A stretch of 64,000 nucleotides of DNA, from assembly GCF_016865255.1 (NCBI RefSeq), contig NZ_CP033381.1, positions 4,650,001 through 4,714,000 on the forward strand, in the 5' to 3' direction. Positions within the stretch are counted from its first letter, which is position 1. Each line of letters opens with the position of its first letter. The notes under the pieces were generated by a model. That model was not told the DNA's origin. It saw only the letters and a list, made by a program, of their open reading frames with translations, and ran no database searches. Made by a program: the position numbers and the translations under genes. The DNA comes from Methylomonas sp. LW13 (GTDB taxonomy: Bacteria > Pseudomonadota > Gammaproteobacteria > Methylococcales > Methylomonadaceae). Below are positions 1-64,000 of this stretch, piece after piece.

Positions 1-649
1 TGAGCGGTTGATGATTCAAATCGGCGATTAAGCGCACTTTCAGGGCGCTGTCCTGGGCGCTGAGCTCGACCGGGTTGGGATCGGCTTCTTCGGCCTTGGC
101 CCGTAGGGTATTCCCCTCCAAGCGTACGGCTATGTCAAAGCGATTGCCGATGCGCAGCAGAAAGGCCAAATCACTTTCGTTGAGTTGATGCCAGGTGGCG
201 GTGATACTAGACAACGACGCATCGGTTTGCAGGCCCGCCTCGCCGGCGATGGCTTGCACTAGTTCGTCCGGGCTTTGATCTTCAAAGCTACGGTTATGCC
301 GGCTGCGCGCCAGTCTATGCAATTTGTCTTGCAACAGCAGCGCGATGTTGGGCGCGCCATCGCCGTAGCTTTCTTCAATGGCGGTAATCTCGCCGCTAAA
401 CAGATGTTGCGGAGTGTCGCTGCCCATTTCGATTTCCACGCCGGCACCCAAGGCAATGTCGTTCAAAGTAAAGTCGGGGTCTTGCCCGCCTTCCGGCCTC
501 CCCCAATTGGACAGCTGCAATTCGGCATGCGCGCAGCCGTGCAAGGGCAGATTAACCTGCATCGCCAGCAAGGCCTGTTGCAGATCTTCGCGTTTTTCGC
601 CGTCGATCTTGATCGTTGGGCGGGAGCTGGTGAAGGCTGAATCGGGCAT
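1..649 (-). CDS. eCIS spike/hub protein, gpD/VgrG-like (Afp8-type), 3' end cut by window edge
   Basis: The first 216 codons of a gene that runs off the left edge. The translation starts MPDSAFTSSRPTIKIDGE at the ATG whose first base is 649 and contains blocks such as FSGEITAIEES, LLQDKLHRLARSRH and ATWHQLNESDLAFLLRIGN. These are typical of the phage late-control gpD/VgrG fold, which forms the hub and spike at the tip of contractile tails. In Afp/PVC particles the equivalent is Afp8/Pvc8. The next gene upstream is a DUF5908 peptide, as expected for this family of particles, but here about 400 bp of repeat-like DNA separates the two. Family call is by motif and context; the C-terminal part cannot be judged. 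Confidence 0.75.
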   Translation of the reverse strand, partial: MPDSAFTSSRPTIKIDGEKREDLQQALLAMQVNLPLHGCAHAELQLSNWGRPEGGQDPDFTLNDIALGAGVEIEMGSDTPQHLFSGEITAIEESYGDGAPNIALLLQDKLHRLARSRHNRSFEDQSPDELVQAIAGEAGLQTDASLSSITATWHQLNESDLAFLLRIGNRFDIAVRLEGNTLRAKAEEADPNPVELSAQDSALKVRLIADLNHQPL

Positions 650-713
650 AGTGTTGTTAGTTTGTTTTCTTATTGTTTTAGTTGGTGTCGCTAACGCGAC
701 GGTTTTTTTTGGA

Positions 714-1020
714 TGTCGGGTCTCGGCCCGACAGCCGAGGTACTTTTCTTTGCTTGTCCAAAGAAAAGTACCCAAAAGAAAAGACACCCGGATGCCGCTT
801 ATTCCCTGCGCTCCTCGCTTTTGAACGGGGTTGCCGAAAGGGGCTTCCTGCCCCTTCGGCAACGTGCGGCATCCATGCCGCACCCCTTCGGGCAAATCCG
901 TTCAAAAGCTCCGGTGCTCGGTGCGGCATACGGGAAGGAAACCCTTCCGCCACACAAAGCCTCCTAAAACCCTTTTACAAATCCCCTCTCCCTCCGGGAG
1001 AGGGCTAGGGTGAGGGGATT
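714..1020. repeat. Structured intergenic repeat block with nested hairpins inside the eCIS operon
   Basis: No credible gene. The block is built of nested inverted repeats: TGTCGGG/CCCGACA (714-720/727-733); a perfect 13-bp stem GGTACTTTTCTTT/AAAGAAAAGTACC (739-751/760-772, 8-nt loop); an outer stem CTTTTGAACGG/CCGTTCAAAAG (818-828/898-908) enclosing a hairpin at 830-863 (one bulge) and a perfect 9-bp hairpin at 864-883 (GTGCGGCAT/ATGCCGCAC); and AATCCCCTC/GAGGGGATT at 980-988/1012-1020 with an inner CTCTCCC/GGGAGAG stem. Sequences of the AAAGAAAAGTACCCAAAAGAAA kind and the CCCTCTCCCTCCGGGAGAGGG kind recur as interspersed intergenic elements in many gammaproteobacteria. No second copy was seen in this window. 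Confidence 0.7.
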
Positions 1021-1047
1021 AAAATCTATGTTCTCAACTTTCTCCTC

Positions 1048-1215
1048 TCAATCAATCCTCAACCGCTCCTGCCTCTGCCTGATCAACTCCAACATTTGCG
1101 CCAGCTCGATCTCAGCCGGCGCCAACGGTGTCTGCTGCGCGGTCGGTTGTTGTTCGGCCGTTTCGGTGACGCCGTCTTGCACCTCCAATATCACTTCGTC
1201 TATCAATACCGGCAT
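1048..1215 (-). CDS. DUF5908-type small eCIS protein (55 aa)
   Basis: A 55-residue protein starting MPVLIDEVILEVQDGVTE and ending with a charged helix LELIRQRQERLRID. Short proteins that open with MPxxIxEVxI and end in such a helix occur between the spike and CIS_tube genes of eCIS loci (DUF5908; the position resembles Pvc6/Afp6). The ATG at 1215 is chosen over an upstream TTG because AGGAAT lies 8 nt before it. It sits 13 bp downstream of the CIS_tube gene in the same operon. Its exact role is unknown; a baseplate or spike accessory function is inferred from position only. Confidence 0.6.
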   Translation of the reverse strand: MPVLIDEVILEVQDGVTETAEQQPTAQQTPLAPAEIELAQMLELIRQRQERLRID

Positions 1216-1228
1216 GTCTGATTCCTGC

Positions 1229-2473
1229 TCAATCGAATCCAACGCCAGTGTCGGCGGAGGCTTTTAATAAACTGCTGACCGATACGCCGCTACTTTTGCG
1301 GCCCGCAGTTGCTGATCCTGCTTGGTTAGCTGCAGCGGTTGACAAAGGCCTATCGCCAGTCATCGCAGAGGCCGATGACCCGCTTTGACTGCCACTGGCG
1401 GTTTGCATTGCTGCTGGTCTTAACGACGCACTGCCGGTTTGCATATGGGCGGCATTCAGACTGCCCTTGTTTCCAGCCGGGTTAAACGCACCTTCGATGC
1501 CGGTGCCCAAGCTCGCCGAGTTGCCGAATTTGAACGCCGGACTTGGCGATGGCGCTGCTGGTGGTGCCGCTTTTGCCCCCCCTGCACTATTGACTGAACC
1601 AGCACCAACATTCACCGAGGCTGACAAGCTTGCCGAAACATTGGCGCTGATACCGCCGCTGATGTTGACACCGGCACTTACCCCAAATCCCACGCCGCCG
1701 CTAATCCCTACCGAAGCACTCAAGCTCAGGCTAGGCACCGCCACCACCGATAGCGACGGCATTCTGGGCGACTCTATGCCATTAAACAGCGAGGTATCGC
1801 GCCAATTGCCGGCATCTTCGCCGCTGCCGCCTGGCACCGGCGCGGCATTCTGTCCGGAACCGCCTTGCGGGCCGGCTCCGGTCGAACTCAGGCTGGGGGT
1901 ATTGCGGGAGGCTTGTTCTACGGCCCGGTTACGGAATTGATAGCGGTCTTCGCTGAGCTTTAAGGACACGGTGGCGCGCAGCGGCCGGCCTTCCGGCGAG
2001 AAGAAATCCAGGGTTTCGTCGAAGCTTTGCACCAGCCCCAAAAACTCGAACGCGCCCCATTGAAATAAACAGCGCTTGGGTGCCTTCATTTTTTTGCCGT
2101 CTTCTACCGGCTTGATAAAAGTATCAGCGATTTTTTTGGTCTCCAAACGCACGTCCGAACCTTGCTCGATAGCTTTCTTGGCGCTGCTGTTGCTGCCGGC
2201 ACTGCTGGCGGTTTGCCCGCTACCCTGGCCCGCGCCGCCGGGCGCTTCGATATACGTGGTATCAAAAATCAATTCTATGGTCAGATTGGACGAGCTTTTA
2301 TCGACGAACTGCGCCGAGCGGCTGTTGCCGTTGCGGGCGTTTTCTTTCAAGGTGTTAGACAGGCTGACTTTCAGGCTGGACGGGTTGAATTGCACGTCAA
2401 TGGCGTTATCCAAATCAGGACTATCGTTGTCACCGTTGACCGGAATCAGTTTGCCGCGTTCGATGGCTATCAT
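1229..2473 (-). CDS. eCIS tube-baseplate adaptor, CIS_tube family (Afp7-like), with Gly/Ser/Ala-rich tail
   Basis: The protein has 414 residues. The N-terminal ~190 residues carry the pattern of contractile injection system tube/LysM-type proteins (FNPSSLKVSLSNTLKENA, FVDKSSSNLTIELIFDTTY, CLFQWGAFEFLGLVQSFDE, FFSPEGRPLRATVSLKLSE). In Afp/PVC this protein links the tube to the spike. The family usually ends in a LysM module. Here residues ~195-414 are instead a low-complexity region rich in Gly, Ser, Ala and Val, with alternating stretches such as VGFGVSAGVNISGG, and I see no LysM motif. The start overlaps the preceding tube gene by 4 bp (ATGA), which implies translational coupling. Confidence 0.75.
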   Translation of the reverse strand: MIAIERGKLIPVNGDNDSPDLDNAIDVQFNPSSLKVSLSNTLKENARNGNSRSAQFVDKSSSNLTIELIFDTTYIEAPGGAGQGSGQTASSAGSNSSAKKAIEQGSDVRLETKKIADTFIKPVEDGKKMKAPKRCLFQWGAFEFLGLVQSFDETLDFFSPEGRPLRATVSLKLSEDRYQFRNRAVEQASRNTPSLSSTGAGPQGGSGQNAAPVPGGSGEDAGNWRDTSLFNGIESPRMPSLSVVAVPSLSLSASVGISGGVGFGVSAGVNISGGISANVSASLSASVNVGAGSVNSAGGAKAAPPAAPSPSPAFKFGNSASLGTGIEGAFNPAGNKGSLNAAHMQTGSASLRPAAMQTASGSQSGSSASAMTGDRPLSTAAANQAGSATAGRKSSGVSVSSLLKASADTGVGFD

Positions 2474-2982
2474 GCCGCCCCCCTGCCTTGCGTGCTGGCC
2501 GGCGCCGGCCGCTGCAATTCCAGGCCTTGATGCACCAGCTGCAATTCTTCGATGGCTACCTGGCTGGCGGTGGCCGACAAATCCGGGCCTTTGAATTTGG
2601 TCGGCAACACCCCGTTAAGCTTCCAGACCAGCACCGCGTTATCGGTGACGTTGCCGCCGCTAACGCTGGGATTGCCGAACACGATAATCTCGCCGCTCAG
2701 GCGGTAGCCGTAATTGGCTTGGCTGGTAGTGATGTCGAACCAGGACCACAAATCGTTGATGTCGGTGACGCCGCGTTTCAAAATAATCGGCGCGAATTTA
2801 GTCGGCCCGGAGCGGTGATGTTCGCCCCAATTGTGGCCGCCCTCGTTGATGACCTTAGGTTCCATCGTCGCTTCGAAGCCGGTCACTTCGCTGAAATAGC
2901 CGCTGCACAACAGGCTGCTCTGATCGCTGTTGTACAGATTGACCTTGAAACGGAAGGCGACGAATTCGCTGATTTCAGCCAT
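2470..2982 (-). CDS. Contractile tail tube protein, T4 gp19-like (Afp5-type)
   Basis: The protein has 170 residues with the Phage_T4_gp19 signature: FRFKVNLYNSDQ near the N-terminus, then a FSEVTGFEATMEPKVINEGG block and LKRGVTDINDLWSWFD, the usual 'kRG' segment of tail tubes. It forms a ring of the inner tube. It is longer than and quite different from the second tube protein at 4493-4954. In Afp/PVC, Afp5 is the tube ring nearest the baseplate, and the position next to the CIS_tube gene fits that role. A strong GGAGGTGG ribosome site precedes the ATG at 2982. It overlaps the divergent sheath gene upstream by 8 bp. Confidence 0.8.
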   Translation of the reverse strand: MAEISEFVAFRFKVNLYNSDQSSLLCSGYFSEVTGFEATMEPKVINEGGHNWGEHHRSGPTKFAPIILKRGVTDINDLWSWFDITTSQANYGYRLSGEIIVFGNPSVSGGNVTDNAVLVWKLNGVLPTKFKGPDLSATASQVAIEELQLVHQGLELQRPAPASTQGRGAA

Positions 2983-4477
2983 CGACCACCTCCGAGCGCC
3001 ATTCGCCGTTCAGATTGGCGAAGGTCAGAAACAGCTTGTCGATCGGAAACGCCGGCGCCAGCATGATCTCGAAGAGCATCGCCCCTTCCTGCGGTATCGA
3101 TTCGCTGATCGAAAAGGCTTGCTCGGCAGACGCGCCGCGCAAGGCGCCCTGGCTGTACAAGCGTCGAAAAAACTGCTCCAGCAGTAAACGTGGTCGCGGG
3201 TCGCGGTAATCCAGATTAAAGATCAATTGCTCGCCCAAAGCCTGCAATTGTCGGCGCAAAAAACCCAGGAAACGCATCACTTCCGCGGATCGAAAGCCGT
3301 CGTATCGCTGGCGGTCGAACGGATAATCGGCGACCGGTAAGGCCGGCACCACCAAGCGCTCGTCGTCGAGACTGAGTTGCGCGCCGCCGCTAAACGAATG
3401 GCGATAGTTGATCACACTGATGCCGGGCTTATCGCGTAACACCAAGGTTTGGGCGATGGACAAACGCGGGTAGGGCAAGGCGTCAGTGTTTAAGGGTTTG
3501 GCCGCCATCGAGCGCCAAGGGCCGTCGCGGCGCGCCGCTGCCGCCTGCTGGCCGGCGATCAAACCAACCGGGCTATGCAAGGCAAAGCGCGGCCCGCGCA
3601 AGTAGGGAAACAAAAACTGCACATGCCGCAGCGCTTGCGCCGTATCCCGATTTTCTTGATACCCGGCCAGTGCGCTCCACGCCGCCGGGTCGAGCACCGG
3701 GCTGTCCAACTCGCCGGAATAGGCCAGCGGCAAGGTAAACAGACATTGCAGATCGGGCCGATGGCTGCTAATAAATTGCAGCATGCCGCGCAACACCTGC
3801 GGCAATTGCCAAGGCGGCGGCATGTCGCTTAACTCGCTGCTGTACCGGCGTTCGCGGTGATCGTCATCGGTATTTTGCGTGCAAGGCAGAAACTGCGGGT
3901 CGTTGTTTTCCAGACGTACCCTGGGAATATCCGGCAGACGCGGCGGAATTTGCAGGCGTTCCAAATCGGGAAAACTCACCACGCCCAAAGCCGGAATGAC
4001 CAGCACACAAGCCAAGCCCTGAAGAGTAGTAACATCGTGCAATTCCGTTTTGTCGGCAGGCAGGAAACCGGCTTGCCCCGAGCTTTCGGGTATCCGCACC
4101 ACCCAGAGTTTTTCGCCGCCGTTGGCGAAAAAATCGTCAACCGCCAGGCCCAGCCAGGCTTTATTACCAGCCAGCAGGCTGACATATTGGGTGGTGGCGG
4201 TAAGCGCATCCGGGAAAATGTCGTGAAATTCGGCGCTGGACTGCAAGGGTATCGGTAGATGGTACAGTTCGCTGACCGCACCGGGCAGCAGCAAGTCATC
4301 GACTGTCTTACCGTATCCGACCGCGCGCATATCCTCCAGCGCTGCCGGCAATTGCAGCAGGCGCTCAAGCCTGACCCGGCCCGGGCAATGCCCAAGCATG
4401 GCCACTTCCAGCGCCGCGATCCGGCGTTCAACCGGCCGTGGCGTCAGGGCGATGCGCGCTCCGGCTAGCCATTCCAT
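2975..4477 (-). CDS. Divergent contractile sheath protein (eCIS second sheath, Afp4-like)
   Basis: The protein has 500 residues and I do not recognise it at full length, but both ends echo the canonical sheath encoded at 4976-7156. The N-terminal part has LLAGNKAWLGLAVDDFFANGG followed by EKLWVVRIPES, comparable to the sheath's FFDGGGKQLYVSRV. The C-terminal part has FLRRQLQALGEQLIFNLDYR and LLEQFFRRLYSQGALRGAS, comparable to YLERSIDKSTQWAVFEPN and VESFLYNEWVNGRLLGGS. Particles of this class encode two or three sheath paralogues, of which Afp4 is the most divergent. A GGAG lies about 10 nt before the ATG. The assignment rests on these two local matches plus operon position. Confidence 0.6.
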   Translation of the reverse strand: MEWLAGARIALTPRPVERRIAALEVAMLGHCPGRVRLERLLQLPAALEDMRAVGYGKTVDDLLLPGAVSELYHLPIPLQSSAEFHDIFPDALTATTQYVSLLAGNKAWLGLAVDDFFANGGEKLWVVRIPESSGQAGFLPADKTELHDVTTLQGLACVLVIPALGVVSFPDLERLQIPPRLPDIPRVRLENNDPQFLPCTQNTDDDHRERRYSSELSDMPPPWQLPQVLRGMLQFISSHRPDLQCLFTLPLAYSGELDSPVLDPAAWSALAGYQENRDTAQALRHVQFLFPYLRGPRFALHSPVGLIAGQQAAAARRDGPWRSMAAKPLNTDALPYPRLSIAQTLVLRDKPGISVINYRHSFSGGAQLSLDDERLVVPALPVADYPFDRQRYDGFRSAEVMRFLGFLRRQLQALGEQLIFNLDYRDPRPRLLLEQFFRRLYSQGALRGASAEQAFSISESIPQEGAMLFEIMLAPAFPIDKLFLTFANLNGEWRSEVVDG

Positions 4478-4492
4478 CCGCTGTCGCTCCGG

Positions 4493-4954
4493 CTAGCTTT
4501 GGATGATGGTTTCGACGGAGAGCACCAGCTCTTCCATCGCCACGTCGCTGCCGCCCTTGGCGGTTAAGGTCGGCCCGGTCCATTTGATAGGCATGGCCCT
4601 GACCAGTTTCCAGGTGACCACGGCGCTGGCGCTGGTGGGATCTTCGTTTTTAAGCTTGATCACCACATCGCGCTTGGCGGTCACATCGCCGCCGCGAATT
4701 TGCTCCAGCCAACTGTAAATGTTGTCCGCACCGATCACGCCACGCTTCAACGTCACGTCGCCGGCCTTGTTGATGGCCGGGATCTTGCGCACGTAATTGA
4801 CCGCGTCGTTGCCGTTACGATATTCCGCCACCGTCACTTCCGCATTCAAACCCGACACTTCCGAAAAGCCGCCCTGCACTTCGCCTTCGCTGCCGTCGCC
4901 CAGGTTGACCAGATAATTGAACACCCCATAGGGTGTTTCGCGATATGTAGCCAT
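4493..4954 (-). CDS. Contractile tail tube protein, T4 gp19-like (Afp1-type)
   Basis: The protein has 153 residues, the normal length for the main inner-tube subunit. Signature blocks are VFNYLVNLGDGSEGEVQGGF, a FSEVSGLNAEVTVAEYRNG segment, KIPAINKAGDVTLKRGVIG and the C-terminal MPIKWTGPTLTAKGGSDVAM followed by EELVLSVETI. These proteins stack as hexamers to form the tube propelled by sheath contraction. The gene lies directly downstream of the sheath gene (21-bp gap), with GGAG before the ATG at 4954, as in the sheath-tube pairs of other eCIS. Confidence 0.9.
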   Translation of the reverse strand: MATYRETPYGVFNYLVNLGDGSEGEVQGGFSEVSGLNAEVTVAEYRNGNDAVNYVRKIPAINKAGDVTLKRGVIGADNIYSWLEQIRGGDVTAKRDVVIKLKNEDPTSASAVVTWKLVRAMPIKWTGPTLTAKGGSDVAMEELVLSVETIIQS

Positions 4955-4975
4955 GGTTTATCTCCAGTCCAGGGT

Positions 4976-7156
4976 TCAGGCGTCGGCGGTTTTTTGGCCG
5001 ATACGGAAAATCACAAATTCGGCCGGCTTCAAGGCCGCCACGCCGATTTCGCAAACCAAGCGACCGTTGTCCAGATCGTTTTGGGTCATCGTGCTACGGT
5101 CGCAACGCACGAAATAAGCAGTTTTGGCGCTACCACCCAACAGTCGGCCGTTGACCCACTCGTTGTATAAAAAGCTTTCCACGGTCTGGCGAATGTTGTC
5201 CCACAAGCGCTCGCCGTTCGGTTCGAACACCGCCCATTGTGTGGATTTGTCGATGGAACGCTCCAGGTACAAAAAGTAGCGGCGGACGTTGACGTATTTC
5301 CATTCCGGATCGCTGGACAAAGTGCGGCCGCCCCAAACCCGATGCCCGCGCCCCGGAAACGAGCGCAGACAGTTGATGCCGTTGGGATTCAGCAATTCCT
5401 GCTGGAAGCGGTTGATTTCCTGGGCAAAACGCAAAGCGCCGATCACCGGTTCGTTAGCCGGCGGCTTGTGCACGCCGCGCTGCACGTCGGTATTGGCATA
5501 GACGCCGGCGACGAAGCCGGACGGCGGTACATTGATAGTGCTGAGCAGGCCGCGCGGATCGGCAATGACCACCCAAGGGTAGTACAGTGCCAGTCTGGAA
5601 TCGTCGAAGTTGGAACGAAACTCGCGCACTTCCGACAGCGCCATGCCGTCGCGGCTATCGACGATGCCAACCCGGTAACGCATTTTTAGACAGTGTTTTT
5701 GCACCTCGGCGACGATGGCTTGATGATTGGTGGCGTCAGCCGCCGCAGCCGGGGTCATCACGATAGACACATCCTCGATATTTTCCAAGGCCACGAAACC
5801 GCTGCTGCCGTTGACCTCGTCTTCCACGCCGCCGTATTGCACGGCGCCGGGCACGTTGCCGTCGCTGCCGCCGGACAGATTAATCAAATAACGCGGACCT
5901 TGAACCGACATGGGGCCGGGATTTAAGCCATCCGACTCGAACAAGCTGTACAAGGCTGCCACCACGTCGGCGCCGCTGATACCGGGGCTGAGGGTGCAAC
6001 TGACCGGACTGGTCAATTGGTCGTAACGCTTGTCCGGCGTCACGGGCATTACGGCGCCGAGACTGTTTTTTGCGTCGGGGGCGCTGGAAATATCGCCGTA
6101 ACTGTAAATTACCGGGCCGTTGCGGCCGCCGGCATGCACGGCAATATCGAAATTGCGCTGCACCACTACCGCCCTTACCGTATTAGGTGCAGCAGCCAAA
6201 GCCGCCAACGGCAAGGTTATGTCGGCATTGACGCCCACATTCAAACCGCCGCCGTCCACCACAAACTCGCTGCCGGCCGCATTTAACGTACCGCGCAGCG
6301 CGGTCAGTGTGCCCCAATGCGCCGCGCCGGTATACACCGACAGATTGGTTTCCGCGCTCAGGGTCAAGACTGCTGACGTGCCGTTAGCCAAGGACCCGCT
6401 GCTGGGATTTTTCGCAAACACCCGGGTGTAGCTGACTGCAACGCCCGGACCGTTTACCAAACCGGCCGTCATCAATACGCCCTGACTGCCGTCGGCCTGG
6501 CCGTTGGGACGTAAGGCGGTACCGCCCGCTGCGACATCGTCGGCGGTGTCCAGTTCGCAGCGGTTATTGACGATGACGAAATGATCGCCTTCCCGGCGCA
6601 CCAGGGCGCGGACATTTAAAGGAAAGCGTTCGTCGGGGAATTGCGCGGCGATACCGGCCGAGCGCACCGCATTGGTCAGGCCGGTGGCATTCAGAAACAC
6701 CACCTCGCCTTCGGCGGGCGCCGAGGTAGCCTCGGTCTTTAACAGATTTTCGCTATCGCGCCACAGGAGTTCCAGCGTGAAATCGCCCATCGCTCCCGGA
6801 AAGCGGCTGCTGAAACTCAACACATTCGGCACGGACCGCGTTGATATGCCCGGCACGTTTTGCGGAAAATTGCCGACCCGCGACACATAGAGCTGTTTGC
6901 CGCCGCCGTCGAAAAAGGCTTTCGCGGCGATCGCAGTATGGTTAAGTACGGATACGCCGGCCAGCGTCAGATTTTGGATGTCGCCGTAGATGCGGGTGAA
7001 TTCGCCAAAGCTAGTCACTACCTCGGGATTGCCCCGCAACGGCCCGAAACGGGTAGGACCGACCACCGCCGTGACGCTGGTCCCCACCCCTTCGATCGAT
7101 TTGGCGCGAAAGCTAACTTCTTCTACAAACACACCCGGTGCAAGATATTCAGGCAT
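4976..7156 (-). CDS. Contractile tail sheath protein (eCIS main sheath)
   Basis: The protein has 726 residues. It opens MPEYLAPGVFVEEVSFRAKS, the hallmark start of phage/eCIS sheaths (APGVYVEEV), followed by TSVTAVVGPTRFGPL and FFDGGGKQLYVSRVG. The C-terminal domain has INCLRSFPGRGHRVWGGRTL, KYVNVRRYFLYLERSIDKST, FEPNGERLWDNIRQTVESFL and ends in FVIFRIGQKTADA, all typical of sheath domain I, which contacts the tube. The middle (~120-430) is a large variable insertion exposed on the particle surface in related sheaths. A very strong GGAGGGGAGC ribosome site sits just before the ATG at 7156, fitting high expression. Confidence 0.93.
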   Translation of the reverse strand: MPEYLAPGVFVEEVSFRAKSIEGVGTSVTAVVGPTRFGPLRGNPEVVTSFGEFTRIYGDIQNLTLAGVSVLNHTAIAAKAFFDGGGKQLYVSRVGNFPQNVPGISTRSVPNVLSFSSRFPGAMGDFTLELLWRDSENLLKTEATSAPAEGEVVFLNATGLTNAVRSAGIAAQFPDERFPLNVRALVRREGDHFVIVNNRCELDTADDVAAGGTALRPNGQADGSQGVLMTAGLVNGPGVAVSYTRVFAKNPSSGSLANGTSAVLTLSAETNLSVYTGAAHWGTLTALRGTLNAAGSEFVVDGGGLNVGVNADITLPLAALAAAPNTVRAVVVQRNFDIAVHAGGRNGPVIYSYGDISSAPDAKNSLGAVMPVTPDKRYDQLTSPVSCTLSPGISGADVVAALYSLFESDGLNPGPMSVQGPRYLINLSGGSDGNVPGAVQYGGVEDEVNGSSGFVALENIEDVSIVMTPAAAADATNHQAIVAEVQKHCLKMRYRVGIVDSRDGMALSEVREFRSNFDDSRLALYYPWVVIADPRGLLSTINVPPSGFVAGVYANTDVQRGVHKPPANEPVIGALRFAQEINRFQQELLNPNGINCLRSFPGRGHRVWGGRTLSSDPEWKYVNVRRYFLYLERSIDKSTQWAVFEPNGERLWDNIRQTVESFLYNEWVNGRLLGGSAKTAYFVRCDRSTMTQNDLDNGRLVCEIGVAALKPAEFVIFRIGQKTADA

Positions 7157-7218
7157 GCTCCCCTCCTTAATTTTTATGTGGACCAGCGTTTAAAGGACGA
7201 ACTCAACTCATGGATGAC

Positions 7219-7995
7219 TCAATTGGGTTGAACGGCAAGATGATCCCGATTAAAGGACCGGATTAAACTCAAGTCGCCCGGCACCACGGTCAGGGCTAGT
7301 GCGGCGGCAAAACTGTTGGCGTTAATAGCGCCGAGCAGCATCGGCTGCAAGTCGGCCGGGTCGACCGGTAGCGCGGCGCTGGCCGCAGCCGAGGCCGCAA
7401 TGCTCAGTGTCGCGTTGTATTCGGTTACGCCTTCCGGTAAGGGCGGCAGGCGGTGCATCGCGATAATGAAATCACCATTGGCGTCGGCTTGGGCACGGCA
7501 GATCAAATTGCCGCCGACGCCCAGATTGACCGTCAGCGTCAGCAATGCCCAGATAGCCGGCGCATTACTGCCGGTAAACCTCAGAGTGCCGCGCAAACCT
7601 CCGCCGCGGCCGAGCTTGGTACCGAAAGGGGTCGGATAAAGCACCAAGCTGTGTCCGGCGGCATTGCCGACTTGAACTGCAAAACGGCGCGGGATATAGC
7701 GGCTTTGACTATCCGCCACTGAGCCCGCGATGATGTATGCGGCTTCAGCCGGGCGCAGCTTATCCGCCTCGCTGGGCACGCCTTGCACCGTTTTACCGGC
7801 TGATCGCCGCCAAAAGGCCGTTTTACCTGGCGTGTGTAAAAATTGCAGATCCGCAGGGCGGGTATCGAGTTGCAACACAACGGCTTCGCTGAGCCGCCGC
7901 ATATCGGCTTCCTGCGCGGCGCTGCTACCGTCCAGCCAATAGATCACATCGCTGGCGTAGAGGATATTGGTTTCCAGAACCTTGACGGCTTTCAT
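7219..7995 (-). CDS. Unknown eCIS-locus protein (258 aa), possible carboxypeptidase-regulatory-like beta domain
   Basis: I do not recognise a named family. The protein has 258 residues, starting MKAVKVLETNILYASDVIYW. Residues ~55-110 include a run on transmissible sites such as RYIPRRFAVQVGN. Residues ~130-200 (LRGTLRFTGSNAPAIWALLT, ANGDFIIAMHRLPPLPEGVT) have the spacing of a carboxypeptidase-regulatory-like Ig domain (GxVxD...ADxNGxFxI). It lies between the cap gene, which it overlaps by 4 bp (ATGA), and the sheath gene, with GGAGG before the ATG. It is therefore co-translated with structural genes and is likely to be a particle component or assembly factor. Confidence 0.6.
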   Translation of the reverse strand: MKAVKVLETNILYASDVIYWLDGSSAAQEADMRRLSEAVVLQLDTRPADLQFLHTPGKTAFWRRSAGKTVQGVPSEADKLRPAEAAYIIAGSVADSQSRYIPRRFAVQVGNAAGHSLVLYPTPFGTKLGRGGGLRGTLRFTGSNAPAIWALLTLTVNLGVGGNLICRAQADANGDFIIAMHRLPPLPEGVTEYNATLSIAASAAASAALPVDPADLQPMLLGAINANSFAAALALTVVPGDLSLIRSFNRDHLAVQPN

Positions 7996-8579
7996 ACCTT
8001 GCCTCCCGGAAATACCCGAGTACTAACCGGCGGACCTTCCGTACGCGGCCGACGCAGCCGCAGGCGCACGGTGCGCGCCACATAGGGTACGGTACTGGTA
8101 TAAGGCGATTTGAAGACATCCCAGATGCGCATCAAATCCTCGGTAGTCATCTCGTCCGGGGCGATATTCAGCACTTCCGCCTGGCCCCATTCGTCGTCGA
8201 TGTCTTGAATATGCGAGATGTCGAGCTGACATTCGTTGGCGAGCTCGACCATGGCCCAACTCAAAAGATCGGCTTCGATGGTGGCGCTGGCAGCGTTGGC
8301 GATTAACAGGAAATGCAGATTGACCGGCAGTTCGGCTTGCGGGGCGTTTTGGTCGGAACCGCGCGACGCAAAGGTGCGCTGCCGGCCGTGCGGATCGATG
8401 GTGATGCGATGCAGGTAAATACCCAGCAAATTGCCGGTGAGGATATTGGCAATGTCGGCGCTGCCCAGCAGTTTTGCTTGGGCATTGGTGGGCTCGCTGC
8501 TCAGCTCGGCAGGTAATCTGCTGGTCAAGAACGATTCCAACGCCAACAGCGCGCCGGTCACTCCCCGGTACGAAGCCAT
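7992..8579 (-). CDS. eCIS tail terminator/cap protein, DUF4255 family (Pvc16/Afp16-like)
   Basis: The protein has 195 residues from the ATG at 8579, which has GGGGAGGAGA immediately upstream; an in-frame extension to 8636 has no such site. Motifs include NILTGNLLGIYLHRITIDPH, LPVNLHFLLIANAASATIEA and EMTTEDLMRIWDVFKSPY, followed by YTSTVPYVARTVRLRL. These are typical of DUF4255/Pvc16_N proteins, which close the distal end of the tube and fix sheath length in Afp/PVC. It is the first gene of the visible operon. Confidence 0.85.
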   Translation of the reverse strand: MASYRGVTGALLALESFLTSRLPAELSSEPTNAQAKLLGSADIANILTGNLLGIYLHRITIDPHGRQRTFASRGSDQNAPQAELPVNLHFLLIANAASATIEADLLSWAMVELANECQLDISHIQDIDDEWGQAEVLNIAPDEMTTEDLMRIWDVFKSPYTSTVPYVARTVRLRLRRPRTEGPPVSTRVFPGGKV

Positions 8580-8930
8580 TTCTCCTCCCCCACTTGAGCG
8601 GTAGCATAGCCTAGTACATAGGTCTACTGTACGCAAGTCGATTTTGTGAAGCTATCCGCCGATAAAAATCGAAAAAAGCGATCTACAGCAAACTGGCCGG
8701 CTAAATTCCGTGCCTCAATCAAATAATGGTATTAATTTTTAGCAGAGCTTTTGGAAATTGCTGGTGCAGAAGTCATTAAAATCGGATTAAAAATGGAACA
8801 CCATTTGGAAAATGGTAAGAGCTGGAACCAAAAGTACACGACCAAAGCAGCAGGAATAAAACAACTATCCCGAGCACGGCAAACCGGGTGAAGATAATCC
8901 CCACTACAAACCATTAGCCCCAGCCGAACC
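8580..8930. other. Divergent intergenic region, no gene seen
   Basis: About 350 bp between the first eCIS gene (minus) and the hydroxylase-like gene (plus). It contains the eCIS ribosome binding site (8581-8590 on the minus strand) and presumably promoters for both directions, but I could not pick out a convincing -35/-10 pair or operator. A 102-codon reading frame on the minus strand overlaps the hydroxylase gene and has no family features. Confidence 0.5.
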
Positions 8931-9395
8931 ATGATCTCAGTGAGCCTACAATTTTTACTGGCCATTCTGTACGCCAATCTCGGCGAATGGCTGATGCACA
9001 AATTCATCTTGCATCGCTTAGGCAAACAGCCGGGCAGCATTTGGGCCTACCATTGGTTTGAACACCATGCGATCTGCGCTAAACACCAGATGCTGGATCC
9101 CGGCTATCGCCATTTGGACTTATCGACCTGGAATGCGCAAACCAAGGAGTTGGCGGTATTGGCCGCCATTGTCATGGCGCATCTGCCGCTAATTTGGTAT
9201 CGGCCGATTTTCGTGATGGGTTTATACGGCTCGTTGACGCTTTATTACATTCTGCACCGCAAAGCCCATCTCGACCCTGACTGGGCTAAACAGCATTTAC
9301 CCTGGCATTACCAACATCACACCCAGCCAGACTCCGGCAACTGGTGCGTCACCTGGCCGGGGTTTGATTATCTGCTGGGCAGTAGAAATAAATGA
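8931..9395 (+). CDS. Small membrane fatty-acid-hydroxylase/sterol-desaturase-like protein
   Basis: The protein has 154 residues with the histidine clusters of the membrane di-iron hydroxylase superfamily: HKFILHRLG (~23-31), HWFEHH (~41-46), HRKAH (~109-113) and WHYQHH (~125-130). Hydrophobic stretches at ~4-22 and ~74-105 would place the di-iron site at the membrane face. Members hydroxylate or desaturate lipids; the substrate cannot be told from sequence. It is shorter than typical sterol desaturases (about 250 aa) but the set of histidine boxes is complete. No clear Shine-Dalgarno site is visible. It stands alone, divergent from the eCIS operon. Confidence 0.7.
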   Translation: MISVSLQFLLAILYANLGEWLMHKFILHRLGKQPGSIWAYHWFEHHAICAKHQMLDPGYRHLDLSTWNAQTKELAVLAAIVMAHLPLIWYRPIFVMGLYGSLTLYYILHRKAHLDPDWAKQHLPWHYQHHTQPDSGNWCVTWPGFDYLLGSRNK

Positions 9396-9542
9396 TGCGC
9401 GCATACGCGGAGAAAAAATTGCTTGCGGGTCTGAATGCTTGGACCTTTATTGGAGCGGCAAACGGCCATTAGCTGACCATCGCGCTTTGGCTTCATTGAT
9501 CCTAGTGGAATGCATAGCTGCCTGATCCGGAGCTGGTCTTGC

Positions 9543-9655
9543 GTAGCCTCGATGCAGCGTTAGCGAAATCGAGGGTGTCGACCATCCGTCATTAGACTAA
9601 CCTCGGCAAATTTTAAAGGTGTTGGCCTTCGAATCCTCGATTCCATCGAGGCTAC
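9543..9655. repeat. 12-bp perfect inverted repeat, 89 bp apart
   Basis: GTAGCCTCGATG (9543-9554) and CATCGAGGCTAC (9644-9655) are exact reverse complements. Each arm is followed inwards by a second CGAT/ATCG-type pairing (AATCGAGG near 9566; CCTCGATT near 9636). The geometry resembles a small non-coding element with terminal inverted repeats, but no target-site duplication was established. Confidence 0.45.
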
Positions 9656-9737
9656 TTGCTATTGGAATTACACATTAGGACTTTACCATTTGATGTTGGC
9701 TTACGAGGGAAGACAGACTTCGGCCATTACCTGTCGA

Positions 9738-10137
9738 TCAAGTTGATAATATGAATGGCAAGTCGAAGCCTGAAAGCCGACATTTAAGAATTTTACCCCG
9801 ATAGCGCAATGTTTCGACCACTAGTTGGAACGTGGAGGAAGATTGCGGGCGTCCGGATAATACAAGTGATGACCTGGGAACGATAGACACCAGTCTTGAA
9901 GTACAGACAAAAGTCTGCCTTAAACACATGCTGCGCAATCATATCCTCATGCAGACACGCCAAACCGAATCCAGCCACGGCTCTTAATATCGCGGTGTGC
10001 AGTACTTCTATTTTTAGCCATTCCACATCTTTACATATCTGCATTAGTAATCCGGCACGATATATCATCGAGCAATTTCTGATATAAAAGGGATGTGGAA
10101 GCAGTGATAACAAGGTTCCGTGTGGTCTTGCTTTCAA
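9738..10137 (-). pseudogene. Frameshifted C-terminal remnant of a LysR-type regulator
   Basis: Two overlapping minus-strand frames together resemble the effector domain of LysR-type regulators. The first (10137 down to ~9880) has TAILRAVAGFGLACLHEDMI, like the family's 'aalaGlGlayLpedlv'. The second (ending 9738) has LVLSGRPQSSSTFQLVVETL followed by RYRG, like 'LyYpsRRqpspafalLveaLRyR'. The two parts are in different frames and the N-terminal DNA-binding half is absent. The gene is therefore judged a degraded copy that makes no functional regulator. The call rests on pattern recognition without an alignment. Confidence 0.45.
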
Positions 10138-10186
10138 ACGTGTAATAGAATGAGTGTCTAGTTTGTACTAATTCCATAGGCATGCG

Positions 10187-10222
10187 GATATTTCAGGCAC
10201 GTCTGACAAGCACTGAAATATC
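10187..10222. promoter_or_regulatory. Perfect 10-bp inverted repeat upstream of mosB
   Basis: GATATTTCAG (10187-10196) and CTGAAATATC (10213-10222) are exact reverse complements separated by 16 bp, about 105 bp upstream of the mosB ATG. This could be an operator for a dimeric regulator or a hairpin in a long leader. It does not match the ModE consensus. Function is unknown. Confidence 0.4.
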
Positions 10223-10326
10223 TCGTGAAAGCTAGGCCTTGGAAATTTTACCTCGGGGCTGTCGGAGCAACACTAGACTCCTCCGAAAATTATTGCAGTG
10301 AATAGTGGAGATAACGGGGATCAGGC

Positions 10327-11142
10327 ATGACCAACGCAACAACATCTAAGCTCGAAGAACTCCTCATGCAGCGTTCACTGACAGACGCGGAGCTTCTAGC
10401 TGCAGCGGAAGAGGCAGAGGAATTCAGGATTCTACCTGACGCGACAGTGATAAAGATCGGGGGGCAGAGCATCATCGACCGTGGCCGTTCGGCAGTCTAC
10501 CCACTTGTGGACGAAATTGTCGAGGCCCGCAAAGCCCATAAACTGCTTATTGGCACTGGCGCGGGCACGCGGGCCAGACACCTCTATTCCATCGCTGCCG
10601 GGCTTAACCTGCCAGCAGGCGTGCTTTCGCAGTTGGGCTCTTCGGTTGCTGATCAGAATGCAATAATGCTGGGACAACTACTCGCCAAGCACGGAATCTC
10701 CGCAGTTGAGGGGGCGGGACTCTCGGCGGTGCCGCTTTATCTTGCCGAGGTGAATGCGGTCATCTTTAGCGGCATGCCCCCTTACAAACTTTGGACGCGC
10801 CCTCCCGTAGAAGGTGTTATCCCGCCGTATCGCACCGATGCAGGCTGCTTTCTGCTCGCCGAACAGTTCGGCTGTAAAGCTATGATTTTCGTCAAGGACG
10901 AAGACGGTCTCTACACCGCAAATCCCAAGACATCGAAAAACGCTACCTTCATTCCGAAGATCTCGGTTGACGAAATGAAAGCGAAGGGGCTTCACGATTC
11001 GATTCTTGAATTTCCTATGCTCGACTTGTTGAATACTGCTCGTCACATTCGTCAAGTACAAATTGTGAACGGTCTTGTCCCCGGCAATCTGACCCGCGCC
11101 CTCGCTGGCGAGCACGTCGGCACCATCATCACTGCGAGTTAG
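10327..11142 (+). CDS. mosB: Molybdenum storage protein subunit beta
   Basis: The protein has 271 residues and I recognise it as very close to the Azotobacter vinelandii MoSto beta subunit (about 270 aa). Characteristic blocks are LEELLMQRSLTD, DATVIKIGGQSIIDRG, LIGTGAGTRARHLYSIAAGL, SSVADQNAIMLGQLLAKHG and PPYRTDAGCFLLAEQFGCK, ending [17 protein letters not shown]. MoSto is a cytosolic alpha3beta3 cage with the amino-acid kinase (uridylate kinase) fold that packs up to about 100 Mo or W atoms as polyoxometalate clusters using ATP. The ATG at 10327 is preceded by GGGGAT. mosA follows 12 bp downstream, so the two subunits are made from one transcript. Confidence 0.95.
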   Translation: MTNATTSKLEELLMQRSLTDAELLAAAEEAEEFRILPDATVIKIGGQSIIDRGRSAVYPLVDEIVEARKAHKLLIGTGAGTRARHLYSIAAGLNLPAGVLSQLGSSVADQNAIMLGQLLAKHGISAVEGAGLSAVPLYLAEVNAVIFSGMPPYKLWTRPPVEGVIPPYRTDAGCFLLAEQFGCKAMIFVKDEDGLYTANPKTSKNATFIPKISVDEMKAKGLHDSILEFPMLDLLNTARHIRQVQIVNGLVPGNLTRALAGEHVGTIITAS

Positions 11143-11154
11143 GGAGTTACTGTC

Positions 11155-12003
11155 ATGTCTGAAACCACAAATACTATCAAGCACGTTGCCTCGCCACTAG
11201 CGCGCCAAACCCTACAGGACAACGAGCTTACCCGCCCTGTTGCCGGTGTGCGCCCGATTCGGCTCTTGCCTTGGCTGCAAGTCGTTAAGATTGGCGGCCG
11301 CGCCATTATGGATCGCGGTGCAGATGCGATTCTGCCTATCGTTGACGAGCTTCGCAAACTATTGCCCGAGCACCGTCTGTTAATCCTGACTGGCGCGGGT
11401 ATCCGTGCACGACACCTCTATAGCGTCGGCCTTGATCTGGGTCTCCCGGTTGGATCGTTAGCCCCACTCGCGGCAAGTGAGGCCGGCCAAAACGGTCATA
11501 TTCTTGCGTCTTTACTGGCACCTGAGGGGGTTTCTTACGTAGAACACCCCACTATCGAAAGCCAACTTGCTATTCACCTTTCTGCGGCTCGTGCGGTCGT
11601 CGGCAGTGCCTTTCCACCGTATCATCATCACGAGTTTCCCATCTCGCGAATTCCGACGCATAGGGCTGATACCGGCGCATTCTTGCTCGCCGACGCGCTA
11701 GGGGCGGCTGGTCTCACCATCGTGGAAGACGTCGATGGCTTATACTCCGGCGATCCCAAAGGCCCCGACGGAGAAAAAGTGCAATTTGTTCGAGAGACAA
11801 CTGTCGCCGATCTGGTATCGCATCAGGGCACGTTGCCGTTTGACAGAGCGCTTCTTGAGGTGATGGCAACCGCACGCCACCTTGAGCACGTGCAAATTGT
11901 GAATGGGCTAGTACCGGGTCGGCTCACCGCTGCTTTGCGAGGCGAACACGTTGGGACAATCATTCACACTAGTGCTCACTCAGCCCAGGCCTCGCCGGCG
12001 TGA
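11155..12003 (+). CDS. mosA: Molybdenum storage protein subunit alpha
   Basis: The protein has 282 residues, near-identical in architecture to the A. vinelandii MoSto alpha subunit (about 276 aa): [75 protein letters not shown] and [19 protein letters not shown]. The histidine run in PPYHHHEFP corresponds to the alpha-subunit histidines that bind polyoxomolybdate clusters in the known structure. It pairs with mosB to form the storage cage. GGAGTT precedes the ATG. The gene is convergent with modE and I saw no strong terminator between them, only a weak 7-bp GAGCCAT/ATGGCTC pairing at 12024-12071. Confidence 0.95.
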
Positions 12004-12177
12004 AAGGGTAGTCGGAGCTTGAGGAGCCATGAGACGTAGCACGTTCTGAATTACCGCGCCCCTTATGGCTCAAAACCTACCTGTTTTTCAACCGGATTTA
12101 TCGAACCCATTTTATCGATAACCCGCAATTAGGCAGTCATCCTTTCTTGTTCAATAACATCCTAAGATAGCGATTTA

Positions 12178-12579
12178 TTAATCTACGTTGTTTTCAGTTG
12201 TCTGCTTCGACATTAATCCTGAAAAAATAGGTAAATATGCCTGGGCAGCGTGGTTTACAGCGGTGACCATTTTAGTGTAGTGATCCAATACTTGGTGCCC
12301 CAAAGGTGTTAGCATCGTGCCACCACCATGCTTCCCCCCCCTGGCAGCCTGAACCAGCGGCTCCGAGAAACTCCGATTCATCACGTCCACAAGCATCCAG
12401 GCTCGCCGGTAACTCATATTCATGGATTTACCTGCCGCAGCGATAGAACCAGTCTTCTGAATCGCCTCCAGCAACTCGGCTTTGCCTGGCCCCATGGCAA
12501 TTTCATCGAAATGTAGCAAACGCAGAGTTATTTTTAGGTGGGGAAGCGAGGCGTCCGATTCTATCTCTGTAGATTTCAT
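12178..12579 (-). CDS. modE: Single-domain ModE-type molybdate-responsive regulator
   Basis: The protein has 133 residues and corresponds to only the N-terminal winged-helix domain of ModE: MGPGKAELLEAIQKTGSIAA, GKSMNMSYRRAWMLVDVMNR and GGKHGGGTMLTPLGHQVLDH. The recognition-helix region (MSYRRAWxLVDxMN) matches that of E. coli ModE closely, so a similar operator is expected. The two C-terminal Mop/TOBE domains that bind molybdate in full-length ModE (about 262 aa) are absent, so molybdate sensing must be indirect, use another partner or be lost. It is convergent with mosA. The likely target in this window is the box at 24581-24604. Confidence 0.88.
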   Translation of the reverse strand: MKSTEIESDASLPHLKITLRLLHFDEIAMGPGKAELLEAIQKTGSIAAAGKSMNMSYRRAWMLVDVMNRSFSEPLVQAARGGKHGGGTMLTPLGHQVLDHYTKMVTAVNHAAQAYLPIFSGLMSKQTTENNVD

Positions 12580-12601
12580 ACCTTTTCAACGAACGGTGAC
12601 A

Positions 12602-12626
12602 ACGATGACTAATCATAATACATCGT
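12602..12626. promoter_or_regulatory. Inverted repeat upstream of modE, possible operator
   Basis: ACGATG (12602-12607) and CATCGT (12621-12626), 13 bp apart, lie 23-47 bp upstream of the modE start. The size and spacing suit a dimeric wHTH regulator and could mean autoregulation. The half-sites differ from the CGTTAT/ATAACG of classical ModE boxes, so this is weak. Confidence 0.25.
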
Positions 12627-12714
12627 AGGACGCGCTAAATCGAAATTCTATCCAGTGCATTTTATTCTGCGAGTCGACAGAGGCGCTTAGGATTACGATT
12701 CTAGATATCAGTTT

Positions 12715-14370
12715 CTAGAACTCATAAACAAGCCTAAAATCAATCCGCTGATGGCCGGGTTCGATACTACCATGCCGGTAAAATGGATAGCTCCAGTCCA
12801 ATTCACCAAGTAAATGTTTGAACCACTGCGTACGCAGACCGATGCCGGTTGCAGCCAGGTGCGCGGAGGCCGGAGTCGGCGCGATGGGATTATCGGTCCA
12901 GATATTGGCCCAATCAAAGAAAGTCAGCAGGCGCAGATTTTGGCTGTCTTCCCAGACAGTCGGCAATAAGTGCGGTGTTTGCAATTCCAGTGACAGATTT
13001 ACGCCGTGATCACCCAGCAACTCGGTTTGATGGTAGCCACGCACACTAAGTGGGCCGCCCGCCGAGAACTGTTCGTTGCTGATCAAGGCCGACATGCTGG
13101 CCTGGCCGCCGGCTCGGGCTAACAGTCGAAAATCCAGCGGCAAACGCTGCTGGTGCTTCAGGTCGCCAGTTAAATAAAGAAAATTCGGTTCGGCATCGAG
13201 ACGCTTGTTGGCAAACTGCTGCGCGTCGTTGCCCAGGCCACGCACCGAGAAATGCGCGGCGAGACTCAAGGCAGTGACGCTGCCTTCGTGGCGCAGACTG
13301 CCGTCATAGCCGGTCATGAACGAGGCATAGCTTATCGGCGCACTTTCGGTCAGACTGGCTATCTGCTGATCAAAGCTTTTGTAATCAAAGCCAAAACTCA
13401 GGCTATGCAGAATATTCTCGGATGAACCCGGCAGAGGCTTGACCAGCCTGGCGCCGTAAATCGAGCCGGCGCCGACCACGGACAGGCCGCCGACGCTGAC
13501 GCCGAGCTGGGTATTGGAACTGATGCCGATGCCGTATAAAGCCAGACGAGTATCGGCCCAACCGGTCGGCAGCACGTAGGTGCCGGACCAGACCAGGACT
13601 TCGTCGCTGATTTCCGGCGACACTTGATATTGCATGGACACGCTATGAAACTTCTGCCACAGGTTGTCGTAACGCAGGGAACCTAACAATCGGGTGTAGC
13701 TGGTATGTTCGGAGTTACGGCTGTTCATTTCCAGATTGCCGTGCAATGGCAGCTCGTCCTTGACCTTTAACTCCACTTCCATTTTGCCCGGCGTCGAGCC
13801 GGCCCGGAAAACTGGTGTCACGTTACGATCAACCGATTGCTGCGCCAGGGTATTCATCTGTTCCTGAACCTTGGGCATGTGCGGCACTTGACCCTCGGCC
13901 AGGGCCGGTAGGCTGTCGCGGATCTTGCCCAGCGCGTAATAGCGCGAACCGCTGATGTGCAAAATCTCGATAGTGCCTTCCACCACGCTCAAGCGCACGG
14001 CCCCTCCTTCCACATTTTGTTCCGGGATTGCCACCACCACGCTCGGATAGCCGGCGTTGCGGTAGGCTTCTTCCAAGGAGGCCCGAGCTTTCTCTACGTC
14101 CTCGACAGTTTTGTCCGGCCCAAGATGCGGATACACTGCCCGTTCCAAGGCTTCGTCATCCAACACGCTGTTGCCTTCGATCTGGTAATCCAGCACGTCG
14201 AAACGCGGTTGTTGCTCGCCTGACCTTTGCGCCGCTGTTTCAGCCGAACCACCCGAATTTGCCGAATTTTGAGGTTGCGCGGCAGGATTTTGCACCACAT
14301 CCGCAGCATGGACGACAGCTGTTCCGGTCAAGACCAGGCTTATCGCGGTCAGTAACGCTTCGCGTCTCAA
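12715..14370 (-). CDS. TpsB outer-membrane transporter (FhaC/ShlB/HecB family) of a two-partner secretion system
   Basis: The protein has 551 residues. A signal peptide (~1-22, ending VVHAA) is followed by a low-complexity linker, a POTRA-type region (FDVLDYQIEGNSVLDDEALE, then KARASLEEAYRNAGYPSVVV and EGGAVRLSVVEGTIE) and a C-terminal 16-strand barrel of the Omp85/TpsB kind. The barrel has the family's conserved GGPLSVRGYHQTELLGDHG (VRGY) motif and a terminal aromatic (RLVYEF). It would translocate the TpsA exoprotein encoded at 24819-35174 across the outer membrane; no other TpsA candidate is present. It is the last gene of the long minus-strand operon and overlaps the coiled-coil gene by 4 bp. 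Confidence 0.92.
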   Translation of the reverse strand: MRREALLTAISLVLTGTAVVHAADVVQNPAAQPQNSANSGGSAETAAQRSGEQQPRFDVLDYQIEGNSVLDDEALERAVYPHLGPDKTVEDVEKARASLEEAYRNAGYPSVVVAIPEQNVEGGAVRLSVVEGTIEILHISGSRYYALGKIRDSLPALAEGQVPHMPKVQEQMNTLAQQSVDRNVTPVFRAGSTPGKMEVELKVKDELPLHGNLEMNSRNSEHTSYTRLLGSLRYDNLWQKFHSVSMQYQVSPEISDEVLVWSGTYVLPTGWADTRLALYGIGISSNTQLGVSVGGLSVVGAGSIYGARLVKPLPGSSENILHSLSFGFDYKSFDQQIASLTESAPISYASFMTGYDGSLRHEGSVTALSLAAHFSVRGLGNDAQQFANKRLDAEPNFLYLTGDLKHQQRLPLDFRLLARAGGQASMSALISNEQFSAGGPLSVRGYHQTELLGDHGVNLSLELQTPHLLPTVWEDSQNLRLLTFFDWANIWTDNPIAPTPASAHLAATGIGLRTQWFKHLLGELDWSYPFYRHGSIEPGHQRIDFRLVYEF

Positions 14371-15161
14371 TGTGCGACCCCCGAGGCGTTCCGGTTTGCA
14401 GGGCTCTGGTCATCTTGAATTCCTCCAGCGTCCGGCACTAGTGTCGACGGCTCGACAGGCTCAGCCCCGCCATTCGCGCGAGTGTTGGACATAACGACAG
14501 GCTGAGTCGCTTCAAACGGGGTGATCTTCAACTGCTGCAATTTATAGCGATACTCTTCCGCTACCGTTTCGGTTTGCACCTGACCGATACCGGTCAAGGG
14601 GTCCAGCTCGGCCAACTGTTGCAGCAGGCTTTTGTCCTTATATTGCTTCAATACCTCCAGATTGATAGTGCGTAGCTGTTGATTGACACCCGTGCATTGC
14701 TCTATCCACTGTTCACGCTCTTTCACGGCTTGCACTAACAATCTGTTGTCTTCGCGAATGTCGCGGGCCTTGCCGACCACTTCGTTATGCTTTTGCAGCA
14801 AAGCCTGTTCGCGTTGGCGTTGTTGGCCCAATTGCGCTTCAAGATTGCTGCGCACCGTTTCCAGGCCGGATTTATAGCGTTCCACTTCGGCTTGCAAGGC
14901 TTGCAATCTGCTGACCGCTGCTTCCAGGTTTTTCAGTTTGGTATCCAGCGCGGCTTTCTCGGCGAGCCAAGCGGTTTTTTCGGCCTCCAGCGCATATTTT
15001 TCTTGGCTGAGTTGGCGAATCATGCCTTGGGCTTTTTTGATGGCTTCGCCACCTGGCGTTACGGGTTTAGGCTCCGTTCGACCGCTTTCAATACCCGCCA
15101 ACATCATTACCAGTATCAAGCACGGCAAATAAATCAAGGTCGGCGTTTTTTGCTTGATCAT
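14367..15161 (-). CDS. Membrane-anchored or secreted periplasmic coiled-coil protein
   Basis: The protein has 264 residues. The N-terminus (IYLPCLILVMMLAGIESG) is a signal peptide or signal anchor. Residues ~45-170 form a long heptad-rich coiled coil (EKYALEAEKTAWLAEKAALD, LQALQAEVERYKSGLETVRS). The C-terminal ~50 residues are Pro/Ala/Gly rich and probably disordered. No named family was recognised. It lies 11 bp after the porin gene and its stop overlaps the TpsB start (ATGA), so it is made together with TpsB. A role as a periplasmic spacer or chaperone between the inner-membrane ExbBD-TonB complex and the outer-membrane transporter is inferred from shape and position. Confidence 0.7.
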   Translation of the reverse strand: MIKQKTPTLIYLPCLILVMMLAGIESGRTEPKPVTPGGEAIKKAQGMIRQLSQEKYALEAEKTAWLAEKAALDTKLKNLEAAVSRLQALQAEVERYKSGLETVRSNLEAQLGQQRQREQALLQKHNEVVGKARDIREDNRLLVQAVKEREQWIEQCTGVNQQLRTINLEVLKQYKDKSLLQQLAELDPLTGIGQVQTETVAEEYRYKLQQLKITPFEATQPVVMSNTRANGGAEPVEPSTLVPDAGGIQDDQSPANRNASGVAH

Positions 15162-15172
15162 GACTTATCTCC

Positions 15173-17047
15173 TTAGAACCGTGCATTCAGATCGACATTT
15201 AAAGTGTCGATACTGTATTTCGGTCCGTCGATGGCGTCCGAACTTAACCAGCGTAGATTCAGCCAAGTATTCCGCGCCAAACCGTATTGCACGCCGGCCA
15301 CCCAACCCTTGGCGTTGGTACCGCCAAGGTGGAAAATAGAATCGGTAAACGCATCCAGCACCGCATCGCGTTGCACATAACGATAGGCCATATTGACACT
15401 CCAATCGCCCCAGCGCCTGACTTCCGGCTGGCCGACATCCACGCGGAGTTGATACGCCGTAGTGTGCGGTTTGTTGTCCGTGTAGTTGACGATGCCGTTC
15501 AGAAACTCGGCGGCTATCCGTTGTTTATCGAATCCCAGATTCCTGGCGTAATCGGCTGTCAACAACACGTGCACAGGGTCGAAGCCGGCATAATCGAACA
15601 TCGCAGTGGCATTGAACACTTTGAATTCAGAAGCTAAGCCAAACAAACAGCCCACCGTATCGTCGCATGTGCCGTTCAAGGTATTGAAATCGGTGATAGC
15701 CACCATGGAGTTGCCTTTTTGCACAAACTGCGGTGCAGTCCAATCGTAAGTATGACTACCAAGCGGATTGGGACGGGCGTTGACGTTCTGGAATTCGTAA
15801 TAGGACACCGCCAGATTCAAGCGCGAATCGTTGAATACCAACCAGTCCGCACCAACCTGACCGGCGTATAGCCATTTGTCGTTGACCGAGACATCAATGT
15901 CCTGCAACGGAAATACTCCCAACGTTAAAAACAGGGCGTCCGGCGTTTGCTGACCCTGGTTGATGCCGAAACGCGCTGTCGGGTTCGGCGCTTTGTAGCC
16001 GGCCAACTTATTGGCTCCGCGATTAAACGGCAAACGAAAACTGCCGGCCACCCCTTCGAAACTCAAGTCGGGATCGAAAACTATGTCGGTGGAGACAAAT
16101 GGATTGATGATGCGCCCGGCGTACAGGCTAAACCAGTTGGTTTTGCGCGCGTCCAGGAAATCGTATTGCAGATAGGCGCGGTCGATAGCAAACTGATAGG
16201 ACTGCCCGGTGTTGCCCAGAGTCTGATCATTGGATACCGGGTTGTTGATATTGCTGGTCGCAAAGCGGATGCCAGCTTTCAAGCCATCGGCAATATTGGC
16301 TTCAAATCCCAATCTAAACCGCTCGCGCAAGCGCAGGCGATCTTTTTGGGTATTTAGAATCGCTTCGTTGGGGTTTAAAGCGACCTGCCGGTTCAGGCCA
16401 CCTTGCGGGGTATTGCCGGCTCTGTTAATAGACAACCAGTTATACGGGCCGAAGAAGTTACCGTTGGTATCGATTCCGACATTGTCGACGCCACCTTCGT
16501 TGGCCTTGCCATAAAAATCGTCGGCAAAACGGATGCGCATGTCAAAGCTGGGATGAATCGCCGCCACCCATTCCGGCAACGCGCCGGGAATACCCCAACC
16601 TTCGGTTTTAGCGTCCTGCTTGACGTCTTGCAACACGTCCGCTTTCAGTTCGGCGCGGACCTGGTCGCGGATTTCTTTTTTCACAAACTCCGGCACATAG
16701 CCGACATGCTTGATTTTGCCGGCTTTTCCCTTGATCATCTCAGCAGGCATCTCCACATCTGCTGCCGGCATGCTTTCAGCTGGCTGTTCGCCATGACTTA
16801 GCGTTTTGCCGTTTTTGGCTTGGACCGCGTTGACTTTGGCCGCTTCAGCCGCTTCCTGTTCGGCGGCACTAACCAGACCTTGCCCCTCCTCTTTGTTGAT
16901 CACGCCCCGCTGCACCAACAAATCGACCAGATTGACCAATGTCGATTTCTTAACCGAAATCGTCTCATCGGCAGCTTGCGTGGCGCGAGTCATCACCGTA
17001 AGGCTGCCGAACAGCAGAACAACCAGGGATTTAGTTGGGATATTCAT
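15173..17047 (-). CDS. Putative outer-membrane porin, Porin_5 family
   Basis: The protein has 624 residues: a signal peptide ending ATQAADE, then a short helical region STLVNLVDLLVQRGVINKEE. Next comes the sequence VGYVPEFVKKEIRDQVRAEL ... WGIPGALPEWVAAIHPSFDM, which I recognise from the 'putative porin' (PF16930) family. The rest is a long run of amphipathic beta strands ending in NVDLNARF with the terminal Phe used by the BAM complex. Solute specificity is unknown. In this operon it sits between TonB and the TpsB side, so it may provide the outer-membrane channel of the system. An 81-bp gap separates it from the tonB gene. Confidence 0.85.
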   Translation of the reverse strand: MNIPTKSLVVLLFGSLTVMTRATQAADETISVKKSTLVNLVDLLVQRGVINKEEGQGLVSAAEQEAAEAAKVNAVQAKNGKTLSHGEQPAESMPAADVEMPAEMIKGKAGKIKHVGYVPEFVKKEIRDQVRAELKADVLQDVKQDAKTEGWGIPGALPEWVAAIHPSFDMRIRFADDFYGKANEGGVDNVGIDTNGNFFGPYNWLSINRAGNTPQGGLNRQVALNPNEAILNTQKDRLRLRERFRLGFEANIADGLKAGIRFATSNINNPVSNDQTLGNTGQSYQFAIDRAYLQYDFLDARKTNWFSLYAGRIINPFVSTDIVFDPDLSFEGVAGSFRLPFNRGANKLAGYKAPNPTARFGINQGQQTPDALFLTLGVFPLQDIDVSVNDKWLYAGQVGADWLVFNDSRLNLAVSYYEFQNVNARPNPLGSHTYDWTAPQFVQKGNSMVAITDFNTLNGTCDDTVGCLFGLASEFKVFNATAMFDYAGFDPVHVLLTADYARNLGFDKQRIAAEFLNGIVNYTDNKPHTTAYQLRVDVGQPEVRRWGDWSVNMAYRYVQRDAVLDAFTDSIFHLGGTNAKGWVAGVQYGLARNTWLNLRWLSSDAIDGPKYSIDTLNVDLNARF

Positions 17048-17128
17048 CGTGGTTTATTCGTTTATAAAGTGTCTTGAAATTTGCCGAAATTAAGCAAGGT
17101 TCTCGCAATGACGCAAAACCCTGCGCCT

Positions 17129-17809
17129 CTAAACCCTGGAGTTGAGTCTGATCCGAATCGGCTGCGGCATGTTTTCCGGCGGCGGCCTACCGATGCTCGC
17201 GCGCAGGCGCGGCAAGACGGCGCGAATTGCCAGGTCGACATCTGTCTTGCCGCTACCTCCGGACAGTTCGCTGCGGCTAATCCCGCCATCCGCACCGACC
17301 CAAACCTCCAAAATCACGCTATAACCGGCTCGGCTGGCGGCCGTGTCGGCCAACAAATCCTGTAAGCCATTCTCCACTTGGCGTTGAATCTGCCCGCCAT
17401 ACCAGAGGATGGCATTGCCACCACCCCCGTCTCCGCCCAAGATAGAGCGTCCGCCTTTGTGCGCGGCCAAGCCAAAGCCGTCGCTGCCGGCCGTGCCGTC
17501 GGCGTCCAGCCCCAGCTCTTCCGCGGACGGGGTCTGGTCCGATTCAGGCTCCGGCGAAGGCTCCGGTTCTGGTGCGGGCTCAGGGACATCAAGCACTTCT
17601 TCCTTTACCTCCTCCGTCTGCGCAGGCTGTTGCTCTGGCGGCAAAGGTGCCGGCGGTTGAATCATGGTAATTTGCTGCATCACCTTTTTGGTTTGCGGTG
17701 GTTTACGAAATTTATCCTGCAGCAGCCAAACCGCTAGCAATATCAGCAGGCTCAAACCCATTCCCAGCAACACCGGCAGTCGGCGTAGCCATGCGTATTT
17801 GTTATTCAT
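17129..17809 (-). CDS. TonB-family energy transducer
   Basis: The protein has 226 residues. One N-terminal transmembrane helix (VLLGMGLSLLILLAVWLL, ~14-31) is followed by a Pro/Glu-rich span (~45-95; VPEPAPEPEPSPEPES) able to cross the periplasm. The compact C-terminal domain (~135-226) has YSVILEVWVGADGGISRSEL followed by SGGSGKTDVDLAIRAVLPRL, of the TonB C-terminal fold. It would carry the energy of the ExbB-ExbD proton channel, encoded immediately upstream, to an outer-membrane partner. As no TonB-dependent receptor lies in this operon, the partner may be the porin, the TpsB/TpsA pair, or the receptor at 53114-55498. Confidence 0.85.
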   Translation of the reverse strand: MNNKYAWLRRLPVLLGMGLSLLILLAVWLLQDKFRKPPQTKKVMQQITMIQPPAPLPPEQQPAQTEEVKEEVLDVPEPAPEPEPSPEPESDQTPSAEELGLDADGTAGSDGFGLAAHKGGRSILGGDGGGGNAILWYGGQIQRQVENGLQDLLADTAASRAGYSVILEVWVGADGGISRSELSGGSGKTDVDLAIRAVLPRLRASIGRPPPENMPQPIRIRLNSRV

Positions 17810-17868
17810 AAATCTTTGATAGTTCTGTTGCCGCTACGAGATGTTCCGCCTGAGCAAGTACCGCCGCC

Positions 17869-18273
17869 CTACTTCACCAACTTCTGCGTCACCAAGCCCA
17901 ACTGATTGATCTGCAACCGGGTCACCACATCCAGCACTTCAATTACTTTTTGATATTGCACACTGGCATCGGCCTTCACAATGACCGGTAAATCCGGAAT
18001 TGCGGCCTTGTATTGCGCCAGCCGGGTTTCCAGTTCCTGAAGCGATACCGGGTAAGTATCGAGATAGATGCTGCCGTCCGGGGTAATCGAGATGGCCTTG
18101 GTTTTAGGTTTGGACAAGGACGGCGTGCTGCTGGCCTTGGGTAGGTTGACGGTGATGCCCTGCACGGTAGCAGTGGTCATGATGATGAAAATCAGCAATA
18201 GCACATAGGCCACGTCCAACATCGGAGTGATGTTAATGTCGTCATATATCTTGCCTTCTTCTTCTAATCTCAT
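17869..18273 (-). CDS. exbD: ExbD/TolR-family biopolymer transport protein
   Basis: The protein has 134 residues, the normal ExbD size. It starts MRLEEEGKIYDDINITPMLD, with the invariant Asp of the N-terminal transmembrane helix in DVAYVLLLIFIIM. A periplasmic domain follows, with the usual PVIVKADASVQYQKVIEVLD segment. With ExbB it forms the proton-driven motor that energises TonB. The gene starts 3 bp after the exbB stop (TAAGTCATG) and precedes tonB by 59 bp, the classical exbB-exbD-tonB order. Confidence 0.93.
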   Translation of the reverse strand: MRLEEEGKIYDDINITPMLDVAYVLLLIFIIMTTATVQGITVNLPKASSTPSLSKPKTKAISITPDGSIYLDTYPVSLQELETRLAQYKAAIPDLPVIVKADASVQYQKVIEVLDVVTRLQINQLGLVTQKLVK

Positions 18274-18276
18274 GAC

Positions 18277-20061
18277 TTACGCTCCCAGCGGTTGTTGGGC
18301 GGCGCGCATAGACAACACGGCCAGAAATTCGTCACTGAACACCCGCATGTTGGCCGTGATGTCCTTAATTTTGGTTAACAGGTAGTTGTAGGCAAACAAG
18401 GCGGGAATCGCCACGGCCAGACCGGCCACGGTGGCCAGCAGCGCGGCGGCGATACCGGGGGCGATGGCGTTGATGTTGACATCGCCGCTGGCGGCAATCG
18501 CCGCGAAGGTAATCATCACCCCCACCACTGTACCCAGCAAACCCAGGAAAGGGCCGCCAGCGATGGCAATGGTCAGCAGCACCATATTGCTATTCAGGCG
18601 CTGGCTTTCGGTAACGATTTGCGAATCCAGCTTTACTCGCAGATAGTCCCACGCTTCGCGGGTCACCACTTGGCCGTCGCCGCCTTGCAGCTTGTTCAAT
18701 TCATGGATTGCCGTGTGATACAGGTGATACAAAGTCGAACTTTGGAAGTGGTCATGTTTGCCGACCAAAGCCGTGAGCAAGTCGGAGTCTGCCAGTTCTT
18801 GGTCTTCGGCGGTTTCCTCCTGGTCCAGCGTGCTGAGTTTGTTGGGATCGAGCTGGCGATACTGGACTAGGAAGGCGCGGTTATCCTTGGCAATGCGGTT
18901 GATCACTAAGGTTTTGCTGACCATGACGATCACCGCTACCACCAGCATGATCAAGGTCAATCCGATCACCACCCAGCCGTCGACGGTGACGTTTTGCACG
19001 ATGACCATGAAATGCCCGTCGCCGCTGCTGTTGGTTTCGTCCTGGCCGTAACTTAATACCGAGAAATCCGGGCTTTGGCTGCGAAAACTCAGTTTTAGCC
19101 AGTCGGCGCTGCGGGCTGTGGCGGCGATTTGCACTTCGTCGAGCAAACCGACCAGATTGCGGCCAATGGCGATAGCCGGGTTGACGGTAGTCAGCGTGAT
19201 CGCGGCATTGCCGACCGGCATACCATCGACGTACAGTGCCAGTTTGTCAGCAATGGCGGTGACGGCGATGTGTTGCCATTTGCCCTGGGTTAGGTTGACC
19301 GGGGCGGTAGTCACAGCGCCGGCCGGGCCGGTCCAGCGCGCCGATAATGCGCTGCCTTTTATTACCAAGTCGATGCCATTGCCGCCTTCGCGGGCTTCCA
19401 ATAGATTCGCGCCGTTCTGCGGCTGGTCGAGCTTTAGCCAGGTGGAAAAGGTCCAGCCTTTGTCTGGCGCGATGGCTAGCTGCGGCGCGGGATTGACCTG
19501 TAACGGGCCGGCACCGGTGAACTGGGCGGCGGCACCGATCCAGCCGGCGGGTTGAATCGTGGCTTTGGAATCGGCGGCATGGCTGGCGTAGGCGGTGGCG
19601 TCCTGCGGCAGGACTTCGCCGTCTTTAAAGTGATACACCAGGCCTTGAGCGACATCGTAGAGATTTTTAGGATCCGAAGCGTCCGGGGCGTTGGCGTTGC
19701 CGTAATACAACCAGAAGTCGTCGCTACTCACCCCGCCGCGCAATTGCAGCAACTTCACCCAGACCAGACCGATCTCGCTCAACACGTCGATTTGTTCGAC
19801 GTCGTACACCAACGGGGTTTTGTCGTCTTTTAAAAATCGCAAATCACGGCCGTTTTCGGCCAGCTCGGCAAAGTAGCCGAAATTACCGGCGTGCAGCCGC
19901 ACCAGTACCGGCACATCGCTCAGCGTCTCCTGAATATCGGCGCCGGTCGCTGCCGCATCCACCGCGACTTGGCGACGGGAATCCCAGTCATCATCCCACC
20001 AGGCTTGGCAGAGTGCTGGCAACAGGAGCAGGCATAAGCCCAGTTTTAAAGCATTACGCAT
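18277..20061 (-). CDS. ExbB/TolQ/MotA proton channel fused to extracytoplasmic DUF2341 and LamG domains
   Basis: The protein has 594 residues from the ATG at 20061, preceded by AGGAA; upstream in-frame starts lack the signal peptide at the N-terminus. The order of domains is: signal peptide (LGLCLLLLPALCQA); DUF2341-like region beginning WWDDDWDSRRQVAVDA (~20-140); LamG/concanavalin-like domain (~165-320; WTFSTWLKLDQPQNGANLLE, KWQHIAVTAIADKLALYVDG); a transmembrane helix near 365-390; then the ExbB core with GGPFLGLLGTVVGVMITFAA and IAAALLATVAGLAVAIPALF. Ordinary ExbB is about 240 aa, so roughly 350 residues of putative ligand- or glycan-binding domain have been added on the periplasmic side. 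The architecture is known among MotA/TolQ/ExbB proteins but its purpose is not. Confidence 0.88.
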   Translation of the reverse strand: MRNALKLGLCLLLLPALCQAWWDDDWDSRRQVAVDAAATGADIQETLSDVPVLVRLHAGNFGYFAELAENGRDLRFLKDDKTPLVYDVEQIDVLSEIGLVWVKLLQLRGGVSSDDFWLYYGNANAPDASDPKNLYDVAQGLVYHFKDGEVLPQDATAYASHAADSKATIQPAGWIGAAAQFTGAGPLQVNPAPQLAIAPDKGWTFSTWLKLDQPQNGANLLEAREGGNGIDLVIKGSALSARWTGPAGAVTTAPVNLTQGKWQHIAVTAIADKLALYVDGMPVGNAAITLTTVNPAIAIGRNLVGLLDEVQIAATARSADWLKLSFRSQSPDFSVLSYGQDETNSSGDGHFMVIVQNVTVDGWVVIGLTLIMLVVAVIVMVSKTLVINRIAKDNRAFLVQYRQLDPNKLSTLDQEETAEDQELADSDLLTALVGKHDHFQSSTLYHLYHTAIHELNKLQGGDGQVVTREAWDYLRVKLDSQIVTESQRLNSNMVLLTIAIAGGPFLGLLGTVVGVMITFAAIAASGDVNINAIAPGIAAALLATVAGLAVAIPALFAYNYLLTKIKDITANMRVFSDEFLAVLSMRAAQQPLGA

Positions 20062-20101
20062 AGGGGGATTCCTGGAAAGTTCGGCAACATTTTTCAAGAC
20101 C

Positions 20102-20626
20102 TTATTGATGATGCGGACAGTGCATATCCATCGCATCGTGCCCATGGTCGTGCAGTTGCGCATCGAACCAGTCGTGAACGGCTTTGATCAATTGCGGGTC
20201 GCGGCTCTGGAAGGTCAGACTGGCGCCGGCGGCTTCCGCTGTATAGTCGATTTGCAGCAGACCGGGTTTGGCGCCGCGCATTCCGGCCAAGCCCGGCATA
20301 TCGGCACCGTGGATAGACTCCGGCCCGGAAAAATCGCCCTGTTTAAAACTCGCTGCCAGTTGCTCAAGATGCTGCCTGATCAACCAGACTTGTTCCAGGT
20401 TTAAATCATCCCTGGCAATTACCCGCTGCATGCCGCCCGTTGCGGTTTTGCTGAATTGATGCTGGGTTTGCGCCAACGAGAACGGCATGACTTTAGCGCC
20501 GCGCTCGGCCACTTCCGTTTGTCGGTTGTTATCAGCGGCCGGCACCGGCTGGCTTAACAAGCCCATCACTAGAATAATCAACACCGCGCAGCACAACAGC
20601 TTGACATCCTCGTTGGATAATTTCAT
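20102..20626 (-). CDS. Small exported protein with His/Met-rich C-terminus, function unknown
   Basis: The protein has 174 residues from the ATG at 20626 (GAGGCGG upstream); a longer frame to 20710 overlaps the previous gene and has no signal-peptide logic. An N-terminal hydrophobic segment (VKLLCCAVLIILVMGLLS) exports it. The body contains MQRVIARDDLNLEQVWLIRQ followed by HLEQLAASFKQGDFSGPESI and IHGADMPGLAGM, a pattern found in proteins often mislabelled 'aspartate carbamoyltransferase'; there is no such enzyme signature. The C-terminus HDHGHDAMDMHCPHHQ could bind a metal ion. Its place between the SUOX-fold protein and ExbB suggests a periplasmic role in the same system. Confidence 0.7.
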   Translation of the reverse strand: MKLSNEDVKLLCCAVLIILVMGLLSQPVPAADNNRQTEVAERGAKVMPFSLAQTQHQFSKTATGGMQRVIARDDLNLEQVWLIRQHLEQLAASFKQGDFSGPESIHGADMPGLAGMRGAKPGLLQIDYTAEAAGASLTFQSRDPQLIKAVHDWFDAQLHDHGHDAMDMHCPHHQ

Positions 20627-20645
20627 ATGTCGACCGCCTCTATAG

Positions 20646-21698
20646 TTAAGACGGCTTACGGTGTCTACGAAGCCCAAATGCCAGCAAGCCGCTGAACATA
20701 AACAGAACACTGCCCGGTAACGGTACGGTGCTGACCACAGTTAAGCTTGTGAGATTGGAAACATAGCGTCCGCCCTTGGCTACATCGCCGGGTACTACCA
20801 ATTCCGCAAAGCCTTTATTGCCCAAGGAATTGCCCGAACCATCGGCGTAAGCGACCAAGACCGAGATATTCCCAAAATTGGGGTTAAGCTCGCCCAGCGC
20901 AAATACCGCCTGATAACCGTCGCTACCGGTAGCGACAACATACTTGCCAAGAATGTCGTTTTTTACGCCAGGATTGGTCACGATGCCGGATAGATTCAGC
21001 AGATCCCATAAAGAAACGCCGGTAAACGACGATCCGGTTAATGGTGGCGTATTCACGTTAACGATCTTGGCAGGTAGCGCGGCAGCTAGGCTGGTGACAT
21101 CGTAGCTAACGGCGTTGGCAACCTCACCGTTGACGGTGAATTGTCCAGACACGCCACCTACTGCAGGTGCGTAATCGATATGACCAACTTGCAGACTGTA
21201 CAGATTCGATACCCATCGGCCCGCTTTGACATCATCCGGCGCCACAATGCGAGCAAAGCCAGTGCCGATTAGATTGGCCCCATTGAGTTTGTAAGCGATG
21301 ATGTCGTTATGATTGCCGAACGCGGCATTCATTTCCGCCAGCGAAAATACCGCCTTGTAACCATCCGTGCCGCTAGCGACCACATAGTCGCGCAGGATGT
21401 CGTTTTTCGGCACCGTGGTATCAGTTTTCAGAAAGCTACCGAGAAAGGCACTCAGGGACACGCCGGTGTAGACATCGCCGTTGCTCAATGTCACGGTTTT
21501 TTGCGCGCCGGAGTGAGTGGCTGCGTAATTTTCCAAAGCCGCCAGATCGAAGCTGGCGGGACTTCCCGGATTGAGAAAGCCGCCTAGACCAAACTGACTG
21601 GAAGTAACAGCGGCCCAAGTCGGCTGTGTCAATGCCGACAAACAGAAAGTCAGACCAAAAATCAGCCAATGACGAGCGGAAATTTTGCGTTGATACAT
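20646..21698 (-). CDS. Exported protein with two tandem SUOX-like (molybdopterin-binding fold) domains and PEP-CTERM-like tail
   Basis: The protein has 350 residues from the ATG at 21698; the TTG at 21725 is the alternative. After the signal peptide (LIFGLTFCLSALTQPTWA) come two homologous halves. The first has NDILRDYVVASGTDGYKAVF and DDVKAGRWVSNLYSLQV; the second has NDILGKYVVATGSDGYQAVF and GDVAKGGRYVSNLTSLTV. Both resemble the oxidoreductase molybdopterin-binding (sulfite oxidase) fold. The mature protein has no cysteine, so the Cys that ligates Mo in true sulfite oxidases is absent. The C-terminus VPLPGSVLFMFSGLLAFGLR followed by RHRK is a PEP-CTERM/VPLPA-type sorting signal. Likely a surface or periplasmic binding protein. 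Confidence 0.75.
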   Translation of the reverse strand: MYQRKISARHWLIFGLTFCLSALTQPTWAAVTSSQFGLGGFLNPGSPASFDLAALENYAATHSGAQKTVTLSNGDVYTGVSLSAFLGSFLKTDTTVPKNDILRDYVVASGTDGYKAVFSLAEMNAAFGNHNDIIAYKLNGANLIGTGFARIVAPDDVKAGRWVSNLYSLQVGHIDYAPAVGGVSGQFTVNGEVANAVSYDVTSLAAALPAKIVNVNTPPLTGSSFTGVSLWDLLNLSGIVTNPGVKNDILGKYVVATGSDGYQAVFALGELNPNFGNISVLVAYADGSGNSLGNKGFAELVVPGDVAKGGRYVSNLTSLTVVSTVPLPGSVLFMFSGLLAFGLRRHRKPS

Positions 21699-21900
21699 GC
21701 GTATTGCCTTGTGTAGGAATGACAACGTGCCGATTAGGCATAAGAAAACCTGGGCATCGGCGAATGAAGGTGCACATCCCTGTGCCGTCCAAGCCTATTC
21801 AGTCCTTTTGAAAATCAACTTGAATATCCTGATTTGTTAACGCTATCGTGTTTGGGTTGGGGAAAATCTTAACCATCCATCGCACTGATAGGCGGAGATA

Positions 21901-21928
21901 CCGCAGCCAACTTCCGATTTGGCTGCGG
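21901..21928 (-). terminator. Strong hairpin downstream of the periplasmic-binding-like gene
   Basis: CCGCAGCCAA (21901-21910) pairs perfectly with TTGGCTGCGG (21919-21928) over an 8-nt loop, 14 bp after the stop of the gene ending at 21942. There is no T-run on the minus strand, so it may be an RNA-stabilising or partial-termination element within the operon and not a full terminator. Confidence 0.45.
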
Positions 21929-21941
21929 CGTGGAATTATCT

Positions 21942-23567
21942 TTACCGCAGTTCGACGGTGCCATAATTTGGGTTGACTACAGGTATCGCGCAAGCATCGG
22001 GCGTACCAAATAGAGAACGTGTGAATGGCGTAACCGGATTAGCGGGATTCCAAGTATCGGGCGGTGTATGCCCGTTGGCGCTCAATGCTATGTAACCTGC
22101 TTGGCCCCAACTATGATTGCTCAAGGTGCCGTTGCGAGACGCAATCGTGCTGGGCAGGCTGCTGTAAGCAACCAAGGCATTTAGTGCGCTATCCTGGTTG
22201 CCACTGACACTGTTTTTCCAGGAAATCGCGTATTCGCCAACCAGCGGGTAATGGCCTAAGAAGACCTGCTCACCAGTAGGCAGCGCACCGTTAATTTTGA
22301 TAAAGCGATAGTTGGCACTGCGGCTGGCATTACGCTCGGTAGTTTGTATACTAATCGCCCATTGGTTGCCGTGCGGAACACTGGTAGCCGGCGGATTGGG
22401 AAACGGCGCCGGATTGGTGGTGCCGAACCAGCCGTTGGTACCGTCGTTATAGTCACCCAGACATTTTTCTACCGCGCCTAAACTAGTGGCGTATTGCACA
22501 TCGGCAAACCCGCCCGGTTGGGCCAAACTGGGCGAAGATGTGCCCAGGCAAGGGCTTTGCATCACGCTGGCCAACAAGGCCACCTGCTGACCGGCGCCGT
22601 TTTCACGGCGGCAAATATGCACGGTGGTATCCAACGGGTCGGACAAACCTGGCACCGCAGCTACTACGCCGTCGTGAACGATTTCTGGCAGAGTTTTATC
22701 TACACCGCCGACTTTCACTTTAAATGTGCTCCAGTCAGCAATCTGCCCGCTAAACAAGCTGACCAGCGATTCCTTGGACAAATTCGGTACGCAAGCGGGC
22801 GTTTCATTACCTACCGTACAACTGCCTGGCAAGGAGCCGTTCTGGATTTGCGCGTATTGCAATGCATTACGCAGCTTCAGCGTTACCGGAGTACCGATGA
22901 TATGCCCGCCCAACGCATATTTGTTGTCGAGTGTTGCGGCATCTATATCCGCTTTGCCAGGCGTTACGTTATCGACACCGTGAAACACATCCGGCGTCAC
23001 GTCCGACGTCGCTGCAGTCGCCGCTATGCCAGGGGTGGCAGTGGTGCAGGAATAGTTCCATTGAAAAGTCGCTCCCCCGGACGCATAGGAACCGTTGAAA
23101 GCGCTGCACACCGCCGTGGTGGGATCTTTCAGATAGGTCAGCAAGGTGCCGTTAGCCACCGCATCCAAACCAACAAATGACGCACCCAGCCGCCGCCGGG
23201 AGATCCACAACCTGGTGGTATGGTGCGCACCAGTCCCGCCGGTCAAACCGGGTATCTTGGTGTCGTCGGTATTACAATAGATCGCAGAGTAGTTGTCGTT
23301 GACGGCGGCCGACGCGGCGCCGGCGGTATGGAAATAGACATGCGTGGTGGTACCCGCGCCGGTGGTGGTTGGATTGTCCAAACACAAGGCATTGGTCGGC
23401 GTGGTACTGTTGATCATAAAGCCGAAAGCCGGATCGTTCGATTGGGAACCGGGAATGTACAAACTCAGTTGCGGGGCGCCGTCCGCCGGGGTCAGCGCCC
23501 AGACATCGCCTATAGCAGCTATCATCAAGCCGGCCGCAACAAGCTTGCGGGATAAGGAAGAAAACAT
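21942..23567 (-). CDS. Exported periplasmic-binding-protein-like protein (PstS-like), function unknown
   Basis: The protein has 541 residues from the ATG at 23567 (GGAG 8 nt upstream; an in-frame TTG lies 12 bp earlier). A signal peptide (KLVAAGLMIAAIGDVWA) is followed by a protein with several cysteines, probably disulfide-bonded. The segment LSKESLVSLFSGQIADWSTF matches the 'I.sG.i.nW' region of PstS/type-2 periplasmic oxyanion-binding proteins, and HICRRENGAGQQVALLASVM resembles their ligand-loop region. It is much larger than PstS (about 320-350 aa). I infer an oxyanion or small-ligand binding role; phosphate or molybdate would both fit the fold. It follows the PEP-CTERM-like gene by 33 bp. 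Confidence 0.55.
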   Translation of the reverse strand: MFSSLSRKLVAAGLMIAAIGDVWALTPADGAPQLSLYIPGSQSNDPAFGFMINSTTPTNALCLDNPTTTGAGTTTHVYFHTAGAASAAVNDNYSAIYCNTDDTKIPGLTGGTGAHHTTRLWISRRRLGASFVGLDAVANGTLLTYLKDPTTAVCSAFNGSYASGGATFQWNYSCTTATPGIAATAATSDVTPDVFHGVDNVTPGKADIDAATLDNKYALGGHIIGTPVTLKLRNALQYAQIQNGSLPGSCTVGNETPACVPNLSKESLVSLFSGQIADWSTFKVKVGGVDKTLPEIVHDGVVAAVPGLSDPLDTTVHICRRENGAGQQVALLASVMQSPCLGTSSPSLAQPGGFADVQYATSLGAVEKCLGDYNDGTNGWFGTTNPAPFPNPPATSVPHGNQWAISIQTTERNASRSANYRFIKINGALPTGEQVFLGHYPLVGEYAISWKNSVSGNQDSALNALVAYSSLPSTIASRNGTLSNHSWGQAGYIALSANGHTPPDTWNPANPVTPFTRSLFGTPDACAIPVVNPNYGTVELR

Positions 23568-23600
23568 AATCTGCTCCAATAGAAAAAGGAAGTAAAGGGT

Positions 23601-24458
23601 TCAAGCAATCGATGCGACGCCGGAGCGTTTTTGCACCCGCAACACGGCCAGTATGCCGCTCAAAAACAGCCACACAGCGCCGGGAACCGGAACAGGGGCG
23701 ACATTAGAGGTCCAGGTCAGTTTGGCGCTGGCGATATCCAGGCTCAGAAAACCGTCCAGTTCGTTGAATACCACTGGGGTACCACTCGCAACCGTGCCGC
23801 CTGGGGAATGAATGAAGAAGAGGTTCAGGGTTTGGTCGGGATTACCGCCGTTTCTGACCGTCGCACTACCTACCCAGCCTGAAATATTCATGCTGGTACC
23901 CCAAGCTTTATCGAAATAAGAAGATGCATTGGTCGTGGTCACCTCGCTGAGATCGGCGGCGTAATCCGTTGCCGTAGCGCCACTGTTCTGCGCGACTTCG
24001 GCAATATTCAAGGCAGTGGCTCTAGCACTGATTCTGGTAGTCACGGTTGCAAGCGCGCTCATACTGAAACTGCCCGGCGCTGACGCACCCGTTCTCCGGC
24101 TTAACAGCACACCATAGTCCGCGCTGTTGAGACCGACATATGAATTATTGCCTGCCACATTAAATGTCAGCGGGTCGCTGGTCGCCGCCGCCCAATTCAC
24201 AAAACGCTGATCCAGATTCCAATAGGAGGACACCTGGCTGCCGGCCAGAAAGTCGCCTACCGTGACGCCCAAGTCGATACTGTAAGACATTGCCGCTGCC
24301 TGATCCCACACGTTCAAGAACAACTCGCCGGCCACGCCGCTACCGCCTGGCTGAATCGTCGGCGCACCGTTACTGATAGCCGCTTGCGCCGAATTCATGC
24401 CGGCCACTAGACATATAGCCGCCGCCCATTGATAACCTTGCCGCTTCACCATTTTCAT
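23601..24458 (-). CDS. Exported PEP-CTERM-like surface protein, first gene of the TPS/TonB operon
   Basis: The protein has 285 residues. It has a signal peptide (WAAAICLVAGMNSAQA), a Thr/Ser/Asn-rich beta-type body with no recognised enzyme motif, and a C-terminal sorting-signal-like segment VPVPGAVWLFLSGILAVLRV followed by basic residues. This follows the motif - hydrophobic - Arg/Lys layout of PEP-CTERM proteins handled by exosortase. No exosortase gene is in the window. GAGGTAG precedes the ATG at 24458. It is the first gene of the minus-strand operon and faces the TpsA gene across the regulatory region with the ModE-like box. Confidence 0.7.
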   Translation of the reverse strand: MKMVKRQGYQWAAAICLVAGMNSAQAAISNGAPTIQPGGSGVAGELFLNVWDQAAAMSYSIDLGVTVGDFLAGSQVSSYWNLDQRFVNWAAATSDPLTFNVAGNNSYVGLNSADYGVLLSRRTGASAPGSFSMSALATVTTRISARATALNIAEVAQNSGATATDYAADLSEVTTTNASSYFDKAWGTSMNISGWVGSATVRNGGNPDQTLNLFFIHSPGGTVASGTPVVFNELDGFLSLDIASAKLTWTSNVAPVPVPGAVWLFLSGILAVLRVQKRSGVASIA

Positions 24459-24818
24459 AAACTACCTCTAATAAATTTAATGAGACCCTTGTCCCGTTAT
24501 GTGTCCATGGCGCAAAGGCTTGCCGGCATCAATCTATCCGCAGCGATTACAACCCGTGTTGATCGGGAACGAAGGTTTTTCGTTATACCCCGACGAACAT
24601 AACGTAAGGCAAATATGTGAATCAGGTCAAATATTATTCGGGAATTTATTATTTCTTATAAGGAAATAAAAGGCTAAAACATAGCGTACTAGTGAGTTTA
24701 TTGTGAGATCTCCTATTAAAATCCCCACAATTTGCCGCGTTGACAGCGTTTAGGTCTTGCACTGGCGATATAAACGAGTAAACATAGAAATACCTTTCTA
24801 TATTTTCGATATAACCGT
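24459..24818. other. Divergent regulatory region between the TpsA gene and its partner operon
   Basis: This region is 360 bp, distinctly A+T-rich from about 24600 to 24800, with no gene. It must hold promoters for both the minus-strand operon and the TpsA gene. It contains the ModE-type operator (24581-24604). A TTGACA is present at 24740-24745, but a -10 at normal spacing is not convincing. No Shine-Dalgarno site is evident just before the TpsA ATG. Confidence 0.7.
24581..24604. promoter_or_regulatory. ModE-type operator (CGTTAT-N12-ATAACG)
   Basis: CGTTAT (24581-24586) and ATAACG (24599-24604) are exact inverted half-sites separated by 12 bp, the same half-sites and spacing as the E. coli modA ModE box. 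The right flank ACATAACGT is shared with the E. coli site as well. It lies 123 bp from the start of the minus-strand operon and 215 bp from the TpsA ATG. Two fixed hexamers at fixed spacing are expected about 0.004 times in 64 kb of random equal-composition sequence. A modE gene is 12 kb away. Binding is inferred. Confidence 0.65.
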
Positions 24819-27800
24819 ATGAATACGCCGATCACCCCATTTACCGGCAAGGAGCCACTGCTTAGACTAAGCATTCGGCGAATTTTAACCGGCGGCGTGT
24901 TGGCAATCTCCAGTGTCGCCGATAGCTGGGCCGACGGCGGCTTGCCCGTCTCGATCAATGCCGGCGGCGCCAATCCATCCGCGCTTGCCGATCTCACCAG
25001 TGCCGCGCGGCACCCTGGCATCAATGTCGGCCACGCCTCAGCCAATTACAGCGCCGACGGTCAAAAACTGACCATCCACCAAACCACCGATAAAACCGTT
25101 TTGGACTGGCAGAGCTTTAATATCGATGCCGGCAAGAGCGTGCAATTCGCGCAACCAACCAGTTCGTCGGTCGCTCTGAACAACATTCACCAGCTGGATG
25201 CTAGTAAGATTTCCGGCACCCTAAGCGCCAACGGCCAAGTGTATTTGGTCAATGCCAACGGCTTCGTGTTCGGCAACGGCGCGTCGGTCAACACCAACAG
25301 TTTGGTTGCCACCAATCTGAAAATCGCTGACGAGGTGTTTGCCCAAGGCATCAGCAAAGTAGTAGATGCCAACGCCAGTGCCAATAATAAGGATGCGCTG
25401 GCGGCACTTGCCGGCGACGGCACTGTGTATCGAAATACCGGCAACGGCAATCGCGAGAAAATCCGCATCTTGGTGGAAGCGGGCGCGCAAATCGGCACCG
25501 GCTCCGGCGGCCGGGTGATCATGGCCGCGCCGCAAGTGGAAAATCGCGGCACCATCTCGGCGCCGGACGGTCAGGTGATTTTGGCGGCGGCCACCGACAA
25601 GGTGTATTTGCAGGAAACCGACGACGACAATCTGCGCGGCCTGCTTGTGGAAGTTAAAACCGGCGGCGACGTGAAAAACCTCGGTAAGATCCTTACCGAG
25701 CGCGGCAATACCACGCTGATGGGTTTTGCGGTGACGCAACAAGGCGTAATCTCCGCCAGCACCTCGGTGGCATTGAACGGCAGCGTCCGCCTGCTGGCCC
25801 GGGAAGGCGCGCGCCTGGAAGCCGGCGACAATCGTTATCGGCTCAAGCCGCTCAGCACATCAAGAACCACGGCTGCGGACGACGGATTGGGCACTGAAGC
25901 CAGCGTGACGCTGGAATCGGGCAGTCTGACCACTGCGACGTTGGATGCCAGCGCCGGCGGCGCCGTTAGCGGCCAAGCCCAGCCAAAATCCAAAATAGAC
26001 TTGCAAGCAGGGCAAATTCGCTTGAAATCCGCTGCGCAAATTGTGGCCCACGGCGGCGACGTGAGTCTAACAGCCAGCGCCACGCCAGCCAATCCGCTCA
26101 GCACCAGCTCTGCCGACAATACCAGCCGAATCGTATTGGCTGCCGGCAGCAAGATCGACGTATCCGGCGTGAAGAATATCGAATTGCCGATGTCGGCAAA
26201 CATAGTGGATGTGGAACTGCGCAATAACGAGTTGCGCGACGCGCCGCTGCAAAAAACCGGCTTTTTGCACGGCAAAACCGTGCAGGTGGATAGCCGCACC
26301 GGCACCACTTTGGCGGACATCTCCGGCGCGCTGGAGAAAGTTCAACATAGCATTGAAGAGCGCAACCTAGACGCCGGTAGCGTTCATTTGCAATCCGAAG
26401 GCGATGTCATCGTCCAGCCAGGCGCGGACATCGAAATTTCCGGCGGTTCGATACATTATCTGGCCGGCAAGATAACCACCAGCAAACTGCGTTCCAATAG
26501 CAGCATCGTCGACATTGCCTCCGCCGATCCTAACCTCACCTATCAACAAATCCTCAACAGCAGCTATTACCAAAGCGACTATTACCAAGGCGGCGATGCC
26601 GGTAGCCTGATTATCAAAACCCGCGACCTGGGTTTATCCGGCAATATCCTGGCCGGCACCGTCAACAGCGCTTACCAGCGCACCGCCGATAAGTGGGTAA
26701 GCGGCGGCGCATTGCGCATAGACACCACCTGGTCGAATCAATATCAGCAAGATCTGGTGTTTAGCAACGGTGCCGGCTACGCCTATGGCGCCGAATTGGA
26801 TACCGCTGTGCCGATTTACCTAAGCAGCGGCTTGTTCGCCCAAGGTGTGAACCGCTTGACCGTCAGCAGCGGCGGCAAACTGACCATACCGCAAAACACC
26901 CGCTTAAGCCTGGCAAAAGCGGGCAGTCTGTCGCTACAGGCCGGCGAAATAGAGGTATTGGGAAATATCCAGACTCCGACCGGCAACGTAGAACTGAAAA
27001 CCCGGCGTGGCCTGGACCCCACCCGCGATTTGAGTGGCCGATTGCATCTGGCTGCCGGCAGCGTCATCGACAGCAGCGGCAGTTGGATCAACGACCTAGT
27101 CGATAGTAAAAACGCGCAAATACTTAAGCCCTTAACGATAGACGGCGGGAATATTCTGCTCCAAGCCCAGGGCGATCTGCTACTGGATGGCGGCTCTAAA
27201 ATTAGTGCCAGCGCCGGCGCCGCATTGAATAACAACACCAAAACCAAAAATGGTCACGGCGGGAATATCGACTTGATCAGCGCCGGCCTGGACCCCAGCG
27301 TGTTAAGCCTTGGCGCAATAATGTCCGCCTATGCATTGCAACAAGGCGGCGTGCTGAGCATTACCGCCAACGGCATCCAGCTGGGTGGCGCCAGTGGCGA
27401 TCCGCATGTACTGAACCTGTCGCCAGCGCTGTTGCAATCCGGAGGCTTCAGCGGCTACCGTCTGACCGCCAACGCCGGCGATTTAAATATTGCCGACGGC
27501 ACCCAAATCCATTTACAACAAAGCAACTGGCAATTAAAAGCCACGGCCATCAAGGCCGCCAGCGGCAGCGACTTAAGTACCCTGGTGCAATTGGCGGTCT
27601 TGCCCGACGACATCCGCGACGCCGTCGATCTGAGTTTAAATCTAAGCCATAACGCCAGCATAGCCGGCGGTTACGTCGCCGAGCGGGCCATTCGCATCGG
27701 CAGCCATACCGCGATCATCGGCGATCCAGGCGCCGATTTTTCGCTAAAATCGGACGCCAATATCTACATCGACGGCTCTCTGCTTGCACCGGCAGGAAAA

Positions 27801-30800
27801 ATAAGCTTACAACTGAGCAGTCCGCCCAGCGCGCTGGATAAGGGCTACAACCCTAATCAGGCAATCGCCTTGGGCCATAATGCCATCCTGAATACCGCCG
27901 GTGCCACGGTTTGGACGACCAACGCCCAGCGATTGGCCTTGGGCAATGTGCTGGCCGGCGGCAGGATAGACTTAAATGCCGAGCGCGGCTACATCCTGAC
28001 AGCCGCCGGCAGCCGAATGGATGTATCGGGAACCCAGTCGGCGATAGACATCGTTAATGCCAAAGGTAAAAGTCGGCAAACCCTTGCTTCGGCAGGCGGC
28101 TCGATAAACCTGACCGCCGCCGAAGGCATGCTGTTACAAGGCCAATTGCAGGGCCGGGCCGGCCAGGGCACCACAGCGGCCGGCAGTGGTTCGGCAGCTG
28201 CCGGCGGCACACTGAAACTGGAATTGAACACCCAACACCGCGGCGAACCGGAAGAACAAATCTTCACGACTGGCGACCGGGTGATCCATTTTTCCGCTGA
28301 ACTGCCCAACTTACCGGACGCCGCGCAACTGGCCGCCAACGGCATCCCCGATACATTTAACGGCCAGGCTTATATCTCTGCCCGGCAAATTCAGGAAGGC
28401 GGCTTTGGTTCACTGGGCTTGGCCGCATCGGTGATACAACCCGATCAATATTCCGCAACGCCCGTACGCCCCGAGCGCGGCGAGATCCGTTTCGAAGGCG
28501 ACCTTAGTCTGACTCTGGCGCAAAACCTGAAACTGGATGCGCCATTGATCAGCCACGCCGGCTACGGCCAGGTGGCTTTAACCAGCAATACCTTCAGCCT
28601 GGGTTCCAGCTGGAACCGCGCCGCTCACGGCAATCTAGGCGCCGCAATCGGCAGCGTCGGATTGAGCATCAACGCCCAGCTGATAGATTTGTTCGGTTCC
28701 AGCGAAATTGCCGGCTTTGCGCAAACCAGCCTGAACAGTAGCGGCGACATCCGCTTAACCGGTATCAATCCCAACAGCGAAGCCGACCTGATCGGCGGCC
28801 TGAGCCTCAGCGGCAATCTTAGTTTGAGTGCCCGACAAATCTATCCCACCACGCTCAGCAAATACAGCTTGAAGCTGGATGCCGCACTAAACCCGAACGG
28901 TCTGATCGATATTCTGCCTGGCATCGGAAATTGGTATACGCCGTTGTCGGCAGTCGGACAATTAAATATCAACGCGCCAAACATTGTCAGTCATGGCGTT
29001 TTATTGGCACCATTCGGCAACATCGCCTTAAACGCCGGTAATTCGTTGACCCTGGCTGCCGGCAGCTTCACGTCGGTTAGCGACGACGACGGCATCGTGA
29101 TTCCGTTCGGCCGCACCCAGGGCGGTCTGGACTGGATTTATCCGCTGGGCACTTACAACAATATCCAAAACGGCACACCGCAAAAAGCCATTACCTTATC
29201 CGCACCGGACATCAATCTGGCCGGCGACGCTGTGGTCAATTTAAACGGCGGCGGCGATTTGTCGGCTTTCGAGTTCATCGCCGGACCGGGCGGCAGTATC
29301 GATACTTTGGATCCCACATCACCCGGCTACCAACAAAATTACGCCGTATTACCCAATTATCAAGCCGATTTTGTCGCCTTCGACCCGCTGGAATTCGCCA
29401 AATCCGGTCTAAATCTGGGTGACAGTATTTTTCTCAGCGCAAACTCAGGCTTGGCGGCCGGCTATTACCTGTTGCTACCGGCACACTATGCCTTGCTACC
29501 CGGCGCCTATCTGATTACCCCGCAAGCCAATACCACCGATATGGCAGCCGGTACCAAGTCTTTACGTACCGATGGCTCGACCATCGTCGCCGGCTACCGT
29601 TATTCGGCCGGCACTAATATCGCCGACAGCCGCTGGTCGGGCTTTGCCGTCGAATCGGGCGCCATTTCCCGCACCCGCTCCGAATACCAGGAAACTACGA
29701 CAAGTAATTTCTTCGCGGGCAACTCGCTACCGCAAGACGCCGGCAATCTCAGCCTGCTGGCCGGCAATAGCTTGCAAATGGCGGCGCAAATCAGCGCTAC
29801 CGCAGCTCCAGGCGGGCTGGGCGGCATGTTGGACATCAGCGCGGATAGACTGGCCGTGGTTAGCAGCCGTAGCATCGGCGTCGATCCCGGCACGGTGTTG
29901 TTAGCCGACGAATTGAACCGCCTCGGCGTCGACAGCCTGTTACTGGGCGGTCGACGCAGTCGCGGCAACGGCCAAACTCAGCTAACAGTCGGCGCGCAAA
30001 CAGTGACCGTAGCGGCTGGCAGCCGTTTGCAAGCCCCGGAAATTCTGCTGGCAGCGAGCGATACCGTCTCGTTAGCAGGCGACACAACGTTAAGCAACGC
30101 CGGCACAATCAGCCGCACCGATACCAACCTTAAGGTCATCAATACCGATGGCAGCAGCGACGGCGCCCTATTAAGGGTGTCGGCAGGTAGCCAGGCTAAC
30201 GTGGTGCGCGCCGCCGATGCGTTAACCGGACTGCGCGGCACGCTGGACATCGCCGACGGGGCAACGCTGTCCAGTGCCGGCTCAATTCTGCTGGATGCCA
30301 GCAAAGACACCCGCTTCTCAGGCAATATCGCGATGAACCAGGGCGAATTGACCCTCAGTTCCAGCCGTATTTCACTAGGTGATACCGGCGGCAGCGATGG
30401 ACTGCAATTATCCGCAGCCACCTTAAACGGCCTGCGCGTAGACAAGTTAACGCTAAACAGCTTTGGCGCGATAGACATCGCCGGCGCGATGAATCTGCAA
30501 TTAAAGGATTTGGTATTAAATGCCGCAAGTCTTTACGGCTATGGCAGCAGTAATCAGATTGCCGCCATCAATGCCGAAACTATCACCCTTAAAAACAGCG
30601 GCAGCGCACCGACGGCATTTACCGCCGCCGGCAACGGCCAACTAAACTTGACCGCAAACACTATCACTTTGGGCGCCGGCGAATACGCCTGGTCGGGCTT
30701 CCAGCAAATCTCATTGCAAGGGCTCAACGCAGTCGTCAACAGCGGCACCGCTGATATCCGCGCCGATAGCGATGTCACCATCGCCACACCCATTTGGACA

Positions 30801-33800
30801 GCGACCGCCGGCGCCAATAGCTCATTGAATCTAGGCAGCCATGATCTGACTACCTTGGCCGCCGGAACCGCCCCGCAAAGTGACGCCCTCGGCGCCCGAT
30901 TAAGCGTCGCGGCCGAACAAATAAACCATCAGGGCCACATTGAACTGGCTTCCGGCATCGTCAAACTGCAAGCCGCTCAGACTTTGTCGATCTCCGGCAG
31001 CATAGACACCAGTGGCCGCGACATCGATCTGGCCGGCCATCATGTCAATACCGGCGGCGGCAGTATTTTCTTGAAATCCGCCGGCGGCAGCCTGACCCTG
31101 AATGCCGGTTCGCTGCTCGATGTGTCCGGCAGCCAGCTGGGCGGCGACGCCGGCACCTTATCGCTGTCGTCAGGATTGGGGCATTTAACCCTGACCGGCG
31201 AGATACGCGGCCTGGGTTATCAAGGTGCGCGCGGCGGCAATATCAACATGGACGCCACAACTAGCTCCGGAGCTACCTTTTCCGTCTTGAATAACTATCT
31301 GACCAACGCCGGCTTTAATGGCGACTGGAGCATCCGCCAACGTAGCGGCGATCTAACAGTCGCTGCAAGCGATTACGTCAAAGCCCACAACCTTAATCTA
31401 AGCGTCGATACCGGGAAGCTGGATGTATTCGGCACCTTGGATGTGGGCGACCAGCAGGCCGGCAGCATCCGTTTATCCGCCGGCGACAGCATTAACATTC
31501 TAGCCTGCGCCAAACTCAATGCAGCATCTACCGCCGCCGGCAAGCCGGGCGGCTCGGTGGTTATAAGCTCTATGGATGCTGATAACGACGGCGATCACGG
31601 TGTCACTGTCGCCACTGGTGCCAACATCGATGTCTCCGGCGGTGCGGGCGGCAGCGTCGAGGCCGTCGTCAACCGGTTCGGCAACGGCGACGCGGCGGTA
31701 TCGATAGCCAGCGGCAGCGTGCTGGGTGCCCATACACTGAACGTCTCCGCGACCGCACATTACCGAGACATCCCGCTAAGTAACAGTCAAATTGGGGCAT
31801 GGCGCGGGGAAACCCAGCAATACCTGAACGCAGCAGCCGCAAATGCCGATCTGCAACAGCGCTTGGGCGGTTTTAGTTTGCAAGCGGGTGTGGATATAGT
31901 CAGCAGCGGCGATTTGACGCTGGATTTGACCGAATCGCTGACCGGCATGAACTGGACGCAACAGTCCAGCTCGATATGGAAAACCTCGCTCACCGATGCC
32001 GCCGGCGTGGTGAATGCCTTACAGCAAATCGGCAGCAACGGCGTGGTCCGCAACCTGACCGAAGCCGCCAGCAGTTCCCTAACTGCGGACGGCACTTATT
32101 ATTTTGATGCCAACCCGCAATCGGCCACCTTCCGCACCCTATTTGTCAGGATATTTCCGAATGCCGGTGCCGCCAACATCAAGTACAAGCCCAGCAACAT
32201 CAACGGCAGCCTGATTTCGCACAATGGCTGGGATCTGGCCTTTCCGGACTCGCAAGGCCGGAGCTGGCATTTCGATAACGGCAATAGTGTCGGCGCACTC
32301 AGCGTGAGGGCCGCCGGCAAGTTGCACATAAACCAAACCCTGAGCGATGGCTTTGCCTTGTACGATTCCAGCCAACTGGCCGGCATGCTGGGTGTAAACG
32401 GCAATTGGCTGCGAACCCTGGTTTTGCAGACCGGTCAATCCTGGAATTATAACTTGGTGGCCGGCGCCGATTTAACCAGTGCCGACCCGCTTGCGGTGCA
32501 GTCCTCGCTGAACGCTGGCTCACTAACCGTTGCAGCCAATACTAGCGTCCGCACCGGCACCGGCAACATCAACGTCGCCGCCGCCAGCGATATTACCCTT
32601 AGCGATGCTACATCCACCATTTACACCGCCGGCCGCGCCGCCGACACCGAGCGCTGGGGCAACTTCAGCAATGCTCTGGTCGCTGCGGCTTTTTTCGTCG
32701 AATATCCGTTCGACGGCGGCGACGTCAGCCTAAACGCCGGCGGCAATGTCATCGGTGCCGCCAGCCCGCAATTGATGTCCGACTGGCTGCAACGCACCGG
32801 TAACTGGGACGCCAGCGACGGCATTAGCGCCGCCGATAGAGCCACCGCGTGGGGCATCATGTTCGATGGCCTGGTTGTACAAAACAGCGCCAATGCCAGA
32901 ATTCAAAACCTGAAGTTCGGCTTTAGAGAGAACATAGGCGCGTTGGGCGGTGGTGATGTGAGCATCAAGGCCGGCGCGGATATTCACGATTTGTCGGTGA
33001 TGTTGCCGACTTCGGCAAAACCGGTCGGCGTGACGGACAACGGCCTAGTCGTCGAAAACCGTTGGCAACTACAAGGCGGCGGTAATTTGGAAGTACATGC
33101 CGGCGGCGACATAGCCGGCGGGGTGTTTTACGTTGACAAGGGTACTACCGATATTCGCGCGGATGGGGCGATCACCGGCGGCAGCCAATACACGGCCGGC
33201 CCGGTATTTGCGCTGGGCGACGCTCAATTCCAGGTTCAAGCCGCCAGCGGTATCGACGTCGGCACGGTGTTGAACCCGTTTTCGTTGACACCAGCCAAAT
33301 TCCTGGACAAAACCTCATACTTCAGCAGTTATAGCGCCGACAGCGCGATTGAATTGCAAACCCTGGCCGGCAACTTGGTGCTGAATAACGATGTACAAGC
33401 TATCGTCCAAGCCTACAAAATCTTCGACCAAGCATCGCCCATGGGCCGGGCAATCTTGAAAAGCACCGACTATCCGCTGCTGACCTTATATCCAGGCAAT
33501 CTCCACGCTCAGGCACTCAGCGGCGGTTTAGAAATCGTCAACTCGATGACGCTATACCCTGCCGCGGAAAGCAGCCTGAATTTACTGGCGAACGGCGACA
33601 TTAGTATCGGTAACGACAGCAGCGGTACCCGTGTCAATCAGCTGGATGTCGATCCTGCTCGATTGCAGTCTGCTGCCCAACCAGCCACGACAGTCGCCGG
33701 CGCAACCAAATATCTATTTACCACGCCTTTCGGCGGCGATGCTTCTACCGTACATGCCCCGCAACCGATCCACCGTAACGATACCAGTCGCAACCGCATC

Positions 33801-35174
33801 GTTTCGGCCAACGGCAGCATTACCGGTATCGGCGATGCGTTAGTCGCGGCAGCCAAGTCTACCGATATTTGGGCCGGCCAGGATTTGTACAATCTGAGCC
33901 TGGCGATCCAGAATATTAATGCCGGCGATGTCACGAGTATCAGTATAGGCCGCGACCTGGTATTTCCGATCTTGCGCGACCCCACCACCGGCACGGTGCA
34001 AGGCTCGCCCGGCGGCATTCAGTTGGCGGGTCCGGGTTTGCTGAATATCTGGGCGGGACGCAATGTCGATCTGGGGAGCTCCGAGGGCATTACCACGGTC
34101 GGACCACTGTTGAATTCGGCCTTACCGCAAACCGGCGCCGATATTATTGTCATTGCCGGCAGTAGCTTGCAGCACGATACCCGGCCGCTGGAGGATTTTC
34201 TGAATGACTATGTCGCCAACGGCGCTTACCAGGACCGTCTGGCCGAGTTGAACCTGCAAACCACCACAGCCGGTCGTCTGGCGGTTGCTCTGGATATTTT
34301 GTTCACGGAAATTCGCGCCACAGCTGTCTCCGCCGCCAGCTTACCGGACAAGGAAAAAGCCGCCGCTTACCAACGCGGGTACGCTGCCATCGCCCGCTTA
34401 TTTCCAAGCAGTCCGTCCGGGGGTATCCGGCTATTTTTCAGTCGCATCCAGACCCTATACGGCGGCGATATTGATCTGTTGGCACCCGGCGGCATGATCA
34501 ACGTCGGCCTGGCGTCGGCATTTACCGGGCAGAAAAGCCAGGACCAGCTCGGCGTAGTGGCGCAACGCGAAGGCGACGTCAACATCCTGGTCAATGGCGA
34601 CTTACAAGTCAATCGATCCAGGATATTTACGCTGGACGGCGGCGACATTACCGCTTGGTCTTCGGAGGGGAATATCGACGCCGGCCGTGGCGCAAAATCA
34701 GCTATCTCGACACCCAAACCCAAAGTCAGTCTGGACGCTAACGGCAATCTGGTCGTGGTGTTTCCGGCCACTGTATCGGGCAGCGGGATTCGCGCGCAAT
34801 CGGGTTTTAACCGCAAACGCATCGGTAATGTTTATTTGCTAACCCCGCGCGGTTACGTCGATGCTGGCGAGGCGGGTATCGGCGGCGGCAAAGTCATTTT
34901 GCCCGGCCAGGTTAGAGGCGTTGACAACATTCAAATCGCCAATCCAGCGCCGGCCCCTGCGGCTCAGGTTAGCAATCCCATGATCGCCGGCGATGCCGCC
35001 GCTGCCGCAGCGGCGAAATCCGCAGCCGGGAAATCATTTGGCGACGAGGAGGAAACTATCGACAAACGCGCTAAAAAAGCCAGGAAAGTAGCGGTTCTTG
35101 ACAGCCAGGTTGTCGGCTTTGGCAAATGCAGTATCACCGATGTGCGCAACGGCATACCCGGATGCGGCGGTTAA
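24819..35174 (+). CDS. Giant TpsA exoprotein, filamentous haemagglutinin family (3451 aa)
   Basis: The protein has 3451 residues. A signal peptide (ILTGGVLAISSVADSWADG) is followed by the TPS secretion domain (~40-320), with NANGFVFGNGASVNTNSLVA followed by TNLKI near residues 144-168, the conserved signature that TpsB recognises. The remainder is a long right-handed beta-helix built of repeating units such as GGDVSLTA, SGGLDI and KIDVSG. The C-terminal ~900 residues resemble the DUF3739-type end of filamentous haemagglutinins. The last 15 residues hold two cysteines (3437 and 3449; CSITDVRNGIPGC), in a protein that otherwise shows almost none, which may form an anchoring loop. Its secretion partner is the TpsB at 12715-14370. 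No interruptions in frame. Confidence 0.93.
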   Translation: MNTPITPFTGKEPLLRLSIRRILTGGVLAISSVADSWADGGLPVSINAGGANPSALADLTSAARHPGINVGHASANYSADGQKLTIHQTTDKTVLDWQSFNIDAGKSVQFAQPTSSSVALNNIHQLDASKISGTLSANGQVYLVNANGFVFGNGASVNTNSLVATNLKIADEVFAQGISKVVDANASANNKDALAALAGDGTVYRNTGNGNREKIRILVEAGAQIGTGSGGRVIMAAPQVENRGTISAPDGQVILAAATDKVYLQETDDDNLRGLLVEVKTGGDVKNLGKILTERGNTTLMGFAVTQQGVISASTSVALNGSVRLLAREGARLEAGDNRYRLKPLSTSRTTAADDGLGTEASVTLESGSLTTATLDASAGGAVSGQAQPKSKIDLQAGQIRLKSAAQIVAHGGDVSLTASATPANPLSTSSADNTSRIVLAAGSKIDVSGVKNIELPMSANIVDVELRNNELRDAPLQKTGFLHGKTVQVDSRTGTTLADISGALEKVQHSIEERNLDAGSVHLQSEGDVIVQPGADIEISGGSIHYLAGKITTSKLRSNSSIVDIASADPNLTYQQILNSSYYQSDYYQGGDAGSLIIKTRDLGLSGNILAGTVNSAYQRTADKWVSGGALRIDTTWSNQYQQDLVFSNGAGYAYGAELDTAVPIYLSSGLFAQGVNRLTVSSGGKLTIPQNTRLSLAKAGSLSLQAGEIEVLGNIQTPTGNVELKTRRGLDPTRDLSGRLHLAAGSVIDSSGSWINDLVDSKNAQILKPLTIDGGNILLQAQGDLLLDGGSKISASAGAALNNNTKTKNGHGGNIDLISAGLDPSVLSLGAIMSAYALQQGGVLSITANGIQLGGASGDPHVLNLSPALLQSGGFSGYRLTANAGDLNIADGTQIHLQQSNWQLKATAIKAASGSDLSTLVQLAVLPDDIRDAVDLSLNLSHNASIAGGYVAERAIRIGSHTAIIGDPGADFSLKSDANIYIDGSLLAPAGKISLQLSSPPSALDKGYNPNQAIALGHNAILNTAGATVWTTNAQRLALGNVLAGGRIDLNAERGYILTAAGSRMDVSGTQSAIDIVNAKGKSRQTLASAGGSINLTAAEGMLLQGQLQGRAGQGTTAAGSGSAAAGGTLKLELNTQHRGEPEEQIFTTGDRVIHFSAELPNLPDAAQLAANGIPDTFNGQAYISARQIQEGGFGSLGLAASVIQPDQYSATPVRPERGEIRFEGDLSLTLAQNLKLDAPLISHAGYGQVALTSNTFSLGSSWNRAAHGNLGAAIGSVGLSINAQLIDLFGSSEIAGFAQTSLNSSGDIRLTGINPNSEADLIGGLSLSGNLSLSARQIYPTTLSKYSLKLDAALNPNGLIDILPGIGNWYTPLSAVGQLNINAPNIVSHGVLLAPFGNIALNAGNSLTLAAGSFTSVSDDDGIVIPFGRTQGGLDWIYPLGTYNNIQNGTPQKAITLSAPDINLAGDAVVNLNGGGDLSAFEFIAGPGGSIDTLDPTSPGYQQNYAVLPNYQADFVAFDPLEFAKSGLNLGDSIFLSANSGLAAGYYLLLPAHYALLPGAYLITPQANTTDMAAGTKSLRTDGSTIVAGYRYSAGTNIADSRWSGFAVESGAISRTRSEYQETTTSNFFAGNSLPQDAGNLSLLAGNSLQMAAQISATAAPGGLGGMLDISADRLAVVSSRSIGVDPGTVLLADELNRLGVDSLLLGGRRSRGNGQTQLTVGAQTVTVAAGSRLQAPEILLAASDTVSLAGDTTLSNAGTISRTDTNLKVINTDGSSDGALLRVSAGSQANVVRAADALTGLRGTLDIADGATLSSAGSILLDASKDTRFSGNIAMNQGELTLSSSRISLGDTGGSDGLQLSAATLNGLRVDKLTLNSFGAIDIAGAMNLQLKDLVLNAASLYGYGSSNQIAAINAETITLKNSGSAPTAFTAAGNGQLNLTANTITLGAGEYAWSGFQQISLQGLNAVVNSGTADIRADSDVTIATPIWTATAGANSSLNLGSHDLTTLAAGTAPQSDALGARLSVAAEQINHQGHIELASGIVKLQAAQTLSISGSIDTSGRDIDLAGHHVNTGGGSIFLKSAGGSLTLNAGSLLDVSGSQLGGDAGTLSLSSGLGHLTLTGEIRGLGYQGARGGNINMDATTSSGATFSVLNNYLTNAGFNGDWSIRQRSGDLTVAASDYVKAHNLNLSVDTGKLDVFGTLDVGDQQAGSIRLSAGDSINILACAKLNAASTAAGKPGGSVVISSMDADNDGDHGVTVATGANIDVSGGAGGSVEAVVNRFGNGDAAVSIASGSVLGAHTLNVSATAHYRDIPLSNSQIGAWRGETQQYLNAAAANADLQQRLGGFSLQAGVDIVSSGDLTLDLTESLTGMNWTQQSSSIWKTSLTDAAGVVNALQQIGSNGVVRNLTEAASSSLTADGTYYFDANPQSATFRTLFVRIFPNAGAANIKYKPSNINGSLISHNGWDLAFPDSQGRSWHFDNGNSVGALSVRAAGKLHINQTLSDGFALYDSSQLAGMLGVNGNWLRTLVLQTGQSWNYNLVAGADLTSADPLAVQSSLNAGSLTVAANTSVRTGTGNINVAAASDITLSDATSTIYTAGRAADTERWGNFSNALVAAAFFVEYPFDGGDVSLNAGGNVIGAASPQLMSDWLQRTGNWDASDGISAADRATAWGIMFDGLVVQNSANARIQNLKFGFRENIGALGGGDVSIKAGADIHDLSVMLPTSAKPVGVTDNGLVVENRWQLQGGGNLEVHAGGDIAGGVFYVDKGTTDIRADGAITGGSQYTAGPVFALGDAQFQVQAASGIDVGTVLNPFSLTPAKFLDKTSYFSSYSADSAIELQTLAGNLVLNNDVQAIVQAYKIFDQASPMGRAILKSTDYPLLTLYPGNLHAQALSGGLEIVNSMTLYPAAESSLNLLANGDISIGNDSSGTRVNQLDVDPARLQSAAQPATTVAGATKYLFTTPFGGDASTVHAPQPIHRNDTSRNRIVSANGSITGIGDALVAAAKSTDIWAGQDLYNLSLAIQNINAGDVTSISIGRDLVFPILRDPTTGTVQGSPGGIQLAGPGLLNIWAGRNVDLGSSEGITTVGPLLNSALPQTGADIIVIAGSSLQHDTRPLEDFLNDYVANGAYQDRLAELNLQTTTAGRLAVALDILFTEIRATAVSAASLPDKEKAAAYQRGYAAIARLFPSSPSGGIRLFFSRIQTLYGGDIDLLAPGGMINVGLASAFTGQKSQDQLGVVAQREGDVNILVNGDLQVNRSRIFTLDGGDITAWSSEGNIDAGRGAKSAISTPKPKVSLDANGNLVVVFPATVSGSGIRAQSGFNRKRIGNVYLLTPRGYVDAGEAGIGGGKVILPGQVRGVDNIQIANPAPAPAAQVSNPMIAGDAAAAAAAKSAAGKSFGDEEETIDKRAKKARKVAVLDSQVVGFGKCSITDVRNGIPGCGG

Positions 35175-35834
35175 AGCGATATTCAACACCGGAAAACGCT
35201 ATATTGAACTCAGATGTCAACCTGAGAGTGCATTACCGGACAAAAAGTATTGAAGAAATCGTGAATTTTGACCACATCAATCGTCACTCATTAAATGAGC
35301 CATCCACATAACAATCCGAGTAAACTCGTTCCTGTCGGACCTAGGCTGGATTTCTTATTGTCAAACCTAGATTAGTTAAATTCAATCCGATTTCAGCATG
35401 CTACAACAGACTAAATTATGAATAGATCAGTATATTCCTGTGGCCGTTGACCTTCCAATTGCTGACATTAGATTGGATGGAGTGATCGTCCGAAAAGGGT
35501 CGATTCCAGCCGATTAAAACCATACAAAATAATAATCAGCGTCCGCTTCGCCATATTTCATCGCCAGCACCTCGCTTGGAATTTCGAAACAGATACCCCC
35601 CCGAACTCGACCTCCGCCACCAATCCAAACACCACTCCATGCCACAAGCTTGGCTCGAAGCGCAGGAGCAACAAGAACACCGAGTGCGCTGTAAAGCGCC
35701 ATGTCACTCGTCGCCATCGACTATTTTCTCGATGCCATCGGCAGCATGTCGTTCAATCGTCATTTATTAAGTTTAATTTAAGGACCTGAGGAGATAGTAG
35801 CCACCAACACAAACTGAAAGCCGGAGAAATAATC
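35175..35834. other. Intergenic region with possible gene remnants
   Basis: About 660 bp after the TpsA stop. No rho-independent terminator is obvious. A 62-codon minus-strand frame (ATG near 35699, stop at 35514) ends in EVLAMKYGEADADYYFVWF and looks protein-like but has no start signal or family. The stretch GATCGTCCGAAAAGGGTCGA near 35490 resembles debris seen beside degraded genes. The last 40 bp hold the leader of the next gene. Confidence 0.4.
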
Positions 35835-36131
35835 ATGAGACAGGCCACATCATTCGATGCCAATAATGCCCTTGCTCAAGTTAAGTACGCCATAAAAGAT
35901 TTGATACACTCGGATTATGACGATAACGAAGACGATGTGATTTACACCGCCAATAAATTGAATGCTGTATTGCGTATGGTGCATGACAACCATCAATCCT
36001 GGAACGATGAAGCGATTCGTGAATTTGTGATGCGCCAGCATGATCCATTGCGACACATCCCGGTTAAGTCGGAAAAGCTCCATCACCGGGTGCGCCATAT
36101 TCAGCAAGATATTATCGTTAAATTTTCCTGA
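35835..36131 (+). CDS. Small conserved-looking hypothetical protein (98 aa)
   Basis: The protein has 98 residues starting MRQATSFDANNALAQVKYAI, acidic in the middle (SDYDDNEDDVIY) and basic at the end (RHIPVKSEKLHHRVRHIQQD). It is predicted soluble and mostly helical, with no signal peptide and no motif I recognise. It is likely a real gene: GGAG lies 10 nt before the ATG and the composition is ordinary. It is isolated between the TpsA gene and a convergent transglycosylase gene. Function unknown. Confidence 0.65.
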   Translation: MRQATSFDANNALAQVKYAIKDLIHSDYDDNEDDVIYTANKLNAVLRMVHDNHQSWNDEAIREFVMRQHDPLRHIPVKSEKLHHRVRHIQQDIIVKFS

Positions 36132-36173
36132 CTGTAAGGGCTACCCAGTAGGGACCAAAATCAGGCGGCGAAT

Positions 36174-37247
36174 CTACAACCCCGGAATCCCCATCTGTTG
36201 AATCCGCATGGCGTTATCGCCTTCTTCATAAGCCAGCAATTTGCCGTCGTGCTGATAAAGCTTAAACGCCAAGGCATACGACAACACCCGGATCGGGTAG
36301 TCGCGCGGTAGGGTTTGCAGGTAAGGCTGCAGCGTCGCAAAGTCGGTGGCGCCGTATTGCTGCATGATGAAACGCAAGCCGCCGTTGCGCGGCCCGATGT
36401 TATAGGCTAGCAAGCCTAAAAACAGATCGCCGTGCATTTGTTGCAGATAATGTTTAAAGGTGGCGGCGGCGACAAAGGCGTTGTGCCTGGGATCGTTGAC
36501 TTGCAGCTCCTCCACATCCAGTTCGTCGGCGGCCTCGCGGGTAATGGCTTTGGGAACGACGGTAATCTGGAACAGGCCTTTGCCGCCATCGAAGCTGTCG
36601 CGCGGCATGAACGAAGACTCGGTGGCGGCGATACCTTGCAGCAAATTGACATCGACATCAAATGCCTTGGCCGCGTCCTCGATGGCCGGATTAAAAGCGT
36701 CGGCGCGCGCCATCATTTTTTGCAGGCCGCCGACGCCGTGGCGGCGGTAGGCGGCATAGACTTGATGAGCCAGCGTCACACGCTCGGCTTCCTGCTTGCC
36801 GCCCACCAAGGTGCGAAAATGCGTGAACACCGAGGTGTAGCCGTCGTGCATGACAAACCAGCCGGTCGACGCGGCAAGACTGACAGCCAAAGCCGCCGGC
36901 AGGTATTCCAGCCGCCCGTGCAACCAACTACGCACTCGCGACCAAGCAATCAATATGGCAACCACCGCCATCATCAAGATCAACACGCCCAATGCGAACG
37001 GCAGCAAACTGGTGAAAAACCCGGAACCTGACGCCCAATTGGCCGAATAACCCAACAGGAACATGGTCGCCAAAACCGCCGCCACCGCCAACGCCAGCGC
37101 TTCCAAGGCGATCAGCCACCAATTCGGCAGACGCGGCTTCGCCTTCCGCCGCGATTTGCCGGGAGATTTCCGGCGATTGGCGGATTTGGCGCGAACCGGT
37201 TGCGCCGGTCTTGGTTGAGATTTGGTTAGCGTGATTGGCCGAGTCAT
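36174..37247 (-). CDS. Membrane-bound lytic transglycosylase with SLT domain
   Basis: The protein has 357 residues from the ATG at 37247; an ATG at 37271 would add eight residues and neither has a good ribosome site. The N-terminus is strongly basic (Lys/Arg/Pro-rich), followed by two or three transmembrane helices (~45-125). The C-terminal catalytic domain (~195-355) has LLQGIAATESSFMPR with the presumed catalytic Glu in ATESS, GGKGLFQI (the usual 'xxGLMQ' site), and LFLGLLAYNIGP (the 'AYNxG' motif). Such enzymes cleave peptidoglycan glycan strands. Here the domain is tethered to the inner membrane instead of being a lipoprotein. Confidence 0.85.
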   Translation of the reverse strand: MTRPITLTKSQPRPAQPVRAKSANRRKSPGKSRRKAKPRLPNWWLIALEALALAVAAVLATMFLLGYSANWASGSGFFTSLLPFALGVLILMMAVVAILIAWSRVRSWLHGRLEYLPAALAVSLAASTGWFVMHDGYTSVFTHFRTLVGGKQEAERVTLAHQVYAAYRRHGVGGLQKMMARADAFNPAIEDAAKAFDVDVNLLQGIAATESSFMPRDSFDGGKGLFQITVVPKAITREAADELDVEELQVNDPRHNAFVAAATFKHYLQQMHGDLFLGLLAYNIGPRNGGLRFIMQQYGATDFATLQPYLQTLPRDYPIRVLSYALAFKLYQHDGKLLAYEEGDNAMRIQQMGIPGL

Positions 37248-37401
37248 CGAAAGTAACAAAGCATGTAACATTAATCCGAAATATCGAGATTGGCGGCGGC
37301 GAAAAGCCGGCCGTAAAGACTCGCGCTGGCGTTTGCCGATACAGGCGGTATATTCCTGCCGACATCATCACCCTTAACTACTATAAAGCAGGTCCACAAC
37401 C

Positions 37402-38385
37402 ATGCACAACGCCTTCCGCCCGGCCTGGTGGCTGAACAGTCCGCATTTGCAGACTATCTATCCGGCTTTTTTGCGGCGTATCTCGCCACCGGCCGGCATC
37501 CGCCGCGAACGGCTGGACACGCCTGACGGCGACTTTCTGGACATCGACTGGGTGGATAACGGCGATAGGCCGCTGGTGATTCTGTTGCATGGCCTGGCCG
37601 GCAGCAGCCGTTCCGGTTACATCCAGGGCCTGCAACACAGTTTGCTGGCGGCCGGCTTTGCCAGCGTGGCGCTGAATTTTCGCGGTTGCAGCGGTGAGAT
37701 GAACCGGCTGGCGCGTTGCTACCACTCCGGCGAAACCGAAGACATCGAGTTTTTGTATTGGACTTTACGCCAGCGTTTTCCGGAGCGGGCGATGGCGGCG
37801 ATAGGTTTTTCCTTGGGCGGCAACGTCTTACTGAAATGGCTGGGTGAACAAGGCGATAAGCTTGAGTTATCGGCGGCGGTAGCGGTATCCGTACCGTTGT
37901 TGTTAAGCGAATGCGCCGACAAGCTGGATCGTGGCTTCTCGAAACTCTATCGCGACTATTTACTGCGCGAGCTGAAACAGTACATGCGCGTCAAACTCCG
38001 GCATTTGCAAGGCATCGGCCAACACGAACAAGCTGAGCGGATTTTAAAATTAGGCGACCTCTCGGGCATCAAGTCCTTCTGGCAATACGACGATAAAGTC
38101 GTGGCCGGCTTGCACGGCTTTACAGACGCCCACGATTACTACCGGCGCAGCAGTTCCCGGCAATTTCTGAAGCATATCCGCGTACCAACTTTAATTTTGC
38201 AAGCCAGGGACGATCCGTTCATGACCGAGCGAGTATTGCCGACCGCCACGGAATTATCCGATCAGGTGCAACTGGAAGTGTGCGCAGGCGGCGGACATGT
38301 GGGATTTGTGAGCGGAGGGTTGTTCAGGCCGGCGTATTGGCTGGAGGCGCGGATTGGTGGATTTCTGCGGCAACACCTACCATAG
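37402..38385 (+). CDS. YheT-family alpha/beta hydrolase
   Basis: The protein has 327 residues. It begins with the family's NPHLQT-like block (WWLNSPHLQTIYPAFLRR), then VILLHGLAGSSRSGYIQGLQ (oxyanion region), ALNFRGCSGEMN, the nucleophile elbow GFSLGGNVLLKWLGE, and the late acid and base residues in LILQARDDPFM and AGGGHVGFV. This is the YheT/EMB8 group of esterases, whose substrate is unknown. It is oriented away from the lytic transglycosylase gene (131-155 bp gap), so it probably has its own promoter. Confidence 0.9.
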   Translation: MHNAFRPAWWLNSPHLQTIYPAFLRRISPPAGIRRERLDTPDGDFLDIDWVDNGDRPLVILLHGLAGSSRSGYIQGLQHSLLAAGFASVALNFRGCSGEMNRLARCYHSGETEDIEFLYWTLRQRFPERAMAAIGFSLGGNVLLKWLGEQGDKLELSAAVAVSVPLLLSECADKLDRGFSKLYRDYLLRELKQYMRVKLRHLQGIGQHEQAERILKLGDLSGIKSFWQYDDKVVAGLHGFTDAHDYYRRSSSRQFLKHIRVPTLILQARDDPFMTERVLPTATELSDQVQLEVCAGGGHVGFVSGGLFRPAYWLEARIGGFLRQHLP

Positions 38386-38438
38386 TCAACGGCAAGGTGA
38401 AATATTCTTGGCGAAGAAGCCTGAAGCCAGCTCCGCAC

Positions 38439-38858
38439 CTACGATTGCTTTCGTCGCTTGTTCCGATGATAGGTCAAGGCCATAGCAATACAGATTGACA
38501 GGCTATCCATGTCGACGTCTTCAGTTTCTCGAAAGACAATCGCCCGATTGCCCTCGTATTTAAACTGGTGCGGAAATAGCGTCCGAAAGGTTTCTACCAA
38601 ATTCGTTGTGCAGATGAAATACATGGCATATTGGTTAGGTTTCTCTTTCTTCCATGCCATTCTGATCGTACTGCCACATCCGGTTTCGGCGGTCATATAA
38701 GCAGGCTCGCCCCACTTTAGGGTTTCCTCTAGCTGTCCGACACCCTCGCTAGCCGCCACAGCAAAGATTGCTTCGCGAAGCACCAGCATTTTCCGACGAA
38801 TTTCCAGCGGATAGTCGTCGAAGACTGCCTTGACGGCCGTATTTAGAAATTGCTTCAT
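38439..38858 (-). CDS. DUF1801 (YdhG-type) protein
   Basis: The protein has 139 residues with the DUF1801 pattern: LNTAVKAVFDDYPLEIRRKM, LEETLKWGEPAYM (the conserved kWG.P.y motif) and TIRMAWKKEKPNQYAMYFIC, then a C-terminal basic tail. The fold is known from structures but no biochemical function is established. It is convergent with the hydrolase gene. Confidence 0.75.
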   Translation of the reverse strand: MKQFLNTAVKAVFDDYPLEIRRKMLVLREAIFAVAASEGVGQLEETLKWGEPAYMTAETGCGSTIRMAWKKEKPNQYAMYFICTTNLVETFRTLFPHQFKYEGNRAIVFRETEDVDMDSLSICIAMALTYHRNKRRKQS

Positions 38859-39037
38859 AAAGGGTAAAGACTCTCGGAATTGTTGGGTTAAATCAGCGCT
38901 AGACGAATGCCGTCAACTTAAGCTAAGTATAAAAGCTTAGTCATTCTGCAGATTTAAGTCATCGATCCAATCAATCAGCCCCAGCTCGTAGTATTTTCTA
39001 CAGAAACAGCTATATCTGCCTATGCTGCCCGCCAACG

Positions 39038-39274
39038 CTAAAACTCATCCCCAGCCAAAGGCTCACGTTTGGGTACCTTGGCCAAAATGGTCTGGAAAGC
39101 GGCTTTGTCGGCTCGTTCGGCTCGAGCCTGCAGGTAGTCTTCGGTGGCGATAGCCGAGACTTTTTCGGCAACGGCGCTGGCAATAAATTGATTGATCGAT
39201 ACACCTTCTTTACTCGCCAGTTCCTTGATGTGACGGTGTATGGAATCGGGCAATCTCAGACTTAATGCACTCAT
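39038..39274 (-). CDS. Ribbon-helix-helix antitoxin (HicB/Arc-like)
   Basis: The protein has 78 residues. The N-terminus SALSLRLPDSIHRHIKELAS followed by KEGVSINQFIASAVAEK is a ribbon-helix-helix DNA-binding domain of the type found in antitoxins (sLRLP...h..l...A...g.SlNqfI). The C-terminal tail is acidic and flexible, suitable for binding a toxin. Its start overlaps the stop of the PIN toxin gene by 4 bp (ATGA), so the two are co-translated. It probably neutralises the PIN nuclease and represses the operon. Confidence 0.85.
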   Translation of the reverse strand: MSALSLRLPDSIHRHIKELASKEGVSINQFIASAVAEKVSAIATEDYLQARAERADKAAFQTILAKVPKREPLAGDEF

Positions 39275-39684
39275 GGTAGACGCTCCAGCAAAGTTTTTGG
39301 CGTAATGGCTTCGACGCCGAATTTTTCGATACGGGCAAAATCTTTTAAATTATGGGTAACAATGGTGTTTACTCGGGCAGCAACGGCCAACTCCAAAACT
39401 AAATCATCTTTCGGGTCCGGCAAATAAGGTCGCCATAAAAAATACACCTTTTGATGACGGCTAAACGCGCACAAGTTATCGAGTACTATGTCTACTTCAG
39501 CATCGGTCAGTTGCAGCATGGAACGGTTGAGTTTCAAAACGTCCTCATACTCGAACAAAAGCGGTGTCGATATGGCTGTTTGCAACTGCCCACCGGCTAA
39601 AAGCTCCAGCAATTTAAAGGATGCGCCGTTAGCGGAATACAAGCCGGCGAACAGAACATTAGTATCCAGTACAATCTCAAACAT
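39271..39684 (-). CDS. PIN-domain toxin (putative toxin-antitoxin ribonuclease)
   Basis: The protein has 137 residues from the ATG at 39684; a TTG at 39717 would extend it. FEIVLDTNVLFAGLYSANGA carries the first catalytic Asp of the PIN fold. LFEYEDVLK contributes the conserved Glu, and LPDPKDDLVLELAVAARVNT with IVTHNLKDF contributes the remaining acidic and Asn/Asp residues of the TIGR00305 family. Such toxins are Mg-dependent RNases. The toxin gene comes first and the antitoxin second, the reverse of the usual order. Confidence 0.88.
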   Translation of the reverse strand: MFEIVLDTNVLFAGLYSANGASFKLLELLAGGQLQTAISTPLLFEYEDVLKLNRSMLQLTDAEVDIVLDNLCAFSRHQKVYFLWRPYLPDPKDDLVLELAVAARVNTIVTHNLKDFARIEKFGVEAITPKTLLERLP

Positions 39685-39770
39685 ACCACATACGGTATCA
39701 CCATTATAATGACTCAAACAAATTCTTTACTGCCTGCTCTCATGCAAACAGCCTCGCCAAAAGGAGTTTT

Positions 39771-40217
39771 ATGACAAACACTCACTCCCAAGTCCTATTC
39801 CTCTGCACCGGCAACTACTACCGCAGCCGGTTTGCCGAGTATTTATTCAATCATCACGCGCCGGATTATGCCCTGCCTTGGCGGGCGTTTTCGCGCGGGC
39901 TGGCTATCGAGCTGCTGAAAGATGATGCCGGGCCGCTTTCGCCGCACACTCGGCATGGCTTGGCCTTGCGGGAGATCCCCATCGAGCCCGTCCGCGCGCC
40001 GCTTGCGCTGACCGAGCAGGACTTGACCACCGCCCACCGCATCATCGCCTTGAAGCAAACCGAGCATCAACCCTTGTTGCATAGCCGCTTTCCGGCCTGG
40101 GTGGATCGCGTGGAATACTGGCAGGTAGACGACATAGAAGACGCGCACCCGAGCGAGGCCTTGCCGCAGATAGAAGCGGCGGTATTGGCTTTGCTGCGGC
40201 GCTTGGGCAAGCAATAG
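39771..40217 (+). CDS. Low-molecular-weight protein tyrosine phosphatase-like / arsenate reductase-like protein
   Basis: The protein has 148 residues. Near the N-terminus, VLFLCTGNYYRSRFAEYLFN contains the C-X5-R phosphate loop (Cys-Thr-Gly-Asn-Tyr-Tyr-Arg-Ser) of the LMW phosphatase/ArsC superfamily; the usual CxGNxxRS is preserved with two Tyr in the loop. The C-terminal DDIEDAHPSEALPQ supplies a D-D-P-like acid loop in modified form. The substrate is unknown. The start has a very good AAGGAG ribosome site. A terminator follows at 40279. Confidence 0.8.
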   Translation: MTNTHSQVLFLCTGNYYRSRFAEYLFNHHAPDYALPWRAFSRGLAIELLKDDAGPLSPHTRHGLALREIPIEPVRAPLALTEQDLTTAHRIIALKQTEHQPLLHSRFPAWVDRVEYWQVDDIEDAHPSEALPQIEAAVLALLRRLGKQ

Positions 40218-40278
40218 TCAGGCAAAAAACCGTCAGAGGAACTTACCCGCTCAACGCCGATCTTTTAGCAAGCGGTAA

Positions 40279-40323
40279 TAACACAGCGCGGTGCTGTGTT
40301 ACTATTTTCTTCCTTTATTTTTT
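40279..40323 (+). terminator. Rho-independent terminator between the phosphatase gene and moaA
   Basis: TAACACAGC (40279-40287) pairs with GCTGTGTTA (40293-40301) around a 5-nt loop, followed by a T-rich run (CTATTTTCTTCCTTTATTTT). It lies 62 bp after the phosphatase stop and ends 14 bp before the moaA ATG, so moaA either starts transcription very close to its start codon or is attenuated by this structure. Confidence 0.7.
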
Positions 40324-40336
40324 CTGTTCGAATGTA

Positions 40337-41341
40337 ATGGCGCCTAGCAAACCGTTGCAACTGATAGACCGCTTTGGCAGAGTGGTCAACTACCTGCGGG
40401 TATCAATCACCGACCGCTGTGATTTTCGCTGCGTTTACTGTATGGCCGAGGACATGACGTTTCTGCCGCGCAGCCATATTCTCAGCCTGGAGGAAATCCG
40501 CTTTATCTGCGAAACCTTCGTCGAACTAGGTGTCGGCAAAATCAGGATCACCGGCGGCGAACCGCTAGTGCGTAAAGGTGCGTTAGGCTTAATGCAAGAC
40601 TTGGGGCGCATACCGGGTTTGAATGAACTGGTATTGACCAGCAACGGTTCCCATCTGGCCGAAATGGCCGATGACTTGAAATCCGCCGGCGTGAAACGCA
40701 TCAACATCAGCCTGGACACCCTGGACCCGGTCAAATTCAGGGAGCTAACCCGAACCGGCGATTTGCAGCAAGTGCTGAAAGGCATAGAAAAAGCCCGAAC
40801 CGCCGGCTTTCAGCGCATCAAACTCAACGCGGTGATACTGAAAAACCGCAACCACCAGGAAGTCTGCGATCTGGTGCAATTTGCCGTCGAGCATGGCATC
40901 GACATCAGTTTTATCGAAGAAATGCCGCTGGGCGCGGTGGACAACCATCATCGCGGCGCCGCGTTTTATCCCAGCGATTTGATCCGACAGGATTTGCAAC
41001 AACGCTTTACCCTGGAAGCCGTGACCGACTCGACCGGCGGACCTTCGGCTTATTACCGGATAGCCGACAGTAAAAGCAAAGTGGGTTTTATCTCGCCGCA
41101 CAGCGCCAATTTCTGCGGCAGTTGCAACAGGGTGCGCCTGACCGCCGAGGGCCGTTTATTGCTCTGCTTGGGCAACGAACATTCGGTGGATCTGAAGCAG
41201 GTTGTGAGAGACCACCCAGGCGACAAAGCGATGTTGAAACAAGCCATCGTCGAGGCCATGCAAATCAAACCGGAAAAACACGAATTCAATATTCACGAAC
41301 AGCCGGTTATTTTGCGGCACATGAACGCCACCGGCGGCTGA
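40337..41341 (+). CDS. moaA: GTP 3',8-cyclase, molybdenum cofactor biosynthesis
   Basis: The protein has 334 residues, standard for MoaA. The radical-SAM cluster motif CDFRCVYC (C28/C32/C35) follows VNYLRVSITDR. The SAM-binding ITGGEPLVR is present, the second 4Fe-4S site is in ANFCGSCNRVRLTAEGRLLL followed by C, and the protein ends in the family's C-terminal double glycine (NATGG). It converts GTP to 3',8-cyclo-7,8-dihydro-GTP, the first step of Moco synthesis. moaC or other moa genes are not adjacent. It is followed 15 bp later by the HNH gene. Confidence 0.97.
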   Translation: MAPSKPLQLIDRFGRVVNYLRVSITDRCDFRCVYCMAEDMTFLPRSHILSLEEIRFICETFVELGVGKIRITGGEPLVRKGALGLMQDLGRIPGLNELVLTSNGSHLAEMADDLKSAGVKRINISLDTLDPVKFRELTRTGDLQQVLKGIEKARTAGFQRIKLNAVILKNRNHQEVCDLVQFAVEHGIDISFIEEMPLGAVDNHHRGAAFYPSDLIRQDLQQRFTLEAVTDSTGGPSAYYRIADSKSKVGFISPHSANFCGSCNRVRLTAEGRLLLCLGNEHSVDLKQVVRDHPGDKAMLKQAIVEAMQIKPEKHEFNIHEQPVILRHMNATGG

Positions 41342-41356
41342 CAAACGGAGGACCTC

Positions 41357-41716
41357 ATGTCGGATAACAAAGCCTATCACATCGTCGCCGAAGCCCGGCG
41401 CTACAAGGAAGAGCGGGAAAAAGGCTACCGCGAGCAAGCCTTAAAACTCTATCCCTGGATTTGCGGACGCTGCTCAAGGGAATTCGATCATAAAAACCTG
41501 CGCGAATTGACGGTCCACCACATCAATCACGATCACGACCACAATCCGCCCGACGGCAGCAATTGGGAGTTGCTGTGCCTGTATTGCCACGACAACGAAC
41601 ATCAACGTTTTGAAGAGCACGTGCGTTACGGCGGCAAAGCCACCTCGGAAGGCAAAGCGCCTGCCGCTACCTTCAATCCCTTCGCCGATTTGAAAAACCT
41701 GATGAAAAAAGACTGA
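41357..41716 (+). CDS. yajD: YajD-family HNH nuclease-like protein
   Basis: The protein has 119 residues with a zinc-binding HNH layout: CGRCSREF, ELTVHHINHDHDHNPPDG with the catalytic HH, and LCLYCHDNEHQRFEEHV. This is the YajD group, present in many gammaproteobacteria without a defined role. GGAGG lies 5 nt before the ATG. Its stop overlaps the start of tag by one base (TGATG), so the two are co-expressed with moaA. Confidence 0.9.
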   Translation: MSDNKAYHIVAEARRYKEEREKGYREQALKLYPWICGRCSREFDHKNLRELTVHHINHDHDHNPPDGSNWELLCLYCHDNEHQRFEEHVRYGGKATSEGKAPAATFNPFADLKNLMKKD

Positions 41717-42294
41717 TGCCAGGCAAATGCGTGTGGGCGCTGAATAGTACCAACGAAGAACATTATCACGATCACGAATGGGGCGTACCGCTGCACGACG
41801 AGCAAAAGCTGTTCGAGTTTCTGGTGCTGGAAGGCGCACAAGCCGGCCTCAGTTGGCGAACCATTCTCGATAAACGCGAGGCTTATCGCGCCGCTTTCGA
41901 TCATTTTGATCCGCTTAAGGTCGCCGCTTATGATCACAAAAAACTGGCGTCATTGCTGCAAAATCCCGGCATCGTCAAGAACCGCCTGAAAATTGAATCC
42001 GCGGTAAGCAACGCCCAGGCTTTTTTACGGGTACAACAGGAATTCGGCGGTTTTGATCAGTACATTTGGCGCTTTGTGGATGGCAAAACCCGGCAAAATA
42101 GTTGGCTGAGCCATAGTCAAATACCGGCCTATTCCCCGGAATCGGCCAGCATGTGCAAAGACCTGCAAAAACGCGGCTTTAAATTCGTCGGCAAAACCAT
42201 CTGCTATGCTTATATGCAGGCGGTGGGCATGGTCAACGATCACACCGTCGATTGCTTCCGCCACGCGCAACTGACTGCTATCACGACACCATGA
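41716..42294 (+). CDS. tag: DNA-3-methyladenine glycosylase I
   Basis: The protein has 192 residues, E. coli Tag size. KCVWALNSTNEEHYHDHEWG includes the N-terminal zinc Cys and His. The body has LFEFLVLEGAQAGLSWRTIL, with the Glu and Trp of the base pocket, and NDHTVDCFRH supplies the C-terminal zinc His/Cys pair. It excises 3-methyladenine from alkylated DNA. It overlaps the HNH gene by 1 bp and the next gene by 4 bp (ATGA). Confidence 0.95.
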   Translation: MPGKCVWALNSTNEEHYHDHEWGVPLHDEQKLFEFLVLEGAQAGLSWRTILDKREAYRAAFDHFDPLKVAAYDHKKLASLLQNPGIVKNRLKIESAVSNAQAFLRVQQEFGGFDQYIWRFVDGKTRQNSWLSHSQIPAYSPESASMCKDLQKRGFKFVGKTICYAYMQAVGMVNDHTVDCFRHAQLTAITTP

Positions 42295-42770
42295 GTTCCG
42301 AACCGCTAGCCGCCGATTACCGGACTTTAATTGCTAACAGCCAAAGCCTGATAATCGCCAGCAGTTCCGAGCTCGGGACAGCCGAAGTCAGCTATGCGCC
42401 GTTTCTGGATTACCAAAATACTTATTACATCTACGTCAGCCAATTGGCCCGGCATACCGGCAATATGCTGCGCCAACGTCAAGCATCCATCATGTTTATC
42501 GAACCCGAGGCCGAAGCGGTCAACCCGTTTGCCAGACGCCGGCTGGTAATCGAATGTGAGGTTGGTGAAATCGACAAAACCCACGCAGCATATACCCAGT
42601 TGTTAGATAAGCTGCAACAGCGGTTCGGCGAAACAGTCGCGGTTTTACGCTCCCTAGCGGATTTTCATTTACTGGCACTGACGCCTTTGCGCGGCCAATA
42701 TGTCGCCGGCTTTGGCAAAGCATTTAGCATGGATGTCGAGAATGGCGTTCTGTTGCCCGCAACTCACTAA
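42291..42770 (+). CDS. HugZ/pyridoxamine 5'-phosphate oxidase-like protein
   Basis: The protein has 159 residues from the ATG at 42291, which overlaps the tag stop; an upstream in-frame ATG lies inside tag. Features of the split-barrel FMN/haem family are SLIIASSSELGTAEVSYAPF near the N-terminus, ARHTGNMLRQRQASIMFIEP and a late RGQYVAGFGKAFSMD segment as in HugZ-type haem-degrading proteins. The function may be haem binding or degradation, or a flavin-linked oxidoreductase. It is the last gene of the moaA-yajD-tag cluster. Confidence 0.78.
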   Translation: MSSEPLAADYRTLIANSQSLIIASSSELGTAEVSYAPFLDYQNTYYIYVSQLARHTGNMLRQRQASIMFIEPEAEAVNPFARRRLVIECEVGEIDKTHAAYTQLLDKLQQRFGETVAVLRSLADFHLLALTPLRGQYVAGFGKAFSMDVENGVLLPATH

Positions 42771-42821
42771 AGCGACTGCTTCGCCCAGCCTCGGTGAGAA
42801 CCAGAGTCCGCCTGTTTAATC

Positions 42822-45800
42822 ATGCCGACAGCTTTTAGATTTTTTCTGCTGAACAGCGCCTTGGCCCTGGCCTATTTTATCAGCGGCTATCTCGGGCATA
42901 TGCTGGCGATGCAGCCCAGCCATGCCAGCCCAATCTGGCCGTCAGCGGGTATCGCTTTAGCCGCGCTGCTTGGTTATGGCCCCAAATTATTGCCGGGTCT
43001 GATCATCGGCAGCTTGGGCACGCAAATTTACGCTTTTGGCAATCTGGCCACCCCGGAAGATTGGTTTACACCGATTTGGGTAGGCGCCGCCGCCAGCGTC
43101 GGCGCCATCGCCCAGCCCTTGCTCGGAGCGTCCCTGATCAACCGCTGGATAGGTAGACACAATCCGTTGATGGAAGATCGGCATGTCGTCTGGTTTTTCT
43201 TGCTGGCAATTGCCAGTTGCTTAATATCGGCTAGCGTCGGCACCAGTTTTCTGTACATTTTCGACACCATTGATGCGGAAGAAATCGGCCTGAACTGGTG
43301 TACCTGGTGGATAGGCGATGCCATAGGTACGGTGATCTTCGCGCCCTTGCTACTGTTGTTTATCGGTACCCCGCGGCATATCTGGCGGCAACGGCAAAAA
43401 TTCGTGGCCTATCCGTTATCGATTTCGCTATTGTTGGTGGTCATCGCCTTCGTCTACAGCCGCAATCTGGAAAATCAACGCCTCAATGGGCTATTCGACA
43501 ACCAGATTAATCTGACCCATACCAACCTCCAGGAACATTTCAGCGACGATATTCTGAATAATCAGTTATTGAAAGCCTTATTCGACAGCTCGGAATCGGT
43601 CAATCCCAACGAGTTCAGGCTATTTGCCCATACCATTTTCAGCAAACATCCCGAGCTGGAGGCACTGGAATGGATACCCAGAGTCAATGCCGAAGACCGT
43701 AGCGCATTCGAACAACAGACAGAAACCACCATTCACGAGCACAACCGCAATCAGCAATTGATACCGGCTGGTAAGCGGAATGTTTATTTACCCATTGCTT
43801 ACGCCTTCGGCAACCAGCAAAAGATTGGTTTCGACGTTGCCAGCAACCCACAACTATTAGCGGCAATCCAAAAAGCGATTAATTCCGGCGAAACGGTGGT
43901 GACGGACGGCATGGTCTGCGACGACAAACAGCCCTGCTTCGCCATCTACTCCCCGATTTATCTCAAAGGAAAATCGCTAAACACCAGCGCCCAGCGTCAA
44001 CAGTTTTTTGTCGGATTGGTCTCGAATGTTTTTAAATTAAGCAACGAGATTCAGGAACTGTCCGGACGCTTACAAAGCACACGTTTGTCGGTAGCGATCT
44101 ATGATCAAGACCAGCTGTTATACCGCAGCACTCCCGAAGGCATTGAATCGAAAACGCATTACTTCCTTCCAAGCAAGCGGCAAGCGCTGGCGGTCGCCGA
44201 CCGGAATTGGACGCTCGAATATAAACCGCTGCCGGAGTTTTATACGCAACAAAATCCCTGGACGGTTTGGTGGCTGTTGTCCGGAAGCTTTTTGCTCTGC
44301 GGCCTGACCAGCTTCGGTTTAATGCTGATGAGCGGACGCACCGCCCGCATCGAAGATTTAGTGGCCCTAAAAACCCGCGATTTGCTGCGTAGCAACCAAG
44401 CGCTGAATACCGAGATCGAACGCCGTAAACAGCAGGAAAACGAACTCCGCATCGCGGCAACCACATTCCAGTCGCACGAGGCCATTATCGTCACCGATGC
44501 CAATGGGGCAATTTTGCGCGTCAACAATGCTTTCAACAAAATCACCGGTTACAGCGCGGAAGAAGTGATTGGCCGGCAACCGGATTTTCTGTCGTCGACC
44601 CATCAAGCTCCCGGATTTATTCAAACTTTGACCCAAGCCTTGGCCAAGGATAACCAATGGCAGGGCGAAATTTTTAATCGGCGCAAAAACGGCGACGTGT
44701 TTCCGGAATGGCTGACGGTGACCGGCGTGAGGGACGAACAGGATCGCCTGCTCAATTATGTGGCGATTTTTTCCGACATCAGCGAGAAAAAAGCCGCCGA
44801 GCGGGAAATCCATGAACTGGCATTTTACGACCCGCTGACCGGCTTGCCGAACCGACGTTTGCTGCTGGACCGCCTGAAACAGGAGATCGCTGCCGCCAAA
44901 CGCCAAAGTTATTACGGTTCGCTGTTTTTTCTGGATTTGGACCACTTCAAAACCCTTAACGATTCGCGCGGCCACCAAGTAGGCGACGAATTGCTGATCC
45001 AGGTTGCCCAACGCCTCAAATCCATTATCCGCGACGAAGACACCGCTTGCCGGCTGGGTGGCGACGAATTTATCGTGATGGTGCCTGGCCGCTACTCGCA
45101 ACTGTCGCAAGCGACCAGTCACGCGGCGATGCTGGCGGAAAAAATCCTGCACACCATCAATCAACCTTTCACGGTTCAGGGCAGCGAACATCACTTTTCC
45201 ACCAGCATAGGCGTGACCCTGTTTCCCGAGGTGGCCGAACAGCCTGAAGCGGTCATCCAACAGGCGGATACTGCGATGTACCGGGCCAAGGAAAGCGGCC
45301 GTAACGGCATCAGTTTTTACCGTCCGTCGATGCAGGAAACGGCCGACCGCCGTTTAACCTTGGAAAAAGAGATTCGTCAGGCGCTGAAACAGCGGCAGTT
45401 TTTACTGCACTATCAGGCGCAGGTCGATCACCTCGGCAAAGTAATCAGCGCCGAAGCGCTAATCCGCTGGCAGCATCCGGAAAAGGGCATGATCTCCCCG
45501 GCGGAATTTATCCCCATTGCCGAAGATACCCAGCTGATTTTGCCGATAGGCGAATGGGTCATGCGCGAGGCCTGCCGGCAAATCAAGGTGTGGGACGCGC
45601 AGAACCTGCCTATTCATCATGTGGCGGTCAACGTCAGTTCCCGGCAATTCCGCCAGGCCGATTTTGTCGACCAAGTAAAACGCATTTTGATCGACGCCGA
45701 ACTGCCGGCTGAGCGTCTGGTCATCGAACTGACCGAAGGCTGCGTGATCAGCGACATAGACGACACCGTGGAAAAAATGCGCGATTTGCAAACCCTGGGC

Positions 45801-46124
45801 GTAAAAACCTCCATCGACGATTTCGGTATCGGCTATTCCTCACTGTCTTATTTAAAAAAATTGCCCATCAGCCAATTAAAGATCGATCAGAGTTTCGTCC
45901 GCGACATCGCCAGCGACCCCAACGACGCGGTAATTGTGGAGACCATTATCAATATGGCTAAAAACTTAGGTCTACATGTGATTGCCGAAGGCGTGGAAAC
46001 CCAGGAACAAATGATCTTCTTACGTGATAAAGGCTGCCTATCCTACCAAGGCTATTACACCGGCCGACCGGTGGCCGCCGCCAGATTTGAGCGAGAAGAC
46101 AGATTACTTCCCACTGCATCCTAG
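42822..46124 (+). CDS. Membrane sensor diguanylate cyclase/phosphodiesterase (MASE1-CHASE-PAS-GGDEF-EAL)
   Basis: The protein has 1100 residues. The MASE1-type N-terminus (~1-195) has ALAYFISGYLGHMLAMQPSH followed by ASPIWPSAGIALAALLGYG. Then come a CHASE-like periplasmic domain (~220-450), a transmembrane helix (~485-505) and a PAS domain (~545-660; AIIVTDANGAILRVNNAFNK). The GGDEF domain has an intact LGGDEFIVMV at ~745. The EAL domain has an intact SAEALIRWQH at ~877 plus DDFGIGYSSLSYLKKLPI and VIAEGVETQEQ. Both catalytic cores look complete, so it could make or degrade cyclic di-GMP, probably with one dominant activity set by the signal. It stands alone. Confidence 0.93.
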   Translation: MPTAFRFFLLNSALALAYFISGYLGHMLAMQPSHASPIWPSAGIALAALLGYGPKLLPGLIIGSLGTQIYAFGNLATPEDWFTPIWVGAAASVGAIAQPLLGASLINRWIGRHNPLMEDRHVVWFFLLAIASCLISASVGTSFLYIFDTIDAEEIGLNWCTWWIGDAIGTVIFAPLLLLFIGTPRHIWRQRQKFVAYPLSISLLLVVIAFVYSRNLENQRLNGLFDNQINLTHTNLQEHFSDDILNNQLLKALFDSSESVNPNEFRLFAHTIFSKHPELEALEWIPRVNAEDRSAFEQQTETTIHEHNRNQQLIPAGKRNVYLPIAYAFGNQQKIGFDVASNPQLLAAIQKAINSGETVVTDGMVCDDKQPCFAIYSPIYLKGKSLNTSAQRQQFFVGLVSNVFKLSNEIQELSGRLQSTRLSVAIYDQDQLLYRSTPEGIESKTHYFLPSKRQALAVADRNWTLEYKPLPEFYTQQNPWTVWWLLSGSFLLCGLTSFGLMLMSGRTARIEDLVALKTRDLLRSNQALNTEIERRKQQENELRIAATTFQSHEAIIVTDANGAILRVNNAFNKITGYSAEEVIGRQPDFLSSTHQAPGFIQTLTQALAKDNQWQGEIFNRRKNGDVFPEWLTVTGVRDEQDRLLNYVAIFSDISEKKAAEREIHELAFYDPLTGLPNRRLLLDRLKQEIAAAKRQSYYGSLFFLDLDHFKTLNDSRGHQVGDELLIQVAQRLKSIIRDEDTACRLGGDEFIVMVPGRYSQLSQATSHAAMLAEKILHTINQPFTVQGSEHHFSTSIGVTLFPEVAEQPEAVIQQADTAMYRAKESGRNGISFYRPSMQETADRRLTLEKEIRQALKQRQFLLHYQAQVDHLGKVISAEALIRWQHPEKGMISPAEFIPIAEDTQLILPIGEWVMREACRQIKVWDAQNLPIHHVAVNVSSRQFRQADFVDQVKRILIDAELPAERLVIELTEGCVISDIDDTVEKMRDLQTLGVKTSIDDFGIGYSSLSYLKKLPISQLKIDQSFVRDIASDPNDAVIVETIINMAKNLGLHVIAEGVETQEQMIFLRDKGCLSYQGYYTGRPVAAARFEREDRLLPTAS

Positions 46125-46471
46125 GCCGTTAAGCCACGGGAAATGTCTACGCCACAGCTTTTAATATTCCCGAATCGGTAAGCCCTGCGCTATCCGCATG
46201 CCTTGCCGAAAGGCCGATTTTGCGGCTGTAGCGCAGCTTGCTAATCAGCTGTTTTAACCTAGGCACTAAATTCCTCCCAGCCCCGCCATGCCGGAACCCC
46301 TGGTTACTCGTGTGGTCTAGTGGCCTCGGGCTTTTGGGAATATCAGCCAAACGGTTTGCCCTTAAACCTTGGACAACGCATTCCGCTCCAAACAAATCCG
46401 ACAAACATTCTCGTATTGGGGGCGGCTGCGTTAAAATCGTTGCGTTAACCATCCGACTAGGGACTTTGCAG
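46125..46471. other. Intergenic region, no gene seen
   Basis: About 350 bp between the GGDEF-EAL gene and the ABC transporter operon. Open frames here lack start signals and family features. No clear terminator, riboswitch or operator was found; the promoter of the transporter operon must lie within it. Confidence 0.5.
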
Positions 46472-47437
46472 ATGAATATAAAAACTTGCCTGTTTGCCAT
46501 TGCTGCTTTATTGCCGCAATTTGCCAACGCCGATGTAAAACCCACTATCCGCATAGGCGCTATGGCCGCCGGCACCTTAAACTGGGAACTCGCGGCGATG
46601 CGCAACCAAGGACTACTAGACAATGCGGAATTCAACGTGGAAAACATCGCGGTTGCCAATCAGCAAGCCGGTAAGGTTGCGCTGCAAGCTGGCTCAGTCG
46701 ATGTGATCGTCTCCGACTGGATCTGGACGTCCAGCATGCGCAGCACCGGCACCAATTTGAGTTTTTACCCGTTTTCCGATACCTCCGGCGTATTGCTGGT
46801 ATCTGCCGATAGCCCGATCAAGTCGCTGGCCGATTTAAAAGGTAAAAAACTGGGCATAGCCGGCGGCGAACTGGATAAGAACTGGATGCTGTTACAAGCG
46901 TTGGGACAGCAACAGCAAGTGGACCTGAATACCGGCGTGGAAAAAATCTACGGCGCGCCGCCATTACTGAGCCAGCAACTACTCGAAAAGCGCGTCGATG
47001 CCTTGCTGACCTTCTGGCAATTTGCCGCGCATCTTGAAGCGCAAGGTTACCGGGCGCTGTTGAGCGGCGAGGAGATCATCCGCCAACTCGGCATTAGCGA
47101 GACAGTGCCCAGCATCGGCTATGTGTTCAAACAGGACTGGGCCGATCAACATAAAGCGGCGTTCAAACAATTCTTGAGTCTCGGCAAGCAAGCTCACGAC
47201 ACCCTGTGCAGTTCCGATGCGGAATGGCAGAAAATTGTGCCGCTCACCGACGCGACCAGTCCGAAAGAACAACAAAAACTCCGGGAGCGTTACTGCCAAG
47301 GCCGCGTTGAACAATGGGGCGCCACTCAGCAAAGCGCCGCCGCAAAAATCTACGCCATGCTGCATCAACTCAGCAATAACAAGCTGACCGGCCAATCGGC
47401 GCAAATACAAGCGGGGACGTTCTGGTCGGCTGACTAA
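46472..47437 (+). CDS. ABC transporter substrate-binding protein, NitT/TauT type
   Basis: The protein has 321 residues from the ATG at 46472, chosen because it begins a signal peptide (TCLFAIAALLPQFANA); an in-frame upstream extension to 46238 would bury it. It has the fold of nitrate/sulfonate/taurine binding proteins: IRIGAMAAGTLNWELAAMRN, VALQAGSVDVIVSDWIW and SLADLKGKKLGIAGGELDKN. The ligand is unknown; TauT/SsuA, NrtA and thiamine-precursor binders share this fold. The stop overlaps the permease start by 1 bp (TAATG). Confidence 0.85.
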   Translation: MNIKTCLFAIAALLPQFANADVKPTIRIGAMAAGTLNWELAAMRNQGLLDNAEFNVENIAVANQQAGKVALQAGSVDVIVSDWIWTSSMRSTGTNLSFYPFSDTSGVLLVSADSPIKSLADLKGKKLGIAGGELDKNWMLLQALGQQQQVDLNTGVEKIYGAPPLLSQQLLEKRVDALLTFWQFAAHLEAQGYRALLSGEEIIRQLGISETVPSIGYVFKQDWADQHKAAFKQFLSLGKQAHDTLCSSDAEWQKIVPLTDATSPKEQQKLRERYCQGRVEQWGATQQSAAAKIYAMLHQLSNNKLTGQSAQIQAGTFWSAD

Positions 47438-48198
47438 TGTTGACGGGCACTTTTAAACTTAACCAGTCTGCCGTCACACTGCTATCGCTGTTAGCGCTGC
47501 TAGGCATCTGGCAGCTGGCGGCTGGCTTGGTCCACAGCCCAACATTACCCTATCCGCTCCAGGTCGCCCAGGTATTTTGGCAAGCAACTCAATCCGGCGA
47601 ACTACCCTACCATTTAGGGGTAACTCTGCTGCGGCTGCTGGTCAGCTTCTCGATTGCGATGGTATTGGGCTGCGCGATAGGGGTGACGCTGGGTAACAAC
47701 AAAACCCTGGATGCGTTCTTCGATCACTGGTTGGTAATCTTCCTGAACATTCCGGCGCTGGTCACCATCATCCTTTGCTACGTCTGGTTCGGATTGGCCG
47801 AATCGGCGGCGATTCTGGCGGTGGTGATCAATAAACTGCCGAATGTGATTGTCACCATCCGTGAAGGCGCGCGGGCACTGGACAAGGATTTATTGGAAAT
47901 GGCTGCAAGCTACCGTTTCGACCGCAGAAAAACCTTGGCGCATGTGATCTGGCCGCAATTGCATCCGTTCGTGATGGCGGCCACGCGCTCCGGTCTGGCG
48001 CTGATCTGGAAAATCATTTTGGTCGTGGAGTTGCTCGGCCGCAGCAACGGTATGGGCTATCAGCTGCATCTGTTTTTTCAATTGTTCGATGTCGCCAGCC
48101 TGCTGGCTTATACCTTTGCCTTCGTTGCAGTCATCCAACTGATCGAATGGCTGTTGCTGCGGCCGCTGGACCGCAAGGCTTTACGGTGGCGGCGATGA
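47437..48198 (+). CDS. ABC transporter permease, NitT/TauT type
   Basis: The protein has 253 residues with about six transmembrane helices. It contains a typical EAA-loop region (EGARALDKDLLEMAASYRFD followed by RRKTLAHVIWPQLHPFVM) that docks to the ATPase, and the TauC/SsuC-like opening SLLALLGIWQLAAGLVHSPT. It forms the membrane channel of the importer together with the neighbouring genes and overlaps both by 1 and 4 bp. Confidence 0.92.
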   Translation: MLTGTFKLNQSAVTLLSLLALLGIWQLAAGLVHSPTLPYPLQVAQVFWQATQSGELPYHLGVTLLRLLVSFSIAMVLGCAIGVTLGNNKTLDAFFDHWLVIFLNIPALVTIILCYVWFGLAESAAILAVVINKLPNVIVTIREGARALDKDLLEMAASYRFDRRKTLAHVIWPQLHPFVMAATRSGLALIWKIILVVELLGRSNGMGYQLHLFFQLFDVASLLAYTFAFVAVIQLIEWLLLRPLDRKALRWRR

Positions 48199-48938
48199 AC
48201 GATATTACCATCAGTATCCAGGATAAAACTTATCGCTCTAGGCATGCCGAAGACCGCCAACACCAAGCGATTGCCGATTTGCAGCTCGGCGTAGGCCGTA
48301 ACGAATTCGTCTGCCTGCTCGGCCCGTCCGGCTGCGGTAAAACCACGTTGTTGAATATGATTGCCGGACTGGATAGTCACTATCAGGGCCAAATTCAAAT
48401 AGGCCGCCAAGCTACAACTGCCAGAATTGGTTATGTGTTTCAGAATCCCAGATTACTGCCCTGGTATACCGTCCGGCAGAATATCGAAGTGGTATTCGAG
48501 GAAACGCCGCCCGCCGCCTTGATCGATTCCTTATTGGCAGACATGCAACTGAGCGACGTGCAGCAGGTTTATCCGGAGCGCTTGTCGCTGGGCATGCAGC
48601 GGCGAGTCGCCATCATCCGCGCCTTCGCCATTAATCCGGACATTCTGCTAATGGACGAACCCTTCGTCTCGCTGGATGCGCCCAGCGCCCGGCAGGTGAG
48701 AAATCTGTTGTATTCACTGTGGCAACAGCGGCCGCACACGGTATTGTTCGTCAGCCACGACCTGCGCGAGGCGATTGCGCTGGCAGACCGCCTGATTTTT
48801 CTATCGCCGCCGCCGATGCGGATTGTCAGCGATATTCCGGTCAACATTCCCCGCGAACGGCGTAACGACGAAGCGCAAATCGAAGCGTTTCGCGAGCATT
48901 TGCTGAACCAGCATCCGGCGATCAACGGACTGTTGTAA
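48195..48938 (+). CDS. ABC transporter ATP-binding protein, NitT/TauT type
   Basis: The protein has 247 residues from the ATG at 48195, which overlaps the permease stop by 4 bp. It has Walker A GPSGCGKTTLLN, Q-loop GYVFQNPRLLPWYTVRQNIE, ABC signature LSLGMQRRVAIIRAF (LSxGM instead of the canonical LSGGQ), Walker B DILLMDEPFVSLD and the H-loop in TVLFVSHDLREA. It powers import by the adjacent permease. Confidence 0.94.
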   Translation: MNDITISIQDKTYRSRHAEDRQHQAIADLQLGVGRNEFVCLLGPSGCGKTTLLNMIAGLDSHYQGQIQIGRQATTARIGYVFQNPRLLPWYTVRQNIEVVFEETPPAALIDSLLADMQLSDVQQVYPERLSLGMQRRVAIIRAFAINPDILLMDEPFVSLDAPSARQVRNLLYSLWQQRPHTVLFVSHDLREAIALADRLIFLSPPPMRIVSDIPVNIPRERRNDEAQIEAFREHLLNQHPAINGLL

Positions 48939-48939
48939 G

Positions 48940-49500
48940 GTGCAAATCGTCGTCAAGACTTGTGAAGTCGAGGAGATCATCAAGAAATCCCGCTTCATCG
49001 GTATCATCAGCCCCTGCCAGACCGAGCGCGAAGCTTTGTTGTTATTAAAGGATTTGCATCAACGCTTCCCCGACGCCAGCCATATCGTTTACGCCTACCG
49101 TATCCAGTCGCCGGACGGTCTGATTTGCCGCTTTCACGATGCCAGCGAACCCAGCGGCACCGCCGGCAAGCCGATCTTTCAGCATCTGGAAGGCAAGCAA
49201 CTGATCAATCTGGTGGTGGCGGTGATTCGTTATTTCGGCGGGGTAAAACTGGGTGCGGGCGGCTTGACCCGCGCCTACGGCAATGTCGCCAGGCAAGTCA
49301 TAGAAGCCGCCGACATTGTCGAATACATTGAATTCGCCGAGCTGACACTGAATCTGGATTACCACCGACTACAAGCGCTGGAATACCAGTTAAAAAAACT
49401 GGACGGCAGTATTATCGGTCAGGATTTTTCCGATTCGGTAAGACTGACCGTCAAACTCCCCAAGAGCAATCTGTCCGCGCTTAGCGCATTCCTCGATTAA
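48940..49500 (+). CDS. YigZ/IMPACT family protein
   Basis: The protein has 186 residues and starts at a GTG (48940) one base after the stop of the ABC ATPase. It has the YigZ signature: KKSRFIGIISPCQTEREALL, HIVYAYRIQ, DASEPSGTAGKPI and VVAVIRYFGGVKLGAGGLTR followed by AYG. Members of the UPF0029 N-terminal family bind the ribosome or elongation factors; the function in bacteria is unclear. It is shorter than E. coli YigZ (about 204 aa) but complete. Confidence 0.92.
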   Translation: MQIVVKTCEVEEIIKKSRFIGIISPCQTEREALLLLKDLHQRFPDASHIVYAYRIQSPDGLICRFHDASEPSGTAGKPIFQHLEGKQLINLVVAVIRYFGGVKLGAGGLTRAYGNVARQVIEAADIVEYIEFAELTLNLDYHRLQALEYQLKKLDGSIIGQDFSDSVRLTVKLPKSNLSALSAFLD

Positions 49501-49656
49501 AACAGCTTATAGCAAGCCTAGATGACAACTTTATTTCAATATTGTTTCCCAAAAAGAAACAAGCAATCCACTATAGCCGATATTGTAAATAAAAAAATAA
49601 AGCTTATATTGAAGTCGTCTTCATTGGTATCGGCTGTATTCAGTCTAGGAGCAAAA

Positions 49657-49818
49657 ATGAACAAATCGAACAATCTGTATAAAGACGTACTCACCGGCCT
49701 GTTTTTCACCACCGGCGTGTTTGGCTTCATGTCTGGCGAGTTCATCATCTCCACCATGCTATTCGGCGCTGCAACCATCGCCAGCAATCTGGATTTTAGC
49801 GACTCGTTTCGCGCTTAA
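49657..49818 (+). CDS. Very small membrane protein (53 aa)
   Basis: The protein has 53 residues starting MNKSNNLYKDVLTGLFFTTG. The ATG at 49657 is chosen because AGGAGC lies 5 nt before it; the frame is open upstream to 49522 but without a ribosome site. Hydrophobic stretches VLTGLFFTTGVFGFM and FIISTMLFGAATIA would form one or two membrane helices. It is not recognised. A strong terminator follows at 49867, which supports a real, separately transcribed gene. Confidence 0.6.
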   Translation: MNKSNNLYKDVLTGLFFTTGVFGFMSGEFIISTMLFGAATIASNLDFSDSFRA

Positions 49819-49866
49819 GTTTTGTTGTACCTCCCTCGTTGTTAAGCAGTTAATCTGTTTATTTCA

Positions 49867-49904
49867 AGCCCGTCAGCCGCCTCCGTGGCTGGCGGGCTCT
49901 TTTT
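49867..49904 (+). terminator. Strong rho-independent terminator
   Basis: AGCCCGTCAGCC (49867-49878) pairs with GGCTGGCGGGCT (49887-49898) over 12 pairs, including one G-T wobble, with an 8-nt loop, followed by TCTTTTT. It ends the small membrane protein transcript and abuts the djlA stop on the other strand. Confidence 0.92.
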
Positions 49905-50706
49905 AAAAACCTCTTGTTTCCCGTATCGTTTCGTAAGCTTTCCTGATTTGCTGAGTCTTTTGCTTGGCCATCTGCATCATTTCCTCGGGTAACCCCTTGG
50001 CCACCAATTTGTCCGGATGGTGCTGACTCATTAGACGGCGATAGGCTTTTTTCACTTCAGCATCGTCCGCTGTTCTGGAGACGCCTAACACCGCATAAGC
50101 ATCTTCCAGTTTTGACGAGCCGGCTTTGGCCGCGTGAAACTGCTCGCCCGACTGCTGAAAACGATGTTGCGCCTGTACTTGCCCCTTGATGATCTGATAT
50201 TCGAAACGCGATACACCCAGTTGCGCGCAAATATCCAGTAACAGCTTTTCTTCCTTGGCATCGTAAACACCGTCGGCAAACGCCGCTTGAATCTGGATTT
50301 CCACGAACATGCGCACTAGATTAGTCCGGCGATGACATTCCACGCGAAATTGCCGCAGTACTTCCGCCAATGGAAAATCGGTCTGCTTGCCTTGCTGAAA
50401 CAGTTGAATCGCGGCTTCGCGCAGCTCGGCACTGAGTTCCATATTATCCATCACCCGTTTTGCCAGCCCGATTTCCTCGTTGGAAACCCGGCCATCCACC
50501 TTGGCGACATGGCCCATCACCGCGAACGTCGCAGTGAAAAACGCCATTTGCACGCGCTGCTGGTCGCCGGGATTAAATGACTCGCCGGCCATCCCGTCCA
50601 GTCCGGCATCGAACTGATGCCCTACCGACGCACCGAAAATCGCCCCCAACGGCCCGCCCAACATAAATCCAAACGCCCCACCTACCAACTTGCCCAGCCA
50701 ACTCAT
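49903..50706 (-). CDS. djlA: Membrane-anchored J-domain co-chaperone DjlA
   Basis: The protein has 267 residues from the ATG at 50706; an upstream in-frame stretch to 51009 runs into the purC side and is not coding. The Gly-rich N-terminal membrane helix GKLVGGAFGFMLGGPLGAIF followed by GASVG is followed by a TerB-like helical domain (~50-170) and a C-terminal J-domain (DAYAVLGVSRTADDAEVKKA then YRRLMSQHHPDKLV) with the HPD motif. It stimulates DnaK at the inner membrane. It is divergent from purC, with start codons 70 bp apart. Confidence 0.95.
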   Translation of the reverse strand: MSWLGKLVGGAFGFMLGGPLGAIFGASVGHQFDAGLDGMAGESFNPGDQQRVQMAFFTATFAVMGHVAKVDGRVSNEEIGLAKRVMDNMELSAELREAAIQLFQQGKQTDFPLAEVLRQFRVECHRRTNLVRMFVEIQIQAAFADGVYDAKEEKLLLDICAQLGVSRFEYQIIKGQVQAQHRFQQSGEQFHAAKAGSSKLEDAYAVLGVSRTADDAEVKKAYRRLMSQHHPDKLVAKGLPEEMMQMAKQKTQQIRKAYETIRETRGF

Positions 50707-50775
50707 GCGTTTCCTACCCTCAACAGGTTTAATGATAAAATTACAGCCATTTTCCACTGACTCCACAGACGTATT

Positions 50776-51672
50776 ATGAATGCCCCCGCCGCACTTTACG
50801 AATCTTCCCTGCCGCATTTGAAATTGCTCGGCCGCGGCAAAGTCCGCGATATGTACGAAATCGACGCTAACCATTTGCTGATCGTCACCTCGGACCGGAT
50901 GTCGGCGTTCGATGTGATCATGCCCGACCCGATTCCCGGTAAAGGCCGCGTATTGACCAGGGTAAGTAATTTTTGGTTCGAAAAAATGCGCGATATTATT
51001 CCCAACCATTTAAGCGACGACTTGACGCTGGCGGACGTGATTCCCGATTCCGAATTAAGAGCGCAAGTGGAAGGCCGGGCCATCATCGTCAAACGTCTGA
51101 AACCGCTGCCGGTGGAAGCCATCGTGCGCGGCTATTTGATAGGCTCGGGTTGGAAGGATTATCAAAACAGCGGCTCGGTGTGCGGTATCGAGCTGCCGGC
51201 CGGCTTGCAACAGGCGCAACAATTGCCGCAGCCGATTTACACGCCGTCCAGCAAGGCCGAAATGGGCACCCATGACGAAAACATCAGCTTCGCCGATACG
51301 GTGGCGTTGATGGGAGCGGAACTGGCCGGCAAGGTGCGCGACGCCAGCTTGCAGCTCTACACAACCGCGGCTGATTACGCTCGCGAACGCGGAATCATCA
51401 TCGCCGATACCAAATTCGAATTTGGCCTGGACGAAGACGGCACCCTGTACTTGATCGACGAAGCGTTGACCCCCGATTCCTCGCGCTTTTGGCCGGTCGA
51501 GCAATATCAAGTCGGCATCAGCCCGCCTAGCTTCGACAAACAATATCTACGCGATTACCTGGAAACCTTGGATTGGAACAAGACCGCGCCTGGTCCGAAA
51601 TTGCCGGAAGAAGTTAGCAGAAAATGCGCGGAAAAATATCGGGAAGCCGAGTTGAAACTGATCGGAAATTGA
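50776..51672 (+). CDS. purC: Phosphoribosylaminoimidazole-succinocarboxamide synthase
   Basis: The protein has 298 residues with [60 protein letters not shown] and [20 protein letters not shown]. It catalyses the ATP-dependent joining of CAIR and aspartate in purine synthesis. It belongs to the longer (about 300 aa, yeast Ade1-like) class, unlike the ~237 aa E. coli enzyme. It is monocistronic, convergent with the lipoprotein gene. Confidence 0.96.
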
Positions 51673-51684
51673 AGAGCCGTTCAG

Positions 51685-51721
51685 CCAAAGCCATACCGCG
51701 CGACTAGCGGGATGGCTTTGG
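51685..51721. terminator. Hairpin between convergent genes
   Basis: CCAAAGCCAT (51685-51694) pairs with ATGGCTTTGG (51712-51721), with an extra inner CCGC/GCGG pairing. It lies between the purC stop and the end of the convergent lipoprotein gene. There is no T-run on either side, so a bidirectional, possibly factor-assisted, end of transcription is inferred. Confidence 0.55.
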
Positions 51722-51732
51722 ATCACTAAAAC

Positions 51733-52977
51733 CTAAATCGGCTTGAATTGATAGCCCTGCGCGGTTTGCCAGGATAGAAAAACACTCTCACCATCGCTCA
51801 ACAGAAAAGCATCGTCCGCGCTTTCCGCCGTTTTACCGACGACTTCGGGTTGCGACCAGCTCAATCCGCCGTCATTAGACTTAATCAACTGCAACAGATT
51901 ATGGCTGCCGTCGAATTCCGACCAGACCACCACTACCTGCTCGCCCTTGGCAAACACGTTGGGATGTTTGGCGCCTTGATTGCCGAAATGGTAGGCCTGC
52001 GAATAACTTAGGCCGCCATCCTTGGAGTGGCCGTAAAACAAGCCTTGTTTATCAGCGGCTCCGCTGAACCATACCGAATGGTAAACGCCATTGTCGGCAA
52101 CTGATAAGGCCGGGCCATGATGCGGACAAGCATCGATTTTCCAGTTTTCTTGGCTGACGCGCTGCACCGCTCCAGGCGTGCGCCAATCCTTAAATTTAAC
52201 CAGCGCATGATCGCGGATATTGCCTTCATAAACATGCCGCCACAACACCACCGGCAAATTGTCGGCATCTATTTCCACACCCAAACGGCAGCATTCACAG
52301 CTATGCGGCGCAACGGTTTTGTTGGGATAGAAGCTTTTACCACCATTGTCCGACCAGGCGTAATACACGGCAGTACCTGCAAACTCTTGCTTAGCGGCCT
52401 TGGCTTTTTCCTTGTCGCGCGCATCCAGCCAAGCCACAAAAATCTCGCCATTCTTCCCCACCGCCAGCGCATCGAAGCGGTGGCCGATCACGTCCAGATT
52501 GTCATTGACCGTCACCGGCTTAAAAAAACTCTTGCCGCCGTCCGTCGAGCGACTGAAGCGAATGTTGCCAGTATGCCGTTTTTCCAGATTTTGGGTCCAG
52601 GTCAGGTAGATATTGCCTTGCGCATCGAGTTTGATTTTTGGCCGGTATTCACCGCGCGCGGCAATAGCTTCCGGCTCGGCGTTTACCGCAACCGGTGCGG
52701 AAAAGCTCCGACCTTTATCGGTAGACGATTGCACATAGATATGATCGCGAACCACCCAAGCCAACCACAGCACACCGCTATTGTCGAAAGTCGCGGTCAC
52801 CGTCTCGGAACATCCGATCGCCGGACTGGCTTGCAGATCGGCGCACAATGCTTTTTGGTCGGTACGCTGTTCAAGCTTAGCCGCCTCAGCGCCTTGCTTA
52901 CTTGTGATCGGCTCGTTGGCACATGCAGTCAAAATCAACGAGGCAACCATTGCCAAAGGAAGTTGAAATTTCATCAT
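51733..52977 (-). CDS. Sialidase-fold (BNR/Asp-box) lipoprotein with Cys/His motifs
   Basis: The protein has 414 residues. The lipobox LILTAC (Cys19) predicts a lipid-anchored protein. At least five Asp-box repeats (SSTDKGRSF, STDGGKSF, SDNGGKSF, SKDGGLSY, SNDGGLSW) mark a six-bladed propeller of the sialidase type. I see no arginine triad that would make it a true sialidase. Two unusual clusters, SCECC (~231-235) and ACPHHGP (~288-294), could hold a metal ion or cofactor. It lies 136 bp downstream of the TonB-dependent receptor gene in the same orientation, so the two may act together in uptake. The substrate is unknown. Confidence 0.75.
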   Translation of the reverse strand: MMKFQLPLAMVASLILTACANEPITSKQGAEAAKLEQRTDQKALCADLQASPAIGCSETVTATFDNSGVLWLAWVVRDHIYVQSSTDKGRSFSAPVAVNAEPEAIAARGEYRPKIKLDAQGNIYLTWTQNLEKRHTGNIRFSRSTDGGKSFFKPVTVNDNLDVIGHRFDALAVGKNGEIFVAWLDARDKEKAKAAKQEFAGTAVYYAWSDNGGKSFYPNKTVAPHSCECCRLGVEIDADNLPVVLWRHVYEGNIRDHALVKFKDWRTPGAVQRVSQENWKIDACPHHGPALSVADNGVYHSVWFSGAADKQGLFYGHSKDGGLSYSQAYHFGNQGAKHPNVFAKGEQVVVVWSEFDGSHNLLQLIKSNDGGLSWSQPEVVGKTAESADDAFLLSDGESVFLSWQTAQGYQFKPI

Positions 52978-53113
52978 CGTCTTTTAGTAAGTGTCCGGAA
53001 AGTTACGAACATTTTTACCCGTTTGACCGGGAAAAATTAAACTGTGTCATTTAATGCACAACCAGGATTAGATGAGCTCCGCCCTATCCTGGTTGAATAC
53101 ATGTAATAACCGC

Positions 53114-55498
53114 TTAATAGTTAAATTTCAATTCTGCGATATAGGTGCGCTGCGGAAACACATGGAACAGCCAATATTTTTCGTTGGTAATATTGTCGAT
53201 ACCCGCTGAAAGCGTCAGTTGCTTGGTCAGTTGATATTTGGCACGGGTATCCACAACGAAAAACGCGCTGCCGGTGCCGGTATACGTATCCGGATTGACG
53301 TCGCTGTTATCGATTTGCCCATATTGTTGACTGCTATAGCGTCCACTGATAGAGGACGTAAAATCTTTAGTCACATGATATGTGGCCGTGGCACTGGCGC
53401 GCCACTCCGGCACTCTGGGCTGATACTTGCCGACAGACGCAGGCAGAGCTACATTTTTATCGATGCGCGAATTCGCCCAGGTCACGTTACCCGACAAATC
53501 CAGGCCATCGATAACGACATTACTGTGCTCGCCGGAAAACTCCCATCCGTAGGTGCTGATCTGGTCGATGTTCTGCGCATACGATAATGTCGAGTTAGTG
53601 ACAGGACTGAAAGTCGTTTGACTGTAGATGGCATCGTAGACTTTTTCGTGGAATAAGCTCAAACGCAACGAACCTTCGCTCAGAAAATATTGCGCGGAAA
53701 GCTCGGAAGACAATGCCTCTTCAGGCTTTAGCGTTGGATTGGGATTCACAATATTTGAGGTGCCGCTGACGGTGATATTGGTACCCTGGAACAGTTCCGT
53801 CACCGTTGGGAAACGGTAAGCCTGAGCAATAGAGCTGGTAAATTTCCAGCTATCAGTCGGCTTCCAGGCCAGCGAGGCTTTTGGCGAAAATCTTAAATCG
53901 CTACGGTTAGACTGATTGATCGTTCTGCCGTTTGAACCGGTGTTAGTGCCATCGAAGGCGTTCCAGTTCTCCAAACGTCCGCCCAAGGTCAACGTCCAAT
54001 CCGGATCAAATGTCCATGCGTCTTGAATCCAGACCGCGTTGGTTTCGGTCTTGCCTTGCGAATTGGTATTTAAGCGGACTGGTGCACCGTAGATCCAATT
54101 GGAGGTTACATATTGTTGGTTGTTTAATTCGTAAAGATCATGATGAAACCCAAAGCTGACATGATGCGGTCCCCATGCAGAATCCGGACGCCATATACCT
54201 TTAGCATCCACAGTATGCCAACCGGTGTCGTTTAGGCTGGTAAGAGTTCCCGCACCGCCTGCTGCGGCGAGATTGGGCGCAACCGTGGGCGCGCGTTGCT
54301 CATCCTGACCATAATTGATCACACTGCCGGTCAGTTCCCAATCGAAAATACCGCCGGTGTTCGATTTTAGCGCCATACCGTGCGACCAATGCATCTGCTG
54401 GTAATCGTTCTCGGCAAACGTCGAACCCAGATTATAGTTTCGACCGTTCATATTGATTAGGCCGCTATTAACCGGCGCTCCGGTAGTGGCACTGCGCAAG
54501 TAGCTATTGAAGCCCCCGCTTTCGTCGTTTTGCCACAGACCCAATGTATACGAAGCTTTCAGCGTCGGCGTAATATCGTAAGCCAGCTTCCACTTAAAAT
54601 TATCCTGAACGGTATGCCTGATATTGCCTTCGCCTATGGCAAAGATTCTTTGGGAGCCACTTCTATCGACATCACCGACGGCGCCTGAAATACCGTTAGT
54701 ATTCGGGCAGGCATTCGCACCAGTCGCGGGGCAGGGAGTAGGCAAGTACGTAAATGATATAGGCTGACTGTGCGCATCCAAATGACTGACGTCAAAGCGC
54801 CAGGAAAAGTCGCCGTGTCGGCTACCCAGATTGGCCGTGTACTGCTGGGAGTCATAGACATCGGTATGGCCGTAAACATCATATTCTTGCCAAGTAGACT
54901 GCACGCCGCCGCCAGCCTCGAATTTCTCAGGCATCCGCGTCGTAATATCAACGACACCGCCTATCGAGTTTCCGCCGTAGGCTGCGGAAAACGGTCCGTA
55001 CATCACATCAACCCGCTCAATTTCTGACGGTGAGACCATATTCCAGCGCGGCGAACCGGTCATGCTGTTGTTATTGCCCAGCAACGACGATAGCAAAATG
55101 CCGTCCGCATAAATCAAGCTGCGCGCACTGGAACCGGTCCCGGAGGTGCGCATAGCCACGGGCATTTCCTTGTCGCCGATATAACGTTTGCGCACCAGGA
55201 TATTAGGCAAATACTTGATGGCATCCTCGGTATTCATTACGTTGATGGTATCTTCCATCTTCTCGCGGGTAACGCTTTCTGTCACAGCAGGCAATTTGTA
55301 TTTTTCGGTAGCTGTTTGCGTAGCGGCTTTTCCGCTTTCGGCGGTAACCGTCATTTCCGGCAATACCGCGGTTTGATTACTACCGGTTTTGTTGTCTGTC
55401 TTGCCATCTTCGGTCGCCGAGACTCCCGGTAACACCGTGAGCAGCATCGCCCCCATTAAATAGGGCTTGGCGCCAAGTTTGATTTTTGCGTGTTTCAT
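53114..55498 (-). CDS. TonB-dependent outer-membrane receptor
   Basis: The protein has 794 residues: a signal peptide (MGAMLLTVLPGVSATEDG), a TonB-box-like LPEMTVTAE (~45-53), a plug domain (~65-190; MNTEDAIKYLPNILVRKRYI, IERVDVMYGPFSAAYGGNSI) and a 22-strand barrel ending in YIAELKFNY with a terminal aromatic. Plug and barrel are of the siderophore/vitamin/metal receptor type. Ligand specificity cannot be read from the sequence. It has no gene of its own exbBD nearby, so it could use the TonB at 17129-17809 or another TonB. It precedes the lipoprotein gene. Confidence 0.93.
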   Translation of the reverse strand: MKHAKIKLGAKPYLMGAMLLTVLPGVSATEDGKTDNKTGSNQTAVLPEMTVTAESGKAATQTATEKYKLPAVTESVTREKMEDTINVMNTEDAIKYLPNILVRKRYIGDKEMPVAMRTSGTGSSARSLIYADGILLSSLLGNNNSMTGSPRWNMVSPSEIERVDVMYGPFSAAYGGNSIGGVVDITTRMPEKFEAGGGVQSTWQEYDVYGHTDVYDSQQYTANLGSRHGDFSWRFDVSHLDAHSQPISFTYLPTPCPATGANACPNTNGISGAVGDVDRSGSQRIFAIGEGNIRHTVQDNFKWKLAYDITPTLKASYTLGLWQNDESGGFNSYLRSATTGAPVNSGLINMNGRNYNLGSTFAENDYQQMHWSHGMALKSNTGGIFDWELTGSVINYGQDEQRAPTVAPNLAAAGGAGTLTSLNDTGWHTVDAKGIWRPDSAWGPHHVSFGFHHDLYELNNQQYVTSNWIYGAPVRLNTNSQGKTETNAVWIQDAWTFDPDWTLTLGGRLENWNAFDGTNTGSNGRTINQSNRSDLRFSPKASLAWKPTDSWKFTSSIAQAYRFPTVTELFQGTNITVSGTSNIVNPNPTLKPEEALSSELSAQYFLSEGSLRLSLFHEKVYDAIYSQTTFSPVTNSTLSYAQNIDQISTYGWEFSGEHSNVVIDGLDLSGNVTWANSRIDKNVALPASVGKYQPRVPEWRASATATYHVTKDFTSSISGRYSSQQYGQIDNSDVNPDTYTGTGSAFFVVDTRAKYQLTKQLTLSAGIDNITNEKYWLFHVFPQRTYIAELKFNY

Positions 55499-55914
55499 AG
55501 GTTTAAAAATTGCGAAGGTATGCGATTTGTTCTTGCTAAGGGCTAATTGTCGGCAAAAGCGCTATTTAAAACACCAACAGTTTCTGGTGATCTCACACAC
55601 TTTAAAACAACCATTTGTAGATATAAGCAATTTATAACCCTAAATACAATTGTGCTTTTTTATCAATCAATTAATACAACACTTCATCAAATACGCCACT
55701 ACAACCACCCATTTATACGGTAAATGACTCACTAAAAATAAGTCATATAACACAGTTTATTTTATTCACCGCCATATCCATTGTTTTGATGCTGACACTC
55801 AAAACAGCGACAACAGCTCAGGTAGCAACTGGAACCGGTCCTCGCCCGCTAAACAAAAAAACCCTTGCCAGCTTTTCAGCCGACAAGGGTTTTCAGAGAC
55901 CAAGCAAGCGGTAC
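55499..55914. other. AT-rich intergenic region with promoter of the receptor gene
   Basis: About 415 bp, strongly A+T-rich between 55560 and 55760, suitable for regulated promoters of the receptor on the minus strand. I could not assign a Fur box or other operator. The right part contains the terminator of the glycosyltransferase gene. Confidence 0.5.
55855..55893 (-). terminator. Rho-independent terminator of the GH17-GT2 gene
   Basis: On the minus strand, AAAACCCTTG (55893-55884) pairs with CAAGGGTTTT (55867-55858), with a 16-nt loop, followed by TTT TG at 55857-55853. It lies 22 bp after the stop of the glycosyltransferase gene. Confidence 0.85.
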
Positions 55915-58716
55915 TTATTCGTCCGCGTCTAACTCATCGGCAGAGAGCTTTTTGCCAGGAAAGTAGTTGGGCGCAACGCTGATCAGAATCGTCAGCAGCG
56001 TGGCGACATAAGGCACTGACTGCACCGCCAATACAGCCATCCACAACCTGCCGCTCAAGTTATCGAAATGTTCGATGGAGCGCATCGCCAGGATTCCGGC
56101 AAGCAACAAGGTCAGCAATAACAACTCCTGCCAAATAATCAATAACCCCGCCACCAACGGCCCTTGCTGCTCGTATTTTGGAGTGCGCATGAAGGGCTTG
56201 CCGGAAGTAAACAAACCTTGCAAGGTACCCCGTGCCACGGTATGCGTCAGCGATAACCCGGCCAGCGCCGCACCCAATGCATGCAGCATTGAACAAGCCA
56301 CCCGCGCTTTGTATAACCACAAACCGCGCAAAATCTTGAATGCAAACAGGCCGATGGTCGGCAACAGGAAGGCGTTTACCGGCAGTTCGCTATGGATAGG
56401 ATCCGACACGATCAGCGCGGTCAATATCAAGCTGGTGCCGGTAAACAACAGGGCCAAGGCATCTGAAAACCAAGGCAACCAACCTGCCACAAAATAGTAA
56501 CGCTGTGCCGAAGTAAGCGAAGACTTTTTGTTGGGCAAGAAATGCCGCCAATGCTTTTTGATGATCTGCATCGCGCCGTATACCCAGCGGAAACGCTGCG
56601 TCATGTAACCCGAGAAGGTATCGGGCATCAGGCCGCGACCGAAAGACTCCTTGCAGTACACCGAGTCGTAACCCGCTTCATAAAGACGCAAGCCCAATTC
56701 GCTATCCTCGCAGATACACCATTCGCCCCACGGACCAACTTTGTCGAACGCCGACTTGCGGACCATCGTCATCGTGCCGTGTTGGATGATGGCGTTGAAT
56801 TCGTTACGTTGCACCATGCCGATATTAAAAAAGCCGGCATACTCCCAGTAGCAAATATCCTTGAAAGTGCTTTGCCCAGAATCACGGTAATCCTGGGGCG
56901 ACTGCACAAAGCCGACATTTTCCTGATCGAAATACGGCACCATCGCTTTCAGCCAATCGGGGTTCAGAATGTAGTCGCTGTCGATGACCGCGATGATTTC
57001 GGCATCTTCAGCGGTATTGGTCAATGCGTAGTTGATCGCACCGGCCTTGTAACCGGGCCAGTTATCCAGATGGAAGAAGCGGAACTTCGGGCCAAGGCGG
57101 TCGCAATCGTCACGCACCGGCTGCCAAACTGTCGGATCCTTGGTGTTGTTATCCATCACTAATACTTCGTAGTTCGGATAATCGACCTTAGCCAACGCAT
57201 TCAGGGTCTTGCGCACCATTTCCGGTGGCTCGTTGTGGATCGGCAAATGGATCGAGACTTTCGGATAACGGAAACCGGCCGGCGGCGTCAACGGCTGGAA
57301 AGTACGGCGGCCCTTGCGGTGCCAGATGACTTCGGAAATCTCCAGACTCTCGGTCAGCAACACCAAGATAGCCATGGCCTGCATCATCAGCAAAATTGCC
57401 CAGAACACCACCGAAAAACTGGTTTGGTATTGAGCGGCGGCAATTGATGCCGACCAGAACAATACCGACGCCGCCAAGTTAGCGACGATGCCGAAGAAAA
57501 ATTTACCCGGCAGCTTCAAGCTTTTGCGGGTAAACAAAAATGCCGCCATCAAGATAATGCTGAGTACCGCCGCGCCACTGGCCCAGTTACGCCAGGTCGG
57601 ATTTGCCAACACATCACCTTCCATCGGGAATTTAGGCTGACGATCAGCATTGAATAAGCCCCAGTAAGCACCGGCCGTACCTTCCAGCTTGATCTTCCAT
57701 GGCTGGTCAAACGCTTCGACCACATAGTAAATAATGTTTTCGGCAGTCGCGCGATTCAGGAACTCACGCAAAAACTTGGCTTGATTCGCCAACGAAGCAG
57801 TGGCGGCTTTTTGCGGAGGACCGTCGGATGGCCAACCCACCTCGGTAATCACGATGGTTTTGTTGGGGTACAACTGCTGCAATTCGTAATAACGCTTGAA
57901 CACATATTCGACTGCGTTATCGCCTTCCGCACCTTTGGGTAAATCGACCGGCACACCTTCCCAATAGGGCAGAATGTGCACAGCTATGTAATCGACTTCC
58001 GCCGCCAAGGCCGGGTTTGCTACCCATATATCCCAGGTTTCAGCTGTACTAACCGGTTTCCAGGTGCGTTTTTTTACTTCGCGAACGTACTCGATCAGTT
58101 CGTTGGCTTTGCCGGCCACTTCCGCCTTAACATCCGCCTCGATTTTCAGCTGCAAATCTTGTTCGCTCATCGAACCGGAAAATTCTTGACGGACTTTCTG
58201 TGCGATAGGTCCACTAACTTTGTTTCTATACCGTAACAAGGATTCGTTACCCACCAGCGTGCGAACAATGGTTTTTGGATATTGATTGGTTAGGTTGATT
58301 AGGCTTTCGACTTCGCGCTGATTTTTATCCAGCCGTTTCTGCGTGTTCTCTAACTTTTTTTGCGGATCGTCCTCGGCGCTATCGTCATCAACCAAATCCA
58401 CCCAACAGCCCATCGCCAGATTGATCGCATTCTTGGCTGTCAACTCAGGCACAACCTCCATGCCCTCCAACGCGGTATAGGTTCTTATCGAATGGGCTTT
58501 ACCGGACAATAACTCCAGATCGGATTGAATTTGTTCTCTGGTGGGAAATACGCCGTCGGCAGGATTGAAATCGCGCCCCTTGGGGTTAAAGGTCACCCCC
58601 ATCATGGTATCGCTCCAAGATGGCAGCTTTAACGGGTTATTGACGTAAGACCAGATACCCAGGTTGATGACAACCAGTAGCACCAAGGTGAAAAATGTGG
58701 CAATTTTGGCTTTCAT
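55915..58716 (-). CDS. Membrane glycosyltransferase with GH17-like periplasmic domain (NdvB-type beta-glucan synthase-like)
   Basis: The protein has 933 residues from the ATG at 58716 (a TTG at 58737 is the alternative; GGAG lies 13 nt upstream of the ATG). An N-terminal membrane helix (~7-27) is followed by an extracytoplasmic GH17-like domain (~40-370) with LVGNESLLRYRNKV (proton donor region) and TIVITEVGWPSDGP (nucleophile Glu). Then come transmembrane helices, a GT2 domain (~495-720) with VIDSDY, EDSELGLRLYEAGYD and QRFRWVYG (Q..RW), and more helices. This GH17-GT2 pair is known from NdvB-type proteins that make and remodel periplasmic beta-1,3-glucans. The product here is inferred. Confidence 0.85.
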   Translation of the reverse strand: MKAKIATFFTLVLLVVINLGIWSYVNNPLKLPSWSDTMMGVTFNPKGRDFNPADGVFPTREQIQSDLELLSGKAHSIRTYTALEGMEVVPELTAKNAINLAMGCWVDLVDDDSAEDDPQKKLENTQKRLDKNQREVESLINLTNQYPKTIVRTLVGNESLLRYRNKVSGPIAQKVRQEFSGSMSEQDLQLKIEADVKAEVAGKANELIEYVREVKKRTWKPVSTAETWDIWVANPALAAEVDYIAVHILPYWEGVPVDLPKGAEGDNAVEYVFKRYYELQQLYPNKTIVITEVGWPSDGPPQKAATASLANQAKFLREFLNRATAENIIYYVVEAFDQPWKIKLEGTAGAYWGLFNADRQPKFPMEGDVLANPTWRNWASGAAVLSIILMAAFLFTRKSLKLPGKFFFGIVANLAASVLFWSASIAAAQYQTSFSVVFWAILLMMQAMAILVLLTESLEISEVIWHRKGRRTFQPLTPPAGFRYPKVSIHLPIHNEPPEMVRKTLNALAKVDYPNYEVLVMDNNTKDPTVWQPVRDDCDRLGPKFRFFHLDNWPGYKAGAINYALTNTAEDAEIIAVIDSDYILNPDWLKAMVPYFDQENVGFVQSPQDYRDSGQSTFKDICYWEYAGFFNIGMVQRNEFNAIIQHGTMTMVRKSAFDKVGPWGEWCICEDSELGLRLYEAGYDSVYCKESFGRGLMPDTFSGYMTQRFRWVYGAMQIIKKHWRHFLPNKKSSLTSAQRYYFVAGWLPWFSDALALLFTGTSLILTALIVSDPIHSELPVNAFLLPTIGLFAFKILRGLWLYKARVACSMLHALGAALAGLSLTHTVARGTLQGLFTSGKPFMRTPKYEQQGPLVAGLLIIWQELLLLTLLLAGILAMRSIEHFDNLSGRLWMAVLAVQSVPYVATLLTILISVAPNYFPGKKLSADELDADE

Positions 58717-59019
58717 TTCGACAGAAAGACTCCGCAATAGAGGGTTATTAGAATCAGTATTTTTTAATTTTCACGGCATTACGCAGCCATTCCGTCGGCA
58801 AATTTAAATGCGCTTGCTACGGTATCTGATTTCGACAGAGCGACTGGCGCGTGTCTAAGCGGGCCACGCATTCCTGTCAGGTAACAGATTTACCAACAAA
58901 ACACAGCGGCATTTAGGAACCCGCCCAAGGGCAAACCCCGGCGACGCTCAAACCGGCAAAGAGCCGGTATTGAATGTCGCCACGCTTAGCTCAACCTTAA
59001 GCAGGTTGCGGGAAAACTT
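58717..59019. other. Intergenic region, small hairpin only
   Basis: About 300 bp. It contains the short stem ACCGGC/GCCGGT (58952-58957/58963-58968), but no T-run follows on either strand. No gene or regulatory motif is convincing. Confidence 0.45.
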
Positions 59020-59217
59020 TTATTTCAATGAAAGGGTTTCTACGCGGCCTTTCATTTCAATATTCAGTTTGTCTTCTTTAGCCAGCCAACCGATCGCTCG
59101 CTGGACGTCGTTCTTACCCAAGCCGGTTTCGGTCGTGACTTTATTAACGCTAGCTTCGCCATGCGTATGCAAGTATTGCCAGACTGCTCCAGCTGCTTCG
59201 CCAATTGTATCCACCAT
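59020..59217 (-). CDS. Small winged-helix protein, DUF2582/PF10771 family
   Basis: The protein has 65 residues forming a compact winged helix-turn-helix (IGEAAGAVWQYLHTHGEASV followed by NKVTTETGLGKNDVQRAIGW and LAKEDKLNIE). This family occurs in many gammaproteobacteria and Bacteroidetes as a short stand-alone protein; its role is not defined, but DNA binding is likely. It is well below minE on the same strand, with a 101-bp gap. Confidence 0.8.
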   Translation of the reverse strand: MVDTIGEAAGAVWQYLHTHGEASVNKVTTETGLGKNDVQRAIGWLAKEDKLNIEMKGRVETLSLK

Positions 59218-59318
59218 TTCAACTCCTCATCATTTAAACAACAAAAAAAATCGGGGGGTTTTAGTCGTGCTATCCAGCCTTACGCAACACAAACCGCGGC
59301 AAAAGCTAGTCAGCAAAA

Positions 59319-59573
59319 CTAACGCTCATCAGGCAGCACAATATTAAGTTCCAGGGTTTCCTGGTTTCCATCCTGTTCAAAATTAACGGTAATGGCATCC
59401 TGCCCGACATTGACATATTTACGGATCACCGCCAGCAATTCTTGCTGCAACTCGGGCAAATAGGACGGTTGATTTCTGGATGCACGCTCATGGGCGACCA
59501 GAATTTGCAATCTCTCCTTGGCCAGCGATGCCGTATTGGTTTTCGAGGATCTGAAATAATCTAAGAGACTCAT
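59319..59573 (-). CDS. minE: Cell division topological specificity factor MinE
   Basis: The protein has 84 residues from the ATG at 59573, which overlaps the minD stop by one base (TGATG). MSLLDYFRSSKTNTASLAKE followed by RLQILVAHERA is the classical MinE membrane-binding and MinD-activating region, followed by the dimerisation domain (EQDGNQETLELNIVLPDE). It drives the pole-to-pole oscillation of MinCD. It closes the minC-minD-minE operon. Confidence 0.96.
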   Translation of the reverse strand: MSLLDYFRSSKTNTASLAKERLQILVAHERASRNQPSYLPELQQELLAVIRKYVNVGQDAITVNFEQDGNQETLELNIVLPDER

Positions 59574-60385
59574 CACTTGCTCCCGAATAGCTTACTGAAT
59601 AAGCCTTTTTTCTCTTCCTCGATAAAACGATGTGGTTTGGTTTCGCCCAAATAACGCGCCACGATGTCTGCATAAGCCTGACCTGCATCGCTTTGCTCGT
59701 CGAGAATGACCGGTGTGCCTGAGTTTGACGCATTCAACACAGATTTGGACTCCGGGATAACGCCCAACAAATGTAGCGACAAAATTTCCTGTACATCGTC
59801 AACGCTGAGCATCTCGCCCAATTTCACCCGATCCGGCGAATAACGCGACAACAACAAATACTCCTTGATCGGCTCTTCGCCATTCTCGGCGCGGCGCGAT
59901 TTGCTGGACAAGATACCCAGCATACGATCCGAATCCCTAACGGAGGAGACTTCCGGGTTGGTTACCACAAATGCATCATCAGCAAAGTACATGGCAAGTG
60001 TAGCACCGCGCTCTATTCCTGCCGGCGAGTCGCAAACGATGTATTTAAAGTCTTTGGACAACTCTTCCAGAATCTTTCCGACACCTTCCGTTGTTAAAGC
60101 ATCTTTATCACGGGTTTGCGATGCCGGCAATATAAATAACTGGTCGCAACGCTTGTCCTTGATCAGGGCCTGATTTAGGGTGGCTTCGTTGTTGATCACA
60201 TTGACCAAATCATAAACTACACGACGCTCGCATCCCATGATCAAGTCGAGATTACGCAGCCCCACATCGAAATCGATCACAGCGGTTTTATGTCCGCGCT
60301 TCGCTAAGCCCATCGCGATAGCGGCGCTGGTTGTGGTCTTGCCCACACCACCTTTTCCCGATGTTACTACGATAATTCTGGCCAA
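59573..60385 (-). CDS. minD: Septum site-determining ATPase MinD
   Basis: The protein has 270 residues, the same length as in E. coli. It has the deviant Walker A SGKGGVGKTTTSAAIAMGLA, the family DFDVGLRNLDLIMGCERRVV segment, YIVCDSPAGIERGATLAM (Walker B region) and a C-terminal amphipathic membrane-targeting helix (EEEKKGLFSKLFGSK). It recruits MinC to the membrane and keeps division at mid-cell. It is 21 bp downstream of minC. Confidence 0.98.
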   Translation of the reverse strand: MARIIVVTSGKGGVGKTTTSAAIAMGLAKRGHKTAVIDFDVGLRNLDLIMGCERRVVYDLVNVINNEATLNQALIKDKRCDQLFILPASQTRDKDALTTEGVGKILEELSKDFKYIVCDSPAGIERGATLAMYFADDAFVVTNPEVSSVRDSDRMLGILSSKSRRAENGEEPIKEYLLLSRYSPDRVKLGEMLSVDDVQEILSLHLLGVIPESKSVLNASNSGTPVILDEQSDAGQAYADIVARYLGETKPHRFIEEEKKGLFSKLFGSK

Positions 60386-60406
60386 TGTTGTTCCTCCAAG
60401 AAAAGC

Positions 60407-61147
60407 TTAAATATCTTTGATAATCAGCGTCTGGTTATCCAGACTGATCTGTACGGGCTTGTGTGCTGGATACTTGCTCAAATCGTCGCTGAACTGGTAA
60501 ATGCCGGCTATCGAAATCAGTTCGGCTTGCAAATCCGAACAAAAAATACGGCTATTGACATTACCCAGCACGCCGGCAAGCGCTCGTCCGCGCAGGGATC
60601 CGTATATATGAATATTACCTTCCGCCATGATTTCCGCGCCGGCACTAACGGTTGCTGTGACGATCAAGTCGCCTTTGGCATAAACCCGCTGGCCCGAGCG
60701 TATCGGCTGTGTCACCAACTTATTTTCAATTGACTGATTAGCTTGCTTTTGCTCTTCCGCAGCAGGTGTCGGCAAGGTTTTTGCCGGTGCTTTGTTGACC
60801 AAGGGCACATTGCTGCCGTGCAGGGAATGCTGGGGCAAATTCATAGCCAAGGCGTCACCGTTCTGATGTTCGTTACCGCCGCGCACCCCTATCGGCATGA
60901 AGCCGTGCTGACGGACGATAGTGACTATTTCGGTGAAATCAATTGGCAGATTTTGCGCGTTAAGTTTTTGCAGATCGATCAGCAAGGGCGAGTTTTTAAA
61001 AAACTCGGGAGCTTGAACCACTTTTTCCTTGAGCTGCTGATCGATCAGAGAGATGTCGTTACTGGCTAGCAGCAACACCGGCACGGTCAGTGACGTGCTT
61101 TTAAACTCCAAAGCTATTTTTTGCGAAGTAGGTGCGCCGGTTGACAT
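60407..61147 (-). CDS. minC: Septum formation inhibitor MinC
   Basis: The protein has 246 residues. The N-terminal FtsZ-inhibiting domain (~8-110; ALEFKSTSLTVPVLLLASND) and the C-terminal beta-helical MinD-binding domain (~145-246; RVYAKGDLIVTATVSAGAEI followed by MAEGNIHIYGSLRGRALAGV) are joined by a variable Pro/Ala/Gln linker. It is the first gene of the min operon. Confidence 0.96.
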   Translation of the reverse strand: MSTGAPTSQKIALEFKSTSLTVPVLLLASNDISLIDQQLKEKVVQAPEFFKNSPLLIDLQKLNAQNLPIDFTEIVTIVRQHGFMPIGVRGGNEHQNGDALAMNLPQHSLHGSNVPLVNKAPAKTLPTPAAEEQKQANQSIENKLVTQPIRSGQRVYAKGDLIVTATVSAGAEIMAEGNIHIYGSLRGRALAGVLGNVNSRIFCSDLQAELISIAGIYQFSDDLSKYPAHKPVQISLDNQTLIIKDI

Positions 61148-61215
61148 CGAGTTTGGAAAATCCGCTACTGAATGCCCGAAATACTATCATTTTCCGTGAC
61201 AAAAAGCACAGTTCC

Positions 61216-62574
61216 TTACAGTAAAAACAAGGTTGCTAAGCCCAAAAAGGCCATGAATCCAACCACATCGGTCACTGTGGTCAACAACACACCGCCAGCC
61301 AGTGCTGGGTCTACGCCGATCTTGTCCAACAACACCGGAATTGCCACGCCGGACAAAGCCGCGCACACCAAATTGATCAACATTGCCACGCCGAGCAACA
61401 TACCGATATGCGGATTGTGGAACCACAGCCCAGCCACTACCGCCACCACAGCAGCCCAAACCAAGCCGTTTAGCAGGCCGACCGAGACCTCTTTAAACAA
61501 TAAACTCACGGCGTTACCGGTGGTGACTTGTCGCAAGGCCAAGCCCCTGACAACCAGTGTTAAAGTCTGACTGCCGGCGATACCCCCCATAGACGCTACA
61601 ATCGGCATCAATACCGCCAATGCGACGATCTGTTGAATAGTAGCCTCAAACAAATCGATGACTGAAGCCGCCAAGAATGCGGTGAGCAAATTCACGCCCA
61701 ACCAAAGCGCACGACGCTTGGCACTACTAAATACCGGCGCAAACATATCCTGCTCTTCGCTCAAGCCGGCCATGCTCATTAAGGAGTGATTGGCTTCTTC
61801 GCGAATCAAACCCACGACATCGTCGATAGTGACGCGCCCCAAAACCTTACCGTCATTGGCTAACACGGGCGCGGACAGCAATTTTCGGCGCTCGAACAAA
61901 CCAGCCACATCCCGACTAGGCATACCGTAGGGAATACCTGAGCTACGGGTATCCATAATCGACTCAACTTTGGTATGCGGGTCGTGGGTCAACAATTGAT
62001 TAATCGGCAACAAGCCCTGAAACTGCTCTTTGCGATCCACCACGATTAGACTGTCTGTTGCAGTCGGCATATTACCGCGCAAGCGTAAATATCGCGTCAC
62101 GACATCCAGCGTTACATCGGCGCGAATGGTTAACACATCGTCAGACATCAAGCCGCCGGCGGTATGCTCGTCATAGCTAAGCGCCTTTTCGATGCGATTG
62201 CGGTTATGTACACCGATAGATTCCATCACTTGCGACAGCAAAGGCTCAGGCAATACATGCAGCAGATCGACCATACCGTCATGGCCCATGGATTCAGTCG
62301 CGGCAATCAAATCTTTCCTGTCGGTAATTTTCAGCAAGCTGCTACCCACTTCGACATTTATCTCGACCAGAATTTCGCCGATCACGCTGGGCGGAATCAA
62401 CGCCCACAGCTTGGCTCGCAGTTCCGGCTCCAATGACTCGAGAATATGCGCCGCTTCCGCCGGGTATAAGGAACGCACTAGGTTCCTAATCTCGATCAGA
62501 GAGTCTTTTGTCAGCACTTCGATGGCGCGATCTAAAAGATGCTCGGTATTTTCAAGCTTTGCTGCTGATGTCAT
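61216..62574 (-). CDS. mgtE: Magnesium transporter MgtE
   Basis: The protein has 452 residues, the usual MgtE size. An N-domain of helical repeats (~15-130) is followed by two CBS domains (~135-260; AGGLMSDDVLTIRADVTLDV and VAGLFERRKLLSAPVLANDG) that gate the channel by Mg, and a C-terminal channel with five helices containing GGIAGSQTLTLVVRGLAL (the conserved GN/GSQ pore segment). It imports Mg2+ (or Co2+). It is downstream of rapZ by 35 bp on the same strand. Confidence 0.94.
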   Translation of the reverse strand: MTSAAKLENTEHLLDRAIEVLTKDSLIEIRNLVRSLYPAEAAHILESLEPELRAKLWALIPPSVIGEILVEINVEVGSSLLKITDRKDLIAATESMGHDGMVDLLHVLPEPLLSQVMESIGVHNRNRIEKALSYDEHTAGGLMSDDVLTIRADVTLDVVTRYLRLRGNMPTATDSLIVVDRKEQFQGLLPINQLLTHDPHTKVESIMDTRSSGIPYGMPSRDVAGLFERRKLLSAPVLANDGKVLGRVTIDDVVGLIREEANHSLMSMAGLSEEQDMFAPVFSSAKRRALWLGVNLLTAFLAASVIDLFEATIQQIVALAVLMPIVASMGGIAGSQTLTLVVRGLALRQVTTGNAVSLLFKEVSVGLLNGLVWAAVVAVVAGLWFHNPHIGMLLGVAMLINLVCAALSGVAIPVLLDKIGVDPALAGGVLLTTVTDVVGFMAFLGLATLFLL

Positions 62575-62597
62575 GGGTAAAAACCAAGAAATTGGGC

Positions 62598-62625
62598 TAG
62601 GGAATTGCGTTAACGCAATTCCCTA
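62598..62625. terminator. 28-bp perfect palindrome across the rapZ stop codon
   Basis: TAGGGAATTGCGTTAACGCAATTCCCTA reads identically on both strands at 62598-62625. The rapZ stop (62610-62612) is at its centre. It would form a 14-bp cruciform or RNA hairpin between rapZ and mgtE. A short T-rich stretch (TTTTT at about 62579-62583 on the minus strand) follows 15 bp further on. Confidence 0.6.
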
Positions 62626-63467
62626 TGCCTGACGATAACGTTAGGAGTAATAGTTTGAAAGTGCTTACTCAATGCCTCGACCAGATAAACCGAACGATGT
62701 TGCCCGCCGGTACAACCGATCGCTATGGTTAAATAACTGCGATTATCCGATTCGAAGCGCGGCGCCCAGCGACCGATGAAATAACCTATATCATGCAGAA
62801 ACTCTTTGACGATCACTTCGTTCTGCAAAAAATCGATGACCTCGGCGTGTTTACCGGTCAATCCTCGCAGTTCCGGCGCCCAATAGGGATTGGGCAAACT
62901 GCGGGCATCGAACACGAAGTCGGCATCCAACGGGATACCGTATTTAAAACCGAAAGACTGAAACAAAATCGACAAAGAACTTTTGCCTTTTTCGCCCAAA
63001 CGGTTTTTCAGCAAATCCCGTAACTGATGATAGTGGGTGAAACTGGTATCTATAAGTATATCGGCACGAGCTGCCAGGGGTCGCAGCATTTCCCGTTCGA
63101 TTTCCAAAGCCTCGCGCAGCGGCCTACTTTCGGTGGTCAACGGATGGCGGCGGCGCGTTTCACTGTAGCGCTTCAGAATGATGTTCTCATCCGCTTCCAT
63201 GAAAACCAGTTCGCAATCAATACCTTTGCTGCGAATAAAAGTCAGGCTATCCGGGAAATCGGCTAACTTCTGGTTACGGTTTCTGGCATCGATACCGATA
63301 GCGGTTTTACTATAGGTCGCCGGGTCTTTCAGCATCACATGATCGACAAAATCCTCAAGCAAGGTTACGGGAAGATTGTCGATACAGTAATAGCCGCAAT
63401 CTTCCAACGTATCCAGGGCAATACTCTTACCCGATCCCGATAAGCCGCTAACAATGACTAGTTTCAT
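62610..63467 (-). CDS. rapZ: RNase adapter protein RapZ
   Basis: The protein has 285 residues from the ATG at 63467; a TTG seven codons upstream is rejected. Walker A GLSGSGKSIALDTLEDCGYY, CIDNLP, Walker B-like DCELVFMEADENIILKRYSE and the C-terminal FESDNRSYLTIAIGCTGGQH followed by RSVYLVEALSKHF mark RapZ (284 aa in E. coli). It directs RNase E to the sRNA GlmZ to control glucosamine-6-phosphate synthesis and sense the UDP-GlcNAc precursor. It belongs to the rpoN neighbourhood. Confidence 0.96.
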   Translation of the reverse strand: MKLVIVSGLSGSGKSIALDTLEDCGYYCIDNLPVTLLEDFVDHVMLKDPATYSKTAIGIDARNRNQKLADFPDSLTFIRSKGIDCELVFMEADENIILKRYSETRRRHPLTTESRPLREALEIEREMLRPLAARADILIDTSFTHYHQLRDLLKNRLGEKGKSSLSILFQSFGFKYGIPLDADFVFDARSLPNPYWAPELRGLTGKHAEVIDFLQNEVIVKEFLHDIGYFIGRWAPRFESDNRSYLTIAIGCTGGQHRSVYLVEALSKHFQTITPNVIVRHRELR

Positions 63468-63523
63468 ATCCAAACCGATACAGAGCAAATTACCTCATCC
63501 ACTCTGTACCGCTCGACCTCAAC

Positions 63524-63814
63524 TTAACGATGGTTCTGATTTTTTTCTTTATGTTTGACGATTTGTCTATCGAGTTTGTCGACCATATTGTCGATAGCCG
63601 CGTACATATCTTCTTGTACATCTTCGGCATACAGTTTGGCGCCGCTGATTTGCACGGCTGCTTCGGCTTTTTGCTCAAGCTTCTCAACGGTCAAAATGAC
63701 GTGAACATCAACGACATTGTCGAAATGACGTTTGATTTTGCTAATTTTTTCATCCACGTAGGCTTTTAATGCTTCGGTGACTTCTACGTGATGACCTGTG
63801 ATACTGACTTGCAT
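63524..63814 (-). CDS. hpf: Ribosome hibernation promoting factor, short form
   Basis: The protein has 96 residues, the length of E. coli HPF (95). It has MQVSITGHHVEVTEALKAYV, EKISKIKRHFDNVVDVHVIL and EDMYAAIDNMVDKLDRQIVK followed by HKEK. It binds the 30S subunit and promotes 100S dimers in stationary phase. It is directly downstream of rpoN, as in many gammaproteobacteria. Confidence 0.96.
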   Translation of the reverse strand: MQVSITGHHVEVTEALKAYVDEKISKIKRHFDNVVDVHVILTVEKLEQKAEAAVQISGAKLYAEDVQEDMYAAIDNMVDKLDRQIVKHKEKNQNHR

Positions 63815-63853
63815 GGAATACTCCTGTTTTTAAAAATTATTCTTCCAGATTGA

Positions 63854-64000
63854 TCAAATGTGCCTTTTCCGCTGGCTGGTTGAAGGAATGGACATCGCTT
63901 CCCGATATTTGGCAATGGTGCGGCGCGCGACATTAATGCCCTTCTCATTCAATAAGTCCGATATTTTACTATCGCTCAATGGCTTGGCCGGGTTTTCACT
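63854..64000 (-). CDS. rpoN: RNA polymerase sigma-54 factor, 3' end only
   Basis: This is the last 48 codons plus TGA (63854-63856) of a gene continuing past the right edge. The translation [20 protein letters not shown] followed by [20 protein letters not shown] contains the RpoN box ARRTxAKYRE that contacts the -24 promoter element. It is followed by hpf, the standard order. The rest of the gene is outside the window. Confidence 0.96.

Follow-up and report, generated by a model that had tools for sequence, protein, structure and literature searches.

The window analyzed here, a 64,000-nt stretch of the Methylomonas sp. LW13 genome, contains a large gene cluster on both sides of a divergent intergenic region. 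On the plus strand this region is bordered by the gene for a giant exoprotein of 3451 aa, TpsA (24819..35174, start at 24819), in which domain searches identified a TPS domain and DUF3739. On the minus strand it is bordered by the first gene of an operon, encoding a 285-aa protein (P285; 23601..24458, start at 24458) that has no Pfam match and is probably exported, with an end that by eye resembles PEP-CTERM. Further genes on the minus strand encode a 545-aa protein (21942..23579), a 359-aa protein (20646..21725), a 202-aa protein with no Pfam match that recurs in several orthologous clusters (20102..20710), an ExbB-like protein (MotA_ExbB) fused to N-terminal DUF2341 and LamG domains (18277..20163), ExbD (17869..18273), TonB with a TonB_2 C-terminal domain (17129..17809), a putative outer-membrane porin of the Porin_5 family (15173..17047), a 264-aa and perhaps coiled-coil protein with only weak matches below cut-offs (14367..15161) and the transporter TpsB (12715..14370); ExbB, ExbD, TonB, the porin and TpsB were all assigned by domain search. 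The two partners of a two-partner secretion system are therefore both present, TpsA with its TPS domain and TpsB with POTRA_2 and ShlB domains.

Because sequence searches of the PDB gave no match for the 545-aa protein and weak matches at best (E no better than 0.27) for the 359-aa protein, the structures of both were predicted. The 545-aa model (pLDDT 91) has a PstS-like fold, with the best match at E 1.6e-7 and a TM of 0.63 by target. The 359-aa model (pLDDT 90) has two predicted SUOX/PruR-like domains, its nearest folds being SUOX enzymes and PruR (TM 0.73 by target for PruR), and PF00174 was found on many of the 120 homologs listed. The molybdenum-ligating Cys of sulfite-oxidase-type enzymes is not present in this protein, whose sole Cys falls in the signal-peptide region; the excerpted text of PMC13259868 describes PruR, a pterin-binding signalling protein, as likewise without this residue.

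The initial annotation placed molybdenum storage genes and a modE gene near the cluster, and both statements hold in part. Structure comparison confirmed that the plus-strand gene at 10327..11142 encodes a molybdenum storage protein of the beta-subunit type, and the next plus-strand gene (11155..12003), of the AA_kinase family, probably encodes a second subunit, judging from 42% identity to the first. The gene taken for modE (12178..12579, minus strand) does encode a ModE DNA-binding domain, recognized by domain search and below the TIGR00637 cut-off, but its 133-aa product, here called ModEs, consists of this domain only and has no TOBE/Mop sensor domain.

Between P285 and TpsA, at 24581..24604, lies CGTTATACCCCGACGAACATAACG, the sole exact match to the palindromic pattern CGTTAT-N12-ATAACG within the window, for which no strand is assigned. 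Four lines of comparison mark it as a ModE box: the pattern match itself, the alignment of orthologous regions, a profile built from other genomes (R2, below) and the modA operator of E. coli K-12. In the genome record the latter, CGTTATATTGTCGCCTACATAACG, stands 20 bp before modA, and its half-sites, 12-bp spacing and ACATAACG right end are those of the window box, which bears out the resemblance first noticed. A consensus given for the ModE operator in the excerpted text of PMC2700814, ATCGCTATATAN6TATATAACGAT, reduces to CGNTAT-N12-ATAACG, and the window box fits that dyad. No riboswitch was matched at the Rfam gathering score within the window; a small terminator-like hairpin is present in the leader of the minus-strand operon (24482-24495), with a GTCCC motif in several relatives.

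Dinucleotide shuffles of the window contained a mean of 0.01 matches to the pattern (1 of 100 shuffles had one), the same order as the chance figure of 0.004 originally calculated. The whole genome (5.23 Mb) holds two exact sites and also two matches to the pattern read backwards, and when up to two mismatches are allowed the reversed control is the commoner, with 384 sites versus 189 of the ModE type. Since the control is as frequent, the number of sites in this genome proves nothing by itself, and motif counts were dismissed as evidence. Across 37 Methylomonas genomes, exact sites numbered 46 versus 25 for the reversed control (summed by hand). All but one of these 46 (position 3437381 of G169) were examined for their neighbors. 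Twenty-two of the 45 adjoin modE, modA or the outer-membrane protein (OMP) gene of a modA operon and eight lie in regions orthologous to the one described here. Two sites each precede SUOX-like genes (G107 and G141), other TPS exoproteins (G061 and G169) and TonB-dependent receptors (G094 and G166), and one is separated by about 0.5 kb from a gene for a molybdopterin oxidoreductase (G152); the remaining eight have no such neighbor and no evident link to molybdenum.

Several further sites were noted in the course of this comparison. Two shorter TPS exoproteins, of 1153 and 1069 aa and with GLUG motifs, have ModE-type boxes upstream, at L121:4001-4201, where one exact box is accompanied by one with a mismatch, and at L137:4001-4024. 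ModE-type boxes with one mismatch are also found downstream of TpsB and before a PEP-CTERM-like exported protein (L061:18511 and L062:14577). A self-complementary site, CGTTATGCAAAGCTTTGCATAACG, occurs in four genomes (L107:4001, L114:4001, L122:4001 and L092:1501) beside genes without an evident molybdenum link, and is probably the site of another regulator.

Both the frequency of the reversed control in the genome and the eight sites in the genus without an evident molybdenum link would suit a box that is a chance match without function. The orthologous regions argue strongly against this. With an E of 1e-60 or lower against the 545-aa protein as the criterion for an orthologous cluster, we found one in 12 of the 37 Methylomonas genomes (in G107 and G141 the matching protein is 43-44% identical overall). 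Twelve divergent regions between P285 and TpsA could be aligned, from 11 Methylomonas genomes and one further member of the family (G080), some of them close relatives. The best box is exact in eight, has one mismatch in one and two mismatches in three, so the box is kept in place and is not absent from relatives, as the alignment called for at the outset might have found. When each region was shuffled 1000 times, no shuffle equaled the exact boxes, two equaled the one-mismatch box and 18-43 the two-mismatch boxes; the latter add little singly, because such boxes arise in 1.8-4.3% of shuffled regions. The twelfth genome with the cluster, G173, has two candidates with two mismatches each. Outside the genus, L173 has a one-mismatch site before P285, with TpsA beyond the contig end, L177 has two sites with two mismatches and L175 is without the region. 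The box is nearly absent from paralogous clusters, defined as PstS-like and TpsA homologs in another arrangement: of 29 loci (six of 35 were left out as they did not match both proteins), none has an exact site upstream and one has a site with a single mismatch. Among ten aligned sequences, from which the near-duplicates L127 and L066 were excluded, no other 24-bp stretch of the region is quite as well conserved as the box, which averages 1.27 bits versus 1.26 for a second palindrome discussed below. In G165, a genome of the same species, neither a match to the intergenic DNA nor an ortholog of the 545-aa protein was found, so the cluster is accessory. Conservation in place, together with the genome-wide rank given by an independent profile, lifts the box above chance, and we consider a functionless match highly improbable.

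That profile, R2, was built from 12 boxes that other genomes carry in TPS-type and related promoters, without boxes of modE promoters and without those of the genome itself. With 150 of 1372 first-look candidates scored, it ranked a modE promoter first in the genome (E 1.2e-4) and the window box second (E 5.9e-4), the next-ranked site having E 4.5. The modE promoter contains the other exact site of the genome, 83 bp upstream of a gene for a full-length ModE of 279 aa and divergent to an operon encoding an Alginate_exp-family OMP, ModA and a Mop protein. This ModE, at genome position 1.25 Mb, has a DNA-binding domain and two TOBE/Mop stretches, and its nearest solved structure is that of E. coli ModE, aligned over residues 25-273; its score against TIGR00637 (93.9 bits) is under the cut-off of 98.5, as are all matches in the genus. 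It is the candidate for the molybdate sensor, rather than the nearby 133-aa protein.

The two boxes are related but differ in their spacers (TA-rich versus CC..GG). A second profile, R1, built from 15 modE-type promoter boxes, found the modE promoter; with 150 of 1946 candidates scored, it did not report the window box up to E 10 in either the genome or the window. Because the spacers differ, TPS and modE boxes may be bound with different affinity or by different paralogs. The main regulator might accordingly be the HTH-only ModEs or, in relatives, a ModE paralog belonging to the cluster, with little direct response of full-length ModE at the box. Co-occurrence is consistent with this: ModEs is present in nine of 12 genomes with the cluster versus two of 25 without it (Fisher p 8e-5, a value that overstates independence because the genomes are related), presence being called at 61-81% identity where sequences were aligned and from the length of the open frame in other genomes. 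Against it, R2 matches the modE promoter and the window box alike and ModEs is without a sensor domain, so that we think it quite doubtful that such a protein takes the place of full-length ModE.

In Methylomonas sp. LW13 itself, modE and modA are 3.4 Mb from the cluster. In three relatives (G160, G151 and G135), an OMP-modA-Mop operon with its own one-mismatch box lies beyond TpsA, whereas ModEs and a full-length ModE lie at the opposite end, so the cluster stands between the modA operon and modE. For G160 the end of TpsA was taken from a 3456-aa open reading frame, and the matches in G151 and G135 only place that DNA. About 35 kb separate the box from the modE end in G135; in G160 and G151, ModEs and a 271-aa ModE, both located after TpsB, are the sole two ModE-domain matches in the genome. 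Similarly, L177 is a 9.7-kb contig on which TpsA, the PstS-like gene and ModEs occur together with a ModA that scores over its curated cut-off. The mere presence of modA says nothing about the cluster, because 35 of the 37 genomes have it. Taken together, the site, its conservation and the linkage that some relatives show with modA and modE, all established by comparison of sequences, make it very probable that the TPS/TonB cluster belongs to the ModE regulon. On this comparative evidence, molybdate control of the cluster through ModE, as first proposed, is well supported, with the qualification that direct control of TpsA rests on a second and much weaker site.

The arrangement of the intergenic region suggests how such control might act. 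A putative -35 element of the minus-strand operon, TTGACC, is located at 24625..24630 (minus strand), and its GTCAA core starts 22 bp after the box in ten of the 12 orthologous regions and 21 and 23 bp after it in the other two. A putative and weak -10 element, TACGTT (24601..24606, minus strand), overlaps the right half of the box and is found in ten of the 12 regions, with a spacer of 18 in nine and 17 in one. This promoter is proposed from conservation, because a scan with the sigma-70 consensus found no promoter here. If it is correctly placed, ModE would sit over the putative -10 and +1 positions of the minus-strand operon. The distance from the end of the box to the annotated start of TpsA is 214 bp, and a degenerate ModE-like element is found closer to this gene (24766..24789, plus strand; about four mismatches by eye), which is conserved but weak and has two mismatches in G107, G141 and G167. 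The box was originally assigned to a shared divergent promoter; it does overlap the putative promoter of the minus-strand operon but not that of TpsA, whose direct control would depend on the degenerate element. From the position of the box we judge that molybdate probably represses the cluster through ModE. Activation by molybdate-ModE would be compatible with the annotation of E. coli ModE as a dual regulator, and the presence of a further conserved palindrome could point to combined control; activation is nonetheless unlikely, since overlap with a -10 element present in ten of 12 regions is the position of a repressor, even though the putative promoter is itself weak.

The second palindrome, TTRTTTC-N7-GAAAYAA (24649..24669, no strand assigned), keeps a constant spacing to the ModE box. 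Allowing up to two mismatches, 11 of 12 TPS promoters contain it at 44-46 bp from the box and 11 of 19 modE/OMP promoters (L110, L111 and L130 excluded) at 14-15 bp, the background frequency being 0.03 per 424 bp. Between the two types of promoter the gap changes by about 30 bp, close to three turns of the helix. ModEs is unlikely to be the factor that binds it, as G117, G161 and G154, in which the single ModE-domain match is full-length, carry the palindrome in the modE promoter. Genome-wide, the exact palindrome occurs four times, at 24649-24669 and 49542-49562 of the window and at genome positions 120383 (L223) and 3802205 (L224); with up to one mismatch there are ten sites versus four for the reversed control. 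The copies at 49542 and in L223 precede related small open reading frames of about 53 and 83 aa.

Several characterized systems resemble this cluster in part. The E. coli ModE regulon has identical half-sites, identical spacing and a regulator of the same family; its site precedes modABC, whereas the Methylomonas site fronts an outer-membrane and surface system. The nearest described cluster in gene content is the PUMA3/Pdt cluster of P. aeruginosa (pdtA-pdtB, exbB2-exbD2-tonB4 and the PA0696 porin), which the excerpted texts of PMC2729926 and PMC7035377 describe as a TPS-TonB-porin cluster induced by phosphate starvation. Both clusters encode a TPS exoprotein and its transporter, ExbB, ExbD, TonB and a putative porin, the assignment requiring these six together and comparing gene content by family only. 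The regulators of that cluster are PhoB and the sigma system VreI/VreR, not ModE, and the window cluster differs further by encoding additional proteins, PstS-like and SUOX/PruR-like, and by being linked to modA and modE in relatives. In the Haemophilus HxuCBA system, as PMC4873976 describes, a TPS exoprotein serves TonB-energized nutrient uptake; there the nutrient is haem and a TonB-dependent receptor is used, whereas Pfam found no such receptor among the operon genes scanned here and a Porin_5 porin is present instead. The H2-T6SS ModA-IcmP pathway of P. aeruginosa is an extracellular route of molybdate acquisition in the excerpted text of PMC8602904, but employs type VI secretion and other proteins.

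The initial annotation knew of no TPS system under such control. A TPS-TonB-porin cluster responding to oxyanion starvation is already on record in the passages of PMC2729926 and PMC7035377 cited above, so this kind of system is known; the molybdate wiring is the part that looks new. In titles and abstract openings of mostly open-access literature, we found no link of ModE to two-partner secretion among the matches listed ('ModE' being indistinguishable from 'mode'), none of two-partner secretion to molybdate, and, again among the matches listed, none of ModE to TonB-dependent transport, molybdophores or metallophores. Nor did this literature yield a paper that brings together molybdate uptake, the outer membrane, TonB and molybdenum limitation.

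These parallels also bear on what the cluster is for. A cluster under ModE could serve an end other than molybdate uptake, whether tungstate, phosphate, pterin, or adhesion and biofilm formation: the PstS-like fold predicted for the 545-aa protein would fit phosphate equally well, the fold predicted for the 359-aa protein resembles PruR, whose role in the excerpt cited above is pterin-binding signalling, and the nearest described cluster responds to phosphate starvation. That three relatives have the cluster between modE and the modA operon, and that the L177 contig carries modA, points instead to molybdenum, so that another role appears rather unlikely. On the genomic context, participation in molybdenum acquisition is the interpretation that we somewhat favor over all others.

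We therefore propose the following general model. When molybdate is ample, full-length 279-aa ModE would bind the box and cover the putative -10 and +1 positions, repressing the operon that encodes P285, the PstS-like and SUOX/PruR-like proteins, ExbB, ExbD, TonB, the porin and TpsB. When molybdenum is scarce, the minus-strand operon would be switched on and TpsA would probably be induced as well, via the same region and the weaker second site. The exoprotein, the proteins with oxyanion- and pterin-binding folds, the TonB complex and the porin would then help molybdate, or a molybdenum complex, to cross the outer membrane and reach ModABC. We infer the binding, the direction of control, the regulation of TpsA and molybdenum as the substrate. 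As a whole, the explanation that the box is a ModE operator and that the cluster is repressed by molybdate-ModE and serves molybdenum capture has, in our estimate, a probability of roughly 0.7. Whether these parts form a dedicated, energized surface machine for molybdenum scavenging, composed of the exoprotein, its PstS-fold and pterin-binding-fold partners, TonB-ExbB-ExbD and the porin, switched by ModE under molybdenum scarcity and controlled jointly with modA by a second factor that binds the palindrome at a fixed helical distance, is a more ambitious proposal for which we see the odds as even.

Molybdate is usually assumed to pass the outer membrane through general porins, and few studies ask how it crosses when present in trace amounts; with a TPS-TonB-porin cluster controlled by ModE, a specific route would become open to testing. 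Such a cluster would also give a function to giant exoproteins that are commonly taken as adhesins. Nitrogenase, nitrate reductase and formate dehydrogenase can each create a demand for molybdenum in methanotrophs, and the system may thus have a bearing on methane and nitrogen cycling under molybdenum limitation.
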